Below, piece by piece: positions 1 through 64,000 of a stretch of DNA of 64,000 nucleotides. The notes under the pieces are model-generated. The model was not told the origin of the DNA. It did not search any database and worked only from the letters and a program-made list of their open reading frames with translations. Each line of letters starts with the position of its first letter. Within the stretch, counting starts at the first letter, position 1. A program made the position numbers and the translations under genes. The DNA comes from Agarophyton chilense (taxonomy: Eukaryota; Rhodophyta; Florideophyceae; Gracilariales; Gracilariaceae): contig JARGXX010000022.1 in NCBI GenBank assembly GCA_030374765.1, forward strand, positions 1,550,001 to 1,614,000, in the 5' to 3' direction.

Positions 1-2400
1 TTTTCGCGGAGCCGGTCACAGAGGCCTTTGGCCGAGACCTTGCGGTGGATTGCCTGGCATTGCGGCGAGTCACAGAATGTGCCTGCTTCGCGACCCGAAC
101 TGGAGCCATGGATAGCGGTGTATTGGGACGGAAAGAGTTTTTGACCATAGGCTATTATAGTTTGGTTTATCACCGCTATGGTGTTGAGTAAGGTGTCGAT
201 CTTCCACGACAGCTGTGAAAGATAGGTGTCTGTGTCCATGAAGATTGTAGGCTGCACTTGTGTATCGACTCTTGATTTTGGCGCCATTTGGCAAAGGGGT
301 GCGATTTAAAAATCTGTGCCATCTGCGAAGGTAAGTCATACAAAGGCCTAAATCTTTAGGATTTCGAGGAACTATGAATATCTTCTCGGAACGGAGCAAG
401 CGGTGGACACGTACGTCTATGCCCCATCGGCACCGAGTGTAACACGCAAGGTGGCATACTGTCGTCGATATCCGTCACCCAGAAGGTTCGCAGTGCTGTT
501 TGCAGTCCATAATCCTTTCCCGCTTTTCGAATCCTCCCACACCCCGACGCTCTTTAGCTCGTATTCTAGGGGAGAGAAAGTGCTAACCATCTCTCTGGAG
601 CCCGCTGTTGCGCCTATTGCTGGCACCCCAAACACAAAAAAGATCGCTTGAAAAGCTTCAAAGTGGACCCGATAAGACATGCGGCACACGCTGGCACGTC
701 AGCAGCACGTACTCGTACCTTGTCGTGGTTCCTCAGCGCCAACCCTTCATCCGGAGTTCGGTGGCATCGCACGTAGCTTCGCACAGGGGCCAAAGAACTA
801 TGGCTGTCGCTGCTTCGCCACCGCCGTCCCAATATTCGAGACTTCTAAGCAATATACATATTTTCCTGCAGAACGTCGCTCGTCTGGTCCTCATTGGTCC
901 TTGACACGGTCTCGAGGCAGATGCCTCAATCAGATGAATTTCTATGTGTGTGAGCGATTTCCCTTGTGCGTTTAGCTTCTTCGATTAGCCATCCAAACGA
1001 CGCCGATGTACTATAGTAAAGCACTTGTAGCCTGATAGTATCCAGATGCCACCCATGTGTTCCGCCGAGCTCCAACCGCGAAGTGCTTCTTGCGCAACAA
1101 TAAAACTGGACTGATTCGCTTACGACTTTTAGTTGATATATTGTTCCCCAGTTAGAGATGGCGCTTGTTAAGGACGGATGATAGCTTGGTAAAGCTCCAT
1201 CACATTTCAATCCCTATGACGAAAAAAGCTCGTTAAGATTGCAATAAATCGCAATCCCGTCGATGGAAACCGATCCCTGCCAGCTGCTGTTAACTCACTA
1301 TTCTACACAGTCAAACAATCGATCTCACGTACAATACTGAGGTGCACAGTGATTCGGCCTTCCTGGACAAGCCTCGCATGTATTCGATGGACTCTCTCAA
1401 ATGCTCAATCGCTTTTTGCTTCCGCTATTGTTGGCACCAATCTGGCAATACTATCACTGGACAAATAACCTTTGAGTTGGCGAACTCTGAACGGTCTAAA
1501 ATAACTTGTCTTGCATCAATTGAGCTGCTATGCATCAGACACAAGTCGTTCGATGATGAAATGGTAGTTACAATCTTGGCCTCCACCTTGACAGAAATGT
1601 GTCTGATGGATCCCCTGACACTTCAATAGAAGTGGCGGTAGACCGTAACAAAGAGAAAAAGTGGAAACAGATCCATTCCGTTTCACGCATGGTTCTTGAA
1701 ATCAATGCTCCGGTGAATAGGGTCTCATCAAAGCATCAGCTAAGTTGGCTTTGTGTTTTGTTGTTATCATCGCGCGCGGAGTTAACCAGCTTGTGAGGAC
1801 TCCCTTCGAGTAGGGAACTTCTGAGAACTGTTGCGATCCATTTTTGGCATTTTTGACGCTTCTGAGCACCGTCACCAACCTGGAGAAGTGTACAGCTACG
1901 AAAATTGGAAAAGGAATCTTTCCTCTTCACTTCTTGCAAGTGCCGAATCGACACGACGTCGGCGGTGTCGCAAAAGTGACCAGCCAGAGGTCTAGGCTCA
2001 GACATTGGTCCCCACCACCATTGCACCAGGAGGCCGATTCTCCCTCTGCCAATGGCTATATTGTATTTTGGAATTTCGACCAATAAAAAATGCAGGCTCA
2101 AACATCGTTGCTACTTTGCACAATGGTTCCAGTCCAAGTCCTCCCCTTTGTCAGTCATTATCGTCAAGTTCAATCGTCTTCAAAGCGTGACCATCGGACG
2201 TCGTCAGAGCGTGACCATCATTGATAGCCAGTCGCCAGAACGTTCTCCCGTCACAAGTACCATATCCATCGTTGATATCCTATCGCCAAAGCGGTCTCCT
2301 TTCGCACGGTCCATCCAGTTGCCAGAACGTTCTCTCATTGCCCGTTCTCCCTACAGTATAACACCAGTATCAGCGTTTTAACAATTCTTTACTCTTCAAT
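1..2400. other. No recognisable gene
   Basis: Short ORFs occur on both strands but none shows a motif I recognise, and no LTR, tRNA or rRNA signature was seen. The only structured part is the end of an ORF at 2052-2381 (+), where the peptide repeats a short Ser-Pro-(Glu/Lys)-Arg-Ser motif about three times. This looks like a low-complexity, SR-like sequence. The base composition is mixed and there is no evidence of selection. Confidence 0.5.
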
Positions 2401-2479
2401 TACTACAGTTTTAGACTGTAAAAGAATGCAGTAAACCGTAAGTTGTTCTTTCACTTCTACTTCATTCATTTTTAGAAAC

Positions 2480-3311
2480 TCTAATGCTAACCAAAACGAT
2501 TCCTTTTGTTGTCACAACAAAATCAAACCTCTTACATTTGAAAAACTACTTAGAGACGATCCTAACACGAAAATTTTTAATATATGCAAAGAATTTTACG
2601 AAGGGCTAGAGCCATTCGGAAACGTGAAGCTCAAGGATAACGAAAAACGGTTTAATGTAGTTCCCCGGCACGACTACGATATTTTAGAAGCTCAAAAGCG
2701 TGATAGCACTTCAGTATCGTTTGTTCACAGCTCAAAGCCGGGAGTTTATCTTTGTTCTGATGTCATAACCACAGCTCTTATGGACATGAGACCACTTTTG
2801 GGGGTCTGTGCTACTGTACCTGTGGTACAGGGGGGTCTCCTTGGCTTCTTACGGAAATCAGATAAAGAAAGAACCATTGCAGCGAGACTCGTTTTAATTG
2901 AATATGAAACAAGCACTTACGATGAATGCGACTGAAGATTCAAGGATAATAGACACTGTTACTGTCCCAATTAACTTTAGTGGAGTTTATTGGGGATTCT
3001 TGATTGGAAAATGCTTCATTCTATCGGAATCAGGTTTGAAAGAGAAATCTACAGTTAACTTTGGAGATAGCTATGGATGGAAATGTCCTGACCAAATTCT
3101 GAGGTTCTTAAAAAAATCATTCGACTATAGTGTTCTCCATGGCAGAGCTAAAGCTACCATATCAAGAAATCTATATTTTGGATGTTCTGAACTACAAAAA
3201 ACTGTCGGATCTCTAGAGTTATGGTTGTTTTGGTATAGCAGCGGCGACGGGATTAGCGGAAGATACGGGGTTTGCGCCGAAGAAGCTGAAGAAGTCTGGA
3301 CTGAATTCTGA
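2480..3311 (+). pseudogene. C48/Ulp1-like cysteine protease domain relic (tentative)
   Basis: An open frame reaching 2935 is followed, after a shift at about 2900, by a second frame (2898-3311). The first part has a segment like the 'LC-SDVI' region that precedes Ulp1 catalytic cores. The second has VPINFSGVYWGFLIG followed by FGDSYGW, resembling the VPIN..-HW and DS(L/M) motifs of C48 SUMO-protease-like peptidases. The His of the HW motif is Tyr here and I cannot place the catalytic Cys, so the copy is probably dead. C48 domains are common passengers of eukaryotic DNA transposons. The nearby FAR1-like ORF would fit a Mutator-like element, but that link is inference. Confidence 0.35.
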
Positions 3312-3446
3312 GCTCTCGGAACTGTACAGATGGATAGCGATAAGAAGTTGCATCTTGCAGACTATATTGGCATCCGTTTTCCTTAAGACTGAAGAAGTCA
3401 GTGAGACTATGGTATGTAAGTATCGGTTGAGCTTTCGTCAAGATTA

Positions 3447-3451
3447 TTTTC
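3447..3451. repeat. Target-site duplication TTTTC of solo LTR D
   Basis: The five bases immediately before TGTGG are identical to 4367-4371, directly after the terminal CTACA. Confidence 0.85.
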
Positions 3452-4366
3452 TGTGGAGCAAAACCCGGCGACGGGAAGTGCTCTCAAGGTGTTCGAAGCC
3501 TTGCTCCCTGGGGGAGGCAGACTCAGAGACAGAGCCCTCCGTTCCACCCGTAGTGTGGGGTGTAACTCTCACGGGGGATTCCGGCAGTACCGACGGAGGT
3601 GAGGGGTAGAAACCGTTGGGTCGGGAATGGGTATGGGTATCCCAAAGAATGGGGGAAAACCCGGCGAAGAGGAAAAACGGGGCGAGGGTCGGGCACTGAC
3701 AGGCACCGGACCCGAGAACCAGAAAAGGGGCGAAACAACAAAAGAAACCCAATACATGGGCGAAAACCTGTCTTCGAAAGGAAACACAAAAAGCACGCAT
3801 CAAGTAAGCAGAACCCCCACGGGGTATCGTGCACGCAGGTCGTCTGAGCGGTCCCAAGGGGGTGGTTGCACGGAACCCAAACGTGGGCACTCTCCAAGTG
3901 GAGTCGTGTCCCTACGCAGGCGTTGCTAACCAGAGCCCGTTCCGGGTTGTAAGGCCGAAACGATGGCGACGAAGAACCTCTAAAGGTATCGAAGACCAAC
4001 CTTGGTTACCATTTACTTTGAGCTTCGGACTGTCAGATCTCATCTCCCTAAGTAGGGCCCACTAACTAAACTCTACAGTAGTGCACACCTGCTCAGGGCC
4101 ATACACGTGGAGATCCAACTGTCAGGGCCCAAAAATCCAACGTTCTAACAAATATCCGAAAATCGGTGCCAAAAATAAGCCACGTGTATCACGGGGCCAA
4201 TCCAACCATGGGCCATCCGAATTTTCTCTTATAGGCGAACTCTAACCAGAAAACCGTGCCACCTCAGCACACCTTAGAGGGGATCATAATCATAACCCTC
4301 GGAGGGTTCAATCCTCATTCTATGAGTTGTATCTTCAAGTATCGCCTAACTGGGCGTTGCTCTACA
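3452..4366 (+). mobile_element. Solo LTR, family D (915 bp)
   Basis: The sequence begins TGTGGAGC and ends CTACA, and is flanked by the perfect 5-bp direct repeat TTTTC (3447-3451 and 4367-4371). That is the hallmark of LTR-element integration followed by LTR-LTR recombination. The first 575 bases match 63425-64000 closely, giving a second copy in the window. Long overlapping ORFs on both strands inside the LTR are preserved in both copies only because the copies are similar; they have no protein signature. Strand is assigned by analogy and is uncertain. Confidence 0.9.
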
Positions 4367-4406
4367 TTTTCAACATCGCTCTGACGCAAATAGTGGACTC
4401 AAAAAG

Positions 4407-4631
4407 ATGCATCCATTTTTGACGAGAAGCGACTTTAGCATGGCGAACCGCAAGAAAATTTCCAACCTCTTGGAAAACGCCAGGCCTACCGATACATCTT
4501 TCATGGACGAAGATGTTGGTGTTATAGGGACTATTTCAACTTCAGCAAAGAAGCAGGCATCTTTATCGAATTTGGGAAAGAAAGCGAGTCATATAAACCC
4601 TAACGATTATTTTGCCGTTCCTGCAGCTTAA
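4407..4631 (+). other. Unrecognised 74-codon ORF
   Basis: This short ORF lies just after the family D LTR and upstream of the FAR1-like ORF. The peptide is Ser/Lys/Asn-rich with no motif I recognise. It may be an N-terminal remnant of the same broken transposon gene, but nothing in the sequence proves that. Confidence 0.2.
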
Positions 4632-4747
4632 AAAAGAAGCAGGAACCTGTCACAACTTCGGAAAAGAAAGGTCAACTAAACACTTACATTTTTATGTTAT
4701 TCCCGCGCATCGAAACGAAGAATTAGATTCTTATTTGATAGCAATCT

Positions 4748-5270
4748 GGTTGCTTTTTGTATTCTCGATGACCTAATAGAAGTCGCTGTTCGTAACAATG
4801 AGAAAATGGTGGCACAAAGCGTTGGAAAAGAGAAAAACGGCCTGGTTAAACCGAATTCTATCGCGGTTCTAAAAGACATTTCCAGCTCTAATGGAAAGCG
4901 TTTGTGTGGAGATGTTTCTTATTTTCTTGGGTTCATGGATTCAATCGCACGCTCCGAGGGATTCATGTATACAATTCACTACTTTCGATACATCCAGTTC
5001 CCTAAGAAGGGTTCGTGTCGTCTCGTCAATTCCCGTCTACGGTGTTTGCGACACAGTAAGTACGCGAACTATTGTCCTTCTAACCTGATGATACAATTAA
5101 ACCATCTCAAATCGAACTGGACTGTGTCACTAAACTGCACTCATTCACATGAAGGATTCAATTTCAGTGAGGCAGAGTTGCGAAACTGTTGTGAATCTCT
5201 GAAAGTCTCCATGAAGAAAATATTATCGGAATGGAAGAAAGCAGATCGTTTAAAGACAGAAGAGTTCTGA
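4748..5270 (+). pseudogene. FAR1/FLYWCH-like zinc-finger ORF fragment, probably from a Mutator-like transposon
   Basis: The frame is open from about 4748, with its first ATG at 4806. Near residues 80-120 it has Cys residues spaced as RLRCLRHSKYANYCPS, then SNWTVSLNCTHSHEGF. This resembles the WRKY-GCM1-type C2H2 fold of FAR1 and FLYWCH domains, whose C-terminal metal ligands form an H-x-H pair after a conserved W. Such domains form the DNA-binding N-terminus of Mutator-like transposases. No transposase core follows, because family A begins at 5386. The assignment rests on motif spacing only. Confidence 0.4.
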
Positions 5271-5385
5271 AACTTACTCTACAGCAAATGCTTTCCTCAA
5301 GAAGACGAGTCTACAAAACTACAACACAATTCAAATGGCGTTCAACAGCTTCGAGAAGGCCTCTTGTTTCAGAGACCTACGTTTC

Positions 5386-5830
5386 TGTGAAGGAGCGATG
5401 ATAACGGTTGAGCCCTGTAAGCTGCCGGGACCTGAAAGATCTTTACTGACTACAAGTGGACGGGTCGACCTTAGGTGGACTCATGTAGATTTTTTTTTAT
5501 TTAAAAATTGTAATACATTAGCATTACAGTGCCAGGGAGATCCCAGCGCCTCGCCAGTACTATTTACTTGACTCGAGTGACGCTTCTCCCTTACAGTAAG
5601 GTAGGAACCGTTAGGATACTAAATAACCCCCTTTGGTGTATTAGTTCCACCCTTTGGTCTTAAATCCATCGTTTCCGTAGCTCCAATCTGTAGGACTACG
5701 CAGTAAACGCCAGCCGATTGCACCAAGTACTCTGGGAGTGCCGCCGTCAAGGATTCGAACCTTAGGACCCGCTCTACCACGCTACCACCGGTCGAGACCC
5801 GTACGCTGACCAAACAGTCAATGCGTTACA
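5386..5830 (+). repeat. 5' LTR of element A (445 bp)
   Basis: Starts TGTGAAGGAGCGATG and ends GCGTTACA. It aligns over its whole length with 26371-26816 and 30466-30911. A primer binding site begins 3 nt after its end. The 3' half contains, on the minus strand, sequences resembling Pol III A and B boxes (see the separate entry). Confidence 0.9.
5752..5800 (-). promoter_or_regulatory. A-box/B-box-like pair on the minus strand of LTR A
   Basis: Read on the minus strand, the LTR contains GGTAGCGTGGTAGAGCGG (A-box or D-arm-like) and, about 10 nt later, GGTTCGAATCC, a perfect B-box/T-arm consensus able to form an AAGG/CCTT stem. There is no room for an anticodon arm, so this is not a tRNA gene. 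The A part is well kept in the other two family A LTRs and the B part is decayed there. Function is unproven. Confidence 0.3.
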
Positions 5831-5833
5831 TTT

Positions 5834-5851
5834 TGGTCTCCCGACTTAGAA
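5834..5851 (+). promoter_or_regulatory. Primer binding site (tRNA-Tyr-like), element A
   Basis: TGGTCTCCCGACTTAGAA lies 3 nt after the 5' LTR. The identical 18-mer occurs at the same place in elements B and C. The complementary primer would end TTCTAAGTCGGGAGACCA. Read as a tRNA 3' end this gives CCA, A73, a 7-nt acceptor strand with G72 (hence C1), and a T-stem strand starting with the conserved C61. C1:G72 with A73 is the known identity signature of eukaryotic tRNA-Tyr. The assignment is inference. Confidence 0.75.
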
Positions 5852-5954
5852 ACCTTTGGAATAATTGAACGGACCACTGGAACGAAGAGTTATCCGGATT
5901 CTAATCTTTGGTTTAATTCCCCAACGGACCAGACGTACAGAAGCAACCGTCATT

Positions 5955-7241
5955 ATGGATGCAGGAAACACACCCTACCAACCAGACCATAGGACTCCTA
6001 CGGCAGGACGAAGTGCGACTGCAATGCCGGCGATGTCGCCTGACCCTCAGATTGATACCGCTAGCGACCGCAGGAGCACGAAGAGCCAGCCGCAAGTTGT
6101 ACTGATCCCCCTAGGTAACCCTGAAATGATTTGCCAAGAACCCACTGTGGCAGCACGTTTACGAGAACGCCTCACCAGGGCCACCTCTAAGCCGGGACAT
6201 CTCAAGGAGGAACCCACCAGAACGAAGTAATTAGAGAAAGCACGCTCGCAGGGCTTGCCGACCTTCTCTGGCCCCGTCTCCGTGAGCTCTGCTCAACCCA
6301 CGTGGATTTTATTATGGACGTGCGACTCGCTACGGCGATCGCTGACCATACGGATTTCTTCATCGCGCGAATCGTCCCTAAGGTATTGAAGTCTGACTTA
6401 TGCATAGATTCCCTGCTACAGGCCGTTCAAGGAGCCGTCACCCGCCAGGCAAGCAAGTTGGTCCCTAGGACCACCCCACCAACAATTGACCATCCGGTAT
6501 CCATATGGCAACCCCCTACCGAACCCCCAGGAGTGGCGGCATTATCCGCCCCTCGCCGGGAATACCATCAGTAAAACCCCATGGTTAGACAATCTAAGAG
6601 CAGAAGAGAAGCTTCGCGTCTAGATGAGAGACAGGTTGCCCATCAGAAGAAGGCAAGGGAGGGACAAGCGAGGAGCAGAAGAGAGGCTCGGCGTCTAGAA
6701 GAGAGACCGCTTGCCCCACCCGAAGGATTATATGAGGTACAGGGACCTCAGGGCTCAATCGACTTTGATAGACAGATCAATTCTTTAGGTCTCTACTCCG
6801 CTGGAAAGAAAAGCAGCAACTGTAGGAGAAAGAAGAAATGAAGTAGCCAAAGAAGAGACCATTCGGACACAAGGGATTCCGAATCGGCCTCGACTGGAAC
6901 GACCGACTCGGAAGTGGATGAGGCTGCCGTTCGAGGCCTCAGACCACTGAAAACAACCAAAGAACTTCCCCTTAAGGTTCTAGACTCCGGAATTACCGGC
7001 TGGCCGACAGGTCTCCGAAACATTCTGGTTCGGTGGCTCGCAGAGTCGCCTAATGGGCCAAACGGATGCAACTAACCATTACAGACAAATTCTTGGGTTC
7101 TGATCCCATTCCTGTGCCTAGGTTTCTCGGTTTTTTCCGTTCGGCCTGCGATCAGAACGGTGTCCACGAGGGCCCCGCTCTGTATTTTTTCCAATTCTTC
7201 CTTACAGGACAGGCGCGTGACCGAGTGGTTTCGAAGATATC
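5955..7241 (+). pseudogene. gag of element A, 5' part (broken)
   Basis: The first ATG at 5955 opens a Pro/Ser/Arg-rich N-terminal region, as in the gag proteins of B and C. The frame is then lost and regained several times through stops and indels. The last stretch (7066-7241) runs in a frame that, after excision of B, continues directly into the capsid-like region at 18365. Basic RR/EE-rich segments around 6580-6840 correspond to the charged linker seen in B and C gag. It cannot make a full protein. Confidence 0.7.
7237..7241. repeat. Target-site duplication ATATC of element B
   Basis: ATATC occurs directly before TGTAGGAC at 7242 and again directly after the terminal TTCA at 18360-18364. 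Collapsing the two copies restores a continuous gag reading frame of element A. Confidence 0.95.
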
Positions 7242-8125
7242 TGTAGGACAACGCTTGGAGCGGAGACACCCCGAAGATGTTCGGGATCTTCCTCTCTTGA
7301 GAGACACGCCTCACGCGGAGGAGATGCGTCCCAGCGGAGCACAGAAACAGAGCCACTCTGGAAAGGCACGACGGAGTCGGGTGTAAGACCGAGGCCAATC
7401 CGGCGGAATATACCTAGAGTGTTTAGGTGAGCACGGCACAGTCCGGGGTGTGACCAATCCTAGGCGGAGCAGTATCACGGTGATTGTATGAAAAGGAGCG
7501 AGAAGACACTTGTATGAGGTGGACGAGCGGGGTGAGTGAGGCGGCCACTCACGAGAGCCAAAAAGGAGAACAAGAGGAAGCGGGGGCGAAACCCTATACA
7601 GGGGCGAGACTACGACAAGTGTCGGCGATTAAATATGAACCCACGGTAGTGGTAGCACTCTGGTTGACAGAGGGGTGGATGAACTAACGTGCCACGGGCG
7701 CTCACGCAGTATGTGGTGAACACGCGCCGAAGGCGAAAAGTTCAGAGCCAAGACTCCCTCCTTGGTCTCCCAAGAGGGTGTTTACTGGGGAGCAGTGCTC
7801 AACCTCCTAAGTAGTGTGGCGCACGGCCCCTGACAGTGAGCGCGCGCCCGAAAAAAGACACTTAATAGCAATAGCGTAGCTAAATAAATACTAAAAATTA
7901 CTAATTAATACTAACCATTAGGTACAATACGGGCCACGTGTGGCACGCCTCGCACTCGAGCGTCGGCATCCGTGCAGTCCACGTCTTCCACCAGTGTGCA
8001 ATTCCGGTCCTAACCGGCCGTCAGCACGCAATAGCGGTATAGCTTTTCATAGCCCAAGCTATTCCTCAAGCAAGCGAAACCTCTAAGTCCTGCGAAGAAA
8101 CCCCCTTGAAGGCCATTGTCGTTCA
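7242..8125 (-). repeat. 3' LTR of element B (884 bp)
   Basis: Begins TGTAGGACAACG and ends TCGTTCA on the plus strand. It matches 17476-18359 over its full length with scattered substitutions. It is the 3' LTR because the polypurine tract abuts it at 8126 and the PBS abuts the other copy. Confidence 0.93.
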
Positions 8126-8138
8126 TATCCCCCTCTTT
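8126..8138 (-). promoter_or_regulatory. Polypurine tract, element B
   Basis: Read on the minus strand this is AAAGAGGGGGATA, immediately before the 3' LTR. It is the expected primer for plus-strand DNA synthesis. Elements A and C have closely similar tracts that also end in TA. Confidence 0.75.
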
Positions 8139-8160
8139 AGGTGACGAACACGCCATCGAC

Positions 8161-10029
8161 ATGGCGGGGAGGCAACGGTCCAACCGGCATAAGAACGAGC
8201 CGCGTAACGCGGCCAGCGACCACTCGACTGTCGAAGGCAGAGCTGCACAACCGAACGACAAACGCACCAACGCGGTACCCACTCCTCGAACTTCGAGCGC
8301 TCTTCCGCATCGTACGCCAACTTCCCGCGACCACATCCCGATACCTCGGCGACCAGTACTCCCGATGAACGGTGGTAACAATCCCCGCCGGGGTTACTTC
8401 TCCGGTTTCCATTCGGCTCCCCTACCGCGGGGGACTGCCTCGTCAACCGCGCCGAGCCGATCCCGGGGTCCCGTTGAATCTTCAAGCCACATCACTCCTG
8501 CCGAGGACACCTGGCACAGTTACGACGAACTCGTCGGGTTAAACGTGCGTCAACATGCGGCGATTCTCCGGAGAGCTCCGTGGTTCAATCCGACAGCGGT
8601 CTTCGACGAAGAACTCGTGGCCGCGTATGCTGATGGCAATGCGCGTCTCCCGGGCGAGCTGTCGGCTTTGATCACCACTTCGTGGGACTGGCGACGCCGT
8701 CTGGCGGTTCTCAATCACGCGATTCTGCGGCGAAGGCGCGAGTCGGCGGAAGAGGCGCATTGTACATTCGTCCGCATCGGTTACTCACGGATCAGCCGGG
8801 CAATCTTCCAATACCCCATCCCCGACGAAGTCGGCTTCGACCTATGGATGTACCAGACTCAGGGTGAGATCGGCTATTGTGACCGCCTTGCGGCGTTGGA
8901 AACTTACGCATGGCGCGGTCAACCGCGAGCGCGTCAAGAAGCGATCTGCTGGGTCCGTCAGATCATTCGTGCCGAGTTCCGTCACCTTTGTCATGAGTCC
9001 CGATATCGGTGGTTACAGAACTTCATCCGCGAGGAGCGTCGGGGCAGATCCCGTTTTGGGTTCCTTGTCCCTTATCAAAACACGTAGATAAACCGGATTA
9101 GTCCATTCTATCAGTTCGGGTGATACGTCTCCCTGCCCGGGTGGTGGTCATCCTTCGAGGTGTGCCGGGGATGTTACGTGGAGTTGCCTCCAGTCGTCTC
9201 CTATCTGGGCTCGTACCTCATCTAGGATCCGCACTCCGGCTTATGGTCCGTGTTCCTAACCGAATGGTCAATCCGCGCCGCAGCGTACATCTTGTGGGAA
9301 GCCTACGACCAGTATTGACTGTGGTATCTTCCTCGGCGTTTGCGTGGTTACATCCGGCAGCTGGACCTTCAACTCCCTCTTGGAGGTGTCAATAACTCTG
9401 ATGAAGCTCAGGAGCTCATCGACATCACTGGGCATGTCGACTGGGCTGTCGTGCCTGTCCAGCAGAGCGGCCGTGGTCAAGAAGCCGGTGGGGCTGATCG
9501 GTCTCCGGGGCGTCGCACGCCGTTGGCGGGATATTTCATCTTCTTTAACCCACGGGAGCAGCAAAAGATCTCCGAGGCGAAGGCGTCGGCACTCCGGATG
9601 GCTCCGTGAGGCATACCATACGGGCACCCCGTGGGGTTTGTCAACTCGGATGACTTCTACTACGTCTATGGCGGTGATGATCTCCCGGAGGAATAGGGCG
9701 AGTACCGTGGCGACGAGCTCATGGAAGACGTTGGAGATCCCGATGGTGCCGATACTACGGCGCAGCCGGCGCAGGGAGCGATTCACGCAGGTGCGGTCAT
9801 CGATCCAGTGGCGGCGGCGTTGCCGGACGAACCGGAAGTTATCGAGGTTCCCATGCGCCCAGAGGCGGTCGTGATCTCCCAGTTCCTTCGAGGTGTTAGA
9901 CTGAACGCGCAGGCGGCGAGCGGCGGCATCGGTGCGATGAGAGACGCCCTCGTTGCACGCCTGACCGGCGGGAGTAACTCCGCTAGCGACTCGGTTGGCG
10001 CGCACCGCAATCCGGGTTCTTCCAACTAA
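8161..10029 (+). pseudogene. Antisense ORF (asORF) of element B, conserved protein of unknown function
   Basis: One continuous frame of 623 codons runs opposite to gag-pol, from just inside the 3' LTR towards the end of pol. It is broken only by six in-frame stops (9085, 9121, 9223, 9316, 9607, 9694), and alignment to the element C protein continues through four of them. The N-terminal 130 residues are Pro/Ser/Arg-rich. Conserved blocks follow in order: RRAPWFNP, IIRAEF, RSRFGFLVPYQ, an LPP..SYLGS block, DPHSGLW, LWEAYD, and DW..VP..QS with SPGR. The tail is acidic, then Ala-rich. The first ATG (8116) lies in the LTR, and the ATG at 8161 is the first one clear of it. I recognise no known domain. 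Extra ORFs next to the 3' LTR, some antisense, are known in plant Tat/Grande elements, and HTLV-1 makes HBZ from its antisense strand. No homology to these is claimed. Confidence 0.82.
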
Positions 10030-10241
10030 TCCCTTATGATCTTGGTTAGTATATCCTGCTGTGCGGCAGTGTGTGCAGCAACTTCGAAAATAGTAAACTG
10101 CTTCCGTCTATGACGTATTTGTTTTTTTTCTTCTCTTCCACTTCTTCTGGGTGTCCTTCTCCAGGTCTTCTGTGCATCTTCTCCTTCTTCCAAGGGTCTT
10201 TATCCAGATCTTCTGTTCCTTTATCCCCATCGGGTGTCTCC
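10030..10241. other. Pyrimidine-rich spacer between converging asORF and pol, element B
   Basis: About 210 bases of CT-rich, imperfectly repeated sequence (recurring TCTTCT and CCTTCTTC units) separate the stop of the plus-strand ORF from the stop of minus-strand pol. Element C has a similar CT-rich repeat in the same place. A 3'-end-forming role for both transcripts is plausible but not shown. Confidence 0.5.
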
Positions 10242-13200
10242 TTATCCCACTTGGGATCCGTCTATGGTATCCGGCGAAGCTGTGATAGTACGACAATGAT
10301 ACTGTACCACCTTTGACCGAGGTAGATGCTCTATCGGTTCGTCTGAATCCCATTCGGGGCCGTACCCGTACCAACGGACCAAGTATTGGATATACCCCTC
10401 TGGGTGGTAGGAATGCTCCAGAATGCGTCCGACCACGAACTTTTGTCGGTACACTTCCCGGCCATCCCGTATGAAGGTGTCGCTATTTCCGGGTGGTACC
10501 CGTTCTGAGCCAGGAGGTAGCGAAATGTTCACGCCTTGGGCAGCTTCGCTCCGGTCGGACCGTGTAGCGAGCGAGGCAGTCCTCGGCTGAGTGAAATGTC
10601 GACCCGACTTCGGCGGTTCATTTTCCCCAAGTGCCGGGCTTGTTTTGGCGCTTCCCACTCCGGTTGGAGGTCCCACACCAGCGGGTAACCCGGGTGGTCG
10701 TTCCGCTAATCGGCGTGGTGAAGCTCGCTTCGGCGGTGAGATTCGCTGGAACGGTGGCGCATTGTCGCACATCTCTGTCCCACGGCGAGGTTCCGTGTAG
10801 TCACGCGAGCGTTCCAATGGCTGGCTGTCCGGTGTCGGCGCCGTGGATGTATCCGCCTCCCTGTGCGGGGTACTTGGCGGTGCGTCGTCCACTCTTACTG
10901 TATCAGGCTGCGGTGTGTCGAGCGCATTTGCATTCCGTGTTGCACGTGTGGTGCCACCTCGGCAAGTGTTGGTGGCGTAATCCGCAGCTGTGGTCTGAGG
11001 CTTGGATAGCGACTGCGTCGAGTCTTGCAGGACGTCGGTATCAGGCACCCCTGATGGGCGAAGAATGACACGCGACGGTGCGGCGTTTCCAGCGACGGCA
11101 TCGACCGGATTACGACTGCTGTCGGGCGCCTCCCCCTCCTTACGCGATGCACCGGAGTTGGTGTCCGTCGGGTGGACTGGGGAGGAGCGACGAATGCGCG
11201 ACACGATTCCTTGCGGGTTGGGCGCCGCGGGTAGCGGAAGGTCAGACAAACCCCAAGATGGGTGTGGTAACGCGTAGGGACGTGGGTGGACCTGGGGTAA
11301 GGGGGTCGATGTATCCGTTTCAACGGGAGCAGTCACACCAGTAGGTTGGGATGTTAACGGCGGAGGAGACGATACCACGCGATCGCGAGAGATACGTTCG
11401 TGATTACCAGCAAGGTCAACAACGAAAGTGTCGGGAGCCACCGAAATAACCCGAAAGGGGCCGTCGGCAACGGGTGACAGCTTGTGGCGTTTCTCCTTCT
11501 CTGGGTTCCAATTCTCCTTGCGGATGAATACATAACCGTCGGGGGCGAGACGTGGCGGCGAGCGAGGGGCTTTGGTATCAAATTCACGCTTGTAAGCGGC
11601 CTGGGCTAGGTCCATTGAACGCCGTGCGGCGGGAACGAGCTTCGTGAGCCAAGTTTTCCACGCTTCGCGGTAAGCAGTCGGTGACGGAAAGGTATCCAGC
11701 GTGGGCTGTGGTTCCAGCGCCACGGGCGGTGGGGTACGGGACAGTACCAACTCGAAGGGCGTTAATCCAGTTGTCCTGTGCCCCTGCGTATTATACGCAA
11801 AGGTGAGCGCATCAGTTACCGAGTCCCAATCTTTGGCGTGGTCTGCAACGTATGAACGAAGTGTCGCAAGTAATGTCCGGTTGAACCGTTCGGCCTGCCC
11901 ATTAGTTTGGGGGTAGTAAGTGGTCGTGAACAGGTTCTTAATGTCCAAGATGTGACACACATCCTCGAAGAAAGGAGAGGCGAACTGTCTCCCGTTAGCG
12001 GAGAGGAGGTTGACCGGTGGGCCGTAGACGAAGACCCAGTGTAGGACGAAGGCTTGAGCCACGTTCATAGCGGAGATCTTCCGTAACGGTACGGTCCGGA
12101 CCAGCTTTGAGAAGCGATCCGTAATTACGAGTCAGAACTTGTAATTCCGCATAGTGGTAAGGAAGGGACCGAGTATATCAATGGCCACAAACTCCAATGG
12201 AGCGCGAGCTGGAAACAGCTTCAACTTCGTCGCATGACGGCGGAGTTTGACACAGTTCCGAGCGCAATCGGTACAAAACCGCACCGTTGCGTAGCAGTCC
12301 ACTGCCATGGCAGGCCAGTAGAAGTTACGGCGTAGGGAGAGATTAATTTTCCGTCCCCCGACGTGGCCACTCAGTTTGGAGTAGTGCGATATCTGCAATA
12401 CTCTCGACTGGAGGTTATGTGGTACCACGATTTGTGGGTGCGATCCGACGGTCCGTACAAGGTATCCGGCGTCATTCACCTGAAAGGGGAGAGTACCTCC
12501 TCCATTGAGTTGAGCGCGGACCTTCGCGCAGAACAGGTCATCGAATTGCTCCCGTATCATCTCCTCTGGAGTAATAGGCACGAAGTTCCCTGGTAAGGGT
12601 TTCTCGGAATCTTCCGAGAGAAGAAAGTCGTCCAATTCGGAACCGGAATCTGAAGAGTCCGTGTCTCGTTTCTCGTCCTCGATGGTAGCGTCGTGGCCAT
12701 TCACTGCAAACCAGGGTATTTGATCGTATTTGACGGGTAGTGCTTCGCCAGTAGTGACCAGGCGGGAGAGAGCATCGGCTTGGGTGTTGCACAATCCTTT
12801 TCGGTACTGCACGTCAAAGTCAAATTCCGCTAGACGGAGACGCCGATGCATCAAGCGGCCTGAAGGCTCGGAGATGGAGAGTAGCCATCGAAGTGATGCG
12901 TGGTCCGTAAAAACTGTGAAATGCTTACGCATGAGATAGGGGCGCAACATTTGTAATGCCCATACTACTGCATGGCATTCCTTCTCCGAGACGGAGTAAT
13001 TTTTCTCGTCGACCTTTAGCGATCGAAACCAGTTCCCTACGGGGCGTCTTTCCCCATTGGGTGCAGTTTGAAACAGTGCACAACCTACTTGGTAGTCGCT
13101 GGCGTCCGTATCTACGGTGAAGGGCCTTCCAGGCTTGGGCAACGAGAGGATCGGGGCGGAGACGACAGAATCCTTAAGAGAGTTGAAAGATTCCGTTTGA

Positions 13201-15053
13201 ACGGGGGTGAAGGGGTCCAGTTTTGGTGGTTGGCCTTTCAGCAAAAGCGCGATGAACGGTGCAGCCTTGTACGCAAAAAGCGGGATGAATCGTCGGTAGA
13301 CGTTCGCGAGTCCCAGAAAGGAACGAAGCTCGGTTTGTGTCCGCGGTTCTTTAGCCTCTTTGAGTGACTTAACACGAGTCTCCTCGATTGTAACACGTCC
13401 TGGAGGGATAACATGGCCGAGATACTTCACGTTGTTTATGAAGAAGTCACATTTCTTCAGCTTAAGAGTGACACCCGCATCTCGTGGCGTGGTCATTATA
13501 TCCCTCACTTGAGTGAGATGTTTGTCGAGATTATCTGAGAAGACGATTATGTCATCCAGGTAGACCAGGCAGGTACGACATTTGAAGCGGGCCAATAGGA
13601 TGTCGATGGCTCGCTGGAAAGTAGCGGGGGCGTTGGTAAGACCAAAAGGCATCTGTTTGAAACGGTAGAGACCGAAGTGACACACGAAAGCGGTTTTATC
13701 CTGGTCTTGCTTCCTTACTGGAACTTGCCAGTATCCCCAATTGGCGTCCAGGGTTGTAAAGACCGTGGGGGTGCCCAGCGAGTCAATGTAGTAGTCCATT
13801 CCTGGGATTGGATACACGTCCTTGACGATAACGGTATTCAACCAACGGAAGTCGACGCAAAACCTCCAGGAACCATCCTGCTCTGGAGCCAGTACTACTG
13901 GAGAAGCCCACGGCGACTGAGCCGTTTTAATGACTCCTGCTCGAAGCATTTTATCCACTTTTGCCTTTTCCTCCGCGCGTGCGGCGGGTCCGGCACGGTA
14001 TGGGTGCTGAGAGATGGGTCGGGTGTCCGGTAGCAAATCAATCCGGTGTTCCGTAGTGGCAATCTCACCAAGGGAGCCGTCCCACATAGTGGTGAAGTCC
14101 CTTAAAAGTTCTTACAATCGATGGCGGTATGACTCCGGGACGTGGTTGAGATCCAGGTCCTCGAGTTCTTGGACTGGATCGGGCCGGTCACCACTCATTG
14201 AAAAGGGCTGCGTCCCTGATGTTACAGGTTGAACCCCGGGCACCGGTGATGAAACGGGTTCTGGGCTGTTCCCTTCCTTAGATTGAACGAGTCCGTGAAC
14301 TTCAGCGGCGGTCAGCTTTGTCGGCACCATAGCGATGGGGTGCGGCATGACGGACCCTATCACTTGGTTCTTCACCAGATACTGGGGTACATTCCCTAGA
14401 TTGGCGATCAGCACGTGAAACTGTTGGTTTGGCTCCACATGGACGATTCCATTCGCAATTGCGAGGCTGTGCCTGTCATACAGTGACGGCAATGGTTGTA
14501 AGACCCGGAGTCCGTGGCGACGGGAGGCTACTTTCACCATCATTTGGGACTCAGGCGGGACGCAAAACGACGCTGCGACGCGGAGCTTACTAGATTCACA
14601 GTTATCCGGTCCAGGTTCCTGTGCTGCCGGTAGCGGGACAGGCTTCTTCGTGGCACGCCTAAGCGGACGACGAACGATCGGAGTGGACGATCCATCCTCC
14701 ATCTCGACACGCCGTTGGCGGGGGAAGATCGCTTCGACGAAGCGGTCGCAAAAGTCGCAACCCAAGATTACTGGGGCGGCTAATTTCAGACATAGGACGA
14801 AGTCGAGTTTCACCACGCGAGCGCCAACGCGGACTACCAGTTATATGAACCCCACCGTATCCAACGGTTTGTTGTTCGCGTCCGGGACCTCCAAGACGTG
14901 GTCGCGACGGATCCTAGGCTGCAAAGCAGGCGGTAATACTTCCTCCACGACAAAGTTCGGGCCGGCACCGGTGTCTCAGACGGTAAGGTGGCGCACCATA
15001 AACTGGGGTGAAAGGTCAAGGTCGGCATAGACCTTGTACTTTCTCTTAGCCAT
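10242..15053 (-). pseudogene. pol of element B: protease, RT, RNase H, integrase, chromodomain
   Basis: A single frame of 1604 codons starts at ATG 15053 (MAKRKYKVYADL, alignable with element C). In-frame stops lie at 14976 (just before the protease DTGAGPNF), 14841, 14112 and 12132. RT has TTLDANWGYWQ and YLDD, both intact. RNase H has TVDTDASDYQVG. Integrase has an HHCC-type finger with FCTDC. Its catalytic core has ..AIDILG, but the second Asp is replaced (LLSANG instead of the usual SDNG), and NGQAERFN supplies the Glu. A chromodomain near 10300-10445 has YLVRWYGY, with the usual DTWEP as DSDEP. The normal role is reverse transcription and integration. This copy cannot do either. Confidence 0.93.
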
Positions 15054-15135
15054 CACCAGAACTCTATCCAGAAACTGGTTATGGGAAACACGATTCTACG
15101 GACGACGCAGAACACTAAATTGTTCCGAGTTCACC

Positions 15136-17310
15136 TCATTGACGGCCTCTTTCCTTGAAAGGATTTTGACCAGGGAGCGAGGCTTGGACGCCTCGTGCGC
15201 CGTCGATCTCGACTCTGAGGGCTCCCCTCCTTGAGAGGAGACTCCCAAATTTAGTTTTCTGGGCCTGCTCCGCCGGAGTCGGCTGCTCAGAACGTTGAGC
15301 AGGCAACGCCGAGGCGTCAGGTCCAGAAGTTTCCGTAGAAGCCGTGGGGTGGCCGACCACGTCGGTGACACGGGAATCCGGTGCAGGTACGACCCGAGCT
15401 CGGGGAAGCGATACGTGACGTGGAACATCCATTCGAGCATGGATATATGATGCAATCGGGACAGCTGCTTTGTCCTCCGGGGATAGGGCCTCTTAATTGA
15501 CTACGACTTGTGCCCATTCTCGGAGAGACAACATACATTGTGGAGAAGTGTGGCCTGGTTTGTAGCAGAGATGACAAATCAGGCCAGGAACCGGCGTTGG
15601 GTGGTGAGGCTCGGCGAACTTCACCGCGGGGCGGGTATCTCTCCAACCAGGACGCGAAAAGCGGACATTACCACTCTCGTGTGGGACGCGTGGCGCACGT
15701 ACGCGACCATTATCCGCATAGAGTAGCGTGTCATCCTCAATCACGTATTGTGACTCGTCCAAGGTTGAGGGTAACTCCATTGTAGGGATGGAATGAGCGT
15801 CGCTATGGGCTAGCTGCACGTTATCATAATCCCTTCGAGAGGCCTGTTCGTCGATCATCGAAGCTGACGCGGTACCCAGTTGTAACATCAACGCTTTTGC
15901 GGACCTAACCCTAGAGCCAGGAGTGCGGGCGCGCAGGGCTTCACCTTCTGCACGGGCGAACTGCACTAGTTCCAAATACGTGGTTTTAGGTCTATCTTCT
16001 CGACGTCGAGCAACAAGAGTCCGGATCGCCGGATCCAAACCATCGACAAACATGGTGCAACGCTCTTCAGCGGGGTATACATTTCCACAGCGGTGGAAGA
16101 CCTTGCTAAGGCGCGACGAATAATCGGTTTCCGACTCGACTGGACGTTGGCGAGTGTCCCGCACGGCGCGTATAGCCTGCTGAATGGCGGAATTAGTAGC
16201 ATATGACTTCAGGAGGTATTGAACTGCTTCAGGCCAGCATGTGACCCCTCCTTCGGAGGCGCTTGATGAACCTCTGACAGAGTGATACTGGTCTTCTGCA
16301 AGCACACGTAAAAAGTACGGGAAGGCAATGTAGGCCTGTCCCTCGTTCATTCAAAGGATGTCAGCTTCCGCGACAAATCGTGCCAAGAAATCCAACACCA
16401 ATATTGGGTCTTTTCCAGAAAACAACTGGTTTCGAAGTGAGCGCTACATTCGCCTAATGCAGTCCTTCACTCTTCCCGTACCACGGGGTGTACGATCCAA
16501 AGAGGAGTCCTCCAAACGGTATTACTGGTATGATAAGAGCTTCTTAAAGAGCGAATTGGTCGGTTTCAGCTCCTTCAAACCTGTGTGCTTTCTTCCCTTC
16601 GTGCGGGCGCGGATCACCCCATATGTGGCTGTTGACCGCTTAGAGCGTGAGGAACGCTCACGGCGAGCTACTTCCACCGATGAATCGGAAGAGTCGGACT
16701 TCGAGGATGAGGAATCCGACGGTTCGGGATTCGTGTTCCTTCGCTTCTTTTGAGCCTGGCGGTTCTCCTCCTTATTTTCTTTGTGGGATACTGCAAACGG
16801 CTCGGCCGGATAATCCCCCGACATTAGGGTTTGTTCCAATGTCTCAAGACGGCTTCAGATGCGCGAGAACGTGTCTGCGACGTTCTTGACAAAGGCCGAG
16901 GTTCCACCAAGGGACTCTAAAATCGAGTTCACATCCGCATGGAGGACACGGAGGTCCTCAGAAAAATCCTGCGTAGCAGTGTCATTTACCTTCTTGCAAA
17001 GGAAGTCAAACTCCTCTGCAAGGATGACTTGAGCTTCCCGCATAGAGCGGAGTTGCTCTTCCACAGCTGCAAAGCTGGGATGGAGAGTGACATCCCTAGC
17101 AAGGGAGAGCATCTGGGCGGCGGCAGACGCCGGTCCTGCTGCAATTGCTGGAGCTGTCGAATCAGAGACAGGGGGTCTCGAGGTCTTTCCACCTGGCACG
17201 CCAGTCGATCCACCGGTATGAGACCGTGAACGGACCGGAATACGCGATGGTTGCGAGGGTTCCGGTGCACCCGTTTGACTCCGCGCCCTCGGACGGTCTT
17301 TGGGCGACAT
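15136..17310 (-). pseudogene. gag of element B
   Basis: The 725-codon frame starts MSPKDRPRARSQ. It has a disordered Ser/Pro-rich N-terminus, a coiled-coil-like segment, a charged Arg/Ser/Asp linker, a capsid-like region (WPEAVQYLLKSYAT, then RCGNVYPAEE) and one zinc knuckle, CHLCYKPGHTSPQC (C-x2-C-x4-H-x4-C). In-frame stops lie at 16855, 16522, about 16456, 16351 and 15493. At 15493 the frame continues with sequence alignable to element C (EALS), so gag extends to 15136. About 80 nt then separate it from the pol ATG, in a different frame. Confidence 0.88.
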
Positions 17311-17454
17311 GAGATCAGATTCCGTTAAACGTGAGTATCCAAACCCGATCGGCTAGTGGGGCCAAGAAACTTCCTCAAAGAAGGCAACTGAGATCAACCT
17401 CAATTTGTGAATCCTCTTTCCGATTAATCGTGACTAAGTGTGCCCGACTCAACC

Positions 17455-17472
17455 TTCTAAGTCGGGAGACCA
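17455..17472 (-). promoter_or_regulatory. Primer binding site, element B
   Basis: Reverse complement TGGTCTCCCGACTTAGAA lies 3 nt inside the 5' LTR. It is identical to the sites in elements A and C and fits a tRNA-Tyr 3' end (see element A). Confidence 0.8.
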
Positions 17473-17475
17473 GTT

Positions 17476-18359
17476 TGTAGGACAACGCTTGGAGCGGAGA
17501 CACCAGGAAGATGTTCGGGATCTTCTTCTCTTGAGAGACACGCCTCAAGCGGAGGAGACGCGTCCCAGTGGAGCACAGAAACAGAGCCACTCTGGAAAGG
17601 CACGACGGAGTCGGGTGTAAGACCGAGGCCAATCCGGCGGGATATACCTAGAGTGTTTAGGTGAGCACGGCACAGTCCGCGGTGTGACCAATCCTAGGCG
17701 GAGCGGTATCATGGCGATTGTATGAAAAGGAGCGAGGAGACACTTGTATGAGGTGGACGAGCGGGGTGAGTGAGGCGGCCACTCACGAGAGCAAAAAAGG
17801 AGAACAAGAGAAAACGGGGGCGAAACCCTATACATGGGCGAGACTACGACAATCGTCGGCGATTAAATATGAACCCACGGTGGTGGTAGCACTCTGGTTG
17901 ACAGAGGGGTGGATGAACTTACGTGCCACGGGCACTCACGCAGTATGTGGTGAACACGCGCCGAAGGCGAAAAGTTCAGAGCCAAGACTCCCTCCTTAGT
18001 CTCCCAAGAGGGTGTTTACTGGGGAGCAGTGCTCAACCTCCTAAGTAGTGTGGCGCGCGGCCCCTGACAGTGGGCGTGTGCCCGAAAAAAGACACTAAAT
18101 AGCAATAGCGTAGCTAAATAAATACTAAAAATTACTAATTAATACTAACCATTAGGTACAATCCGGGCCACGTGTGGCACGCCTCGCACTCGAGCTTCGG
18201 CATCCGTGCAGTCCACGTCTTCCACCAGTGTGCAATTCCGGTCCTAACCGGCCGTCAGCACGCAATAGTGGTATAGCTTGTCATAGCCCAAGCTATTCCT
18301 CAAGCGAGCGAAACCTCTAAGTCCTGCGAAGAAACCCCCTTGAAGGCCATTGTCCTTCA
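17476..18359 (-). repeat. 5' LTR of element B (884 bp)
   Basis: This is the partner of 7242-8125. Its inner edge abuts the PBS, which fixes the element's orientation as minus. It should hold the element promoter. An AT-rich tract at 18115-18165 (AAATAAATACTAAAAATTAC) is the only clearly AT-rich part. Confidence 0.93.
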
Positions 18360-18364
18360 ATATC

Positions 18365-19103
18365 TGGCACAACTAACCTCTTGGATGCTAAAGATCGTCA
18401 GCTCCTCAGGTCATACCCTCAGTTTGTTCATTATCTCTTGAAAACTTACGCCACGGATGACGTTGTAATGGATGCCCACCAGAAAGTCATCTTCTTTAGG
18501 CAGAGCTCCAACATGACCGAATCGGCTTTTGCAGACGGCCTATGGAAGAAGGCATACCGATGTGGAAACGTGTTCTCCGAAAAATGGCTTAAACGTCACT
18601 TCATCACGAGATTTCTCCCTGCCATTCGGACACATGTGCGCAATTATCACAAGGAAAACCCGCAATACTCCTTCCGAAGGCTCGATACCTACGCCGAGGG
18701 TTATGGAAAAACCTACAGGACCTCCAGGTGCAACGCTAATATAACCAGAGGACACGCAACTCCAATGATTAAACCCAACCAAGCCCAATTGGTTGGCTCC
18801 ACGGAGTCGGACATGGATGCATCGCTCCATAACGGCGATTCGGGAGATGTCCTCGCAATAAATTTCAGTGCTCCTACGTCCGGGACCCCATCATATACCT
18901 CTCAGGGAACTACAGCCACCACTGGAGCACACATACCCAAATATTCTCCCCTTCCGCCCAGCAAGGACTTTTTTGTTCGCTCTCCAAGGGTTCGCTTCCT
19001 CTGCCTTCTCGTGACCCAACCTTTTGACTGTATCACGTATCTGCCTGACGGCGCACGTAAACACCTCCTAGCACTAAGGGAGGAGAATTACCGGGTGCGG
19101 TGA
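18365..19103 (+). pseudogene. gag of element A, 3' part (capsid region)
   Basis: This continues the frame of 7066-7241 across the B insertion. The capsid-like segment (YPQFVHYLLKTYATDD, then YRCGNVFSEKWLK) aligns with gag of B and C. Two Cys residues remain near residue 210 of this part but the zinc knuckle is not intact. The frame stops at 19103. Downstream Pro/Glu-rich sequence to about 19290 is probably the former gag C-terminus. Confidence 0.8.
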
Positions 19104-19339
19104 TCCAAGGGAATGTATAACAGGGTACAGAAACGAACCACAGGGACCCCTCGAAGCTCACCCTATGCCACGCTTCCGGATACTCCGATCAAAGCCCCAC
19201 AGGTCCACGCTATTGTAGATCCTGCGGACGGCCCCGTGGAAGAACCCTATCCTCAGGAAGAAACGGAAACCCCATCGGAAAACTCCTAGAGAGACGACTG
19301 GAGGCAAATCCTCCCTCTTTAAGCCCCTGACTCAACGAA

Positions 19340-22300
19340 TTGGACGGTCATGAGCCAAAGAGCTTCTCACCTCTTAATCCAAACCACCCACAATGGACCA
19401 CTCAAGATGAACCACTATTGGGACACAGTAACGACCCCGTCTGTATCCTCTGGAAAGAGAACTATACAGTTCGAGTAACCGTAGGACTTCGTTCCAGCAA
19501 CTCTCGAGTGGCAACAGATGTATTGGACACAGGCGCTGGTCCCAACTTGGACCCTCCTAAGCTGCTCCCACTGGGTTGGCAAGAATTCGATCAGGAAAGG
19601 AAGATCCCAAGGATTACCGATGCCTCTCGTAGACCAATGGGAATTAAAGGGATAGTGCCACTGTATCTCCAGGTAGGACAATTCAAAGTTCGCACGTGGT
19701 TCCTTGCATGTCCTAACTTGGGTGCTTAGGCAATCCTAGGGACCTCTTTTATCGATCTATACATTAAGGCTATTTATCCAGGCCTTAGGAAAGTCACGTT
19801 CTACCGCGCACCTTCCATCTCCATAACTGGTTCTGCCTCTTGTAGCTTCTTGCCCTGGCCAAAAGCTAACCGCAAACGAGCGCTTGTCTCCGAAAACATG
19901 AAGTCCAATAAGGTTCGCGTTTCAAAGGCCATAACGATACCCCCGATGACCCAAATTACTGTATCGGACCATTCCCAGTCCTCAGGTCTTGTAATGATTC
20001 AGAATCACCCGAAAACGGTTCTGAAGCACCTTACCTTGATGGCCAATGGATTAATGGACATCCACCCCAACAGGTACTTCTTGGTCACAATCAGCAACTT
20101 CCAAGATGAACCCGTGGGGTTACCTAAAGGTACATGATTGGCATCACTCCACCCGCGCGCGTGGCCATTATGGAGGCCCAAAAGGATAACCTTGCGACGC
20201 CAACTCCCGACGTGGAAGTCGACTCTTGGGGAGAGGACGGTCGCCATCAGCCCAGAATTCGGATCCTATAGGCCCCGGGTACTTGATCTCCTCAGGGAAT
20301 ACCAGGCCATATGGTCGGGTAGATTGGGCAAAATCAGAGCCACTACACACCGCATTGACCTTCAGGATGATGCTAGACCACAGTTCCAGCACCCATACCG
20401 CACCGGCCTTGAAGTTAGGGAAATTTTCACCGACAAAATGGACGAGATGCGCAAAGCTCAAGTTAGCGAGCCGGGATCTCCAAACCAATCCGAATGGGCA
20501 ATTCTCCCTGTCCTCGTGGCGAAAAAAGCTCGTGGCGAAGAAAGATGGCTCAGTCAGGTTCTGTGTCGACTATATGAAGCTGAACGCAGTAACCGAGAGG
20601 GACTCATACCCAATACCCCGGATGGACGACTGTCTGGATTCCTTAGGCGAAGCTGTCTTAATTACCACACTGGAAGCTAACTCGGGATACTGGCAAATCC
20701 CTTTCGCCGAAGACGCGAGAGCGCTGACCACCTTTACCACCCATGAAGTTCTGTTCAGATTTACTCGCATGCCCTTTGGTTTGAAGATTGCACCAGCCAC
20801 GTTCCAACGGGTAATGGATATTATACGGTCCACAGTCAAATGAAAGTTCGCCCTGGTCAATTTGGATGACGTTATAATCTTCTCACGGACCGTAAAGGAA
20901 CACCTTCGCCACGTGAAGAAGGTGCTAACAATCCTACAGGACGCTGTAGTAACCCTGAAACTCTGCGAATGCGCTTTCTTCCAGGCCTTGGTGGACTATC
21001 TCGGTCACGTCGTCCTCCCAGGAAAGCTAAAGGTGGCCACACGGACCCTAAATGCGAATCGCCAGGCTAAGCTTCCTAGGACCCACACGGAAATACGATC
21101 CTTCGTGGACCTGTGGGACGTTTACCGACGGTTTGTTCAAGGGGTTTCCAAGATCTCGGCCCCTCTCAACTCGATGCTGAAGAAGGGAACACCTTTGGAG
21201 CTCGAAGCTTTTACCGACGACCAGTACGAGGCATTTCAGACCCTCATGGGCAAATTGCTGAACCCACCCATATTGGCTTTACCAAAGCCCAAGAGGCCTT
21301 TCGTCCTGTACACAGATGCCTCTGATGTCCAAGTGGCTTATGCACTGCTATAGGAACAGGAGTCACCGAAGGACAATCGACCGATTAGGTACTGGAGCAT
21401 AACGCTCACCAGCGCGGAGCGTAACTATAGTACGATCGAAAAAGAATGTCTAGCCATCGTATGGTCCGTATTGACACTTCGTCCATACCTCGACGGAACC
21501 AGGTTTACCATTAGCACAGCCAATGACTCACTCCGCTGGTTACTGAATATGACCGATGCATCGCGTTGCCTCTCTAGTTGGCGCCTCAGGCTGTCTGAAT
21601 ATGACTACGAGATAACCTATAGGCCATGCATCAGGCACCAGGCACCAGATGCCCTCTCGCAAATCATTACCGACGGAACTGACGATACTCCATTGGATGA
21701 CCTAATTCCTACCCCCTTTACAGACGATGGACGACAGGACTATACGGAAACGCATAAACGTATGGGTAAGGTGCAATTGGAGGATCCTAAAGTAAAGGAG
21801 ATCGAAGTATACCTATTTAACTGGGAGACAGTACCGCCCAATTCGGCACCACCTCAGGTTAGTGTGATAGCCCCCGAGGAAAAAGAACTCCTCCCTATAA
21901 CTATTGAGGAGCTCCTATAGGCGCAGGTCGAGAAAGAGTACTGCATGGAAACAGCTCAATTGGTAGGAACCCCAGGATGCCTGTTCGACTATGACTGATT
22001 TGGACTACTATGTCGCCGCTCACCGCTGGATGGCGCACTCCAACGGGTAATACCAACTTCGCTAAGGGCGTGATTCCTGTACCTCGCCCATTTCCCCCGC
22101 TTGGCTGGTCACTCTGGAGGCCGACGAATATACCAGACCCTAAGGAAGTTCTTCTACTGGCCACTAATGGCACAGGACTTATGGCAAACCACACGGAACT
22201 GTGCATCGTGGGCACAGATATGAGGGTCTCGCGCCAACCATCAGGCCAAACTGAAGCTCTTCTCCGCCGCAGGTCCAATGGAATTTGTCGCAATGGATAT

Positions 22301-23695
22301 ACTTGGGCCTTGGCCTAAGTCGTCCCATGGGAAACGATTTGTTTTGGTTATAACCGATAGGTTTACCAAACTTACCCGAGCCCTACCCCTAGAAAAGACA
22401 ACGCCCACGGATGTGGCCACGGCCGTTTTTCCAACTGGGTATATCCATATAGCATGCCACTCTACCTTTTTACGGAGAACGGCAGCCAGTTGGTATCCAA
22501 ATACTTCTCCCATGTCTGTGCTACCTTAGGTATCAAACATGTGACCACCACGGCGTACCACCCGCTAACGAATGGCCAAGCCGAACGCTTCAATCGCCCC
22601 ATTCTGGACCGATTGGCGCACTACATTTCGGAGCACCAATTGGACTGGGACGACTACGTTTCGGAGCACCAATTGGACTGGGACGACAACGTTGAGCCAC
22701 TGGTTTATGCTTACAACACGCAGGTACACGCTTCCACGGGGACAACACCGTTTGACTTAACGCTAACGAGAGCGCCGCCGTCGATAGCTGTTCACCTTCA
22801 GGAATCGATCATATTCCAGGACATAACCGAAGGAATGTTTCCTACCCAGGCGAAGAGCTACTCGCGCCGACGCATTGACCGCATTCTCCAATCGGCCAGA
22901 ACTGGACTAACCAAAGCCCAACGGCGCTACAAGATCAATTTCGACAATGCCGTTTGGAACACACCGACCTTTGGGAAGGGAGACCTGGTTTACCTGGACC
23001 GCCCACCGAAGGGCAGTAAAGAACTCGAGGACACTACGCGGAAGCTCTTACCCCGCTCTACGGGACCATATGAAGTCCTTAACACCAATGAACACACCAT
23101 CACGTTGCTAAATGACGGCCCACAGGACACCGTGTCTATTGAACGCGTGACACGAGCTCCCAGTTCCTCCAGACCACCAAAGTCCCAACCTCATGGCCCA
23201 ACGGAAGCACTACGACCTCAGGTCGACGCTCAAGTCTCCAAACCCCCTAAGGCAGTTCCTGAGGACTCGACTAGCCCCACGGACACGATGGTCAATGCCA
23301 ACTACTCTGACCCATCTCTGCCAACCGACTCCGATGGATTCGACCCTCTGGATCACACTCTCCTTCCGGAGAATGAACACCAACCAAAATATGAGATTGA
23401 GAGCATCATCTCCGCCAGTCGTGGAAAAGATGGAACTATGCGCTATCGCGTCCGTTGGTTCGGCTACACACCTGAGGAAGACACTTGGAAAGAGCTTCAA
23501 ACCATCCCCGCTGGTTTTATCGCCCGCTATTGGCGCAGTTTCAGCCACACGGAGCGCGGCTTTCAGGAGGGGGCAACCATTGGTCCTTATGATCCCGAAA
23601 CGCCTCCCAAAACGCCTCCCGACACGACGGTTCGCAGCAGCACGACGGTTCGTCGAAGCTCCCACATCAAGGAACAAGGTCAGTCCTTGGGCTAG
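19340..23695 (+). pseudogene. pol of element A: protease, RT, RNase H, integrase, chromodomain
   Basis: The protease motif VLDTGAGPNL lies near 19530. RT begins at about 20300. A 16-bp tandem duplication near 20510-20545 shifts the frame. RT motif A reads TTLEANSGYWQ (Glu where the catalytic Asp is expected) and motif C reads VNLDD. RNase H follows at 21300-21660, then integrase, with stops at 21918 and later and a frameshift near 22450. Its core has AMDILGPW, FTENG (Glu for the second Asp) and NGQAERFN. An in-frame 33-bp tandem duplication lies at about 22625-22695. The chromodomain at about 23390-23545 is well kept (YRVRWFGY, DTWKEL). The protein is inactive. Confidence 0.92.
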
Positions 23696-23875
23696 ACACC
23701 TTAGGAAGACCCAAGACGCCCTCAAGATTTGACGCCGTCCCGGAGCACGCAATTTTAAGATACATGAACGACCTTGGAAAAGCTCAAGCATTAATTAATT
23801 TGACAACTAACAGAGGTAGAACAGCCCTCACCATGACTTAAAGGGTTGCGGAAGCGCTCGGAACACCAACAGGAC

Positions 23876-26054
23876 TCACGAGGGCGGCACAGGAGTAACT
23901 CCGTCGTCTTCATTGGAACCTGGAGGAGCAAAGCCGGGACCAGGGTCACCCGAGAAGCCACCTGGATCACCGGAACCGGCCCCAGCGAGCCGAACATGCT
24001 TCTTAGGCAGGGATTCACCTGAGGAACTATTGCCACCATCCGAAGCCTCTCGGTCACTCAAATGTAGACCATACTGGGTATCCAAGTCGGCAGTAACTCT
24101 CTGGAGCATCGCCTGCGCATTCTGCTGCAGGAGATAGACCATAGCGGTTTTTGGATCCTGATCTTGTTGGACAACCGCGGCGTAGCGCGCCAAGCGACGC
24201 GCCGAAAAGCAGGCTTCCCTTACGACTGTCGCAACGCCAATGGAGGCCGTAACACCAACGGTACGGCAAACATGACGGAGATCCGAAGCCGCAGCCGTGA
24301 CCGAAGCGGGAAAGTGTAGCAACGGAGAGGATGGAGCGATGTCGACGCCCCCAGTGGACGTTTGAGCCAGAGCATCGCCTACAAGACTTCCGGCCTTGAC
24401 AGTAACCTTTCCAGGAGGGATGTCTACCTGGGCGACGGGCGGCTCATAAGAAAGCTCATCCTGAGGAGTAGCGCCCGGAAGAGCCAGAGGAGGAGAAGCG
24501 GTCGGCAACACAACAGCGGACTCGACCGGAGGGTGAACGCCTTCCACTGCTAGGACGAAGGGATTTTCACCGAAGAATTCCCCGTCCGAAATACCAGCAG
24601 GAACCAACGGCGTGGCTTTCACATCAGGGTCGAGGCACAGGGGTTCGTAACCAATGGCCTTCGGATAAAAGTCGGGCACATGACGCCTCGGAATGTCCGA
24701 TGGTTGATTCCTCAAAGGCTTGGCTGGGCAGGCACGAGCGTCGTCCCGACTCTGCGGATGCATCGGAATCGGCGTGAATGAGTTTGTATCCCAGTCATAC
24801 CAAAGGAACCCAGGATTCTTGCCCCACTCCACCTGTAGGACATGATCCAAAAAGCGCCTTGGTCTTTTCGACACCGAACTGGGTCCCACGGACGATATTC
24901 GGAATGCCCAGGTTCCTTAGGAAACGGGTCATGATGTTCAGGAGTGGGATTAGGCAACCTGGAGGACCAGGTAGGTTCTCATTGTACGATACCCTCCAAT
25001 CCTCCGAACGGACATTATCACGGATTCCGTACATTACGGTATCCAGAAAGGCCATAAGAAACATCAAGCCGAACTCAACGATAAGTAACAGCCAGGACAG
25101 CCACGACCTTCGGTAATTGTCATCGCCCATGAGTAGTGACGAGTGGTACGCCACCACAGACGGCGTGGGAACGAGAAGACGCGGCGAGATACGATTATAT
25201 ATGGACCATGGGTTCTCATCCTCGTGCGGAAGCGAGAGGTACAACGGAAGGCATTTGTCGGCGCTCATGTCGTGAAACTTCACTTGGTGCCAACAAAAGA
25301 AGAACCCCAGGGATTGACGCAGACGACCATCGGGCTCGTGTATCTCGTTCCATTACACTCGGTTGGACATCCAGAATTAGCGGTCGTACGTTGGCCTGAA
25401 GCACATAAGCGCCAAGAGATTGTGACCAGCCGGAGGAAAGCGCACATGAGGCGAGATGAAACCAGTGTATAGATCCGAGAGGAGTTTGTTCACCCTGACC
25501 TTGTATTCGGCTCCCTTCCCGCAGCGGACGTATGGCATGTCCGCTTGGATGAGGGCGCGACATCGCGTCGCCAAACCCAGATCTATAGGACAATGCAACT
25601 ATTGATTATACCAAGAGACGCTGCGCGCGTTCTTGCTGCGCCTCCGGAAATCGGTTATCTTGGCAAACCTTAGGGCGTCGAGATACACTTGATAAAGCCG
25701 TTGGTATTCTTCCACAGAGGACGGGAGAGTGGCATGACGCACTGCCGACGGATTCCGTCCGATGGCATGATGAAAGCGGTCCCCGGGACGTTCGTAAGCC
25801 ACTTGTTATCCCGAGGAGCTCCCCTCTTGGTTGTTCGAAGCCATGGTGCCGCTGCCCACAGGCTGATCCGCCCGGAAGTGGATAGGACGACCGGCGGAAG
25901 CGACAAAGACCGGAGGGAGAACGGCATATCCGACGGGCTTATAAGACGAGTTCGGCATCACGCGCGACCAATGGAAACGTACCACGATGGGAAGGCGAGG
26001 TGACGAAATCGACCCGGACGGACTGACAGGCGTGAACCACGGTGGACGAACCAC
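23876..26054 (-). pseudogene. Antisense ORF (asORF) of element A
   Basis: The minus-strand frame starts close to the 3' LTR and runs towards the end of pol. It carries stops (25806, 25599, 25377 and two more before 25330) and one frameshift near 24800-24890, after which it stays open to 23876. It aligns in order with the element C asORF: a W-S/A block (PWSIYNRISP), a Pro-x-x-x-x-Tyr block, a W......EF......FL.A..D block (about 25020-25090) and GFLWYDWDTNSFT against DFVWYDPWTRQLIT. The C-terminal 250 residues are Ala/Pro/Gly-rich. The protein is far diverged from B and C, which argues for long maintenance. Function unknown. Confidence 0.7.
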
Positions 26055-26357
26055 GGGGGGTCGCCAAAAGGAAGAACCGAGGCTAAGGAAGAAGCCAATG
26101 GACAGTCTCGGAAACGCGACGCGAAGAATACGCCGGCGATGCCCTTATGGCCAGCTCTTACGGCACGTAGGAGATTCAGTTCTTAGGATAATTAATTTCC
26201 CTTTGGCGCCCATGGTCAGCTCACGCTTCCCCGCATCCCCGCAGGCGATGACGACGTGGCGTCCCGTCGCGCCCAATGGTCCAGGAAGCAACGAAGTGCT
26301 CGTGTCCCCTGGGTCAATCATGAGGCCATCTGGACTTCGCCGTGACGGCCGAATCCT

Positions 26358-26370
26358 GAGGAGAGAGATA
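26358..26370 (+). promoter_or_regulatory. Polypurine tract, element A
   Basis: GAGGAGAGAGATA directly precedes the 3' LTR, in the same position and with the same TA end as in elements B and C. Confidence 0.7.
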
Positions 26371-26816
26371 TGTGAACGAGCGATGATAACGGTTGAGCTC
26401 TGTAAGCCGCCGGGCCTTGAGATATCTTACAGGCGACAGGTCGACAGGTCGACTTCAGTTGTACTCATGTAGATTATTATTTTATTTTAATAAGTGTAGT
26501 AGATTATCATTACAGTGCCAGGGAGATCCCAGCGCCTCGCCAGTACTATTTATTTGGCTCGAGTGACGCTTCTCCCTTAGAGTAAGGTAGGAACCGTTAA
26601 GATACAAAACAACCCCCTTTGGTATATTGGTTCCACCCTTTGGTCTTCAAGCCACCTTTTCCGTAGCTCCAACCTGTAGAACTACGCAGTAAACGCCCGC
26701 CTATTGCACCAAGTACTCTGAGAGTGCCTCCATCAAGAATTTGAACCTTAGGACCCGCTCAACCACGCTACCACAAGTCGAGACCTGTGCGCTGACCCAC
26801 CCTTCATTGCGTTACA
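26371..26816 (+). repeat. 3' LTR of element A (446 bp)
   Basis: Starts TGTGAACGAGCGATG and ends GCGTTACA. It aligns with 5386-5830 and 30466-30911. The base immediately after it starts AT-rich DNA with a hAT-like ORF at 26823. Confidence 0.9.
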
Positions 26817-26822
26817 ATAGAA

Positions 26823-28620
26823 ATGGAAATTCCTTCCTTATGTGCACAGCTTCCTACTCCTCAACTAGTGAGAAACAAAAACGTGACACGTTATTATGAG
26901 GCAATGCGAACTCGCGTGAAGGAATCTATTATGGGCTTGTTACGGGAAAGTTATGGGACGTTGGTTTTCGATGGGTGGAGTGATTCCAACGAAACTTCGG
27001 TTGAAAATGTATTAATCTCTCTCACAGGAACTCCTACTGTTCGGAATAGTTTCTTCTTAAAGTATATATACAATGGGTCCAGAAGCTGTGATGCTGCGCT
27101 TTACGCAAAATTGCCTGGCGATTCCATGTTAGAAATTAGACATATGCAAATATTTTGTGCAGTTGTCTCTGACAACACCGGATCATGTATCAAAGCTAAG
27201 TAAATTCTGCTAGCAAACCACAAGCATATGGTCTCCATACAGGACCAGCCTCACATGGCCAACCTCTTGATGCAAGATATTGGGCAGCTTATGTGGGTCC
27301 GAGAAGTTCTGTCAATTGTTTCGACTGTAATGTCAGACCTTCGAAACAACCCCAAGCCGTACCACAGATTTCAAGAAATGAAGACACAGTACAACTTATA
27401 AGCAGCTTGCAGATATTCAGGCGGGTCAGATAGATAGGGTAGAGTTCATCTGCCTCAACCAGCTAATCTTCCACGTTGAATAGCAGCTACAAGATTTTCG
27501 TGGTCGGAGAGTATGGTCGCTTCTGTGCTGAGAAACAAAGCCTTTGCTGTCAATCTGGTGGATAGCCCTGACTTTAATTCAAAGCTTTACGGCACTCGAA
27601 ATCCAAATAAGAGAGAATTTTTGAAGAGAACGATCCGCAACGAGTCTCTGTACGAGAATTACTTGATATCTACAACATTCTACGGCTGGTTTGGCAGTAT
27701 CTACGCATATTCGAAGACGATTCGTCTCTGATTTCTGAAGTCTACCCTGCTAGAATGCAGTTGTTCACGAAGTTGAAGGGGTTGCCGTTGACTCCATTTT
27801 ACAACGCACAAAAGAGAGATGAACTAATCCAAGTTTTTTAAGAATGTTTAAATGGGAAAGGGAGGAAGGTGGCTCTCTTCACATCACTACACCGAGTAGA
27901 ATACATGCTGAACATCAGAAGTCTCAGGGAAAAGTTGAACGAGTTTCGGCCACATATTATACGGCAAATTCTTGCATTTTTGAAGTCAGATTGCTTTCCG
28001 GCCATTGAAAATTCCCCGGCAACGGTGGCTAAGACACAGCCGTACAGCGCTTAGGCGATGATTTCGTTTCCGTTCGAATGTCATGGCGTTCGCAAGATTT
28101 TGATCCAGTCTCAAGGCATTCTCTGATGATGTACAGCAGATCGCCTGTCTACTACTGGATTGAGTGCGTTGATTCTAATCTTCTACGCAATTTTTCTCTT
28201 CGTGGTATGTGTGCAATTCGTTCGTCTTCGAGCGTACAGCGCAGCTTTAGCCTTCAGTCGCGCATAAGAACTTGAATTCGAAACCGCTTGCTGGAAGAAA
28301 AGGTGTCCCAGATCGTTTTCTGTGCGTGCAATGAGTCTCTCGAATTCTCTCGAAGTAGAACGGTCAAGAAACTGTCTAAAGAAAGTTCCACCGAAATATG
28401 ATTTGGTACTGCACGTGATGCGATAGCAAAGACGTGGACTGGGCAGTTTTACTCGAGATATCTCGATGACGGGTGTGGTTTATGTAATGAAGTGGAGGAC
28501 ACTGAAGACGATATGGGTTTAGATTATCTCAGATACGAGCCAGGTGACCTCGTGTCATCTTTAGAAGCTCTCCAAATGAATTGATGCAGACTCAGTTTGC
28601 GCCGTTCAACAGCGATGAAA
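26823..28620 (+). pseudogene. hAT-type transposase relic (DUF659-like region)
   Basis: The first ORF (26823-27203) has LVFDGWSDSN, then VVSDNTGSCIKA. After its TAA the same frame continues with DQPHMANLLMQDIG and WVREVLSIVSTV. These are typical of the DUF659/RNase H-fold part of hAT-like transposases (FDGWS, DN...C.KA, PH..NLL..DI). Later pieces at 27513-27731 and 27869-28054 lie in shifted frames. The element is too damaged to define terminal inverted repeats. Its start directly beside LTR A suggests A inserted into or beside it. Confidence 0.7.
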
Positions 28621-30465
28621 AACTTAATTGAACTGGGATAAAACGTTAGTTATAGGTTAGCTTATAGATTTCAAGTAGAAATACGTTCTGCATATATTTT
28701 TGTTGTGTAGCTGGAATGAAGAAGGGGGAAAGTAACGTAGATCGAAGATGATCAACATACAGTGGAGAGTGACCGTGTGAGACGTTGTAGAGTTGACCAA
28801 GAACGATTTTGCCATTCAGGTTCTACGCTGCAATATTGTTGAGGTACTACACGTAGCCCACCAATACACTCCCAGAGTATTTGTTATGCGTTAAAACTTG
28901 ATACATAAATATGAGTAAATCGTGTCGGTCTGCACACCTAAGAATGGTGACAGACAAGCTTTCAACACTAGGAGTGAGGTCGCGTTTCTGATCTTGAATA
29001 GTAGCATCCGTGTACTACTATTCAAGTTTTCTTGGCTTGTGAGAGCCCCGTGGAGAACCGGCTGGCGACAAGGGAATTTCTCAAGAGGGAGGAAAGTTTC
29101 CTCTACGCTGTTTCGCAGGTATACAGGTGTTAAACGACTGTAAAACAGTAGCAAAGAAGAGTAATGGAGAAAGACGAATTGGCAGCCTTTACAACCGTTT
29201 AGAAAAAGCCTCCGCAAATTACGATTTGCCAGCAAGCCATCGAAGGAAATGAATTTGACACTTCAATAGCTCTTTTTAACGAAGAATTTCTTCCTTACGG
29301 TTTAGAACCTCATTTCGAGCTCATTTCTTATTTTGAAATAAAAAAAGGACTTTGGACCACCTTTCCTTTGTGTGACACGTATACGCATATCCCTCACATC
29401 AACCTAGATGTATGTGACGGGTATGCGTATGTGGAACAAGGCGTAAGCTGATAAGCAGACGTCCAACGACGGATAATTTTCTTGCGCTACTGATGTGGGA
29501 ACAGATCTTCCAGACCTTTCTACATACAGACATGCTTGTGTAACAGGGGATCTTTTTGTCGTCTAGAACTTGTTTTAATAATTTCCATTACAATAGTAGC
29601 AGCGATAGCTACCAAGATGATTCCGAAAAAAATCTCTCGCGTAGAAACAAAATCATTGTACGCTCGACACTCAGCACATCATGTGTATCACAAACTAAGA
29701 AAAAAAGATCCTGACTTCATACTGTTTGAGAAAAACAAACACCTTTCGCGAAATTATTTCAATTTACTTAATACAATAACCCAGAACGACATAGTCAAGG
29801 CAATGGATTTCAAAGCAAAACACAGCGCTGAGCAAGAACCAGCAACAGTAAGCAAATAGTCAAATCTGGCGAAACGCGCTCTTAAAATATTGCTTATTCT
29901 CAAAATAGCTCGGAAATTAAGAGTTGAGCTCTTTCTACTTAAAGCAGCGGTTTTACAAAAACTACCCTTTTTTAAAAAAAACTCCATTTTAGCTTAATTA
30001 AAAAGGGCTAATAGAGGGCTTTCGCAAGCGCACTTTTTCGCATGACACGCGAATGCGACTCATCTAGCTACACTTGTAAAGCCACTTTCCGACTCACATC
30101 CCTCCTTCACATCCAATTACTCGGAACCAACATGACTCAGCCGTGAGTACGAGTTGCTCCCCTCGTAGATGTACCCAACGGAAAGAGCCATGCGACAAAG
30201 AAAATACGTCATCAACGAAGCCATCCGGCCCAAACAGCGATGCAAGCGCCTCATGCACAAAGCTCTGCTTCTTGATGCAGACGACAACCTGCTTTTCTGT
30301 GTTCGACGCCGATACCATCGCGCAAAAATAGACGTATGCCGCATCTCTATTTGTTCCCAAACCAAATCTTTGACCTGCTTCAACATCAACCTGCTCACCG
30401 ATGATGAATGATTGCGTCCATTTCCTTCCGATCGCATGAAGTTTAATGCGTGTGCTCGCTAACAT
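28621..30465. other. AT-rich stretch without recognised gene
   Basis: A 107-codon ORF at 29536-29859 (+) has one hydrophobic stretch near its start (LVLIISITIVAAIATKMI), followed by a Lys/His/Asn-rich segment. I do not recognise it. An imperfect inverted repeat lies at 29375-29430. Overlapping ORFs on both strands at 30094-30440 have no family signature. Confidence 0.4.
29375..29430. repeat. Imperfect inverted repeat (possible MITE or hairpin)
   Basis: The left arm around ATACGCATATCCCTCACATC and the right arm GATGTATGTGACGGGTATGC pair over about 25 bases with a few mismatches around a short loop. It is too short to assign to a transposon family. Confidence 0.4.
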
Positions 30466-30911
30466 TGTGAAAGAGCAACGATTACGGTTGAGTTCTGTAA
30501 GCTGCCTGGGCCTGAGGTATCTCACAGACGCCACGTGGACTGGCCGACCTCATCTAGGCTCATTTAGATTAGTATTTCATTTTAATTAGTGAAATAGATT
30601 AACATTACAGTGCCAGGGAGATCCCAGCGCCTCGCCATTGTTATTTAGTTGGCTCGGGTGACGCTTCTGCCTTAGAGTAAAATAGGCACAGTCAGGATAC
30701 TAAATAACCATCTTTGGTATATTAGTTCCACCAATTGGACTTCAAATCATCGTTTCCGTAGCTCTGACCTGTAGGACTACGCAGTAAAGACAAGTAAATT
30801 GCACCAAGTACTCTTAGAGTGCCGCCGTCAAGGATTCGGACATTAGAAACATCTCTACCACGCTACCACTGGTCGAGACCAGTACGCTTACCCAACAGTC
30901 ATTGCGTTACA
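30466..30911 (+). mobile_element. Solo LTR, family A (446 bp)
   Basis: Starts TGTGAAAGAGCAACG and ends GCGTTACA. It is flanked by the perfect 5-bp duplication AACAT (30461-30465 and 30912-30916). It is diverged from both LTRs of element A, so it is an independent and fairly old insertion. Confidence 0.92.
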
Positions 30912-31130
30912 AACATGCTGATTCGCAGGAAAGACGCATCGTAACAGGTACCGTTGTGGCCTTTTCACAGCTACCTGAATCCTAGGACGTCGCTTTGCCT
31001 ACCCTGTACGTGGGAAGAATATGCAAATCACTTTCGGGATGCAGACTTCTGCTCTTTGTGACGTGTTTTTGGAGGTGACGCACGGTTTTTTAGATTAAAA
31101 AAGCAGTCGTTCGAAAAATTCTGTTGTGGT

Positions 31131-31754
31131 ATGATGAAACGAAGTGCAGCTATATATGTGCAAGCTATTCATGATAAGCGGGCGCCACTCGAAATCTCTG
31201 TAGGATTTATAGGCTTCAATATGATTCAAATGACCTGTCCTGGAGTTGTTGTAGCGGACCAACGCGCATGTTATTTCGGCAGAACGCGCTTTCATTGCAT
31301 TTTTTACCAAACTGTCTCTACCCCAGACGGTCTTATGTTCCATCTATGTGGCCTGGAGGTTGGGCGCGGCCACGACATGACGCTGTATCGAGAGAGTTCA
31401 ATAGAGATATCTTCACAGAACATTCTCTTACAGAACGGGAGACAGTTTTACATTTACGGAGATGCTTCTTACGTGTTAAGGACTGGGCTGCAGGTTGACG
31501 TCTGCAGGGTTGGTGCGACGCTTACGCAGCAGGCCTACAACACGGCTATAAGCGCTGTGCAAAAAGCAGTAGAGTGGACGTACAAAAATGTGAAGCAGTT
31601 TTGGTGCACTCAAGACGTCGAACGGAAGTTGAAGGTGTTTCAAACCCCAGTATCAGTGTTGTATAAGTTTTCCGCATTGTTATGGAACTTCAAGAGGTGC
31701 ATGGCGCGCTGTGGAAAAACCGTCCTCGACTTCAACTACCCCCTCCTTCCCTAA
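31131..31754 (+). pseudogene. PIF/Harbinger (DDE_Tnp_4) transposase, N-terminally truncated
   Basis: The 207-codon ORF contains FHCIFYQTVSTPDGLMFHL, then GRGHDMTLYRES, GDASYVLRTGLQV, and VEWTYKNVKQFW. These are the core DDE_Tnp_4/HARBI1-like blocks (the 'H..K+Q', 'GR+HD' and 'GD.AY' motifs). Upstream sequence includes VGFIGFNMIQMTCPG, where GFIDGT would be expected, so the first catalytic Asp looks lost. The N-terminal helix-turn-helix is missing. The Myb-like partner ORF lies about 260 bp downstream in convergent orientation, as in PIF/Harbinger elements. Confidence 0.75.
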
Positions 31755-32015
31755 ATGAGTACCTAAACTCTACGTTAATGTGCCTTAAAAGCTTTCCCGC
31801 CCTTCTGAGGGCGAGAACCATCACGCATAGTAGGATGGCCGAGGAGGGGCGGGAAAGCGAGAAAAACTTTACCGCATCTCTTTCACTAATGCGCCCAGAA
31901 CTGATACCATCTTTCTGCTCTCAGCAGGTGACTCACGACTTTCTTCGCGACCCGTAGCCGGTTGCTTTACGTCCAAATTTATACGACGCTCATCCAGTGC
32001 AATACGGCGCGATTC

Positions 32016-32825
32016 CTACTCTTGTAGTCGTGAATACCGCTCTGCTTCCCGTTCGTCCTTGCATTGCTCGAAATCGAAACCATCTTCATCCAGCTTCAAG
32101 CGCTTTAACTTGGCCGTCCTTTTCTCCTTGACGTTGTGGCTAATATTATCTTCTTGTTCTTCGTCTAAGTCAACAACCACAGGCGCACGGCACTTGATAT
32201 TATTGATGCGCTTGTTGATAGCATCCTTTTTTGCGTGTTCCGTTTGAGCCAACTTTTTCGACATCGTGTGTCCCTGTCGTCTTCCCGAGTATCGCTTTCA
32301 CGGCTTCCAAAAGACGCTTGTACAACTACGTGCGTTCCTTCCTCTCATTCCTCCGTTGCTTTTAGTGCTCGTCGATTGACATTTTGACGTTATGAAGAAC
32401 CATTTCCCGCTTGCGGTGCACTTCTCTGAGTATGCCATAAGAAATAGAGTTCTGCCTAGCAGCGGGACGGTGGTCGCCAATAACTTTTTTGAAACAGTCG
32501 TTTAATGTCGTCCACGACGTTGCATAACGGTATTGAAGGCGCCTGGTGGACACGACGAAAGAAATATGGACAACCCTTCTTCGAATTTTTGTTGCATTGC
32601 TCCATGGGGAGCTGTGTGGGCGTCAACAGCGACGACAGCATTCAACAGTATGGTGTCGAAGGCTGCGGGGAAACGTGCGCGTTTCTTCTTAGACGCGGTG
32701 GCTATGTGAGTTAAACCAGCCGGGACGGGGGCGGGAGAGATATGGACAGCACCTTTTTGGAGCATGGCTGAGCTGGTCGGTGCTTGCGCGGGAGAGGTGG
32801 CGGTCGGAGCACTTTCGGAACTCAT
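32016..32825 (-). pseudogene. Myb/SANT-like accessory ORF of the PIF/Harbinger element (frameshifted)
   Basis: Reading from 32825, the Ser/Pro/Ala-rich start is followed by KKRARFPAAFDTILLNAVV, a Myb/SANT-like helix. After a frame change at about 32510 comes TLNDCFKKVIGDHRPAARQ (third helix region). A Lys/Glu-rich, probably coiled-coil C-terminus ends at 32016. PIF/Harbinger elements encode such a DNA-binding protein as a second gene. At least two shifts and internal stops break it. Confidence 0.6.
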
Positions 32826-33480
32826 CGGTGGGCGGGAATGGTGGCCGAGGAGTTGGATGGTTTGCTGAGATCGATGGTGGTCGGTTGGAAAGCAGGTGCC
32901 CTTTGGCGCGAGGGGTACCTCTTACTGCGACCAATTGAGAGGGGGTGCCGCGACGGATGTTTTTTCCAGTTTCAAATGCGGAATCTCAGAGTGAATTATG
33001 AGATGGCGCCTAAACCAAAAAGCGTTTTGCCCATTACCTGTGTTATACGTTTCTGGAAAACCTAGTCACATTCGAAATGTACATATCGTGCGAAATCCCT
33101 CTAATGAAAATAAAACCGGATATGACCACACCCGCTGGGTGTGTCATCGCCCGTTAGAGATCATCTCGGCCATCATTCCACTGCAATTTATCGCAAAACT
33201 GAACATACAATAACAGAGCTAGCCAGAATAAACGATGGACGTAGCAGAGAAGCTATCGACCTAGCTTAGAGCTGATATCCCTCGTTCATCGCTCTACCCA
33301 ACACAATTCACTTTTGCTTCAGAAAAGTCTTAACCTTATTAATATAGATAGTAACGATTATAATTTTATATTTCTGGGCTCAAGGAAATCTACAACTCAT
33401 GAACCAGGCGTTTGTGTGAATAGTGCACAAGTATTATGTCAAAGGTTAAATACCAAAAAGCATTGAGGAGATGGATGTAG
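32826..33480. other. No recognised gene
   Basis: Only short ORFs without motifs are present. A small G/C palindrome-like sequence near 33128-33152 (CACCCGCTGGGTGTG) might belong to a Harbinger terminal repeat, but no matching left end was identified. Confidence 0.4.
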
Positions 33481-34400
33481 ATGAGGGTACAGATTGAAAA
33501 AGTCGATACTAAACTAAAAGCTATTTTCCAAAAGACTATGTACTTTATTTACCTCTCGAGCGATAGTATGGCACAAAATCTGCTTAGCCAAGCAAAGAGA
33601 GCTGGGATATTGGGTCTCAACGGAGACGACGACGATCTCAAAAGAGAAACCCTCATTGAGACTATTATTTGTGTCATTGCGATGGTTAGCCCAATAGAAA
33701 GCGTGAAGGGAAAAGTGGACTTATTATGGGAGATAATAGGATGTCACCAAAACCCCAATGACAGCATTTCAGATTTGGCAATCCGGTTCAACAAATCTGT
33801 CGCAAATTGTACGAACCAAGCATCCAGGCTGAGTGACGCGACTAATAGACAGGTTGCCTTACTTATGTCCAGGAATGCACATCTCACCTCGGACATAATG
33901 AACTCCCTCATATTCCAACTCATCTGAACGGAAACCAACAAGAAAAGCATGAACGTCTCCATACAGATACTTCTCTCGTCCACAGAACTGAGGCAAATGG
34001 AAGGAATAGTGTGACAAGAATCTTTATCTGCGAATCAAGTAGTACAGAAGGTAGGATTGACGATCAAAACTGCAATGCTGCAACTGGAAGAAAATAAAAC
34101 CATTATTTTCCGATGTTTACAATATAAGATGCCACAAAGTCATTTCCACAAGTATTGAGTGGGCAAGAGAAACAACAGAATACCATTTTAGGCAAACGAA
34201 GCAATTACTTTCGTCCAAAAAGGAGTGAGTTCATCCAGAAACTCAAAAAGGAAAATGCTTGTCGAGCCTGTGAAATACTACGTCACTTGTTTCGAGACAA
34301 AGATGGGTGCTGAGAGAATATAGACAGGAAAGGTATTGAAAAGAGGAAACCGGACGGTGAAGATATATTTGAGAAGCACCATTAAAAAAAACCCATCAGA
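33481..34400 (+). pseudogene. Gag-like ORF relic, unassigned retroelement
   Basis: The ORF 33481-33927 is rich in Asn/Ser/Thr with a helical pattern (FNKSVANCTNQASRL). After its TGA the same frame continues with TETNKKSMNVSIQILLSS. Remnants at 34100-34320 include C-x2-C-like pairs (ACRACEILRHLF). This looks like the capsid and nucleocapsid part of a retrotransposon Gag, possibly the distal piece of element E or a separate element. No pol motif is attached, so the identification is weak. Confidence 0.3.
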
Positions 34401-34813
34401 AATCGCTTTTTCGGCAATGAGACCCGCAATGCTGCGCTCGGATCTCAATTCTGGAGGCAATGACTTTCTATCGGCAAGTTATCAGTAGTAGCGGTGATTC
34501 AAACAATTTTTAGGCATCAGTGGTCTAAATGTTGATGGGTATAGAGTTATCCAAGGCACCTTGAGCTTTATGTACTAGTTAATGGACTATCCGTTGACAA
34601 CCGCCTACATGTGAATCAACAATTACAAGAGCAAAAACAAATAGAAATAAGACATACAATGAACACAACCGTCAAGAATATTACATCATCATTAACAAGC
34701 ATCATGAAGCACCAGTTTTCATAGCGAGGTAGCACCTACCTACACTGAAGCTCTATACTATTCAAATGCATCATGTGACTCTTTAGAGATACAAGTACGA
34801 CTGGAACCACAAC

Positions 34814-35155
34814 GTGACCAGTTTTATCATGGTCGGAGTCAGAATGGAGGTGACCCAAATCCAATCACTCCAATCAGATGCAGCTTGGAATCTCGTGATA
34901 AACGATGTAGATGGAAAACCAACTGTCCTTTTATTTGGTTTGGTTGAGGGATTACCTTCACTTATACTTAAATTAGACATCAAAAGATTTGCGAATACCG
35001 TTAATCGTACAAACCCTGTGTCATGCTTCTTGGGGCACGTCACCGCAAATAAAAAAAAAGAAACAATTCAAAACAAGGAAAGTGAAAACAATAAAAATGT
35101 TAGGCGTGTGGATCGCACTAGCAAAACTTGCGCCGCTTCGTGTATACTAATGTAA
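34814..35155 (+). other. Unrecognised 113-codon ORF
   Basis: The peptide begins hydrophobic and acidic, then ends Lys/Asn-rich. No active-site motif is visible. It lies between the Gag-like relic and an AT-rich promoter-like stretch. It could be a retroelement fragment or non-coding. Confidence 0.2.
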
Positions 35156-35367
35156 GCAACGCGCGTCGGTCCTACAGTTGCACTCAAGTAATATAGTAAT
35201 CAAGCTATTATTTGGACGTAGGCCAGTAGAAAGAATATTTATTTAGAGCCACCAATTCAGTACGAAACGCAAAAGTGATCTGAGCCGAATAAGAGGCGCA
35301 ATGAGCGACAGACTGGCCGGCGCCGGATCGAAAGCCGAACGAATTCTCGCGCCGGACTGCCTCGAAA

Positions 35368-35376
35368 TTGTTTATA
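35368..35376 (+). promoter_or_regulatory. TATA-box-like element
   Basis: TTTATATAAGG sits about 250 bp upstream of the ATG at 35627 in otherwise GC-rich DNA, with a pyrimidine-rich stretch downstream (35430-35590). It could be the promoter of the following ORF or part of an old LTR; no matching second copy was found. Confidence 0.3.
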
Positions 35377-35626
35377 TAAGGTCAACCTCGGTAGGCTCCG
35401 ACCAACTCTGGTCAAGTCTGCTCTACTGAAACTACTCAAACTTCTTTCTTTTGGCACCGAAATCATCTCTTAGCACAGTCTGTTCGTCTCTTGCCATCAA
35501 CTATCCGCCTTTTTATTTCTTTACTTGGGGGTTCTGTTCGCTCTCTACTGCCACTGGGCCGCTCTTTTCTGCGAGCCCTTCACTCTCGTGGCACTTTCTA
35601 GCATATTATGTTGTAAGAATAATTAA

Positions 35627-36170
35627 ATGATACAGCGTAGGTTTCACAATCCCCGGCCATTTGGGATTCGTTCAGGTGTAAGTAACTTTCACTGCTCTTT
35701 TGATAGTGTGAAAAAGCATTATCTTTCGTCTATCTTGCATTTAGTGCCAACGTCTGCGATATCTTCCAGCGAATATTCCACTGTGGAAGGTTCCGATTCG
35801 AAGGTGGAAGCCGTCAGAATCACCAAGGAAACCACATTTCTCATCGACTCTTCAAGTTCTCCCGAACCGCTTAACAACCCACGTGCCCGTCATATTCTTC
35901 GAGTCTTTACTTAACATGGGAATCGTCACCACCGTCCTTCATTTTTTAACTCTCCCTGAAGCGCTGCACAGTTTACAGCATCAAAGGGCAGATCCAGTGC
36001 CAATTGGGGAGCACACCAAGGCGTTTAAAATATCCCAAACGCATTACGACGCACTTATTACGATTATACAGACCTCTGGTGCGGTGTATGCGATACCAAT
36101 TTTCTTGAATCTCACGATCTCCAAGTTCATTATAAAAGTCGTCTTCATCATGCTGGAGTCAAAATAAAGA
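35627..36170 (+). pseudogene. C2H2 zinc-finger protein fragment
   Basis: The ORF 35627-35914 is Ser/Glu-rich without motif. Further on, in another frame at about 36075-36166, the sequence reads CGVCDTNFLESHDLQVHYKS and then RLHH. This gives C-x2-C-x12-H-x5-H, a classic C2H2/U1-type finger with the conserved aromatic and Leu at the right places. The two parts are out of frame, so either an intron or decay separates them. A host regulatory gene or a transposon-borne finger are both possible. Confidence 0.4.
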
Positions 36171-36689
36171 ACAATACTATTTTCTAGAATGCTTTCCATA
36201 TATACATCCAGTCTTAACATCGTTGAATAGGCCTTTACACATTTCATTTTACTAAATCACATCTTTATAAAATTGCCTTTGCCTGCCATTTATATATCGA
36301 GCGTTTTATCATTCGCACCCTGCACCCATTACACTCCATCTTTCTGTCGTATTTATTTGTCATCTTTTCTTGGCCTTATTCTGGGCTGGTACTCTCGAGA
36401 GCATATCTACTACTTGCGTCCCCTTGGGTTGAAACCACCCGCGATGTCTCCCCTAACTACTCTGAACGGATAAGACGTTTACATTACACTCTCAATTAGG
36501 CGCAAGCTCCTCTGATGGTGCTTTGTTTAATGTTTTCGACGGATCCAGTGTCCACATTCGCAATTTTTTTTTTATTTCGAGAATTTTGCTACTCGTGGGT
36601 AGGATAATGAAGACCGTGGCTCTGGCTTTATTGGACTTCTAGAAGGTGTGGCGTTCGAATTCTATTGTTATCAATATGCTTAGGAAGGT

Positions 36690-37290
36690 GACCTGATGGA
36701 GGAAGCAAAAGATTACGCTATCGCGAAGCGGGCGTTCTTAGACCGGCTTGAATCAGCAGAGGAGCTCATGAAACACATCCGACGGGCAGTCATCGCTCAT
36801 CTACAGTAAAATAATCTCTTGGGATCCATGAAAGATATGGAAGATACATTAAAGAGGGCTTGATTGGACGAGAAAGGCAGGTTCGGTCTGCTCTGCAATG
36901 CAATCATGCAGTAGGCTGATCTAAAGCAATTTGTCGTATTTTGTGGGGCCCCGGACTACGGTTCATTAGTAGTGTTGGTGAAAGAATTTGTCGCTGGGAA
37001 GAAGAATCTAGGAGATCACCATCCGTTCAACTTGAGTTCCTCGCACAAGAATGTCGTCGCCAGGTACAAGGCGAGCGTGGCTCCTCAGATGGAGGAAACG
37101 GTTGAGCAACTAGCTGAACAGCTCTCCAAACTACGGTTATTTGTAAAAAATTCACATACCCTTGGTGCTCTGCCTGGCAGAGAAGAAGCGCGACTCTGTA
37201 CGTATTGTCAGAGGTCAGGCCAATACTCAACCCGCTTCCCTCTGAACTCTCACCTTGACTGGCGCTGCGGACGATGAGGTAAGAACAGCC
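36690..37290 (+). pseudogene. gag of element E
   Basis: The frame starts near 36690 and carries several stops. The ORF 36972-37277 includes a Lys-rich segment and then CTYCQRSGQYSTR with further Cys and His residues in the next 25 residues. This resembles a pair of zinc knuckles, the second broken by a TGA. Confidence 0.55.
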
Positions 37291-37742
37291 ACTCAATAAA
37301 CAAACTGTTGGAACGGAGGCCCTAGATAAAAAATGATAGTCGCATTCCAAAATGTAAGGAGCGAGTCTCGTGAAGAAGATAGATAGAGAACCGTGACAGT
37401 CGGGCAGTGACAGCAGATCCTCCTAAACCTAGCCAGGTCCCAGTGGTCACTGCCAATGTTTAGAGTAAATACCAGCTAGTGGCAGCATCGAAGAAGACCA
37501 CAGAAGGAGCCCCATTGGCAAAACAGACTAGTACCGAAGTCCAGATGGGCCTCAGATCGCTGTTGAACTCGAAACCACCTTCAAAGAGCTTTAAACCTTC
37601 GTTTCCCCCTTTTTCGAAAAGCAAGTGCTCAGAGAAGCCCAACAAGTTGACATCCGGAAACCATTCGAGTAAACACATGCTAGAAGAACCCACAGAAAAG
37701 TACAACTTCATGTAAGAATAGCCTAACGCTTTATCAGAACTT

Positions 37743-39290
37743 GTGTTTGGGCAGCTCATCCGTGGGGAAGCCGAAATCGCGAAAAAGGACATCCGTCTTA
37801 TACTATCCGTTAAATCCTCTCACCGGAGAGTCAACGCAGCTGGAAAAAATCGCGATGATCGAAGGTTAAAGGTGGATCCAATCAGAATTTATAGGACGAA
37901 TCTGCAAGCACTACTGGACTCTAAAGCTATCTCTAACATCATTTCAACAGAAGGGGCAGAAGAACTGTCGTTGGATCTAAAACCAATTCACCATCAGATC
38001 AAAGTAGCTCACAGGAATATAACCCTTGTGACTGCCTTAGGGACTAGTGTGCCCGTTAAATTTGAAGACAGAAGAGTTCCGCTAGAATTCCTCCTCAGTC
38101 AAAATCCAGCATTCTACGTAACCATAGGTTCGACGACATTGGAAAAGCTTCCGGCAAATATTGAACTTGGCGCATTAGAAATCTCGATGAAGTACAAAAA
38201 CAAATCGATTATTATTTGCCAAGAATTTGATCGATCTGTTCTTGAAACCTACACATCAATTTCGGACACTGACAGTTTGGAAATCACCTCTGATTCAGAT
38301 GGCATCCTATCTGACGTGGGAGAAGAAGAGATCGTGAACCATATAAACTCAGCCATCGACCGCTCACCTATTCTCAACACAGATGTTACCGTGGTAGCTC
38401 TGAAAAAGGGTATAGAAATCGTCACGCAAGGAGGCCCCTCTCATTCCAGGGAAGAGTCGCATACAAAAGGACCTGGACTAACAATTTAGAGAAACATAGC
38501 TGAAGATCCACAACATGCCCCAGCTTCGAATGGTTTGACGTTCCACTCGAAAATTTTTACAGCCCACGATCCCGTTGATGATCACTATTGGGACACTGGA
38601 GTTAGCCGTCACCCGAACAATGTCCAATTTTCCGGTCCAGATGGCCCCATTATACCACCTTCAATCGAGTTTGGTTCGTCGGGAATTCGACCGGTCACAA
38701 CTCCCCCAGAACACCATTCACGTCCTGAAAACATCGCCATCGAATTGGCCGACCCTGACCCCCCAGTGTCAGAAACTGCAGAAAGTATTCCCAATTCTCC
38801 ATCCTTCCAAATTGTTCCAACTGACACAAGTGTGCAGCTTCCGGAAGATAGGAATAAACATGAACACAAGGATCATGCAAAACAGGAAGAAGAAAATGAA
38901 GAGGAAGATGAATAAAAAGCCGAGATCGAAACGAAAAACAATTCACCTTTCTCATGTGACCCAGTTTTCATTGTGCAGATAATCGACGAAATAGAACTGC
39001 TCCCTGCGGAAAATAGAGCCGTTTCAAACAAGTATTTCAACATTCGAGTAAAAATAAGGTAGCGTGACTACCATTCCCGTTTACATTTGTCTTGCTTACC
39101 ATTTGGGCGCAATGGAGCCCTCAACCAAGATGATGATGGAGATTTATTCCTCGATTTCGAAGAAGATCTCACTCGCAAAGCGTATATAGCTCAGCCACCA
39201 CCAGTTCTCATCGTTGAAACTTCACCTAAGGATTCCCAGCATCAAACTCATGACGAAAATAGACTACATAATCAATGAGAACGAGAAGAA
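37743..39290 (+). pseudogene. protease and linker region of element E
   Basis: The 248-codon ORF 37743-38489 contains ALLDSKAISNIIS, matching the retropepsin motif (hydrophobic)-D-S/T-G-A with Gly replaced by Lys, which would inactivate it. A hydrophobic strand pattern and IELGALEISM-like sequence follow. The acidic, Pro/Glu/His-rich ORF 38535-38915 and later pieces form a linker to RT. Confidence 0.55.
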
Positions 39291-39495
39291 GGCATACCAC
39301 AAGAACTAGCGAATCATCACGGGCACTCAAGAACGTATCAGGACTGTCTAGCTGTCCTCCTCTACCCAGAAGACCGGCATATTACAATATGCCATCCTCT
39401 TACAACAATTACAGGACTCAAAAAGAACAGTGTCGATTCTCTGCTTAGCGTTGATTTTGTCTCCCAGGAATGGCAGAACACTGTTCTTTCAAGGC

Positions 39496-40486
39496 TAGAC
39501 CAGCTCATCGAAATATGGCAAAAGAGATTTGCCGACATTATTGTTAGAGTACAAGATATTGCCTGGTCATTTCCCGATTTACATCCAGTCAATGTAACAG
39601 TCATAACTGAATTCGATTAGAAAGTAGACAAACTAATCAGGTCCCGAGTTCGAAGATTGCCACCAAAGTACAAGGAAGTATTTCGAAGAGAAGTAGACCG
39701 CATGTTAGAAGCCTGTATCATCCGCCCTTGTTCTTCGGCTGTGCTTTAAATATTTTCATGAATCCGGAACGTTTGTCACTACCGCACATGCATGATATAT
39801 TTGATGAAATCAGTGGTTGTAGCTTTTTCAATACTATCGATCTCTTCTCCAGATATTTGCAGATCCGAATGGCTGCCAGATGTACGAGAATGACCACCTT
39901 CGTCTGCCGCCAAAGACCTTTTACATTTGAGGTCATGTCTTTTGGACTGATGAGTGCTCCGGCTACATTTCAGCGGATGATAGACTCTATTCTGTGAAAA
40001 ACTCTCGTTCAAGCGCTTCTACACAGACGAAGTGGTCATTTTCTCAGAACGTCAATGAAAAAGCACCTGAGACATGTAAAAGAAGTTTTCCAAATCATTT
40101 CCGACCATGGATTAAAAACCAAGATCTCGAATTGCGATTTTGCTAAACCCCGCGTTTCCCTGTTAGGCAGGATGATCGATTCTAGCGAAGTTTCCATTGA
40201 CAGGAACGAAGTATCGCTGATCTAGGAAGCACCAATGCCCAAAACTACTAATAAGCTTCGTAGTGTTCTTGGGTTGGCAAGTTGTTGCCGTCGACTCATC
40301 AAACATTTCGCAAACAAGTCAGATCCTCTTCATGCAGCGACCTCTAGAAAACAAAGGATGACTTTCACACCGAAAATGATGACAGCTTTCCAAGCATTGA
40401 AAATAAAACTCGGAGCATCCCCGGTTTTCGCCTCTCCAGACTTCAGCTCCCCTTTTCGCGGTGAAACGAATGAATCTTCTTTTTAG
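39496..40486 (+). pseudogene. Reverse transcriptase of element E (internal deletion)
   Basis: YKEVFRREVDRMLEACIIRP is the usual start of Ty3 RT. It breaks off at about 39745 and resumes 40 residues further into the family pattern (LPHMHDIFDEISG), so the 'W.SP.V.V.KKDG' segment is deleted. Motif A reads FFNTIDLFSRYLQI with its Asp, followed by FEVMSFGLMSAPATFQRMID. The YxDD motif is not recognisable. A connection domain (LRSVLGLASCCRRLIKHFA) follows. Confidence 0.75.
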
Positions 40487-40834
40487 CCCTGGGAGCCTAG
40501 CCGTGATAGTACAGAAAAAGGAAGATGGTATGTTTCTCCCGGTTCAATTCGCCAGCCGGACTATGAACGTATCAGAACATAACTACTCGGTGTTTGAGAA
40601 AGAAGCATTAGCAGTTGTGTCCGCACTAAAACATTTCCTTTATATTTGACAAGGGCGAAGCCATTTTTGCTCGTGATAGACCACCAAGCTCTTAGATATG
40701 CCTTCACGAACAAAGATATTTATTTTTGGCTAGCTCGATGGCTCGACCTTAGTGTTGAGTATGAATTCGAGATTGTCTCCAGGCCTGGGAAAGGAAAGGC
40801 GGAGGCGGACTACCTCTCTAAATTTGCGATCTAA
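40461..40834 (+). pseudogene. RNase H of element E
   Basis: LAVIVQKKEDGMFLPVQFAS and then EHNYSVFEKEALAVVSALKH are standard Ty3 RNase H blocks. The frame differs from RT, and the first catalytic Asp region (usually TDAS) reads TNES. Confidence 0.7.
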
Positions 40835-41169
40835 GCAGCCTCCAATCCCTTGGCCATCCACTACGCTGAGGATGGTGTCGAGATGACACCGTTTGATCAT
40901 AGAGGTTCTTTCTGTTCAAAATTAGGCCGCTACTTCAGTAATATGTCTTTTGGCGCTAATGACCACAAGAACGGAGCTGCAATCAAGAGAAACGCCAAAA
41001 ATTTCCTGGATTTAGAATCAAAGCTATTGCGACGCACAAAAGACGGCCTAACATGGATTCCACACATAGAAACACGCCTGAAGGTTAATGATCTTTTCAC
41101 GATGACGTGGAACACTGAGGCACTTAATCTACAAAGAATTCCGTACATCACAGGTTTGAGTGGGTACAG

Positions 41170-42132
41170 ATGTTGACTGACATAGTTGCATACGTTCAGA
41201 TTCGTCAAGGTTGCCAGCACATGATCCTTTTGATAGGCTACTGTTCCGACCAGCGCGCCCCTCTGAAAAACTTATTTAGCACCTTCTCAATGAAGTTTGC
41301 GGGTCCACTGCTTCGTACGAAGCAAATAAATCGTTTCACGCTAGTCCTAGTTGAGCGCCTAATAGGATGGCCGACCACTCTGGCTACTACGTCCAAGACC
41401 GCTGCAATCATGCTAAAATTTGCTAAATTCCAAATAGTTGACCCAATTCGGCCTCTTCTTACCTTAGTCTGGGACAATTGTATCTCTTTCAGAGCTGATA
41501 CTGCCAATAATTTCATGGACCTGAAAGGAGTCTCTCTAAAACCAATGCTTGCATATGCACCAATGTCCAATGGAAGGGCTGAACGAATGGTAGGAACATT
41601 AGAAAAGGGGATCGATAAGACAGTATTTGTTAAGGAGAAGAATTTGCATGAGGTTTTAGACAGTGTTATATATGGATACCAACGTCGCCTAGTGGCGGGA
41701 GAAAAGTCACCATTCGAGCTGCTATATGGCAAACCACCAAGAATGCATACACAGGACCCTCCTCCTCTCATTGAGCACTGTACACTGGATAATCGCCAAC
41801 AAAAGATCATGGTGGGAATCATCAGTCGTGCCACTAGAACTGTCGGGGAGCCCCAACGTCAAGATGATATGAAGTAAAACCATCTGTTCAAGGTTGGAGA
41901 TAAAGTATCAGTGGTACAATGAGACGCTCTAAACCCGAACTTTAGGTGGCCCGCGTTCCAATCCAAGTTCTACGGTCCACATAGAGTAGTGAAAGAAATG
42001 CATCCGCGATGTGAGCTGGTCTCACCGCATCAGAGATACACTCGAAATGGTGTACGCGCCCGACGAACTAGGGCTTATAAGAGAAGATGCGAACACCTGC
42101 TGCGCGACGTTCCCATAACTATGGACCGATAA
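41170..42132 (+). pseudogene. Integrase of element E
   Basis: The core contains SMKFAGPLL, where the first catalytic Asp is replaced by Lys, then LVWDNCISFRA (second Asp kept) and MSNGRAERMVGTLEKG (Glu kept). The C-terminal GPY-like part (FYGPHRVVKEMH) and a basic tail follow after stops. It is inactive. Confidence 0.75.
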
Positions 42133-44302
42133 TGCTCAGAAATTGTTCTATATGTGTAATCAAAGCGCAGAGATGCCATTCTACTCTCAGTACGCGTCAA
42201 ATATGACAGAATTATGTCTATTTTTATACTAAGCGGCCACATTGTCGCTGGATCAAGTATCTCCTAGTAGATGGCTACTTTGAACTTTACACAACATCAA
42301 TTGGAAAAAGTCTCGTGGAACCTTTTCATCTCTTCCTTGCTTTCTTCTTAATACATGGAGCATTTTTTGGCGGTCACTGTAGCCACTTGCGTGGGATGAT
42401 GGCTAGTATTGTCTACCCAAGCGTCAAAATCATTGTGGGTACCCAACTCACAACTTCTCTCTATCACCGCGTAGTAGGCCAGTATGGGCATCCCCAGGGT
42501 TCTGAGCTTTATGAGGAGAAAACAAACTCTTTCCTATAGCTTTACCCTGAAACTTCCAGAATCAGTCACCTCCCCAGAAAGAGTAGATCGTGAATGATGG
42601 AACAATATTTTTTATTGTGCAATCACCCACTATCTACTTGAAGGCTTTCCGTTTTTCAATGGGTAGTGGGAGGCGTTATTTTTGCACGGTCGTCTTGAAT
42701 AAAGGCTTCATGGGTTCATATGGTTCCATCAGCAGAGCCATTTTGGCATTTGCGCAATCGAGCAATCCTGGGGTCTAGCTGGTGCGTTTACTTCGAAGCC
42801 GTTCTTCAATGTAGCTCGATACCCCAGCAGACGCAAGAAACAAAAATAAAAAAGACTGCTACAACGACCATGATCATTAGAGAGGAAGAAGGGTGATGCA
42901 AAGCGCAATAAACGGCAAAAGAGCGATGGTAGACATCTCAAATACGGCCTGAGTCGGTTTACGTGAAGTTCAGTTGGGTGAGCACACGGAATACTTCCTG
43001 CAGGCAGAACTTTTAAACTGCCAATTACGGTTCATAATTTGCACAGTCATTGTTGCTTTGCATTATTTTTTGCCACTTTCGGGTTGAAAATTTTGAGCCT
43101 TATTTAGTTGTTTACATGATTTGCCTGCAGGCAATTCAAAACACACATCCACCGAACCTTTTGAAAATTTTTGTCTGCGCAGCGGTCTTTTTTGTAACGG
43201 ACGGGGGCAACCGTGCGGCGTGTCACGCGTAGTCGTGGTTCAGGTTAACGCTGAGTGGCCACTACAAGCCGTTTTCAGGGTTTGAGGGTAAGGACGAAGT
43301 CGAAGTACACCCGTTTATGGCTGCGTAAAATACCGTCACTTTCACAAACTCCAGCCGTTCTCTTGTTGGTTATAGGAATCGAGCGGGGACCGTCACACTT
43401 TTCTTTATGGTCTCTGTTTTCAGTGGTATTGTCGCACAATCACCTCTGGGGTATGCTACTGTCTTGTCTCCGGAGCGTAGTGACGCTCAACCGTAGGGAG
43501 CTTGTTGATGCTCAATCTTAGAAGGTAGACGTAGTAAATCTAGATGGTAGCAGGGGACCATGAAAACCCGCTGGGGCAAACGGCGGGGCGACTAGCCTAT
43601 ACCGTGTAGGTAAACGATGGTAGGCGTCGACGCGCGGGAAAGCCTGGGTGGTAATTGAGAAACAATAAAACAAAAGGTATAGTCGTGACCCAAGTGATGC
43701 CTGCCTTTATCAGATAAGGATGGGGGAGGTGCAGTTCCCTATATGCAGTGGACTGCACTCTCCAGATCACCCGGGAGGTGCCAGCAAGGCACGGTCTCTG
43801 AGCTAGTGTCAGAGACCTGGCCAGCACTGGCTACAGTTCCAGGTGGCCACTCAACTACTTTACTAAAATACGCATAATTACAATTACTCTCACTAACAAT
43901 TACTCAACCAGAAGGTATATGTCAACACTACACGTGGCTGACAACACCTAGATGGTAGCTCCCCCGGAGCTACGTGGCCGATGATTCCTCGCATCCATCA
44001 CCTACAAAGTCAGCGTAGTGTATCGGACACCTCAAAGGTCAGCCCTTCCGCCACTATACGACAGGTATCATTTCTCCGCCACGCGGGTGAAACATCTTGC
44101 ATACTCAGCGCGTTTGACAATGCCTAAGTTTAATATCTGTGGCTTTCGGCTTCGTGGTCTGCTCTAATTCCTTTGTTTCCCTGTTTTAGTGTGCCGCTCC
44201 TTTGCGATGGTGTCCCCGTTTTTTATTGTTTGTTTTTAAATGGCATCCCTTGCGTGACAGGGAAAGTTGAAGGGAGCCGATGTCGTGATTTTATTGGCAT
44301 AA
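42133..44302. other. Region without recognised gene; possible LTR relic at 43480-44100
   Basis: Short ORFs at 42315-42539 (hydrophobic start), 42590-42778 and 43050-43232 show no family motif. From about 43480 to 44100 the composition changes to that of the family LTRs (GC-rich blocks with an AT-rich CTAAAATAC-type tract). It contains a 10-bp direct repeat CTAGATGGTA, but no TG...CA ends with matching flanks could be fixed. Confidence 0.4.
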
Positions 44303-45018
44303 TGTAGTATCCGCTTTAACGGAGAGAGCAGACACCTGTGACAGCGTTCGGACTGCCGATGGGTCGCTTGCGGCGAAGGAAAAGGGGTGGTAGAGCTACA
44401 ACACTACCGAGCTGGAAGTGGGGTGTAAGGCCACTACTCGCCAGCGAGGGTGAACAGTGAAACGGTAAAACGTTGATGGAACGTAGGTACGAGACGGCTC
44501 GTGAAGTGGGTCGGGGCTGACTATCTTTTATAACTCGTCCGGATCTCCGGTTAAGGAATTCTAAGCGAGGAACAGAATAGTCATGATGCCCATGTTGTCT
44601 CCTTTTCTTGGAGTCGGCGCTCATCTCTGGTACACTATATACTGTGTACCAGGGTGAGTGCCCAAATAAATACATAAAAAATACCCAATGGTCAGCCACT
44701 TAGCCAAACCACTGTATGGGTATGGTCCCTAATGGACGTCTAGCTACAGAGGGTAGTAAAGCCCTCCACGTGGATCGCCACTACATGCGCCGTTGCCAAT
44801 ATGGCATTCCTCTAGGAAGGGTCGCAACTATGCGCGCGCCGTGGTAAACCACTTGACCCATGACGCCACGTGTTCCACAAAGACATTCTGCCTCTAGGCA
44901 TACAATGCGGGATGCCGCTTCATATCACAATGCTGATGATAACACTCACTTATGAGTTCCAACTGCGACTTCGCGACAAACCAACCTATCGGATTCCCCA
45001 ACATAGTAGCATACTACA
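44303..45018 (-). repeat. 3' LTR of element C (716 bp)
   Basis: Begins TGTAGTATCCGC and ends ATACTACA on the plus strand. It matches 54340-55055 at the same length with scattered substitutions. The polypurine tract follows directly. Confidence 0.92.
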
Positions 45019-45031
45019 TACCCCCCTCGTT
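45019..45031 (-). promoter_or_regulatory. Polypurine tract, element C
   Basis: Read on the minus strand this is AACGAGGGGGGTA, directly before the 3' LTR and closely like the tract of element B. Confidence 0.75.
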
Positions 45032-45042
45032 AAGCGCGAACC

Positions 45043-46876
45043 ATGGGGGACGCAAGAAGCGCTTGCACACAGTCGGGCCAGTGTTCCGGGTACTCATCTT
45101 CATCACGAATTCCTCGCCGCCCGACCAACTTTTACAGTTCTCAACAGCATTCTGTTCCTCACCGCTCTTCAGCTCGATCTCTCGCGATGGGTCCGAACGC
45201 CGGCTCCAACCCGTTTCAGCACTCCTCTGAGGATGTGCCTTCTGGGGCTCCGTCCAACACTGCTGGTTATGCGTCGCAGCCTACTGCTGAACTCGGTCCA
45301 TACCGTTCGTTCCTTACACCGTACACCGTTTTCCGGTCGGTACCGTTCCCTCAGCCCACCGTGGCTCCGATGCCGAACGCGGCTTACGTCACCTCTGCGG
45401 GTGTGATTCGAGCTCCTTCCCGTCGTGCTCAGCGGAGCTACCCGCACCCTGTGGATTTCTATGGACGAGATCCTCTCGACTCTCGACAACGTTGAACTTT
45501 TCGCGCAAGCGCCCTGGTTTGATCCAGTTTCTATCCGCAATGACGCGTTGATACAACAGTATGTACACAGTGGGTACTTCCTTGACTGTATTCTGGAACA
45601 AGCGATTAATAGCGACGACTGGGCGAGCCATATTGCTTTGTCAGACAACGCGATTGCGCGATATTCAACTGAAACCTTGTCCGAAGCCCGTACGCGGTTC
45701 ACCAAGCTGATTTATCAGCGTCTTCACCGATTCATCAGTACGGTCCTCCTCCCGCCGGACTGGTAACTAGATACCTGGAAAGCCCGTACCGACGGTGAAG
45801 GTTACTCGTATATCGAGACACTCGTTGAAGTCGATGTTAGCGGTTGGCGCGGTGTGCGCAGTGTGCGTGATGCAGGTCTCTGCTTTCAGCAACCTATTCT
45901 CCGTGCGGAGTTCCGCTTCCTTCGAAAGCGTGACATTCCCTATTGGGATTATCCCCGTTGGGAACGTCGTACTCGATCACGTTTGGGCTATTTGGTGCCG
46001 TATCAAGTGTTCGAGATTGGCCGCATCCGGCGGAACGTGCGCTTTGGGGGCAACATCGGTATTCTGGAGCAGTGGGCGGCGATCGAGAGTCCTCGTGGTT
46101 ACCCTGTAAAGCTCCCACCGGCGATCTCCTACACCGGGTCCGCGTTGGTTAACGACCCGTTCTCGGGATATTGGAAGGTGGTTTATACAGAGTTTATCGC
46201 CAAGATGGCCGTCTTTTTCCTGTGGGATGCTTATGATACCTTTAGAGTTTGGTACATGTCGCCCACAGCGCGAAAGTATGTAAGAGAACTCGATCGTTCC
46301 CTTGTCCTGGGATCCCGTGCGAACCATGCCAACTTCCTCCATCTTGTGGATTTGATCGACAGTGTCGATTGGTCTGGGGTGCCAGCTGATCAATCCGCTC
46401 GCAGAACCCGTGCGAGACACCACGACCATTCTCCGGGACGAAAAGCACGTGCTGGAGATTTCGTTTGGTACGACCCCTGGACGCGCCAGTTGATCACCTC
46501 CGAGCAGGCTCGCTCTCTTCGGGAGTACCCGCATGACATGCCACCGAACCAGCTTACTGGATACGTGTACGATGCTACTCCATCCGAGAACAGAGAGGAA
46601 CCGTATGAGGAAGCGCCGGGAGCTGAGGCTGAACTCGGTTACGAGGACGAGCCAGAGCTGGCAGGCGTAGCGACTTCCGTCGATAAATCCGCAGCGGCCG
46701 GAGTTGCTCAAGAGAACTGCCATTGGTTTACCCGACAACCGAGTGAAGTGCCCGTCGAAGATCCAGGCTTGGATCCGCTGAGACAGTTCCTCTTAGATGC
46801 GGGCTTTCTTGTGGACCAGGGTGAGGGTGATCGCGCACAGCTTCTTGCGAACCTGCGTGCTCGCACGTCTCTTTGA
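45043..46876 (+). pseudogene. Antisense ORF (asORF) of element C
   Basis: About 610 codons run opposite to gag-pol, from just inside the 3' LTR. The Ser/Pro-rich N-terminus (45043 to about 45440) is in one frame. A single shift leads into the conserved part: AQAPWFDP, ILRAEFRFL, RSRLGYLVPYQ, KLPPAISYTGSALVNDPFSG, FFLWDAYDTF, DWSGVPADQSARR, SPGRKARAGDFVWYDPW. An acidic tail and a short Leu-rich end follow. One in-frame TAA (45764) replaces a Glu codon that is intact (GAA) in the copy at 62.7 kb. Collinear blocks are shared with the asORFs of A and B. No known domain was recognised. Confidence 0.85.
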
Positions 46877-47177
46877 TGATCCTAGAAAAGACTTCTAGTC
46901 AACATCTTTGCAGTGGTATCTTGATACCAATAAAACTCCGGTGACTTCGTGTCTTCACGTTCCCTTCTTATCTTCTAGTCTTCATCTCTTCTCGCTTCTC
47001 CAGTTCTTAACTCCTTCTTCTCGCTTCTCGAGTTCTTCAATCCTTCTTCTCGCTTCTAGAGTTTGTCATAGGTGATAATCAGTAAATGTCCTTTGCTTGC
47101 GTGTCTTCACGTTTCCTCTTCATGATTTCTTGTTTTCTTCTCGCCTTTCGAGTTTTTACTACCTTTGTAGCCCATAC
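46877..47177. repeat. CT-rich tandem repeats between converging asORF and pol, element C
   Basis: A unit of about 27-29 bases, roughly TTCTTCTCGCTTCTCGAGTT, is repeated imperfectly three times at 46970-47065, with a further variant near 47135. An AATAAA hexamer at 46929-46934 lies about 50 bases after the asORF stop and could serve its polyadenylation. The position matches the CT-rich spacer of element B. Confidence 0.6.
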
Positions 47178-50100
47178 TTAGAAATGGGATGTGCCCATGA
47201 GCCCGACTATCGAGGAGTCGATCTCTCTGGGGAGTGGTAATCGCATGCGTCGATGATATCGCACGAGTTGCGAACGGGGGACATGAGCTATAGGTTCCCA
47301 CGTATCCGCTTCCGGAGGAAAACCGTACCAACGGACTCCATACAATAATTCTCTAGTATCTTCATGCTCGCCATGTTCATATTTGCGATCCATAACATAT
47401 TCTTGGGCGTTTCCCAATGCTTTCGCTGTTGGCGCAAGACTCCTGTTAACAGGTTTGAAATGCCTTAGGGCTGACCCAAGCGTCTCTGGGTTAGCAGTCT
47501 CAGCGTCGCTAAGCGTTCGCTCGTCGACTAATTGTCGTTCTGCCCGCAGGGGCAGTGTAATCATTCCTTGAGAACCTTTCTCAGATAAAGAGCTATCCTG
47601 TTTTCCAGGTTCCATAGAAGCGTACTTCTCGCTACTTCTCAATTCCATTCGTGGATGACCTTCCTTCGGTTTATCCGATTCTGACCGCTGTTCGGTGGAC
47701 GATGGTGCTTGCACCACGACAGGAGGCGATACCTCTTCTTCTTTCTGCCCACGAGGGATGGGAGCCGATATCGGCGGAACAGCGAGTGGCGCTTCACCTG
47801 ACGGTTCAGCCTGAAGCGGTAACGGCGCGTTTTCGCGTGCACTCGTTTCCAAGTCCTTGGGGCCAAAGTCCAAAACATCTTTCCTGATTTCAGGTTCCAT
47901 TTCTGTACTTACGGGTGTGCACGTTCCACGGGGCATATCCCGATACTTCGGAAGCTGTCTGTGATTGGCGTACGCAACCGCCGTCGATGGGATATCAGGA
48001 GCTTTCTCCTCTGCTCGAGCCATTGGTGGCGGTTCAATTTCCCCAGAGTCACTTGGGCTTTTGCCTTGACATTCCGTCGCAATTCTCTCCTTAGTTCTAC
48101 CAGATACCTGGACTTCCACTTGCGGGTCAGGCGCGACTTCAACGCGATCGCGCGATACACGTTCAACGTCCTCACCTGTCTTGATGACCACTGTGTCTTC
48201 ATTAAGTTCCACCACTTTGAAGGGTCCAGCCGCTATCGGCAACAACTTATGACGAGATTCTTCCTGTTTGTCAGGTCTTTCGACTCGCACGAAGACGTGA
48301 CCTCCTACTCGGATTGCCGGATTTCCTCTTCGCCTTCTGGCGTCATAGTTTCGCTTATAGCGAGCTTATGTCTTCGATATCTCTTTAGCGGCTTCTTCCG
48401 CTCTGGCCTTCAGGTCATTACTCCATTTCAGATGGTACTTAGCCGGGGGCGGCGCGTCCAATTCGGTCTCGTCGTCGAGCGCAACCGGTAAAGCCGGAGG
48501 GTTACGTGAGAGCACGAGTTCGAACGGTGCCGTCTTTGTAGAGGTATGAACTTGCGTGTTGCACGCGTAGCACAGAGTATCTGTAAACATGTCCCATTCT
48601 TTCGGGTGGTCCGCGATGTAGTGTCGTAATGCTGTTATCATCGAGCCGTTGAAACGCTCCACCTGACCGTTGCATTGCGGATGATAGGTCATGGTAAACA
48701 CGTTTCGAATGCCCAAAATGCGGCAAACATTCTGAAAGATCTTCGCAACGAATTGCTTCCCATTATCTGATAACAGAACTTCTGGTGGTCCGTATATAAA
48801 TAACCAGTGTTTGATAAACGCCTGTGCGATTACGGCTGCAGTTATCCGCTTCAGCGGCACAGTCCGCACTAGCTTCGAGAAGCGGTCGGTGATTACCAAT
48901 AGGTAGCGATAACCTCGCCTTGAGCGAATCATTTCCCCTAGGGTGTCGATACTGACGTATTGTAAAGGCGCTTTCGCCTGGAATAACGTCATCGGTTTCC
49001 GCTTCCTGTAAAGCTTCACGCGATTCTTCGCACATGTTGTACACAACCTCACTGTAGCATTGCAGTCCATTGCCAAAGTAGGCCAGTAAAAATCTCTTCT
49101 TAGAGTCATGAACAACTTCGTTCCTCCTGGATGACCAGACAGCCTGCCGTAGTGTGCCAGATGGAGTACTCGACTCTTCAAGACGTGTGGAATCACGATA
49201 TGATCATGCTTTTCGACATGTCTTAACAGTATTCCTCGTGAATCGAGTGAAAAGGGGAGCTCCTCCCCCCCGTTAAGACGAGAGCGTATCGACGCACAAA
49301 ACGTATCGGCGTGTTGCTCATGGAGGAGCTCACTGCACGAGATTCGCTCGAGTTGAACTGAAGGGTCAGTGTCTGCTAATGCAAGGAACGGGTCTGCATC
49401 TGAATATTCATCAAGGGTCTCTTGTTCCTCTTCTTCAAAAGATGGTGAATGGGTCTCCATGGAGAAGCAAGGTATCTCTTCATCGATTTCGCCTTGGGTT
49501 TCGCCCAGTGTTTTTAGTCGCGATAGCGCGTCAGCTTGGACATTGGCCAATTCCTTCTTAAACTTCACTTCGAAATCGAATTCAGAAAGGCGTAAGCGCC
49601 ATCGTGTGAAACGACCAGACGGGTCTGTAATGGACAGCAACCATCGTAGAGACGAATGATCCGTGTTGACGTTAAAACGTTCTCCTTGGAGATACGGTCG
49701 CAATGTGGTTAGAGCCCAAACGACTGCAAGGCATTTCTTTTCTGAAACTGAATATTTCTTCTCAGCTGCGTTCAGCAATCTTGACCAGTGACCAATGGGT
49801 TTGAGTTCACCATCAAAGTGTGTTTGAAAAAGGGCACACCCTACTTGGTACTCGCTAGAGTCGGTACCCACTGAGTATGGCAGGTTGGGGATGGGCAGCG
49901 CCAAGACTGGGGCTGTAATAATCTTTGTCTTCAGCTTGTCGAACGCTTCCGCTTCAGCTTGTCTGAATTGTTCCAGCTCTACTGGTTGTCCTTTATGCAG
50001 CTTTGCGTTGAGCGGTGCCGCTATATGCGAGTATCGCGGCACGAATCGTCGGTAGACGTTGCACAAGCCGAGGAAAGAACGCAATTGCTTATGTGTCGAC

Positions 50101-51773
50101 GGAAGTTGTACTTCGCGGAGAGCAGCTGTTTGTGCCTCTTGAATGGCAAACTGTCCCGGCTTGATCACATGTCCTAAGTACCGGACGGTGCCAGCGAACC
50201 ATTCGCATTTCTTGAACTTCAAGGTGATACCTGCGCTCTGTAGTGCTTTGAGGATCTCCTTGAGATGCCGTAAATGGCTTTCCACATCCTGGGAAAATAT
50301 GATCACATCGTTCAAATAGACTAAACAAGTCTTCCACTTGTATCTTGAGAGAAAGATGTCCAGAGTACACTGGAAAGTAGCCGGTGCATTCGTTAAGCCA
50401 AAGGGCATCCTTTTGAAATGGTAGAGACCGGCGTGACTCGCAAATGCGGTTTTGTCTTGGTCTTCTTCCGCTACAGGCACCTGACAATAGCCAGAGTTGG
50501 CTTCCAACGTGGTGAACACGTTCGCTTCTCCTAAGCTGTCAATACATTCGTCCATTCGAGGGAACGGGTATGTATCTCGAAATGTAACTGCGTTCAGTTT
50601 TCGATAATCGATACAGAATCGTAAAGAGCCATCAGGTTTTGGAACCAGCACCACTGGTGAGGCCCAAGCAGATTGAGCTTCTTCGATTACTCCTTCTTCC
50701 AGCATTTTGCTGACATTCTCCTCCTCGATTTGGCGAGTCCGCGGTCCCGCTCTGTAGGGTGGTTGGGAGATGGGTCGTGACCCTGGGACCAAATCATTGT
50801 GGTGTTCTGTAGCGGAGATCTCTCCTAGTTTTCCACTCCACATGGATGTATACTTCTTCAGCATAGACCTGATCTTCGTTCTGTAGTATTTCGACACATG
50901 TACTGAGTCGAACTCATCGACAAGGCTCTCTGGATCCTTTGCCGTTTGCAATTGATCTCCAGACGGAGTTTGCAGTTCTTCGTCTGTGTCACCGACATGG
51001 GTTAATCCCAATACTTCTGCAGTAGAAATATGAGTATAGACCACCACTGTGGGATGAGGCAAAGCTGTTGCAACAATCTGATTCTTCGGTATCTGATAAT
51101 CGTTATCGGTGAACTTACTCACTAGTATCCAAAAGGGGCTACCAGGATCAACCTGAAAAATGCCGTTAGCGACTAGCAATCCACGGGATTCGTACATCCG
51201 AGTATTCGGTTGAATTACCACGAGTCCGTGTCGTTCTGTTCTTACTTGAACCCAAGTTTGGGTTTGCGCCTTCAACATAGCACTCTTAGTTACTCGAATC
51301 CTCGGCGAGACACGTCCTCGGGATTTCCCGTATTCCATAGATGGTGGAAGTGGAGGTGCTTCGGGGCAACGACGCATTGGCTTGCGAACAATTGGTACCA
51401 TTGATCCATCATCTAGTTCCACTAGTTTTCTTCGCGGGCGAATGGCTTCGACAAACTTGTCGCAATAATCACATCCCAGTACCACTGGTGCAGCTAACTA
51501 CTTACAGACGATGAAGTCGATTAGGACTACAAAGCGTCCCAAACGCACCACGAGTCGAACTGTTCCCAGTGTCTTCACAGCATTTTTGTTGGCATCCCGG
51601 ATGTCCGGTAAAGGACCGTATCGAATACGTTCTAAGTCAGCAGGAGCGAGCTCCGATTCCCGTATAAAGTTCGGACCAGCACCTGTGTCCAGGATAGTCA
51701 ATCGACGGGATCACAGATTCCTGTCAGAGCCGATGTCGGCATAGACCTTATAGTTTCTTTTAGACATTACCAT
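47178..51773 (-). pseudogene. pol of element C: protease, RT, RNase H, integrase, chromodomain
   Basis: One frame of about 1530 codons (start MVMSKRNYKVYADIG) is broken by three stops: 51711, 51498 and 48366, the last a TAA in KT-stop-ARYKRNYDARR, probably from CAA. Protease has ILDTGAGPNFI. RT has TTLEANSGYCQ (Glu for the catalytic Asp of motif A) and VYLNDVIIFS (Asn for the first Asp of YxDD), so it should be dead. RNase H has VGTDSSEYQVG. Integrase has a CTTC finger, SIDTLGEM, LLSDNGKQF and NGQVERFN, with all three catalytic residues kept. The chromodomain at about 47240-47405 has YGVRWYGF and DTWEPI. Confidence 0.94.
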
Positions 51774-51997
51774 GAGGTAACTTTCCCGTTTTGACGGACA
51801 AGTATAACGTCTCCAAGAACGATGTAACCCACAGTCAAACTGTACTCGCTTTCCGTTCGGCGGATTGATTCCGTACGGCGGAAATTTGGGAGGCCTCAAG
51901 AGAATCTTGGGCTTCCAAGCGCGGGGGCAGGGAGGCGAGTTCTCCCTGGTCAGAACTACGGGATCGACTAGTGCCGACCCCCTAGGGGCTCCCTCAC

Positions 51998-54124
51998 TTA
52001 GTTTTCCGGTTGCACCGGCTTATTCGCATCAAAGGCGCCTTTTCCTACCGGGGTTTCGGGTTGTAACACTTCAGCATTCTGAGCAACCGGCTTGTCCGCC
52101 CGGCGCATTGATGTCTGAGAAAACCGACTTTTGGCTTTCCAATACATGCCCGCCAGTACGCGGCTCCTTTCATCTTCTGAGAGTGCTTCATAATTCGTCA
52201 TGATACGACTCAGATCCTTTGCAGGAAGCGTGCATTCTGCACTCAAATGGTGTTTTCCAGAACATGAATAACATATCAAACCGTCACGACGGTTGGTCAA
52301 CATAGTTTGTGAACGGTATGCCGTGCGAGTATCCACCCATCCGGGTTTCCCGTTCTTAAAACCTCCTTGTGGAGGAAACGTGTAGCGACGATAAATAGGG
52401 CGACGGCCCTCCATAGTCATTGGGGCTTCCTCGTCCTGAGACTCCGAGTGTGGAAGATCCACTGTAGGTACAGAATAGTCCGTATATTCCATTAAATGGA
52501 CCGCCTCCTCATGCGAGTCACTCCCTTTGGGTGCCAAGGACGAGTCCCGCGAGTCAACTGGAGATTCCAGATATAGCATTTTGCTTCGCTGATTAACTCT
52601 GGCGGAGATCGTCTCTTTACCCATTGAGGTTCCAAAAGCCACTGAACGACGGGGGCTACCACGCACTCTGGCCGCGTCTCCTTCAGCTTTCGCAAACTGA
52701 ACTAACTCCAGAAAGGGGACTCTTCCATGCTTCTATCGATATCGAGCTACCAACGACTTGATGCTCGGGTCCAGCCCATCGATGTACAAGGTAATCTTCT
52801 CCTCCCTCGAGTGGACGTTTCCACAGCGGACTGAAGCTTTGTTAAGCCTTGAGCTGTACTCCGCTTCGCCCTCCTCAGGCTTTTGGGTCACATATCTTAG
52901 GTCCAGGATCGCCTGACGTATCGCGTTTGAAGTCGCGTAACTGCGCAGCAAATACTGCACCGCCTCTGGCCATGAGGTAACGCCGCCTTCATCGGCTGTC
53001 AATGATCCGCATATGGAACGATATTGCTCTAAAACAAAACCCTTCAGGAAGTTTGGTAAAGACACAAATGCCTGTGGTTCACTCATCTTTAGAGTGTCTG
53101 TTTCGGCAACGAATCGAGTGAAAAACTCGATAACGAGAATGGGGGTTTTCCCATCAAATGTTAAATCATTAAAGCCGATTTTCAATGTTTCGCGTCCTGA
53201 GCGCTTCTTGCTCTTCACCTTCAGACGGTAGTACCTGTAATTCAGGATTTTGCGAAAAAGCGGATTCGTGCACGGGAGCACCTTCAATCCTCTGTAGGGT
53301 GAGCGTGTTTTTCTCAGTAACCACGAAGACGTGTTCTTCTTCCGAGACCGGGACCTTCGATGACCATCATCACTGTCGTCGTCATCTGACGTATCTGAAT
53401 CATCAGAATCATCAGTACTGGAACTGAAACCCTCCGTACTTGACGATTCATCACTCGAATCACGTGCGGACTTCCGCTTCTTACGTCGTGACTTCGACTT
53501 CTTCGAAAGAGCTCCCTTCAAAGAAGCTCCTTCCTCTTCCAGCACGACTGATTTAGCAGCAGTCTGCGCATGAACTGCCGCCTCCAGGCGTTCCAAACGA
53601 GGGTTAACTCTAGTGAGGACTTCCTCTACCTCTACGGTTAAGCCGGGTAGCGCATCGGGCGTATTCCCGTACCTCTCCAGTAGATGGTTCAAATCTTCAC
53701 GTAGTGTTTTCACTTATGCAGAGACCTGCTTCCCATCGACTGGACGAACGAGTGCTTGATGCGCACTGCGTAATTGTTCGACATCAGCGATAAGAGCAGC
53801 GATCTGCGATTCCAACGCAACCATGCGCACACGCGAAGCGCTTGACTCAGACTTGAGACGAGGCACTTCCCTGCGCAAATCATCCTCTTCTTGAGATCCG
53901 ACGACCTCAGGGTCAACTACGGCTTCTGTGGTGGGCGTGACTGCCGCTGCCACAGGGGCCGGTATATCCGAGAGATCTCGTTCATCATTCACCGAGCGTG
54001 AGCGCGATATCGCTTGATGATACAGCCGCTCTCCGGCTTCAACAGATGAGGCGAGCTTCGGTTTCGGGGGTGGTCTAGCAGGACCGGGGCGACCAGTACT
54101 CGACTGGCTTCGGGTCTTCGGCAT
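51998..54124 (-). pseudogene. gag of element C
   Basis: The 709-codon frame starts MPKTRSQSSTGRPG. It has a disordered N-terminus, a coiled coil (ALESQIAALIADVEQLRS), a Lys/Arg then Ser/Asp-rich linker, a capsid-like region (WPEAVQYLLRSYATS, RCGNVHSREEK) and one zinc knuckle, CYSCSGKHHLSAEC. Stops at 53714 and 52733 break it. About 225 nt separate its end from the pol ATG, in a different frame, so pol is not reached by a simple overlap frameshift. Confidence 0.88.
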
Positions 54125-54319
54125 CCTAGACAAAACCCGAGTCCAAGTGCGAACCAAATCGTGTCTTCGACTTCTCGACCACGTGTTCAACCACGATGAA
54201 TTCCGCAATCTCCGGAGGTGGTTCGATAAACAATCACTGTAGTGATTCCACTTCTTCCAAGTATCGATATCGATTCCACGTTCCAGGAACGAATTGTTCA
54301 GTGAAGCTGACCACAGTGG

Positions 54320-54337
54320 TTCTAAGTCGGGAGACCA
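54320..54337 (-). promoter_or_regulatory. Primer binding site, element C
   Basis: Reverse complement TGGTCTCCCGACTTAGAA lies 2 nt inside the 5' LTR. It is the same 18-mer as in A and B, while the bases beyond it differ among the three. The shared unit is therefore exactly the length of a tRNA-primed site. Confidence 0.8.
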
Positions 54338-54339
54338 CT

Positions 54340-55055
54340 TGTAGTATCCGCTCTAACGGAGAGAGAAGACACCTGCGACAGCGTTCGGACTGCCGATGGG
54401 TCGCTTGCAGCGAAGGAAAAGGGGTGGTAGAGCTACAACACCAGCGAGCTGGAAGTGGGGTGTAAGGCCACTACTCGCCAGCGAGGGTGAACAGTGCAAC
54501 TGTAAAACGTTGATGGAACGTAGGTACGAGACGGCTCGTGAAGTGGTTGGGGGCTGACTATCTATTATAGCTCGTCCGGATCTCCGGTTAAGGAATCCTA
54601 AGCGAGGAACAGAATAGTCATGATGCCCATGTTGTCTCCTTTTCTTGGAGTCGGCGCTCACCTCTGGTACACTATATACTGTGTACCGGGGTGAGTGCCC
54701 AAATAAATATATAAATAATACCCAGTGGTCAACCACTTAGCCAAACCACTGTATGGGTATGGTCCCTAATGGACGTCTAGCTACAGAGGGTAGTAAAGCC
54801 CTCCACGTGGATCGCCACTACATGCGCCGTTGCCAATATGGCATTCCCCTAGGAAGGGTTGCAACTATGCGTGCACCGTGGTAAGCCACTCGACCCATGA
54901 CGCCACGTGTTCCACTAAGACATTCTGCCTCTAGGCATCCTATGCGGGATGCTGCTTCATATCACAATGCTGATGATAACACTCACTTATGAGTTCCAAC
55001 TGCGACTTCGCGAAAAACCAATCTATCGGATTCTTCGACATAGAAGAATACTACA
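54340..55055 (-). repeat. 5' LTR of element C (716 bp)
   Basis: This is the partner of 44303-45018. It abuts the PBS, which fixes the element's direction. Confidence 0.92.
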
Positions 55056-55059
55056 ATTA

Positions 55060-55360
55060 AGTTGAAGGTTTCAACCACCAGCGCGTCAGAAAATCTTTGT
55101 TGATGCCTGGTGTTACGGAAAGAAAATTGTAGAGGCACATACATGGATCAGGCTTAAAATATATGGAAAAGATGGGGAAGAATTGGTGAAAGTTCGCAGT
55201 GTTAAGATCTAACCGAGGTTTGATAACAATAGCTATCCTTACCGATTCGGCGGCGTCAGAGATCCGCCTGCCACACTGGGTGAGATTCTGGCGAAATAGT
55301 TTTATTTGTGGGACCTCAATATGATGGAAGCGGTTGAAACAACAGATGAAGTGGTTGGGG
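55060..55360 (+). other. Unrecognised coding-like fragment
   Basis: A frame reading KIFVDAWCYGKKIVEAHTW, then IRLKIYGKDGEELVKV, looks like ordinary globular protein. It is broken by a TAA, after which the same frame continues (YPYRFGGVRDPPATLGEIL). I do not recognise the family. It lies directly beside LTR C and may be a host exon or old element cut by the insertion. Confidence 0.25.
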
Positions 55361-55406
55361 GTTGTTAGATGTTCCTGTTGCTACCGCCGGAAAGATGAGG
55401 TGAATT

Positions 55407-55850
55407 TTGCCATCCCTGCCGAGGAGAAATGCGAACGTCGAGGGGCGTTCAGCACAGGCGCGCCGATCAGGGAGTCGTAGCACGAGGTCACAGAGCCGCC
55501 AAAAGCGCGCAACGCAGCGCTCTAATGCATCACGTTCGGATTCAAATGATTCGGATGCTAGTGCTGCTGATGCTTCTGTTGCTCCTGCTTATCTCAGTAC
55601 GGTTAGACGTACTGGGCGACCTCTTCTGAGCTCTAAACCAATTACCCGCCAGATCACATCTGTTTTAATTGCAGGGACGCCGCACCATCGTACCACACCG
55701 GACGGAACGAAAGAAGTTGGTTACTGGGCTGCCAGGGCAGTAGAGACGGATGAGGATTTAATTTTCACGGGTATGAGGTCGGGTCCATCGAACAGCCGTG
55801 CAGTGGAACAAGGGGTGGAGCCTTCGAAACAGGCTGTATCCGTTCACTAG
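55407..55850 (+). CDS. Hypothetical Ser/Arg-rich protein (147 codons)
   Basis: The ORF starts MPSLPRRNANVEGRSAQARR. The first 70 residues are strongly Arg/Ser/Gln-rich, then Ser/Asp/Ala-rich. The C-terminal half looks globular (DGTKEVGYWAARAVETDEDL). The N-terminal composition resembles the start of Ty3 gag proteins in this window (MPKTRSQ of family C), so it may be a gag fragment and not a host gene. No zinc knuckle is present. Confidence 0.35.
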   Translation: MPSLPRRNANVEGRSAQARRSGSRSTRSQSRQKRATQRSNASRSDSNDSDASAADASVAPAYLSTVRRTGRPLLSSKPITRQITSVLIAGTPHHRTTPDGTKEVGYWAARAVETDEDLIFTGMRSGPSNSRAVEQGVEPSKQAVSVH

Positions 55851-56611
55851 TTATATCTTTTAGAAAAGACTTGTGGGTCAACCAGCCTTGATCTGAAATT
55901 TCACAACAAACTAGCTTCGTAACCCTACAAACATTGAAAAGCCACAGTTAGGCTTCATAACGCAAAGTCAAAAGAAAGTACAACCGGATGCGTTTGTACT
56001 AGATTGTGTGTCGGCTTTGAGTATTTACAGCAAAGAAGCAACGTTTTACTCACGTTTGGACGATCAGCAGAGGCGCGTGCATTAGTCCATCTGTTGATAG
56101 AAAGAATGTTTTCGAAGAACTTCATCAATCTTGGTTTGTTCGGAAGCTCTTTCGAGAAGAATGGTATGGAAGATGGTCACGAAGAATGGTATGGACGACT
56201 ATCACCCATCGGGGTGCGTTCGGAAGCTGTTATGGTTTGAATTGCGCGCCATTTTAGTGGGCATGATTACATCGTTGACATACGGACGCAAATGCGTCAG
56301 AGATGTTGAGCCTCAAATTTCTACTGACGGAGGGCGAAACACGCCCGCAGGGGGTGTTTTGCCCTCCGCCTACGGGGATGTTTTAGTGGCTACCAGAAGT
56401 TGCGCCTCAAGATTTGATTGGTTGGTCTCTAAAGTCGGCCACGCCGTGTCGATTCGGCACTTGCCCGCAATTGGCGTCCGGACTTTTCTATGTAGAGGGA
56501 GTCGCTTCGCTCTGCCAATGCGGTTATCGTAGAGAGGGCGCGCCTCAGCAGCCGCCCGTCAATAGCTACAGACGCCTATTCAACGTCGTCGTCTCGCAGC
56601 GTCAGCGTCTC
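55851..56611. other. Stretch without recognised gene, with two hairpins
   Basis: No convincing ORF was found. GACGCAAATGCGTC at 56285-56298 is a short perfect-arm hairpin. At 56328-56369 a GC-rich stem of about 18 bp (arms GGAGGGCGAAACACGCCC and GGGGGTGTTTTGCCCTCC, loop GCA) follows. The region may hold the promoter of the DeSI-like ORF. Confidence 0.4.
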
Positions 56612-57090
56612 ATGTCTCTGTCCGACTAGCTGTCCACGCTGCCGCTGCCGCTAGGATCGGGCGTGCCTGTCGAGCTCAACGTTTACAACCTTCAGCACCC
56701 GACGCTGTTTCGACTCTTAACGGCTATCTGTATGCCTTCGGTGTCGGTCTCTGTCACAGTGGCGTCTGCGTATACGGCGTCGAGTATGCATACGGAGGTC
56801 ATCCTCACCCTCACATCGGCATCTTCACTACGCGCCCCAAGAAGGCACTCGACGCCCGTTTCCGACACACTTTGCTCATCGGCTTCACTCGACTCTCCGC
56901 TGAGCAGGTGAAGGAGCTCGTTGACGCTTTGTCCACTGTATGGATGGGCAACACGTACAACCTACTCACCAGAAACTGTAACCATTTTGCGAGCGACTTT
57001 TGTGAGATGCTCACTTGTTTCCAAACGGATTTGATACTCCTACCGCTGCTCCCGTCACTGCAGAACGAGACCGGGAGGAGCAAAAAATAA
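56612..57090 (+). pseudogene. DeSI/PPPDE-family deubiquitinase/deSUMOylase-like protein (with two lesions)
   Basis: VPVELNVYNL is followed, one frame over, by NGYLYAFGVGLCHSGVCVYG, EYAYGGHPH, GFTRLSAEQVKELVDAL and NTYNLLTRNCNHFASDF. These are the family's signature blocks, with the catalytic His in the HSG motif and Cys in RNCNHF. PPPDE proteins are about 150-200 residues and remove SUMO or ubiquitin in the cytoplasm or nucleus. The frame changes near 56720 and the ATG at 56612 is followed by an in-frame TAG at 56627. Either this is a recent pseudogene, the lesions are sequence errors, or the true start is elsewhere. It is the clearest non-transposon gene of the window. Confidence 0.75.
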
Positions 57091-57496
57091 GCGAAGTCAG
57101 GGGAGGCACACTTGCAGACGACGATGAATACGAAAATGACAAGCGCACAGACCCGAATCACGACGAGTAACGCCGAACCGCCGTGCTTGAGCGCTACTCA
57201 CTAACCCATGCCATCGACAGTCGAACACACCCATCACTGTCATCAAGCACTGTCAATCCGGCTTACCCCATCCTCATTGTTCACTTTCTCAGCGATCTTC
57301 AAAACAAGCGCACAGCTTACTGTCAGTAATCTCACCTACCTTATCTTGAATCTGACGCATCGCGTCTCGTCTCACCACCAGTCTACGGCAAATATCTTCG
57401 CTACTACTCAGTTCACGGTTTTGTTCAAAATCTCGCCCCGCTGTTTGACGCAACTCTGATTCCAAGTTTTGCATCATTGCGTCGCTTTACCCGCGC
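57091..57496. other. No recognised gene
   Basis: A 62-codon minus-strand ORF (57477-57289) is Arg/Glu-rich without motif. Nothing else is supported. Confidence 0.4.
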
Positions 57497-57907
57497 GTGC
57501 TGGGCGAAGTATTTCACGGTAAAGCTGAAGAACTTTGTTTGGCAGATTGGAAGATGATGCCATTATACAGCTGTCCGGCAATCAACGTCTGGCTTCCAAT
57601 AGCATGTCAAGATACGTGCAGATCTTTTTCGTGGGTGCACCGGCGGCGTTTGACAATTGGGCCGTTACTCGACTTGTCCAAGGGACGAACGACAAAAATT
57701 CGACCAAAGACGTCGTTTAGCAGCAGCAGACTCTGTCACAGAGGTCGTGCTCTGCTTCTTACTTCACTTTTTTTAAGAGCACAGTTGCACTTCATCTTCA
57801 GCAAAGATTTCGGCCGACAATATGAAGTTCGGGGCAAAGAAACCCATATGGTTACCCAGGCCTCCTCCAAGCCATCTGCCTTGTATAATGCCATCTTTCG
57901 AAGCTAA
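57497..57907 (+). other. Unrecognised overlapping ORFs
   Basis: Two overlapping plus-strand frames (57497-57907 and 57535-57720) are open, and neither shows a known motif. The smaller one (SRYVQIFFVGAPAAFDNW) looks globular. They could be exons of an unrecognised host gene. Confidence 0.2.
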
Positions 57908-58212
57908 TGTTTAAGAACGAAGGTGAATACGACAATCTTGTGAGCAAAAATTTCAGCCAGATACCCAAGTTTCTCGTTCCCCTATCTTCAAGTTCACTTC
58001 CCCAAGCTGGTAATTTTATGCTTGACAGAGAGCTGTATCAGGCATTTTTGGGACTTTCTCTTGGAGTGACGGCGCTGTGCTTCTATATCCGATGGAGCCA
58101 GGCCCAGAGGTATATTCATAGCATGCTAGAGAAAGGGAGGACTTTGTTAGTTAAGTGCTACGGCATTCAAATTCCTCGCATCTTTGCTCAGAGTAATAGC
58201 AGTTCTCTTTAA
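57907..58212 (+). CDS. Hypothetical protein with one possible membrane segment (101 codons)
   Basis: Starts MFKNEGEYDNLVSKN. A hydrophobic stretch near residues 47-62 (AFLGLSLGVTALCFYIRW) could span a membrane, followed by a basic segment. No family recognised. It may be part of a spliced gene. Confidence 0.3.
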   Translation: MFKNEGEYDNLVSKNFSQIPKFLVPLSSSSLPQAGNFMLDRELYQAFLGLSLGVTALCFYIRWSQAQRYIHSMLEKGRTLLVKCYGIQIPRIFAQSNSSSL

Positions 58213-58381
58213 CGAGCAGTTGTGAATGCCACCAGTAAGTATCTCAATCTCTGTCTTTTCTTCTCACGTCATCCCATGATCTTCCACTGTGAGTGGGAAC
58301 TACAAAATCACCAAACTAAGGCCTGACGAACTCTTGATCAGATGCTGTTTGCATGGCTTCTCAATTGACAAAGCTCGGAGA

Positions 58382-58660
58382 TCATGCTCCGACGAAACTT
58401 TCTTGAAATCTTAACGATCGAACGGATCGGCTAATTCGCCTCACTGCGCCTGCGCTTGGATTTGCATTCGCAACTGGCGAAGTGGAAGCTTCAGCTCTTC
58501 TCTGGTAGGGCTCAGCCACATGGAGCAAGTATTCTTCCCCAGCCATATCTGTGGATGGTACAAGTCTCTTGTACCTCACATCCGAGTCGGGATTGAGAGC
58601 AGACGGATTGCCCACGCGTCCAAGTGCATTCCGGGGAACAAGGATAAGTTCTGGATTCAC
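58382..58660 (-). other. Unrecognised 92-codon minus-strand ORF
   Basis: The peptide is Arg/Ser/Ala-rich at its C-terminus with no motif. It overlaps a plus-strand ORF at 58520-58765 of similar quality, and the sequence does not decide which, if either, is coding. Confidence 0.15.
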
Positions 58661-58911
58661 GGAATCCCTTTCCTTTGCGATGTACTTCTATCGTTTCTGC
58701 GATGTCAAGGGACGGAATTTGTGAGCTTCCAGGTGGGGACCGCGGGAAACTATAGCCTGCGATGATATGTGTATGGATCGCTTGGTTTCACGTTGCCTAC
58801 ATCACCGAGTAGAGGAAACATCGTGGTTACTAGGAGCGATGGCAGCGCAGCGGACCTTTCTTCGTTATTCGTCGACGACGATGACGCTTTCGTGGCTGGT
58901 GACCACTCAGA

Positions 58912-59202
58912 ATGCCGTCAGGCGGGAACAGATATGGAGTAGTTCATCTTGTCCATTGGAGGCAGTTCATCGAATACGGACTCTTGAGGCGCCTGCTAAG
59001 TGGCAAGTGCAATGTACATGTGAGGGAGCTCTTAGAAATGGGCAGTTGTAATGAGCTTTTCTGGTTCATTGATTATCTGTCCTTTCGTATTAAAGGTACT
59101 TTTGCTACACAGTTCACTGATTCCGGAAACTTAGCAAAGAGAGGTAGAAACTTCATATTGGACTCTACAGGAGTATCGTTTCCTTACTCGAACACCACAT
59201 AA
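58912..59202 (+). other. Unrecognised 96-codon ORF
   Basis: The peptide is rich in hydrophobic and aromatic residues in a globular pattern (CNELFWFIDYLSFRIKG). No family recognised. It may be an exon of the same unknown gene as the neighbouring plus-strand ORFs. Confidence 0.2.
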
Positions 59203-59422
59203 TGATCATTCAATTCGTTCCCGCGTCCTTCATCGGAGAAGTAGAATTCTGGCCTTCGGTATACTGTTTATGCCTTTCATGTTCCTTCTCAATAGCTGCA
59301 AGCTCTGATTGTCCTCTGGAAGTTTTCCAGCTTTCGCTAGTTCATGCATATTCTTCTGTGAGGCAGATCGGTCACACATTGACCGGTTGTCTTTATCCTA
59401 GCAGTCTCTGCGTATTTTACCC

Positions 59423-59884
59423 TTATTTCTGCGCTTCTCCGATTCTGGCGATAGTTGTGTTTGGTTTTGATTCATTTTCGATCAGTTCTTGCTCCACATC
59501 GTCAAGATTAATAGAAAGAACTTTGTGGCAGTCCCTAAAGTTTCTCTTGTATCGCTTTTCAAGGTTCTGGAGAAAATACTCAAAGCCAATTCTCGCCTGA
59601 CCTGCTTCTTCCGGTTTGAACTGATTATACAGAATAATGAAGGCTTCAATCGTTTCAAAGTCAGGCTTGGAAAGAGTGTCCTGTAGTTCGAGGAGAGTAT
59701 CGGTTGCACACATAGCAACCAGTGTCGTCGAAAACTCCCAAACTTGCTTGCAAAAAGGCACCCTTCGTACCACAATACAAATAACCTGCACGCAAAAACC
59801 CAATAAGTCGCTGCTGGATTGATGAACAGAAGATGTAAAAGCCTTTCCGTTTTCTGGGGGGAGGAGATGGTGGGCTGTGCACAA
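59423..59884 (-). CDS. Hypothetical protein (153 codons), helical C-terminal half
   Basis: The second half (LLELQDTLSKPDFETIEAFI, then FEYFLQNLEKRYKRN and LSINLDDVEQELIENE) reads as a well-formed helical domain with balanced composition, better than the shadows around it. It faintly recalls the N-terminal A domain of MCM-type proteins (hydrophobic-Asp-hydrophobic strand plus helices), but no diagnostic motif supports that. The first 50 residues look non-conserved, so a downstream start or an intron is likely. Confidence 0.35.
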   Translation of the reverse strand: MCTAHHLLPPENGKAFTSSVHQSSSDLLGFCVQVICIVVRRVPFCKQVWEFSTTLVAMCATDTLLELQDTLSKPDFETIEAFIILYNQFKPEEAGQARIGFEYFLQNLEKRYKRNFRDCHKVLSINLDDVEQELIENESKPNTTIARIGEAQK

Positions 59885-60445
59885 CGGTGGCTTGAAGCAG
59901 AGAAGGTGTTCTTAAAATACACGAAAAAACAAGGGTTACCTTTTACAACGGTACATGAAATGCCCAACTACAACTCGCGACTCTTTCAAAACTTATGAAT
60001 CAAAAGACGAAACGTTTTCCGAATGTTACAGACAACACTGCGAAATACATACTTGGAGGCTGCAAGTTGGACCGCGGCTTTTGTTAACGAGCGTCGTCAT
60101 ACAGCGCGTGTGGTACATGTGCTGTAAGGAAGTTCAATGTCTGCGTTGGTGCAGCCACCTAAACTGTCTCTGTAATGCTAGCCCTCATTCGGGCTTAATT
60201 TGGCGACGGGACTAATTTGGCCAAGCCAAATTTCCGTATCAACTCACACAAACGCTTTGACAAACTACCGACCTGAACTTCTGCACCTTGTGTTCTGGTG
60301 CCCGCGGTAGCACTCGCGACCTCTATGAACAACCAACAGAGCAAGACGCACAATGCCTTTATCAATGAAGAGTCAAACGGCCTATTTGAAAGCGACACAT
60401 AAAAAAGAGCAGATGTAGCATAAAGACGCAAACGCGCTGCAATTA

Positions 60446-61430
60446 TGATCAAACATCACGAAACAGTTGCAAATGTCGCCGCAGAAACCGATATTAGCGA
60501 ACGCACAATCTAAACCATTCAAAAAGTCATTACAGACAAACAAACAATGATCTAAACAAACTACTTCACCACAGCCAGAACAACACCAGTTAAAAGCCTG
60601 ATCTCACGCTCACAGAATATAAAAATGATTGTTGAGCGCGCAGTCTTTGTAGCAGAGCGCAGGTTCTCTGTGGGTGATACACATCTTTAGTCTCGATGAT
60701 TTCGTTTGAATCTGAATGATACTGGTAAGCATGTGACTGATATACTCAAAACATGCGCTACCGACCCCATTTCTCCATTGTTCTTGATCGCTCAAGTCAG
60801 AGGCAAAACTTCGGTCAAAAACTGGTTTAAACCGACAACTGAGTTTGTGACAGAGAAAAGTCCGACAGAATACCAGTGGCTGAGACATCCTGATTAGATT
60901 CTCAGTGAGACAAAATTTTACACTAGTCAAAAAGGTTCTATGACATCTGATCTTCTGGCTCTTATTATAAATCACTTCAAGAGCTTAGCGCGTTATTTTT
61001 GATCCCTAAGGCGAGACTATTCTTCTAATTCTTGACCATCATAGTTCCGGCAACGACACGAAAAGGATAGAAGTTGCGAAAAAGTTAAACATTGAAGTAA
61101 AACAAGTACCAGTAAATACGTCGGATATACTTCAGACTTGTGACGATAGAATCAACAATGTCTTCAAATACAACGTGTTTCATACGCTAGCTTTGTTCTT
61201 TGACAGTGGCGCATACATGAATGCCAACATTGCCGTCAAGTAGAAACTACCAGCGAGTGCATTCCGAACCTTGAAGTCCACAAATGCAAAGGAGAGCTTC
61301 ATAAATTGCTGTCTGTTTTCTGTGGATATTGAGAAGATAATGAACTTTTTACATACCAAGCAGAGGCACGACAAGGTGGAAGCGTGCTCCAAGTCCATCC
61401 CAGCATGAGCAGTCGCGTCGCAGATCACAC
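60446..61430 (+). pseudogene. pogo/Tigger-like (DDE_1) transposase relic
   Basis: ETVANVAAETDISERTI near the start resembles the helix-turn-helix. At 61012 onward comes ETILLILDHHSSGNDTKRIE, matching the LLLDNHxSH motif with the catalytic Asp. VPVNTSDILQTCDDRINNVFK follows, matching the P.NTS.LQP.D..VF..(L/F)K block. The piece at 60706-60897 lies in a different frame, and several stops occur. No terminal repeats were identified. Confidence 0.65.
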
Positions 61431-61481
61431 AATGTATTGCGAGATTCGGAAGATCACTGATAAAGTTCATGATCCACCATT

Positions 61482-61850
61482 GTGTCTAAGACAAGTTTAA
61501 AACGTCCTCCAGCAAAACCTTCCACTAATTGTGTCATTTGGAAGCCCCATCCTGTATTCATTTCAATAGAGAAAAACTTGAAAAGAAATCCAGGAGGGAA
61601 ATCAGAAAATTGGTTTACTGAGAAGGAAAATGCTGGATCTGGTAGCAGTGAAAGTGTTTCTGTAAACAGTGAACATGGGCACATTGATTGTTACTCATTA
61701 CAACATAACGTAGACCGTGTTGCTGTCGTCGGGAGGCCAAATGCGTTGGAGAATTCAGATGATTTTAATGATTTCGATGATGTAAAGTTCTGTTTCAAAA
61801 TCATATCCCTCGCCCAAAATTTCCAAAAATCGACGTTTTGGCTACAGTAA
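61482..61850 (+). other. Unrecognised 122-codon ORF
   Basis: A Lys/Ser/Asn/Asp-rich peptide without motif. It lies between the pogo-like and Tc1-like relics and may be the C-terminal tail of the former. Confidence 0.2.
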
Positions 61851-62690
61851 AACTAACAAAATCAGTGTGAAAAAAGTTTGAAGTAAAAATACTGTTTCAA
61901 AAACATAACCTTTATTGCATCCTTTTTATTCTAACGCGAGTTCAGTAGTTTATTTTCGCTCCTTTAGCCTTTATAGAACTTTTACAACGCTTTGGAATTG
62001 GTTCAATAAAAAAAGATAGCATTACAGTCCATCTTATCCCAGCAATCTTTGATACAATTTTTTAAATCAAAAACTCTATCAAATTGCCTTCCTTGCCCAT
62101 AAACCATTCGGGCCAACATTCTTCAAATGTTTTCGATAGGGTTAAGGTCAGGAGCGCGCGCAGGCAATCCCAAAACCGACATATTTAGACTATTGAACCA
62201 CTATTTCATAGAAGTAGACCTATGCACAGGTGCATTATCTTGCTGAAAAAGGAATTCTTCTCCGTGTATACAGTATGCAAAAGATAGGAGATATTTTTCT
62301 AGAACCTAAGCATACTTCTCAGGATTACTGTTAGTTTTGAAAAAAGGCATAGCAGTTGCCCCATTTGTGAAGATTCCAGCTCAAACTATTAATGATGCGC
62401 TTTGTGAATAACTGGTCAGAAATCTTTTCTTTTCTTTTCGAAGATCATGGCAATAAAACTTATAGCAATATGGACCATCAAGGTTATTATTTTCGTCGGA
62501 AAAGATAATATTATTCCAATTTGTTTTGCAATTAGCTTTTTAAGCACACCATTCAACACGATTGTTTTTGTGGTTATCTTTCGAAAAGAATCTTCCTCGT
62601 TTGTGTGTACATGAAAGCTTTTGACGGTTAACTTCACGCCATATAGTAGATCTTGATAAAGAAAAATTAAGTTTTTGCTTCAACGGAAAC
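61850..62690 (-). pseudogene. Tc1/mariner transposase relic, 5'-truncated
   Basis: Reading from 62690: SLSRSTIWREV (end of the paired-like DNA-binding domain), WNNIIFSDE (first Asp), LDGPYCYKF, WSLIVWAGIF, FLFQQDNAPVHRS (second Asp), then PDLNPIENI followed by a stop where W is expected (third catalytic residue Glu present). Several stops and shifts occur. The N-terminal 80-100 residues are missing at the junction with the family C asORF fragment at 62683. An end-like CTACAGTAAAACTAAC lies near 61846, which could be one terminal inverted repeat. Confidence 0.8.
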
Positions 62691-63424
62691 CTTGTCCGAA
62701 GCCCGTACGCGGTTCACCAAGCTGATTTACCATCGTCTTCTCCGATTCATCAGTACGGTCCTCCTCCCGCAGGACAGGGAACTAGATAGCTGGAAAGCCC
62801 GTATCGACGGTGAAGGTTACTCGTATATCGAGACACTCGTTGAAGTAGATGTTAGCGGTTGGCGCGGTGTGCGCAGTGTGCGTGATGCAGGTCTCTGCTT
62901 TGAGCAACCTATTCTCCGTGCGGAGTTCCGCTTCCTTCGAAAGCGTGACATTCCCTATTGGGATTATCCCCGTTGGGAACGTCGTACTCGATCACGTTTG
63001 GGCTATTTGGTGCCGTATCAAATGTTCGAGATTGGCCGCATCCGGCGGAACGTGCGCTTCGGGGGCAACATCGGTATTCCGGAGCAGTGGGCGGCGATCG
63101 AGAGTCTTCGTGGTTACCCTGTAAAGCTCCCACCGGCGATCTCCTACACCGGGTCCGCGTTGGTTAACGACCCGTTCTCGGGATATTGGACGGTGGTTTA
63201 TACAGAGTTTATCGCCAAGATGGCCGTCTTTTTCCTGTGGGATGCTTATGATACCTTTAGAGTTTGGTATATGTCGCCAACAGCGCGAAAGTATGTGAGA
63301 GAACTCGATCGTTCCCTTGTCCTGGGATCCCGTGCGAACCATGCCGACTTCCTCCATCTTGTGGATTTGATCGACAGTGTCGATTGGTCTGGAGTGCCAG
63401 CTGATCAATTTGCTCGCGGAACCC
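62683..63424 (+). pseudogene. Second copy of the family C asORF (fragment)
   Basis: It is nearly identical to 45677-46418, in one open frame with no stop. The Glu codon that is TAA at 45764 is GAA here. The left edge abuts the Tc1 relic. The right edge is cut at 63424 by a family D LTR, with which the frame remains open for a further 53 codons by chance. No other part of a C element is visible on the left. Confidence 0.85.
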
Positions 63425-64000
63425 TGTGGAGCAAAACCCGGCGACGGGAAGTGCTCTCAAGGTGTTCGAAGCCTTGCTCCCTGGGGGAGGCAGACTCAGA
63501 GACAGAGCCCTCCGTTCCACCCGTAGTGTGGGGTGTAACTCCCACGGGGGATTCCGGCAGTACCGACGGAGGTGAGGGGTAGAAACCGTTGGATCGGGAA
63601 TGGGTATGGGTATCCCAAAGAATGGGCGAAAATCCGGCGAAGAGGAAAAACGGGGCGAGGGTCGGGCACTAACAGGCACCGGATCCGAGAACCATAAAAG
63701 GGGCGAAACAACAAAAGAAACCCAATACAGGGGCGAAAACCTGTCCTCGAAAGGAAACAAGAAAAGCACGCAACAAGTAAGCAGAACCCCCACGGGGTAT
63801 CGTGCACGCAGGTCGTCTGAGCGGTCCCAAGGGGGTGATTGCACGGAACCCAAACGTTGGCACTCTCCAAGTGGAGTCGTGTCCCTACGCAGGCGTTGCT
63901 AACCAGAGCCCGTTTCGGGTTGTAAGACCGAAACGATGGCGACGAAGAACCTCTAAAGGTATCGAAGACCAACCTTGGTTTCCATTTACTTTGAGCTTCG
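63425..64000 (+). mobile_element. Family D LTR, partial (runs off the window)
   Basis: TGTGGAGCAAAACCCGG starts exactly where similarity to the C asORF ends (flank AACCC). It matches the solo LTR 3452-4366 from its first base. Whether a full family D element or a solo LTR follows cannot be seen. AACCC should recur after the far end. Confidence 0.88.

What the first reader, a model, noticed from the sequence alone, without database searches (positions are those of the whole stretch)
8161..10029. Conserved antisense ORF in chromovirus family B, homologous to ORFs in two other families
Seen: a 623-codon frame opposite to pol, located between pol and the 3' LTR. Six stops lie in it, yet similarity to the family C protein continues in the same frame through four of them, so it was a real protein before decay. 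Known: plant Tat-lineage elements carry extra ORFs here, some antisense, and HTLV-1 makes HBZ from its antisense strand. Inferred: this lineage carries a distinct antisense gene of unknown function.
Basis: partly seen in the sequence, partly recalled or inferred. Interest (0 to 1): 0.9.

Follow-up and report, generated by a model that had tools for sequence, protein, structure and literature searches.

The report
Antisense gene in red-algal retrotransposons
Jumping genetic elements in a farmed red seaweed carry an extra, long-conserved gene written backwards against their other genes; its protein resembles none of known function, and it offers a new setting in which to ask why retroelements keep such backward genes.

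Summary
Confirmed. At 8161-10029 (+) lies a 623-codon frame, opposite to pol, between pol and the 3' LTR of a chromodomain LTR element, broken by six stops. The stops are nearly all private to this copy (five in 0 of 31 other copies, one in 1 of 30); 3 of 35 readable copies are open throughout. A profile of 11 proteins, none from this genome, matches the pieces across four stops, in one frame and in order. Family C carries the same gene; family A a distant relative (hhalign E 4.9e-15, control 0.49). The host is the red alga Agarophyton chilense. Of 15 integrase loci sampled without regard to the ORF, 11 have a relative downstream, 11 of 11 antisense. Between families B and D codon positions 1/2/3 differ at 220/198/354 sites, and this is the only stop-free frame of six. 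No Pfam, PDB or fold match. Best reading: a real accessory gene, read from an antisense transcript starting in or beside the 3' LTR, probably regulatory. Expression and function are not shown. Antisense ORFs in this place are a known kind (Grande, Retand); I found no description of this family.

The parts
8161..10029 (+). antisense ORF (asORF), family B copy, six internal stops
7242..8129 (-). 3' LTR of family B
   Evidence: 96.2% identical to 17476-18364
17476..18364 (-). 5' LTR of family B
8129..8138 (-). probable polypurine tract of family B (pyrimidine run on the + strand), between LTR edge and asORF start
   Evidence: read by eye; not tested
10242..12131 (-). pol of family B: end of integrase and chromodomain
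   Evidence: Chromo E 2.4e-5, 24.6 bits, just under the cut-off of 25.1
12132..14087 (-). pol of family B: RT, RNase H, integrase zinc finger
15493..16350 (-). gag-like frame of family B
   Evidence: weak zinc knuckle only, E 0.029, below cut-off
45187..46876 (+). asORF of family C (second ATG; the first, 45043, is in 15 of 20 copies, the second in 20 of 20); window copy frame-shifted before 45767
44303..45018 (-). 3' LTR of family C
   Evidence: 95% identical to 54340-55055
54340..55055 (-). 5' LTR of family C
47178..51485 (-). pol of family C, RT to chromodomain, in two frames (48366-51485, 47178-48365)
   Evidence: Pfam; Chromo 27.4 bits, over the cut-off
52733..53713 (-). gag of family C
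   Evidence: Retrotrans_gag 28.1 bits, over the cut-off
62671..63582 (+). fragment of a second family C asORF copy
   Evidence: 96.8% identical to 45664-46409 over 746 bases; profile E 1.1e-127
18321..23695 (+). decayed pol of family A with RT and chromodomain
23876..25352 (-). asORF of family A (two overlapping open pieces, 23876-24916 and 24795-25352)

Best explanation
Shown: a protein-coding accessory gene lies antisense between pol and the 3' LTR in several families of chromodomain LTR retrotransposons of Agarophyton chilense, and was kept at the amino-acid level as the families diverged. Its protein is predicted to have disordered ends, a mostly helical core (about residues 20-400 of P0011) and a small C-terminal helix-loop-helix. 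Inferred: it is translated from a short antisense mRNA that starts in or beside the U3 part of the 3' LTR (start codon 31 bases from the LTR edge in family B, 168 in family C if 45187 is used), ends in the spacer before the convergent pol frame, and makes a protein that acts in trans, most likely in the nucleus, on the element's nucleic acid or expression, as proposed for Grande gene23 and described for HBZ. The confidence below is for the gene; for the nuclear regulatory role I would say 0.45.
For: Five of six window stops in 0 of 31 other copies, one in 1 of 30; start codon in 34 of 35; 3 of 35 copies open. Profile without own-genome sequences matches in frame across four stops. B-D mismatches by codon position 220/198/354, all 1830 aligned bases in phase; highest amino-acid identity of six frames in four of four comparisons. 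11 of 15 sampled integrase loci carry a relative, 11 of 11 antisense. 41 of 43 ORF-bearing loci have pol on the opposite strand, 2 show no pol. Homologues in database proteins incl. Gracilariopsis chorda. For a nuclear role, weakly: a KKRAR motif near the end of family A copies, an RG-rich end in P0027, Ish1/HeH-like hits at C-termini, all below cut-off.
Against: Within family B selection is barely visible (0.72), and two C copies (36/37/31) and two A copies (56/55/67) show no third-position excess. No transcript or protein was seen. No antisense TATA box in either family B LTR; family C inconclusive. NLS-like motifs in only 3 of 9 proteins scanned. 4 of 15 integrase loci lack a detectable relative. 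No fold or domain match supports any function.
Confidence: 0.88

Rival explanations
1. The functional product is the antisense RNA (silencing or self-limiting double-stranded RNA with the genomic RNA); the protein is secondary.
For: Antisense transcripts without coding capacity are known in other elements, and both roles may act together (PMC7264820, passages).
Against: Codon-position pattern and frame conservation between families; homologous proteins at 35-40% identity. RNA action alone would not keep a reading frame.
Confidence: 0.08
2. An env-like or other structural protein for entry or cell-to-cell movement.
For: It lies between pol and the 3' LTR, where env lies; A_L077 has one hydrophobic stretch of 1.82 (19-residue mean).
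Against: It is antisense, whereas env-like ORFs are sense (PMC7264820); maxima are 1.13-1.58 in the other 8 of 9 proteins; in the P0011 model that stretch is a core helix.
Confidence: 0.04
3. A gene captured from the host or from an unknown virus, now kept as the element's passenger or used for another purpose such as integration-site choice or exclusion of rival elements.
For: No relative of known function; presence in at least four types (A, B/D, C, L094-like) is also what an old capture would leave. Origin and function are separate questions.
Against: No host single-copy homologue was seen in the three protein searches, though hosts are poorly covered; no viral relative.
Confidence: 0.3
4. 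A chance frame, mirrored from coding or base composition on the other strand.
For: The region is about 60% GC, and one minus frame has few stops (6-12 per sequence in family B-D comparisons and B-C, D-C).
Against: It lies outside pol; the other five frames hold 6 to 28 stops per sequence compared and lower identity; homologues elsewhere.
Confidence: 0.01

Closest known systems
Antisense additional ORFs (aORF-3R) of flowering-plant Gypsy elements: maize Grande gene23, rice RIRE2, Silene Retand (PMC7264820, PMC11963269; passages seen)
   Different: No TRP28 (PF04195) match in 13 of 13 members; red alga, not flowering plant; elements with a chromodomain, whereas Retand is non-chromovirus. Grande and RIRE2 proteins were not compared.
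HBZ of HTLV-1 (PMC11963269, PMC7264820; passages)
   Same: Antisense gene at the 3' end of a retroelement, start near the 3' LTR.
   Different: No bZIP or other Pfam match; spliced or LTR-started transcription here unknown; exogenous virus, unrelated sequence.
Boty of Botrytis cinerea (PMC7264820, passage)
   Same: LTR element outside plants with an antisense ORF between pol and 3' LTR.
   Different: Sequence not compared; no relation claimed either way.

Membership tests
Chromovirus (chromodomain Ty3/gypsy element) | chromodomain at the C-terminus of integrase | tested here: met
   Over the Pfam cut-off in families A (32.5 bits) and C (27.4); B 24.6, just under 25.1
Chromovirus (chromodomain Ty3/gypsy element) | place in the RT tree | not tested
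   no RT tree was built
Antisense aORF class (aORF-3R) | ORF between pol and 3' LTR, antisense | tested here: met
Antisense aORF class (aORF-3R) | present in most copies of a family | tested here: inconclusive
   11 of 15 integrase loci across families; copies of one family were collected by the ORF itself, so its share within a family was not measured
Retand TRP28 antisense protein | TRP28 domain (PF04195) | tested here: not met
   none in 13 of 13 members at E <= 1; none in the genome, but that search's controls were silent too
Retand TRP28 antisense protein | non-chromovirus element | tested here: not met
   chromodomains
HBZ-type antisense regulator | bZIP domain (recalled) | tested here: not met
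   no bZIP hit in 13 members
HBZ-type antisense regulator | antisense transcript from the 3' LTR | not testable with these tools
   no RNA data
Env-like protein | sense orientation | tested here: not met
   antisense
Env-like protein | transmembrane segment | tested here: inconclusive
   19-residue hydrophobicity maxima 1.13-1.58 in 8 of 9 proteins, 1.82 in A_L077; no dedicated predictor was run

The most novel reading that the evidence does not exclude
An antisense regulatory gene of its own protein family, possibly of a new fold, is a standing part of the chromoviruses of Gracilariaceae (perhaps of red algae more widely) and arose independently of the plant TRP28 genes and of HBZ, so that an antisense controller beside the 3' LTR is a solution which retroelements reach repeatedly.
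Probability: 0.35. Interest if true: 0.82.

Novelty: new variant of a known kind. Interest (0 to 1): 0.6.

Why it matters
Antisense genes beside the 3' LTR are reported in flowering-plant elements, in fungal Boty and in HTLV viruses; in the LTR retrotransposons their function is unknown (PMC7264820, PMC11963269, passages). A large family in a red alga, with natural open copies, wide diversity (down to about 20% identity) and a well-modelled core, makes it testable whether such genes control their element. It also bears on annotation: seven proteins and seven named only 'unnamed protein product [Agarophyton chilense]' are relatives of these ORFs, and one of them is identical to an element copy.

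Tried and rejected
Within-family dN/dS as the main test: too little shared variation. 40 family B copies were fetched; L004, L044, L052, L053 and L055 were dropped for matching under 1490 bases, then L030, L047 and L057 for long gaps, leaving 32; 703 of 1033 variable sites are single-copy and spread 239/225/239. The same count for family C is partly out of phase, because the window copy differs from the others by a 7-base gap, and was not used.

Full report
WHAT IS THERE. The window lies in an 80 Mb assembly of 135 contigs. A database protein of Agarophyton chilense (P0001) is identical over 502 of 502 residues to L015 and L071, which cover the same place of this assembly, so the host is that red alga or one all but identical (Rhodophyta, Gracilariaceae). 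The published Gracilaria chilensis assembly is 76 Mb in 138 contigs with 66% repeats (PMC10388701, passages). The family B element runs from 7242 to 18364 on the minus strand, with LTRs 96.2% identical, pol with RT, RNase H, integrase and a chromodomain just under the Pfam cut-off, and a 1869-base frame on the plus strand between pol and the 3' LTR. The frame starts 31 bases from the LTR edge and ends 212 bases from the pol stop, so the two converge.

WAS IT A PROTEIN. The window copy has six internal stops. In 31 other comparable copies five of them occur in none; the sixth occurs in 1 of 30. Of 40 copies found by DNA search (209 candidates, 40 scored), 35 were long enough to read and 3 are open over all 622 codons. 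The start codon is in 34 of 35 copies, the terminal stop in 29 of 31; in 22 ungapped copies this frame has a median of 1 stop and the other five have medians of 8 to 26.

SELECTION. Within family B pooled pairwise dN/dS is 0.72 in this frame and 0.80-0.95 in the other five, and single-copy variants are spread evenly over codon positions, the mark of neutral decay after insertion. Between families the signal is clear. Eleven pairs of open copies were aligned as DNA without knowledge of frame. B against D keeps phase at 1830 of 1830 aligned bases with mismatches 220/198/354 by codon position (p 9e-13), and two more B-D pairs give 173/149/295 and 208/174/341. B-C gives 227/231/330 over the 1505 of 1725 bases in phase (p 2e-6), D-C 246/219/347. 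Within families: A 75/64/119 (p 5e-5) and 56/55/67, B 20/35/46, C 36/37/31, D 15/19/22 and 7/11/13, that is, weak or no excess. Of four pairs read in six frames, this frame has the highest amino-acid identity in four, and no stop except one in the B-C pair; the other frames hold 6 to 28 stops per sequence.

HOW WIDESPREAD. Scored matches are lower bounds: 111 for family C (1606 candidates; many rows open over 611 codons), 150 for family A (703 candidates), with open frames of 698 and 748 codons in L076 and L077. Of 43 fetched loci over 3 kb chosen because they hold the ORF, 41 have pol on the opposite strand and 2 show no pol. As a sample not chosen by the ORF I took every tenth of the 150 scored integrase-core hits (2999 candidates; row 32 in place of row 31, the window's own) and read 2.4 kb downstream of each. 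Profiles find a relative in 8 of 15. Three more, L088, L089 and L091, carry opposite-strand pieces 69-86% identical to the L094 frame, which the profiles do match. So 11 of 15, and 11 of 11 antisense. L080, L081, L084 and L093 show none; what they are was not determined. The sample is of the best-scoring 150 of 2999, so it is not a census.

RELATEDNESS. B and D are 51% identical, B and C 36%, C and D 37%. The A-type is beyond BLASTP between the window copies of C and A, but profile-profile comparison gives E 1.3e-7, 1.9e-11 and 4.9e-15 as the A alignment was widened against 0.49 for a pol alignment; L083 and L094 match both profiles in HMMER. Three protein searches gave 14, 7 and 8 proteins; those with a name are Agarophyton chilense and Gracilariopsis chorda. 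A wider range in red algae is likely but not shown.

THE PROTEIN. No Pfam or NCBIfam family over cut-off in 13 members, no PDB sequence relative. In the model of P0011 most 10-residue blocks from 21 to 400 have pLDDT 75-93 (weaker at 181-200, 351-370 and 391-400); it is mostly helical with disordered ends and a C-terminal helix-loop-helix. Foldseek and VIA-align find nothing above chance. The proteins are rich in arginine and often poor in lysine: K/(K+R) 0.02-0.12 in B, C, D, P0007, P0011, P0014 and P0027, 0.19-0.30 in A, P0012, P0015 and P0016, against 0.26-0.47 in five pol pieces and 0.17 and 0.46 in two gag pieces.

MECHANISM. The anatomy fits a separate antisense transcription unit that starts beside the 3' LTR and ends before the convergent pol. 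Published work places the promoter of Grande gene23 upstream of the gene and that of the HTLV antisense gene inside the 3' LTR (PMC7264820, passages). A protein kept through such divergence in the same place presumably serves the element. [quoted passage not shown] No step of this was tested.

VERDICT. The finding stands and is broader than stated: not an oddity of one family but a common gene of this alga's chromodomain elements. The arrangement is a known kind; the searches named in Tried and rejected found no description of this family.

Noticed in passing
asORF proteins, e.g. L041:161-2026, P0014: Striking lack of lysine beside abundant arginine (2 lysines in 622 residues in family B copy L041), not shared by pol of the same elements; not uniform across relatives (P0012 has 4.5% K)..
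   Followed up: partly
window 63424-64000 and 3451-4027: 577 bases 97% identical near the two ends of the window; the copy at 63424 cuts off a family C asORF fragment.
   Followed up: no
window 5386-5830, 26371-26817, 30466-30912: A repeat of about 447 bases in three copies, 81-87% alike, of unknown nature.
   Followed up: no
window 18321-18364: The family B 5' LTR ends where the first family A frame begins, as if B lies in or against A; no LTR pair was found for A.
   Followed up: no
L080, L081, L084, L093: Four sampled integrase loci without an asORF relative in the 2.4 kb read; L081 has a 255-codon opposite-strand frame that by eye looks like the start of another element's pol.
   Followed up: partly
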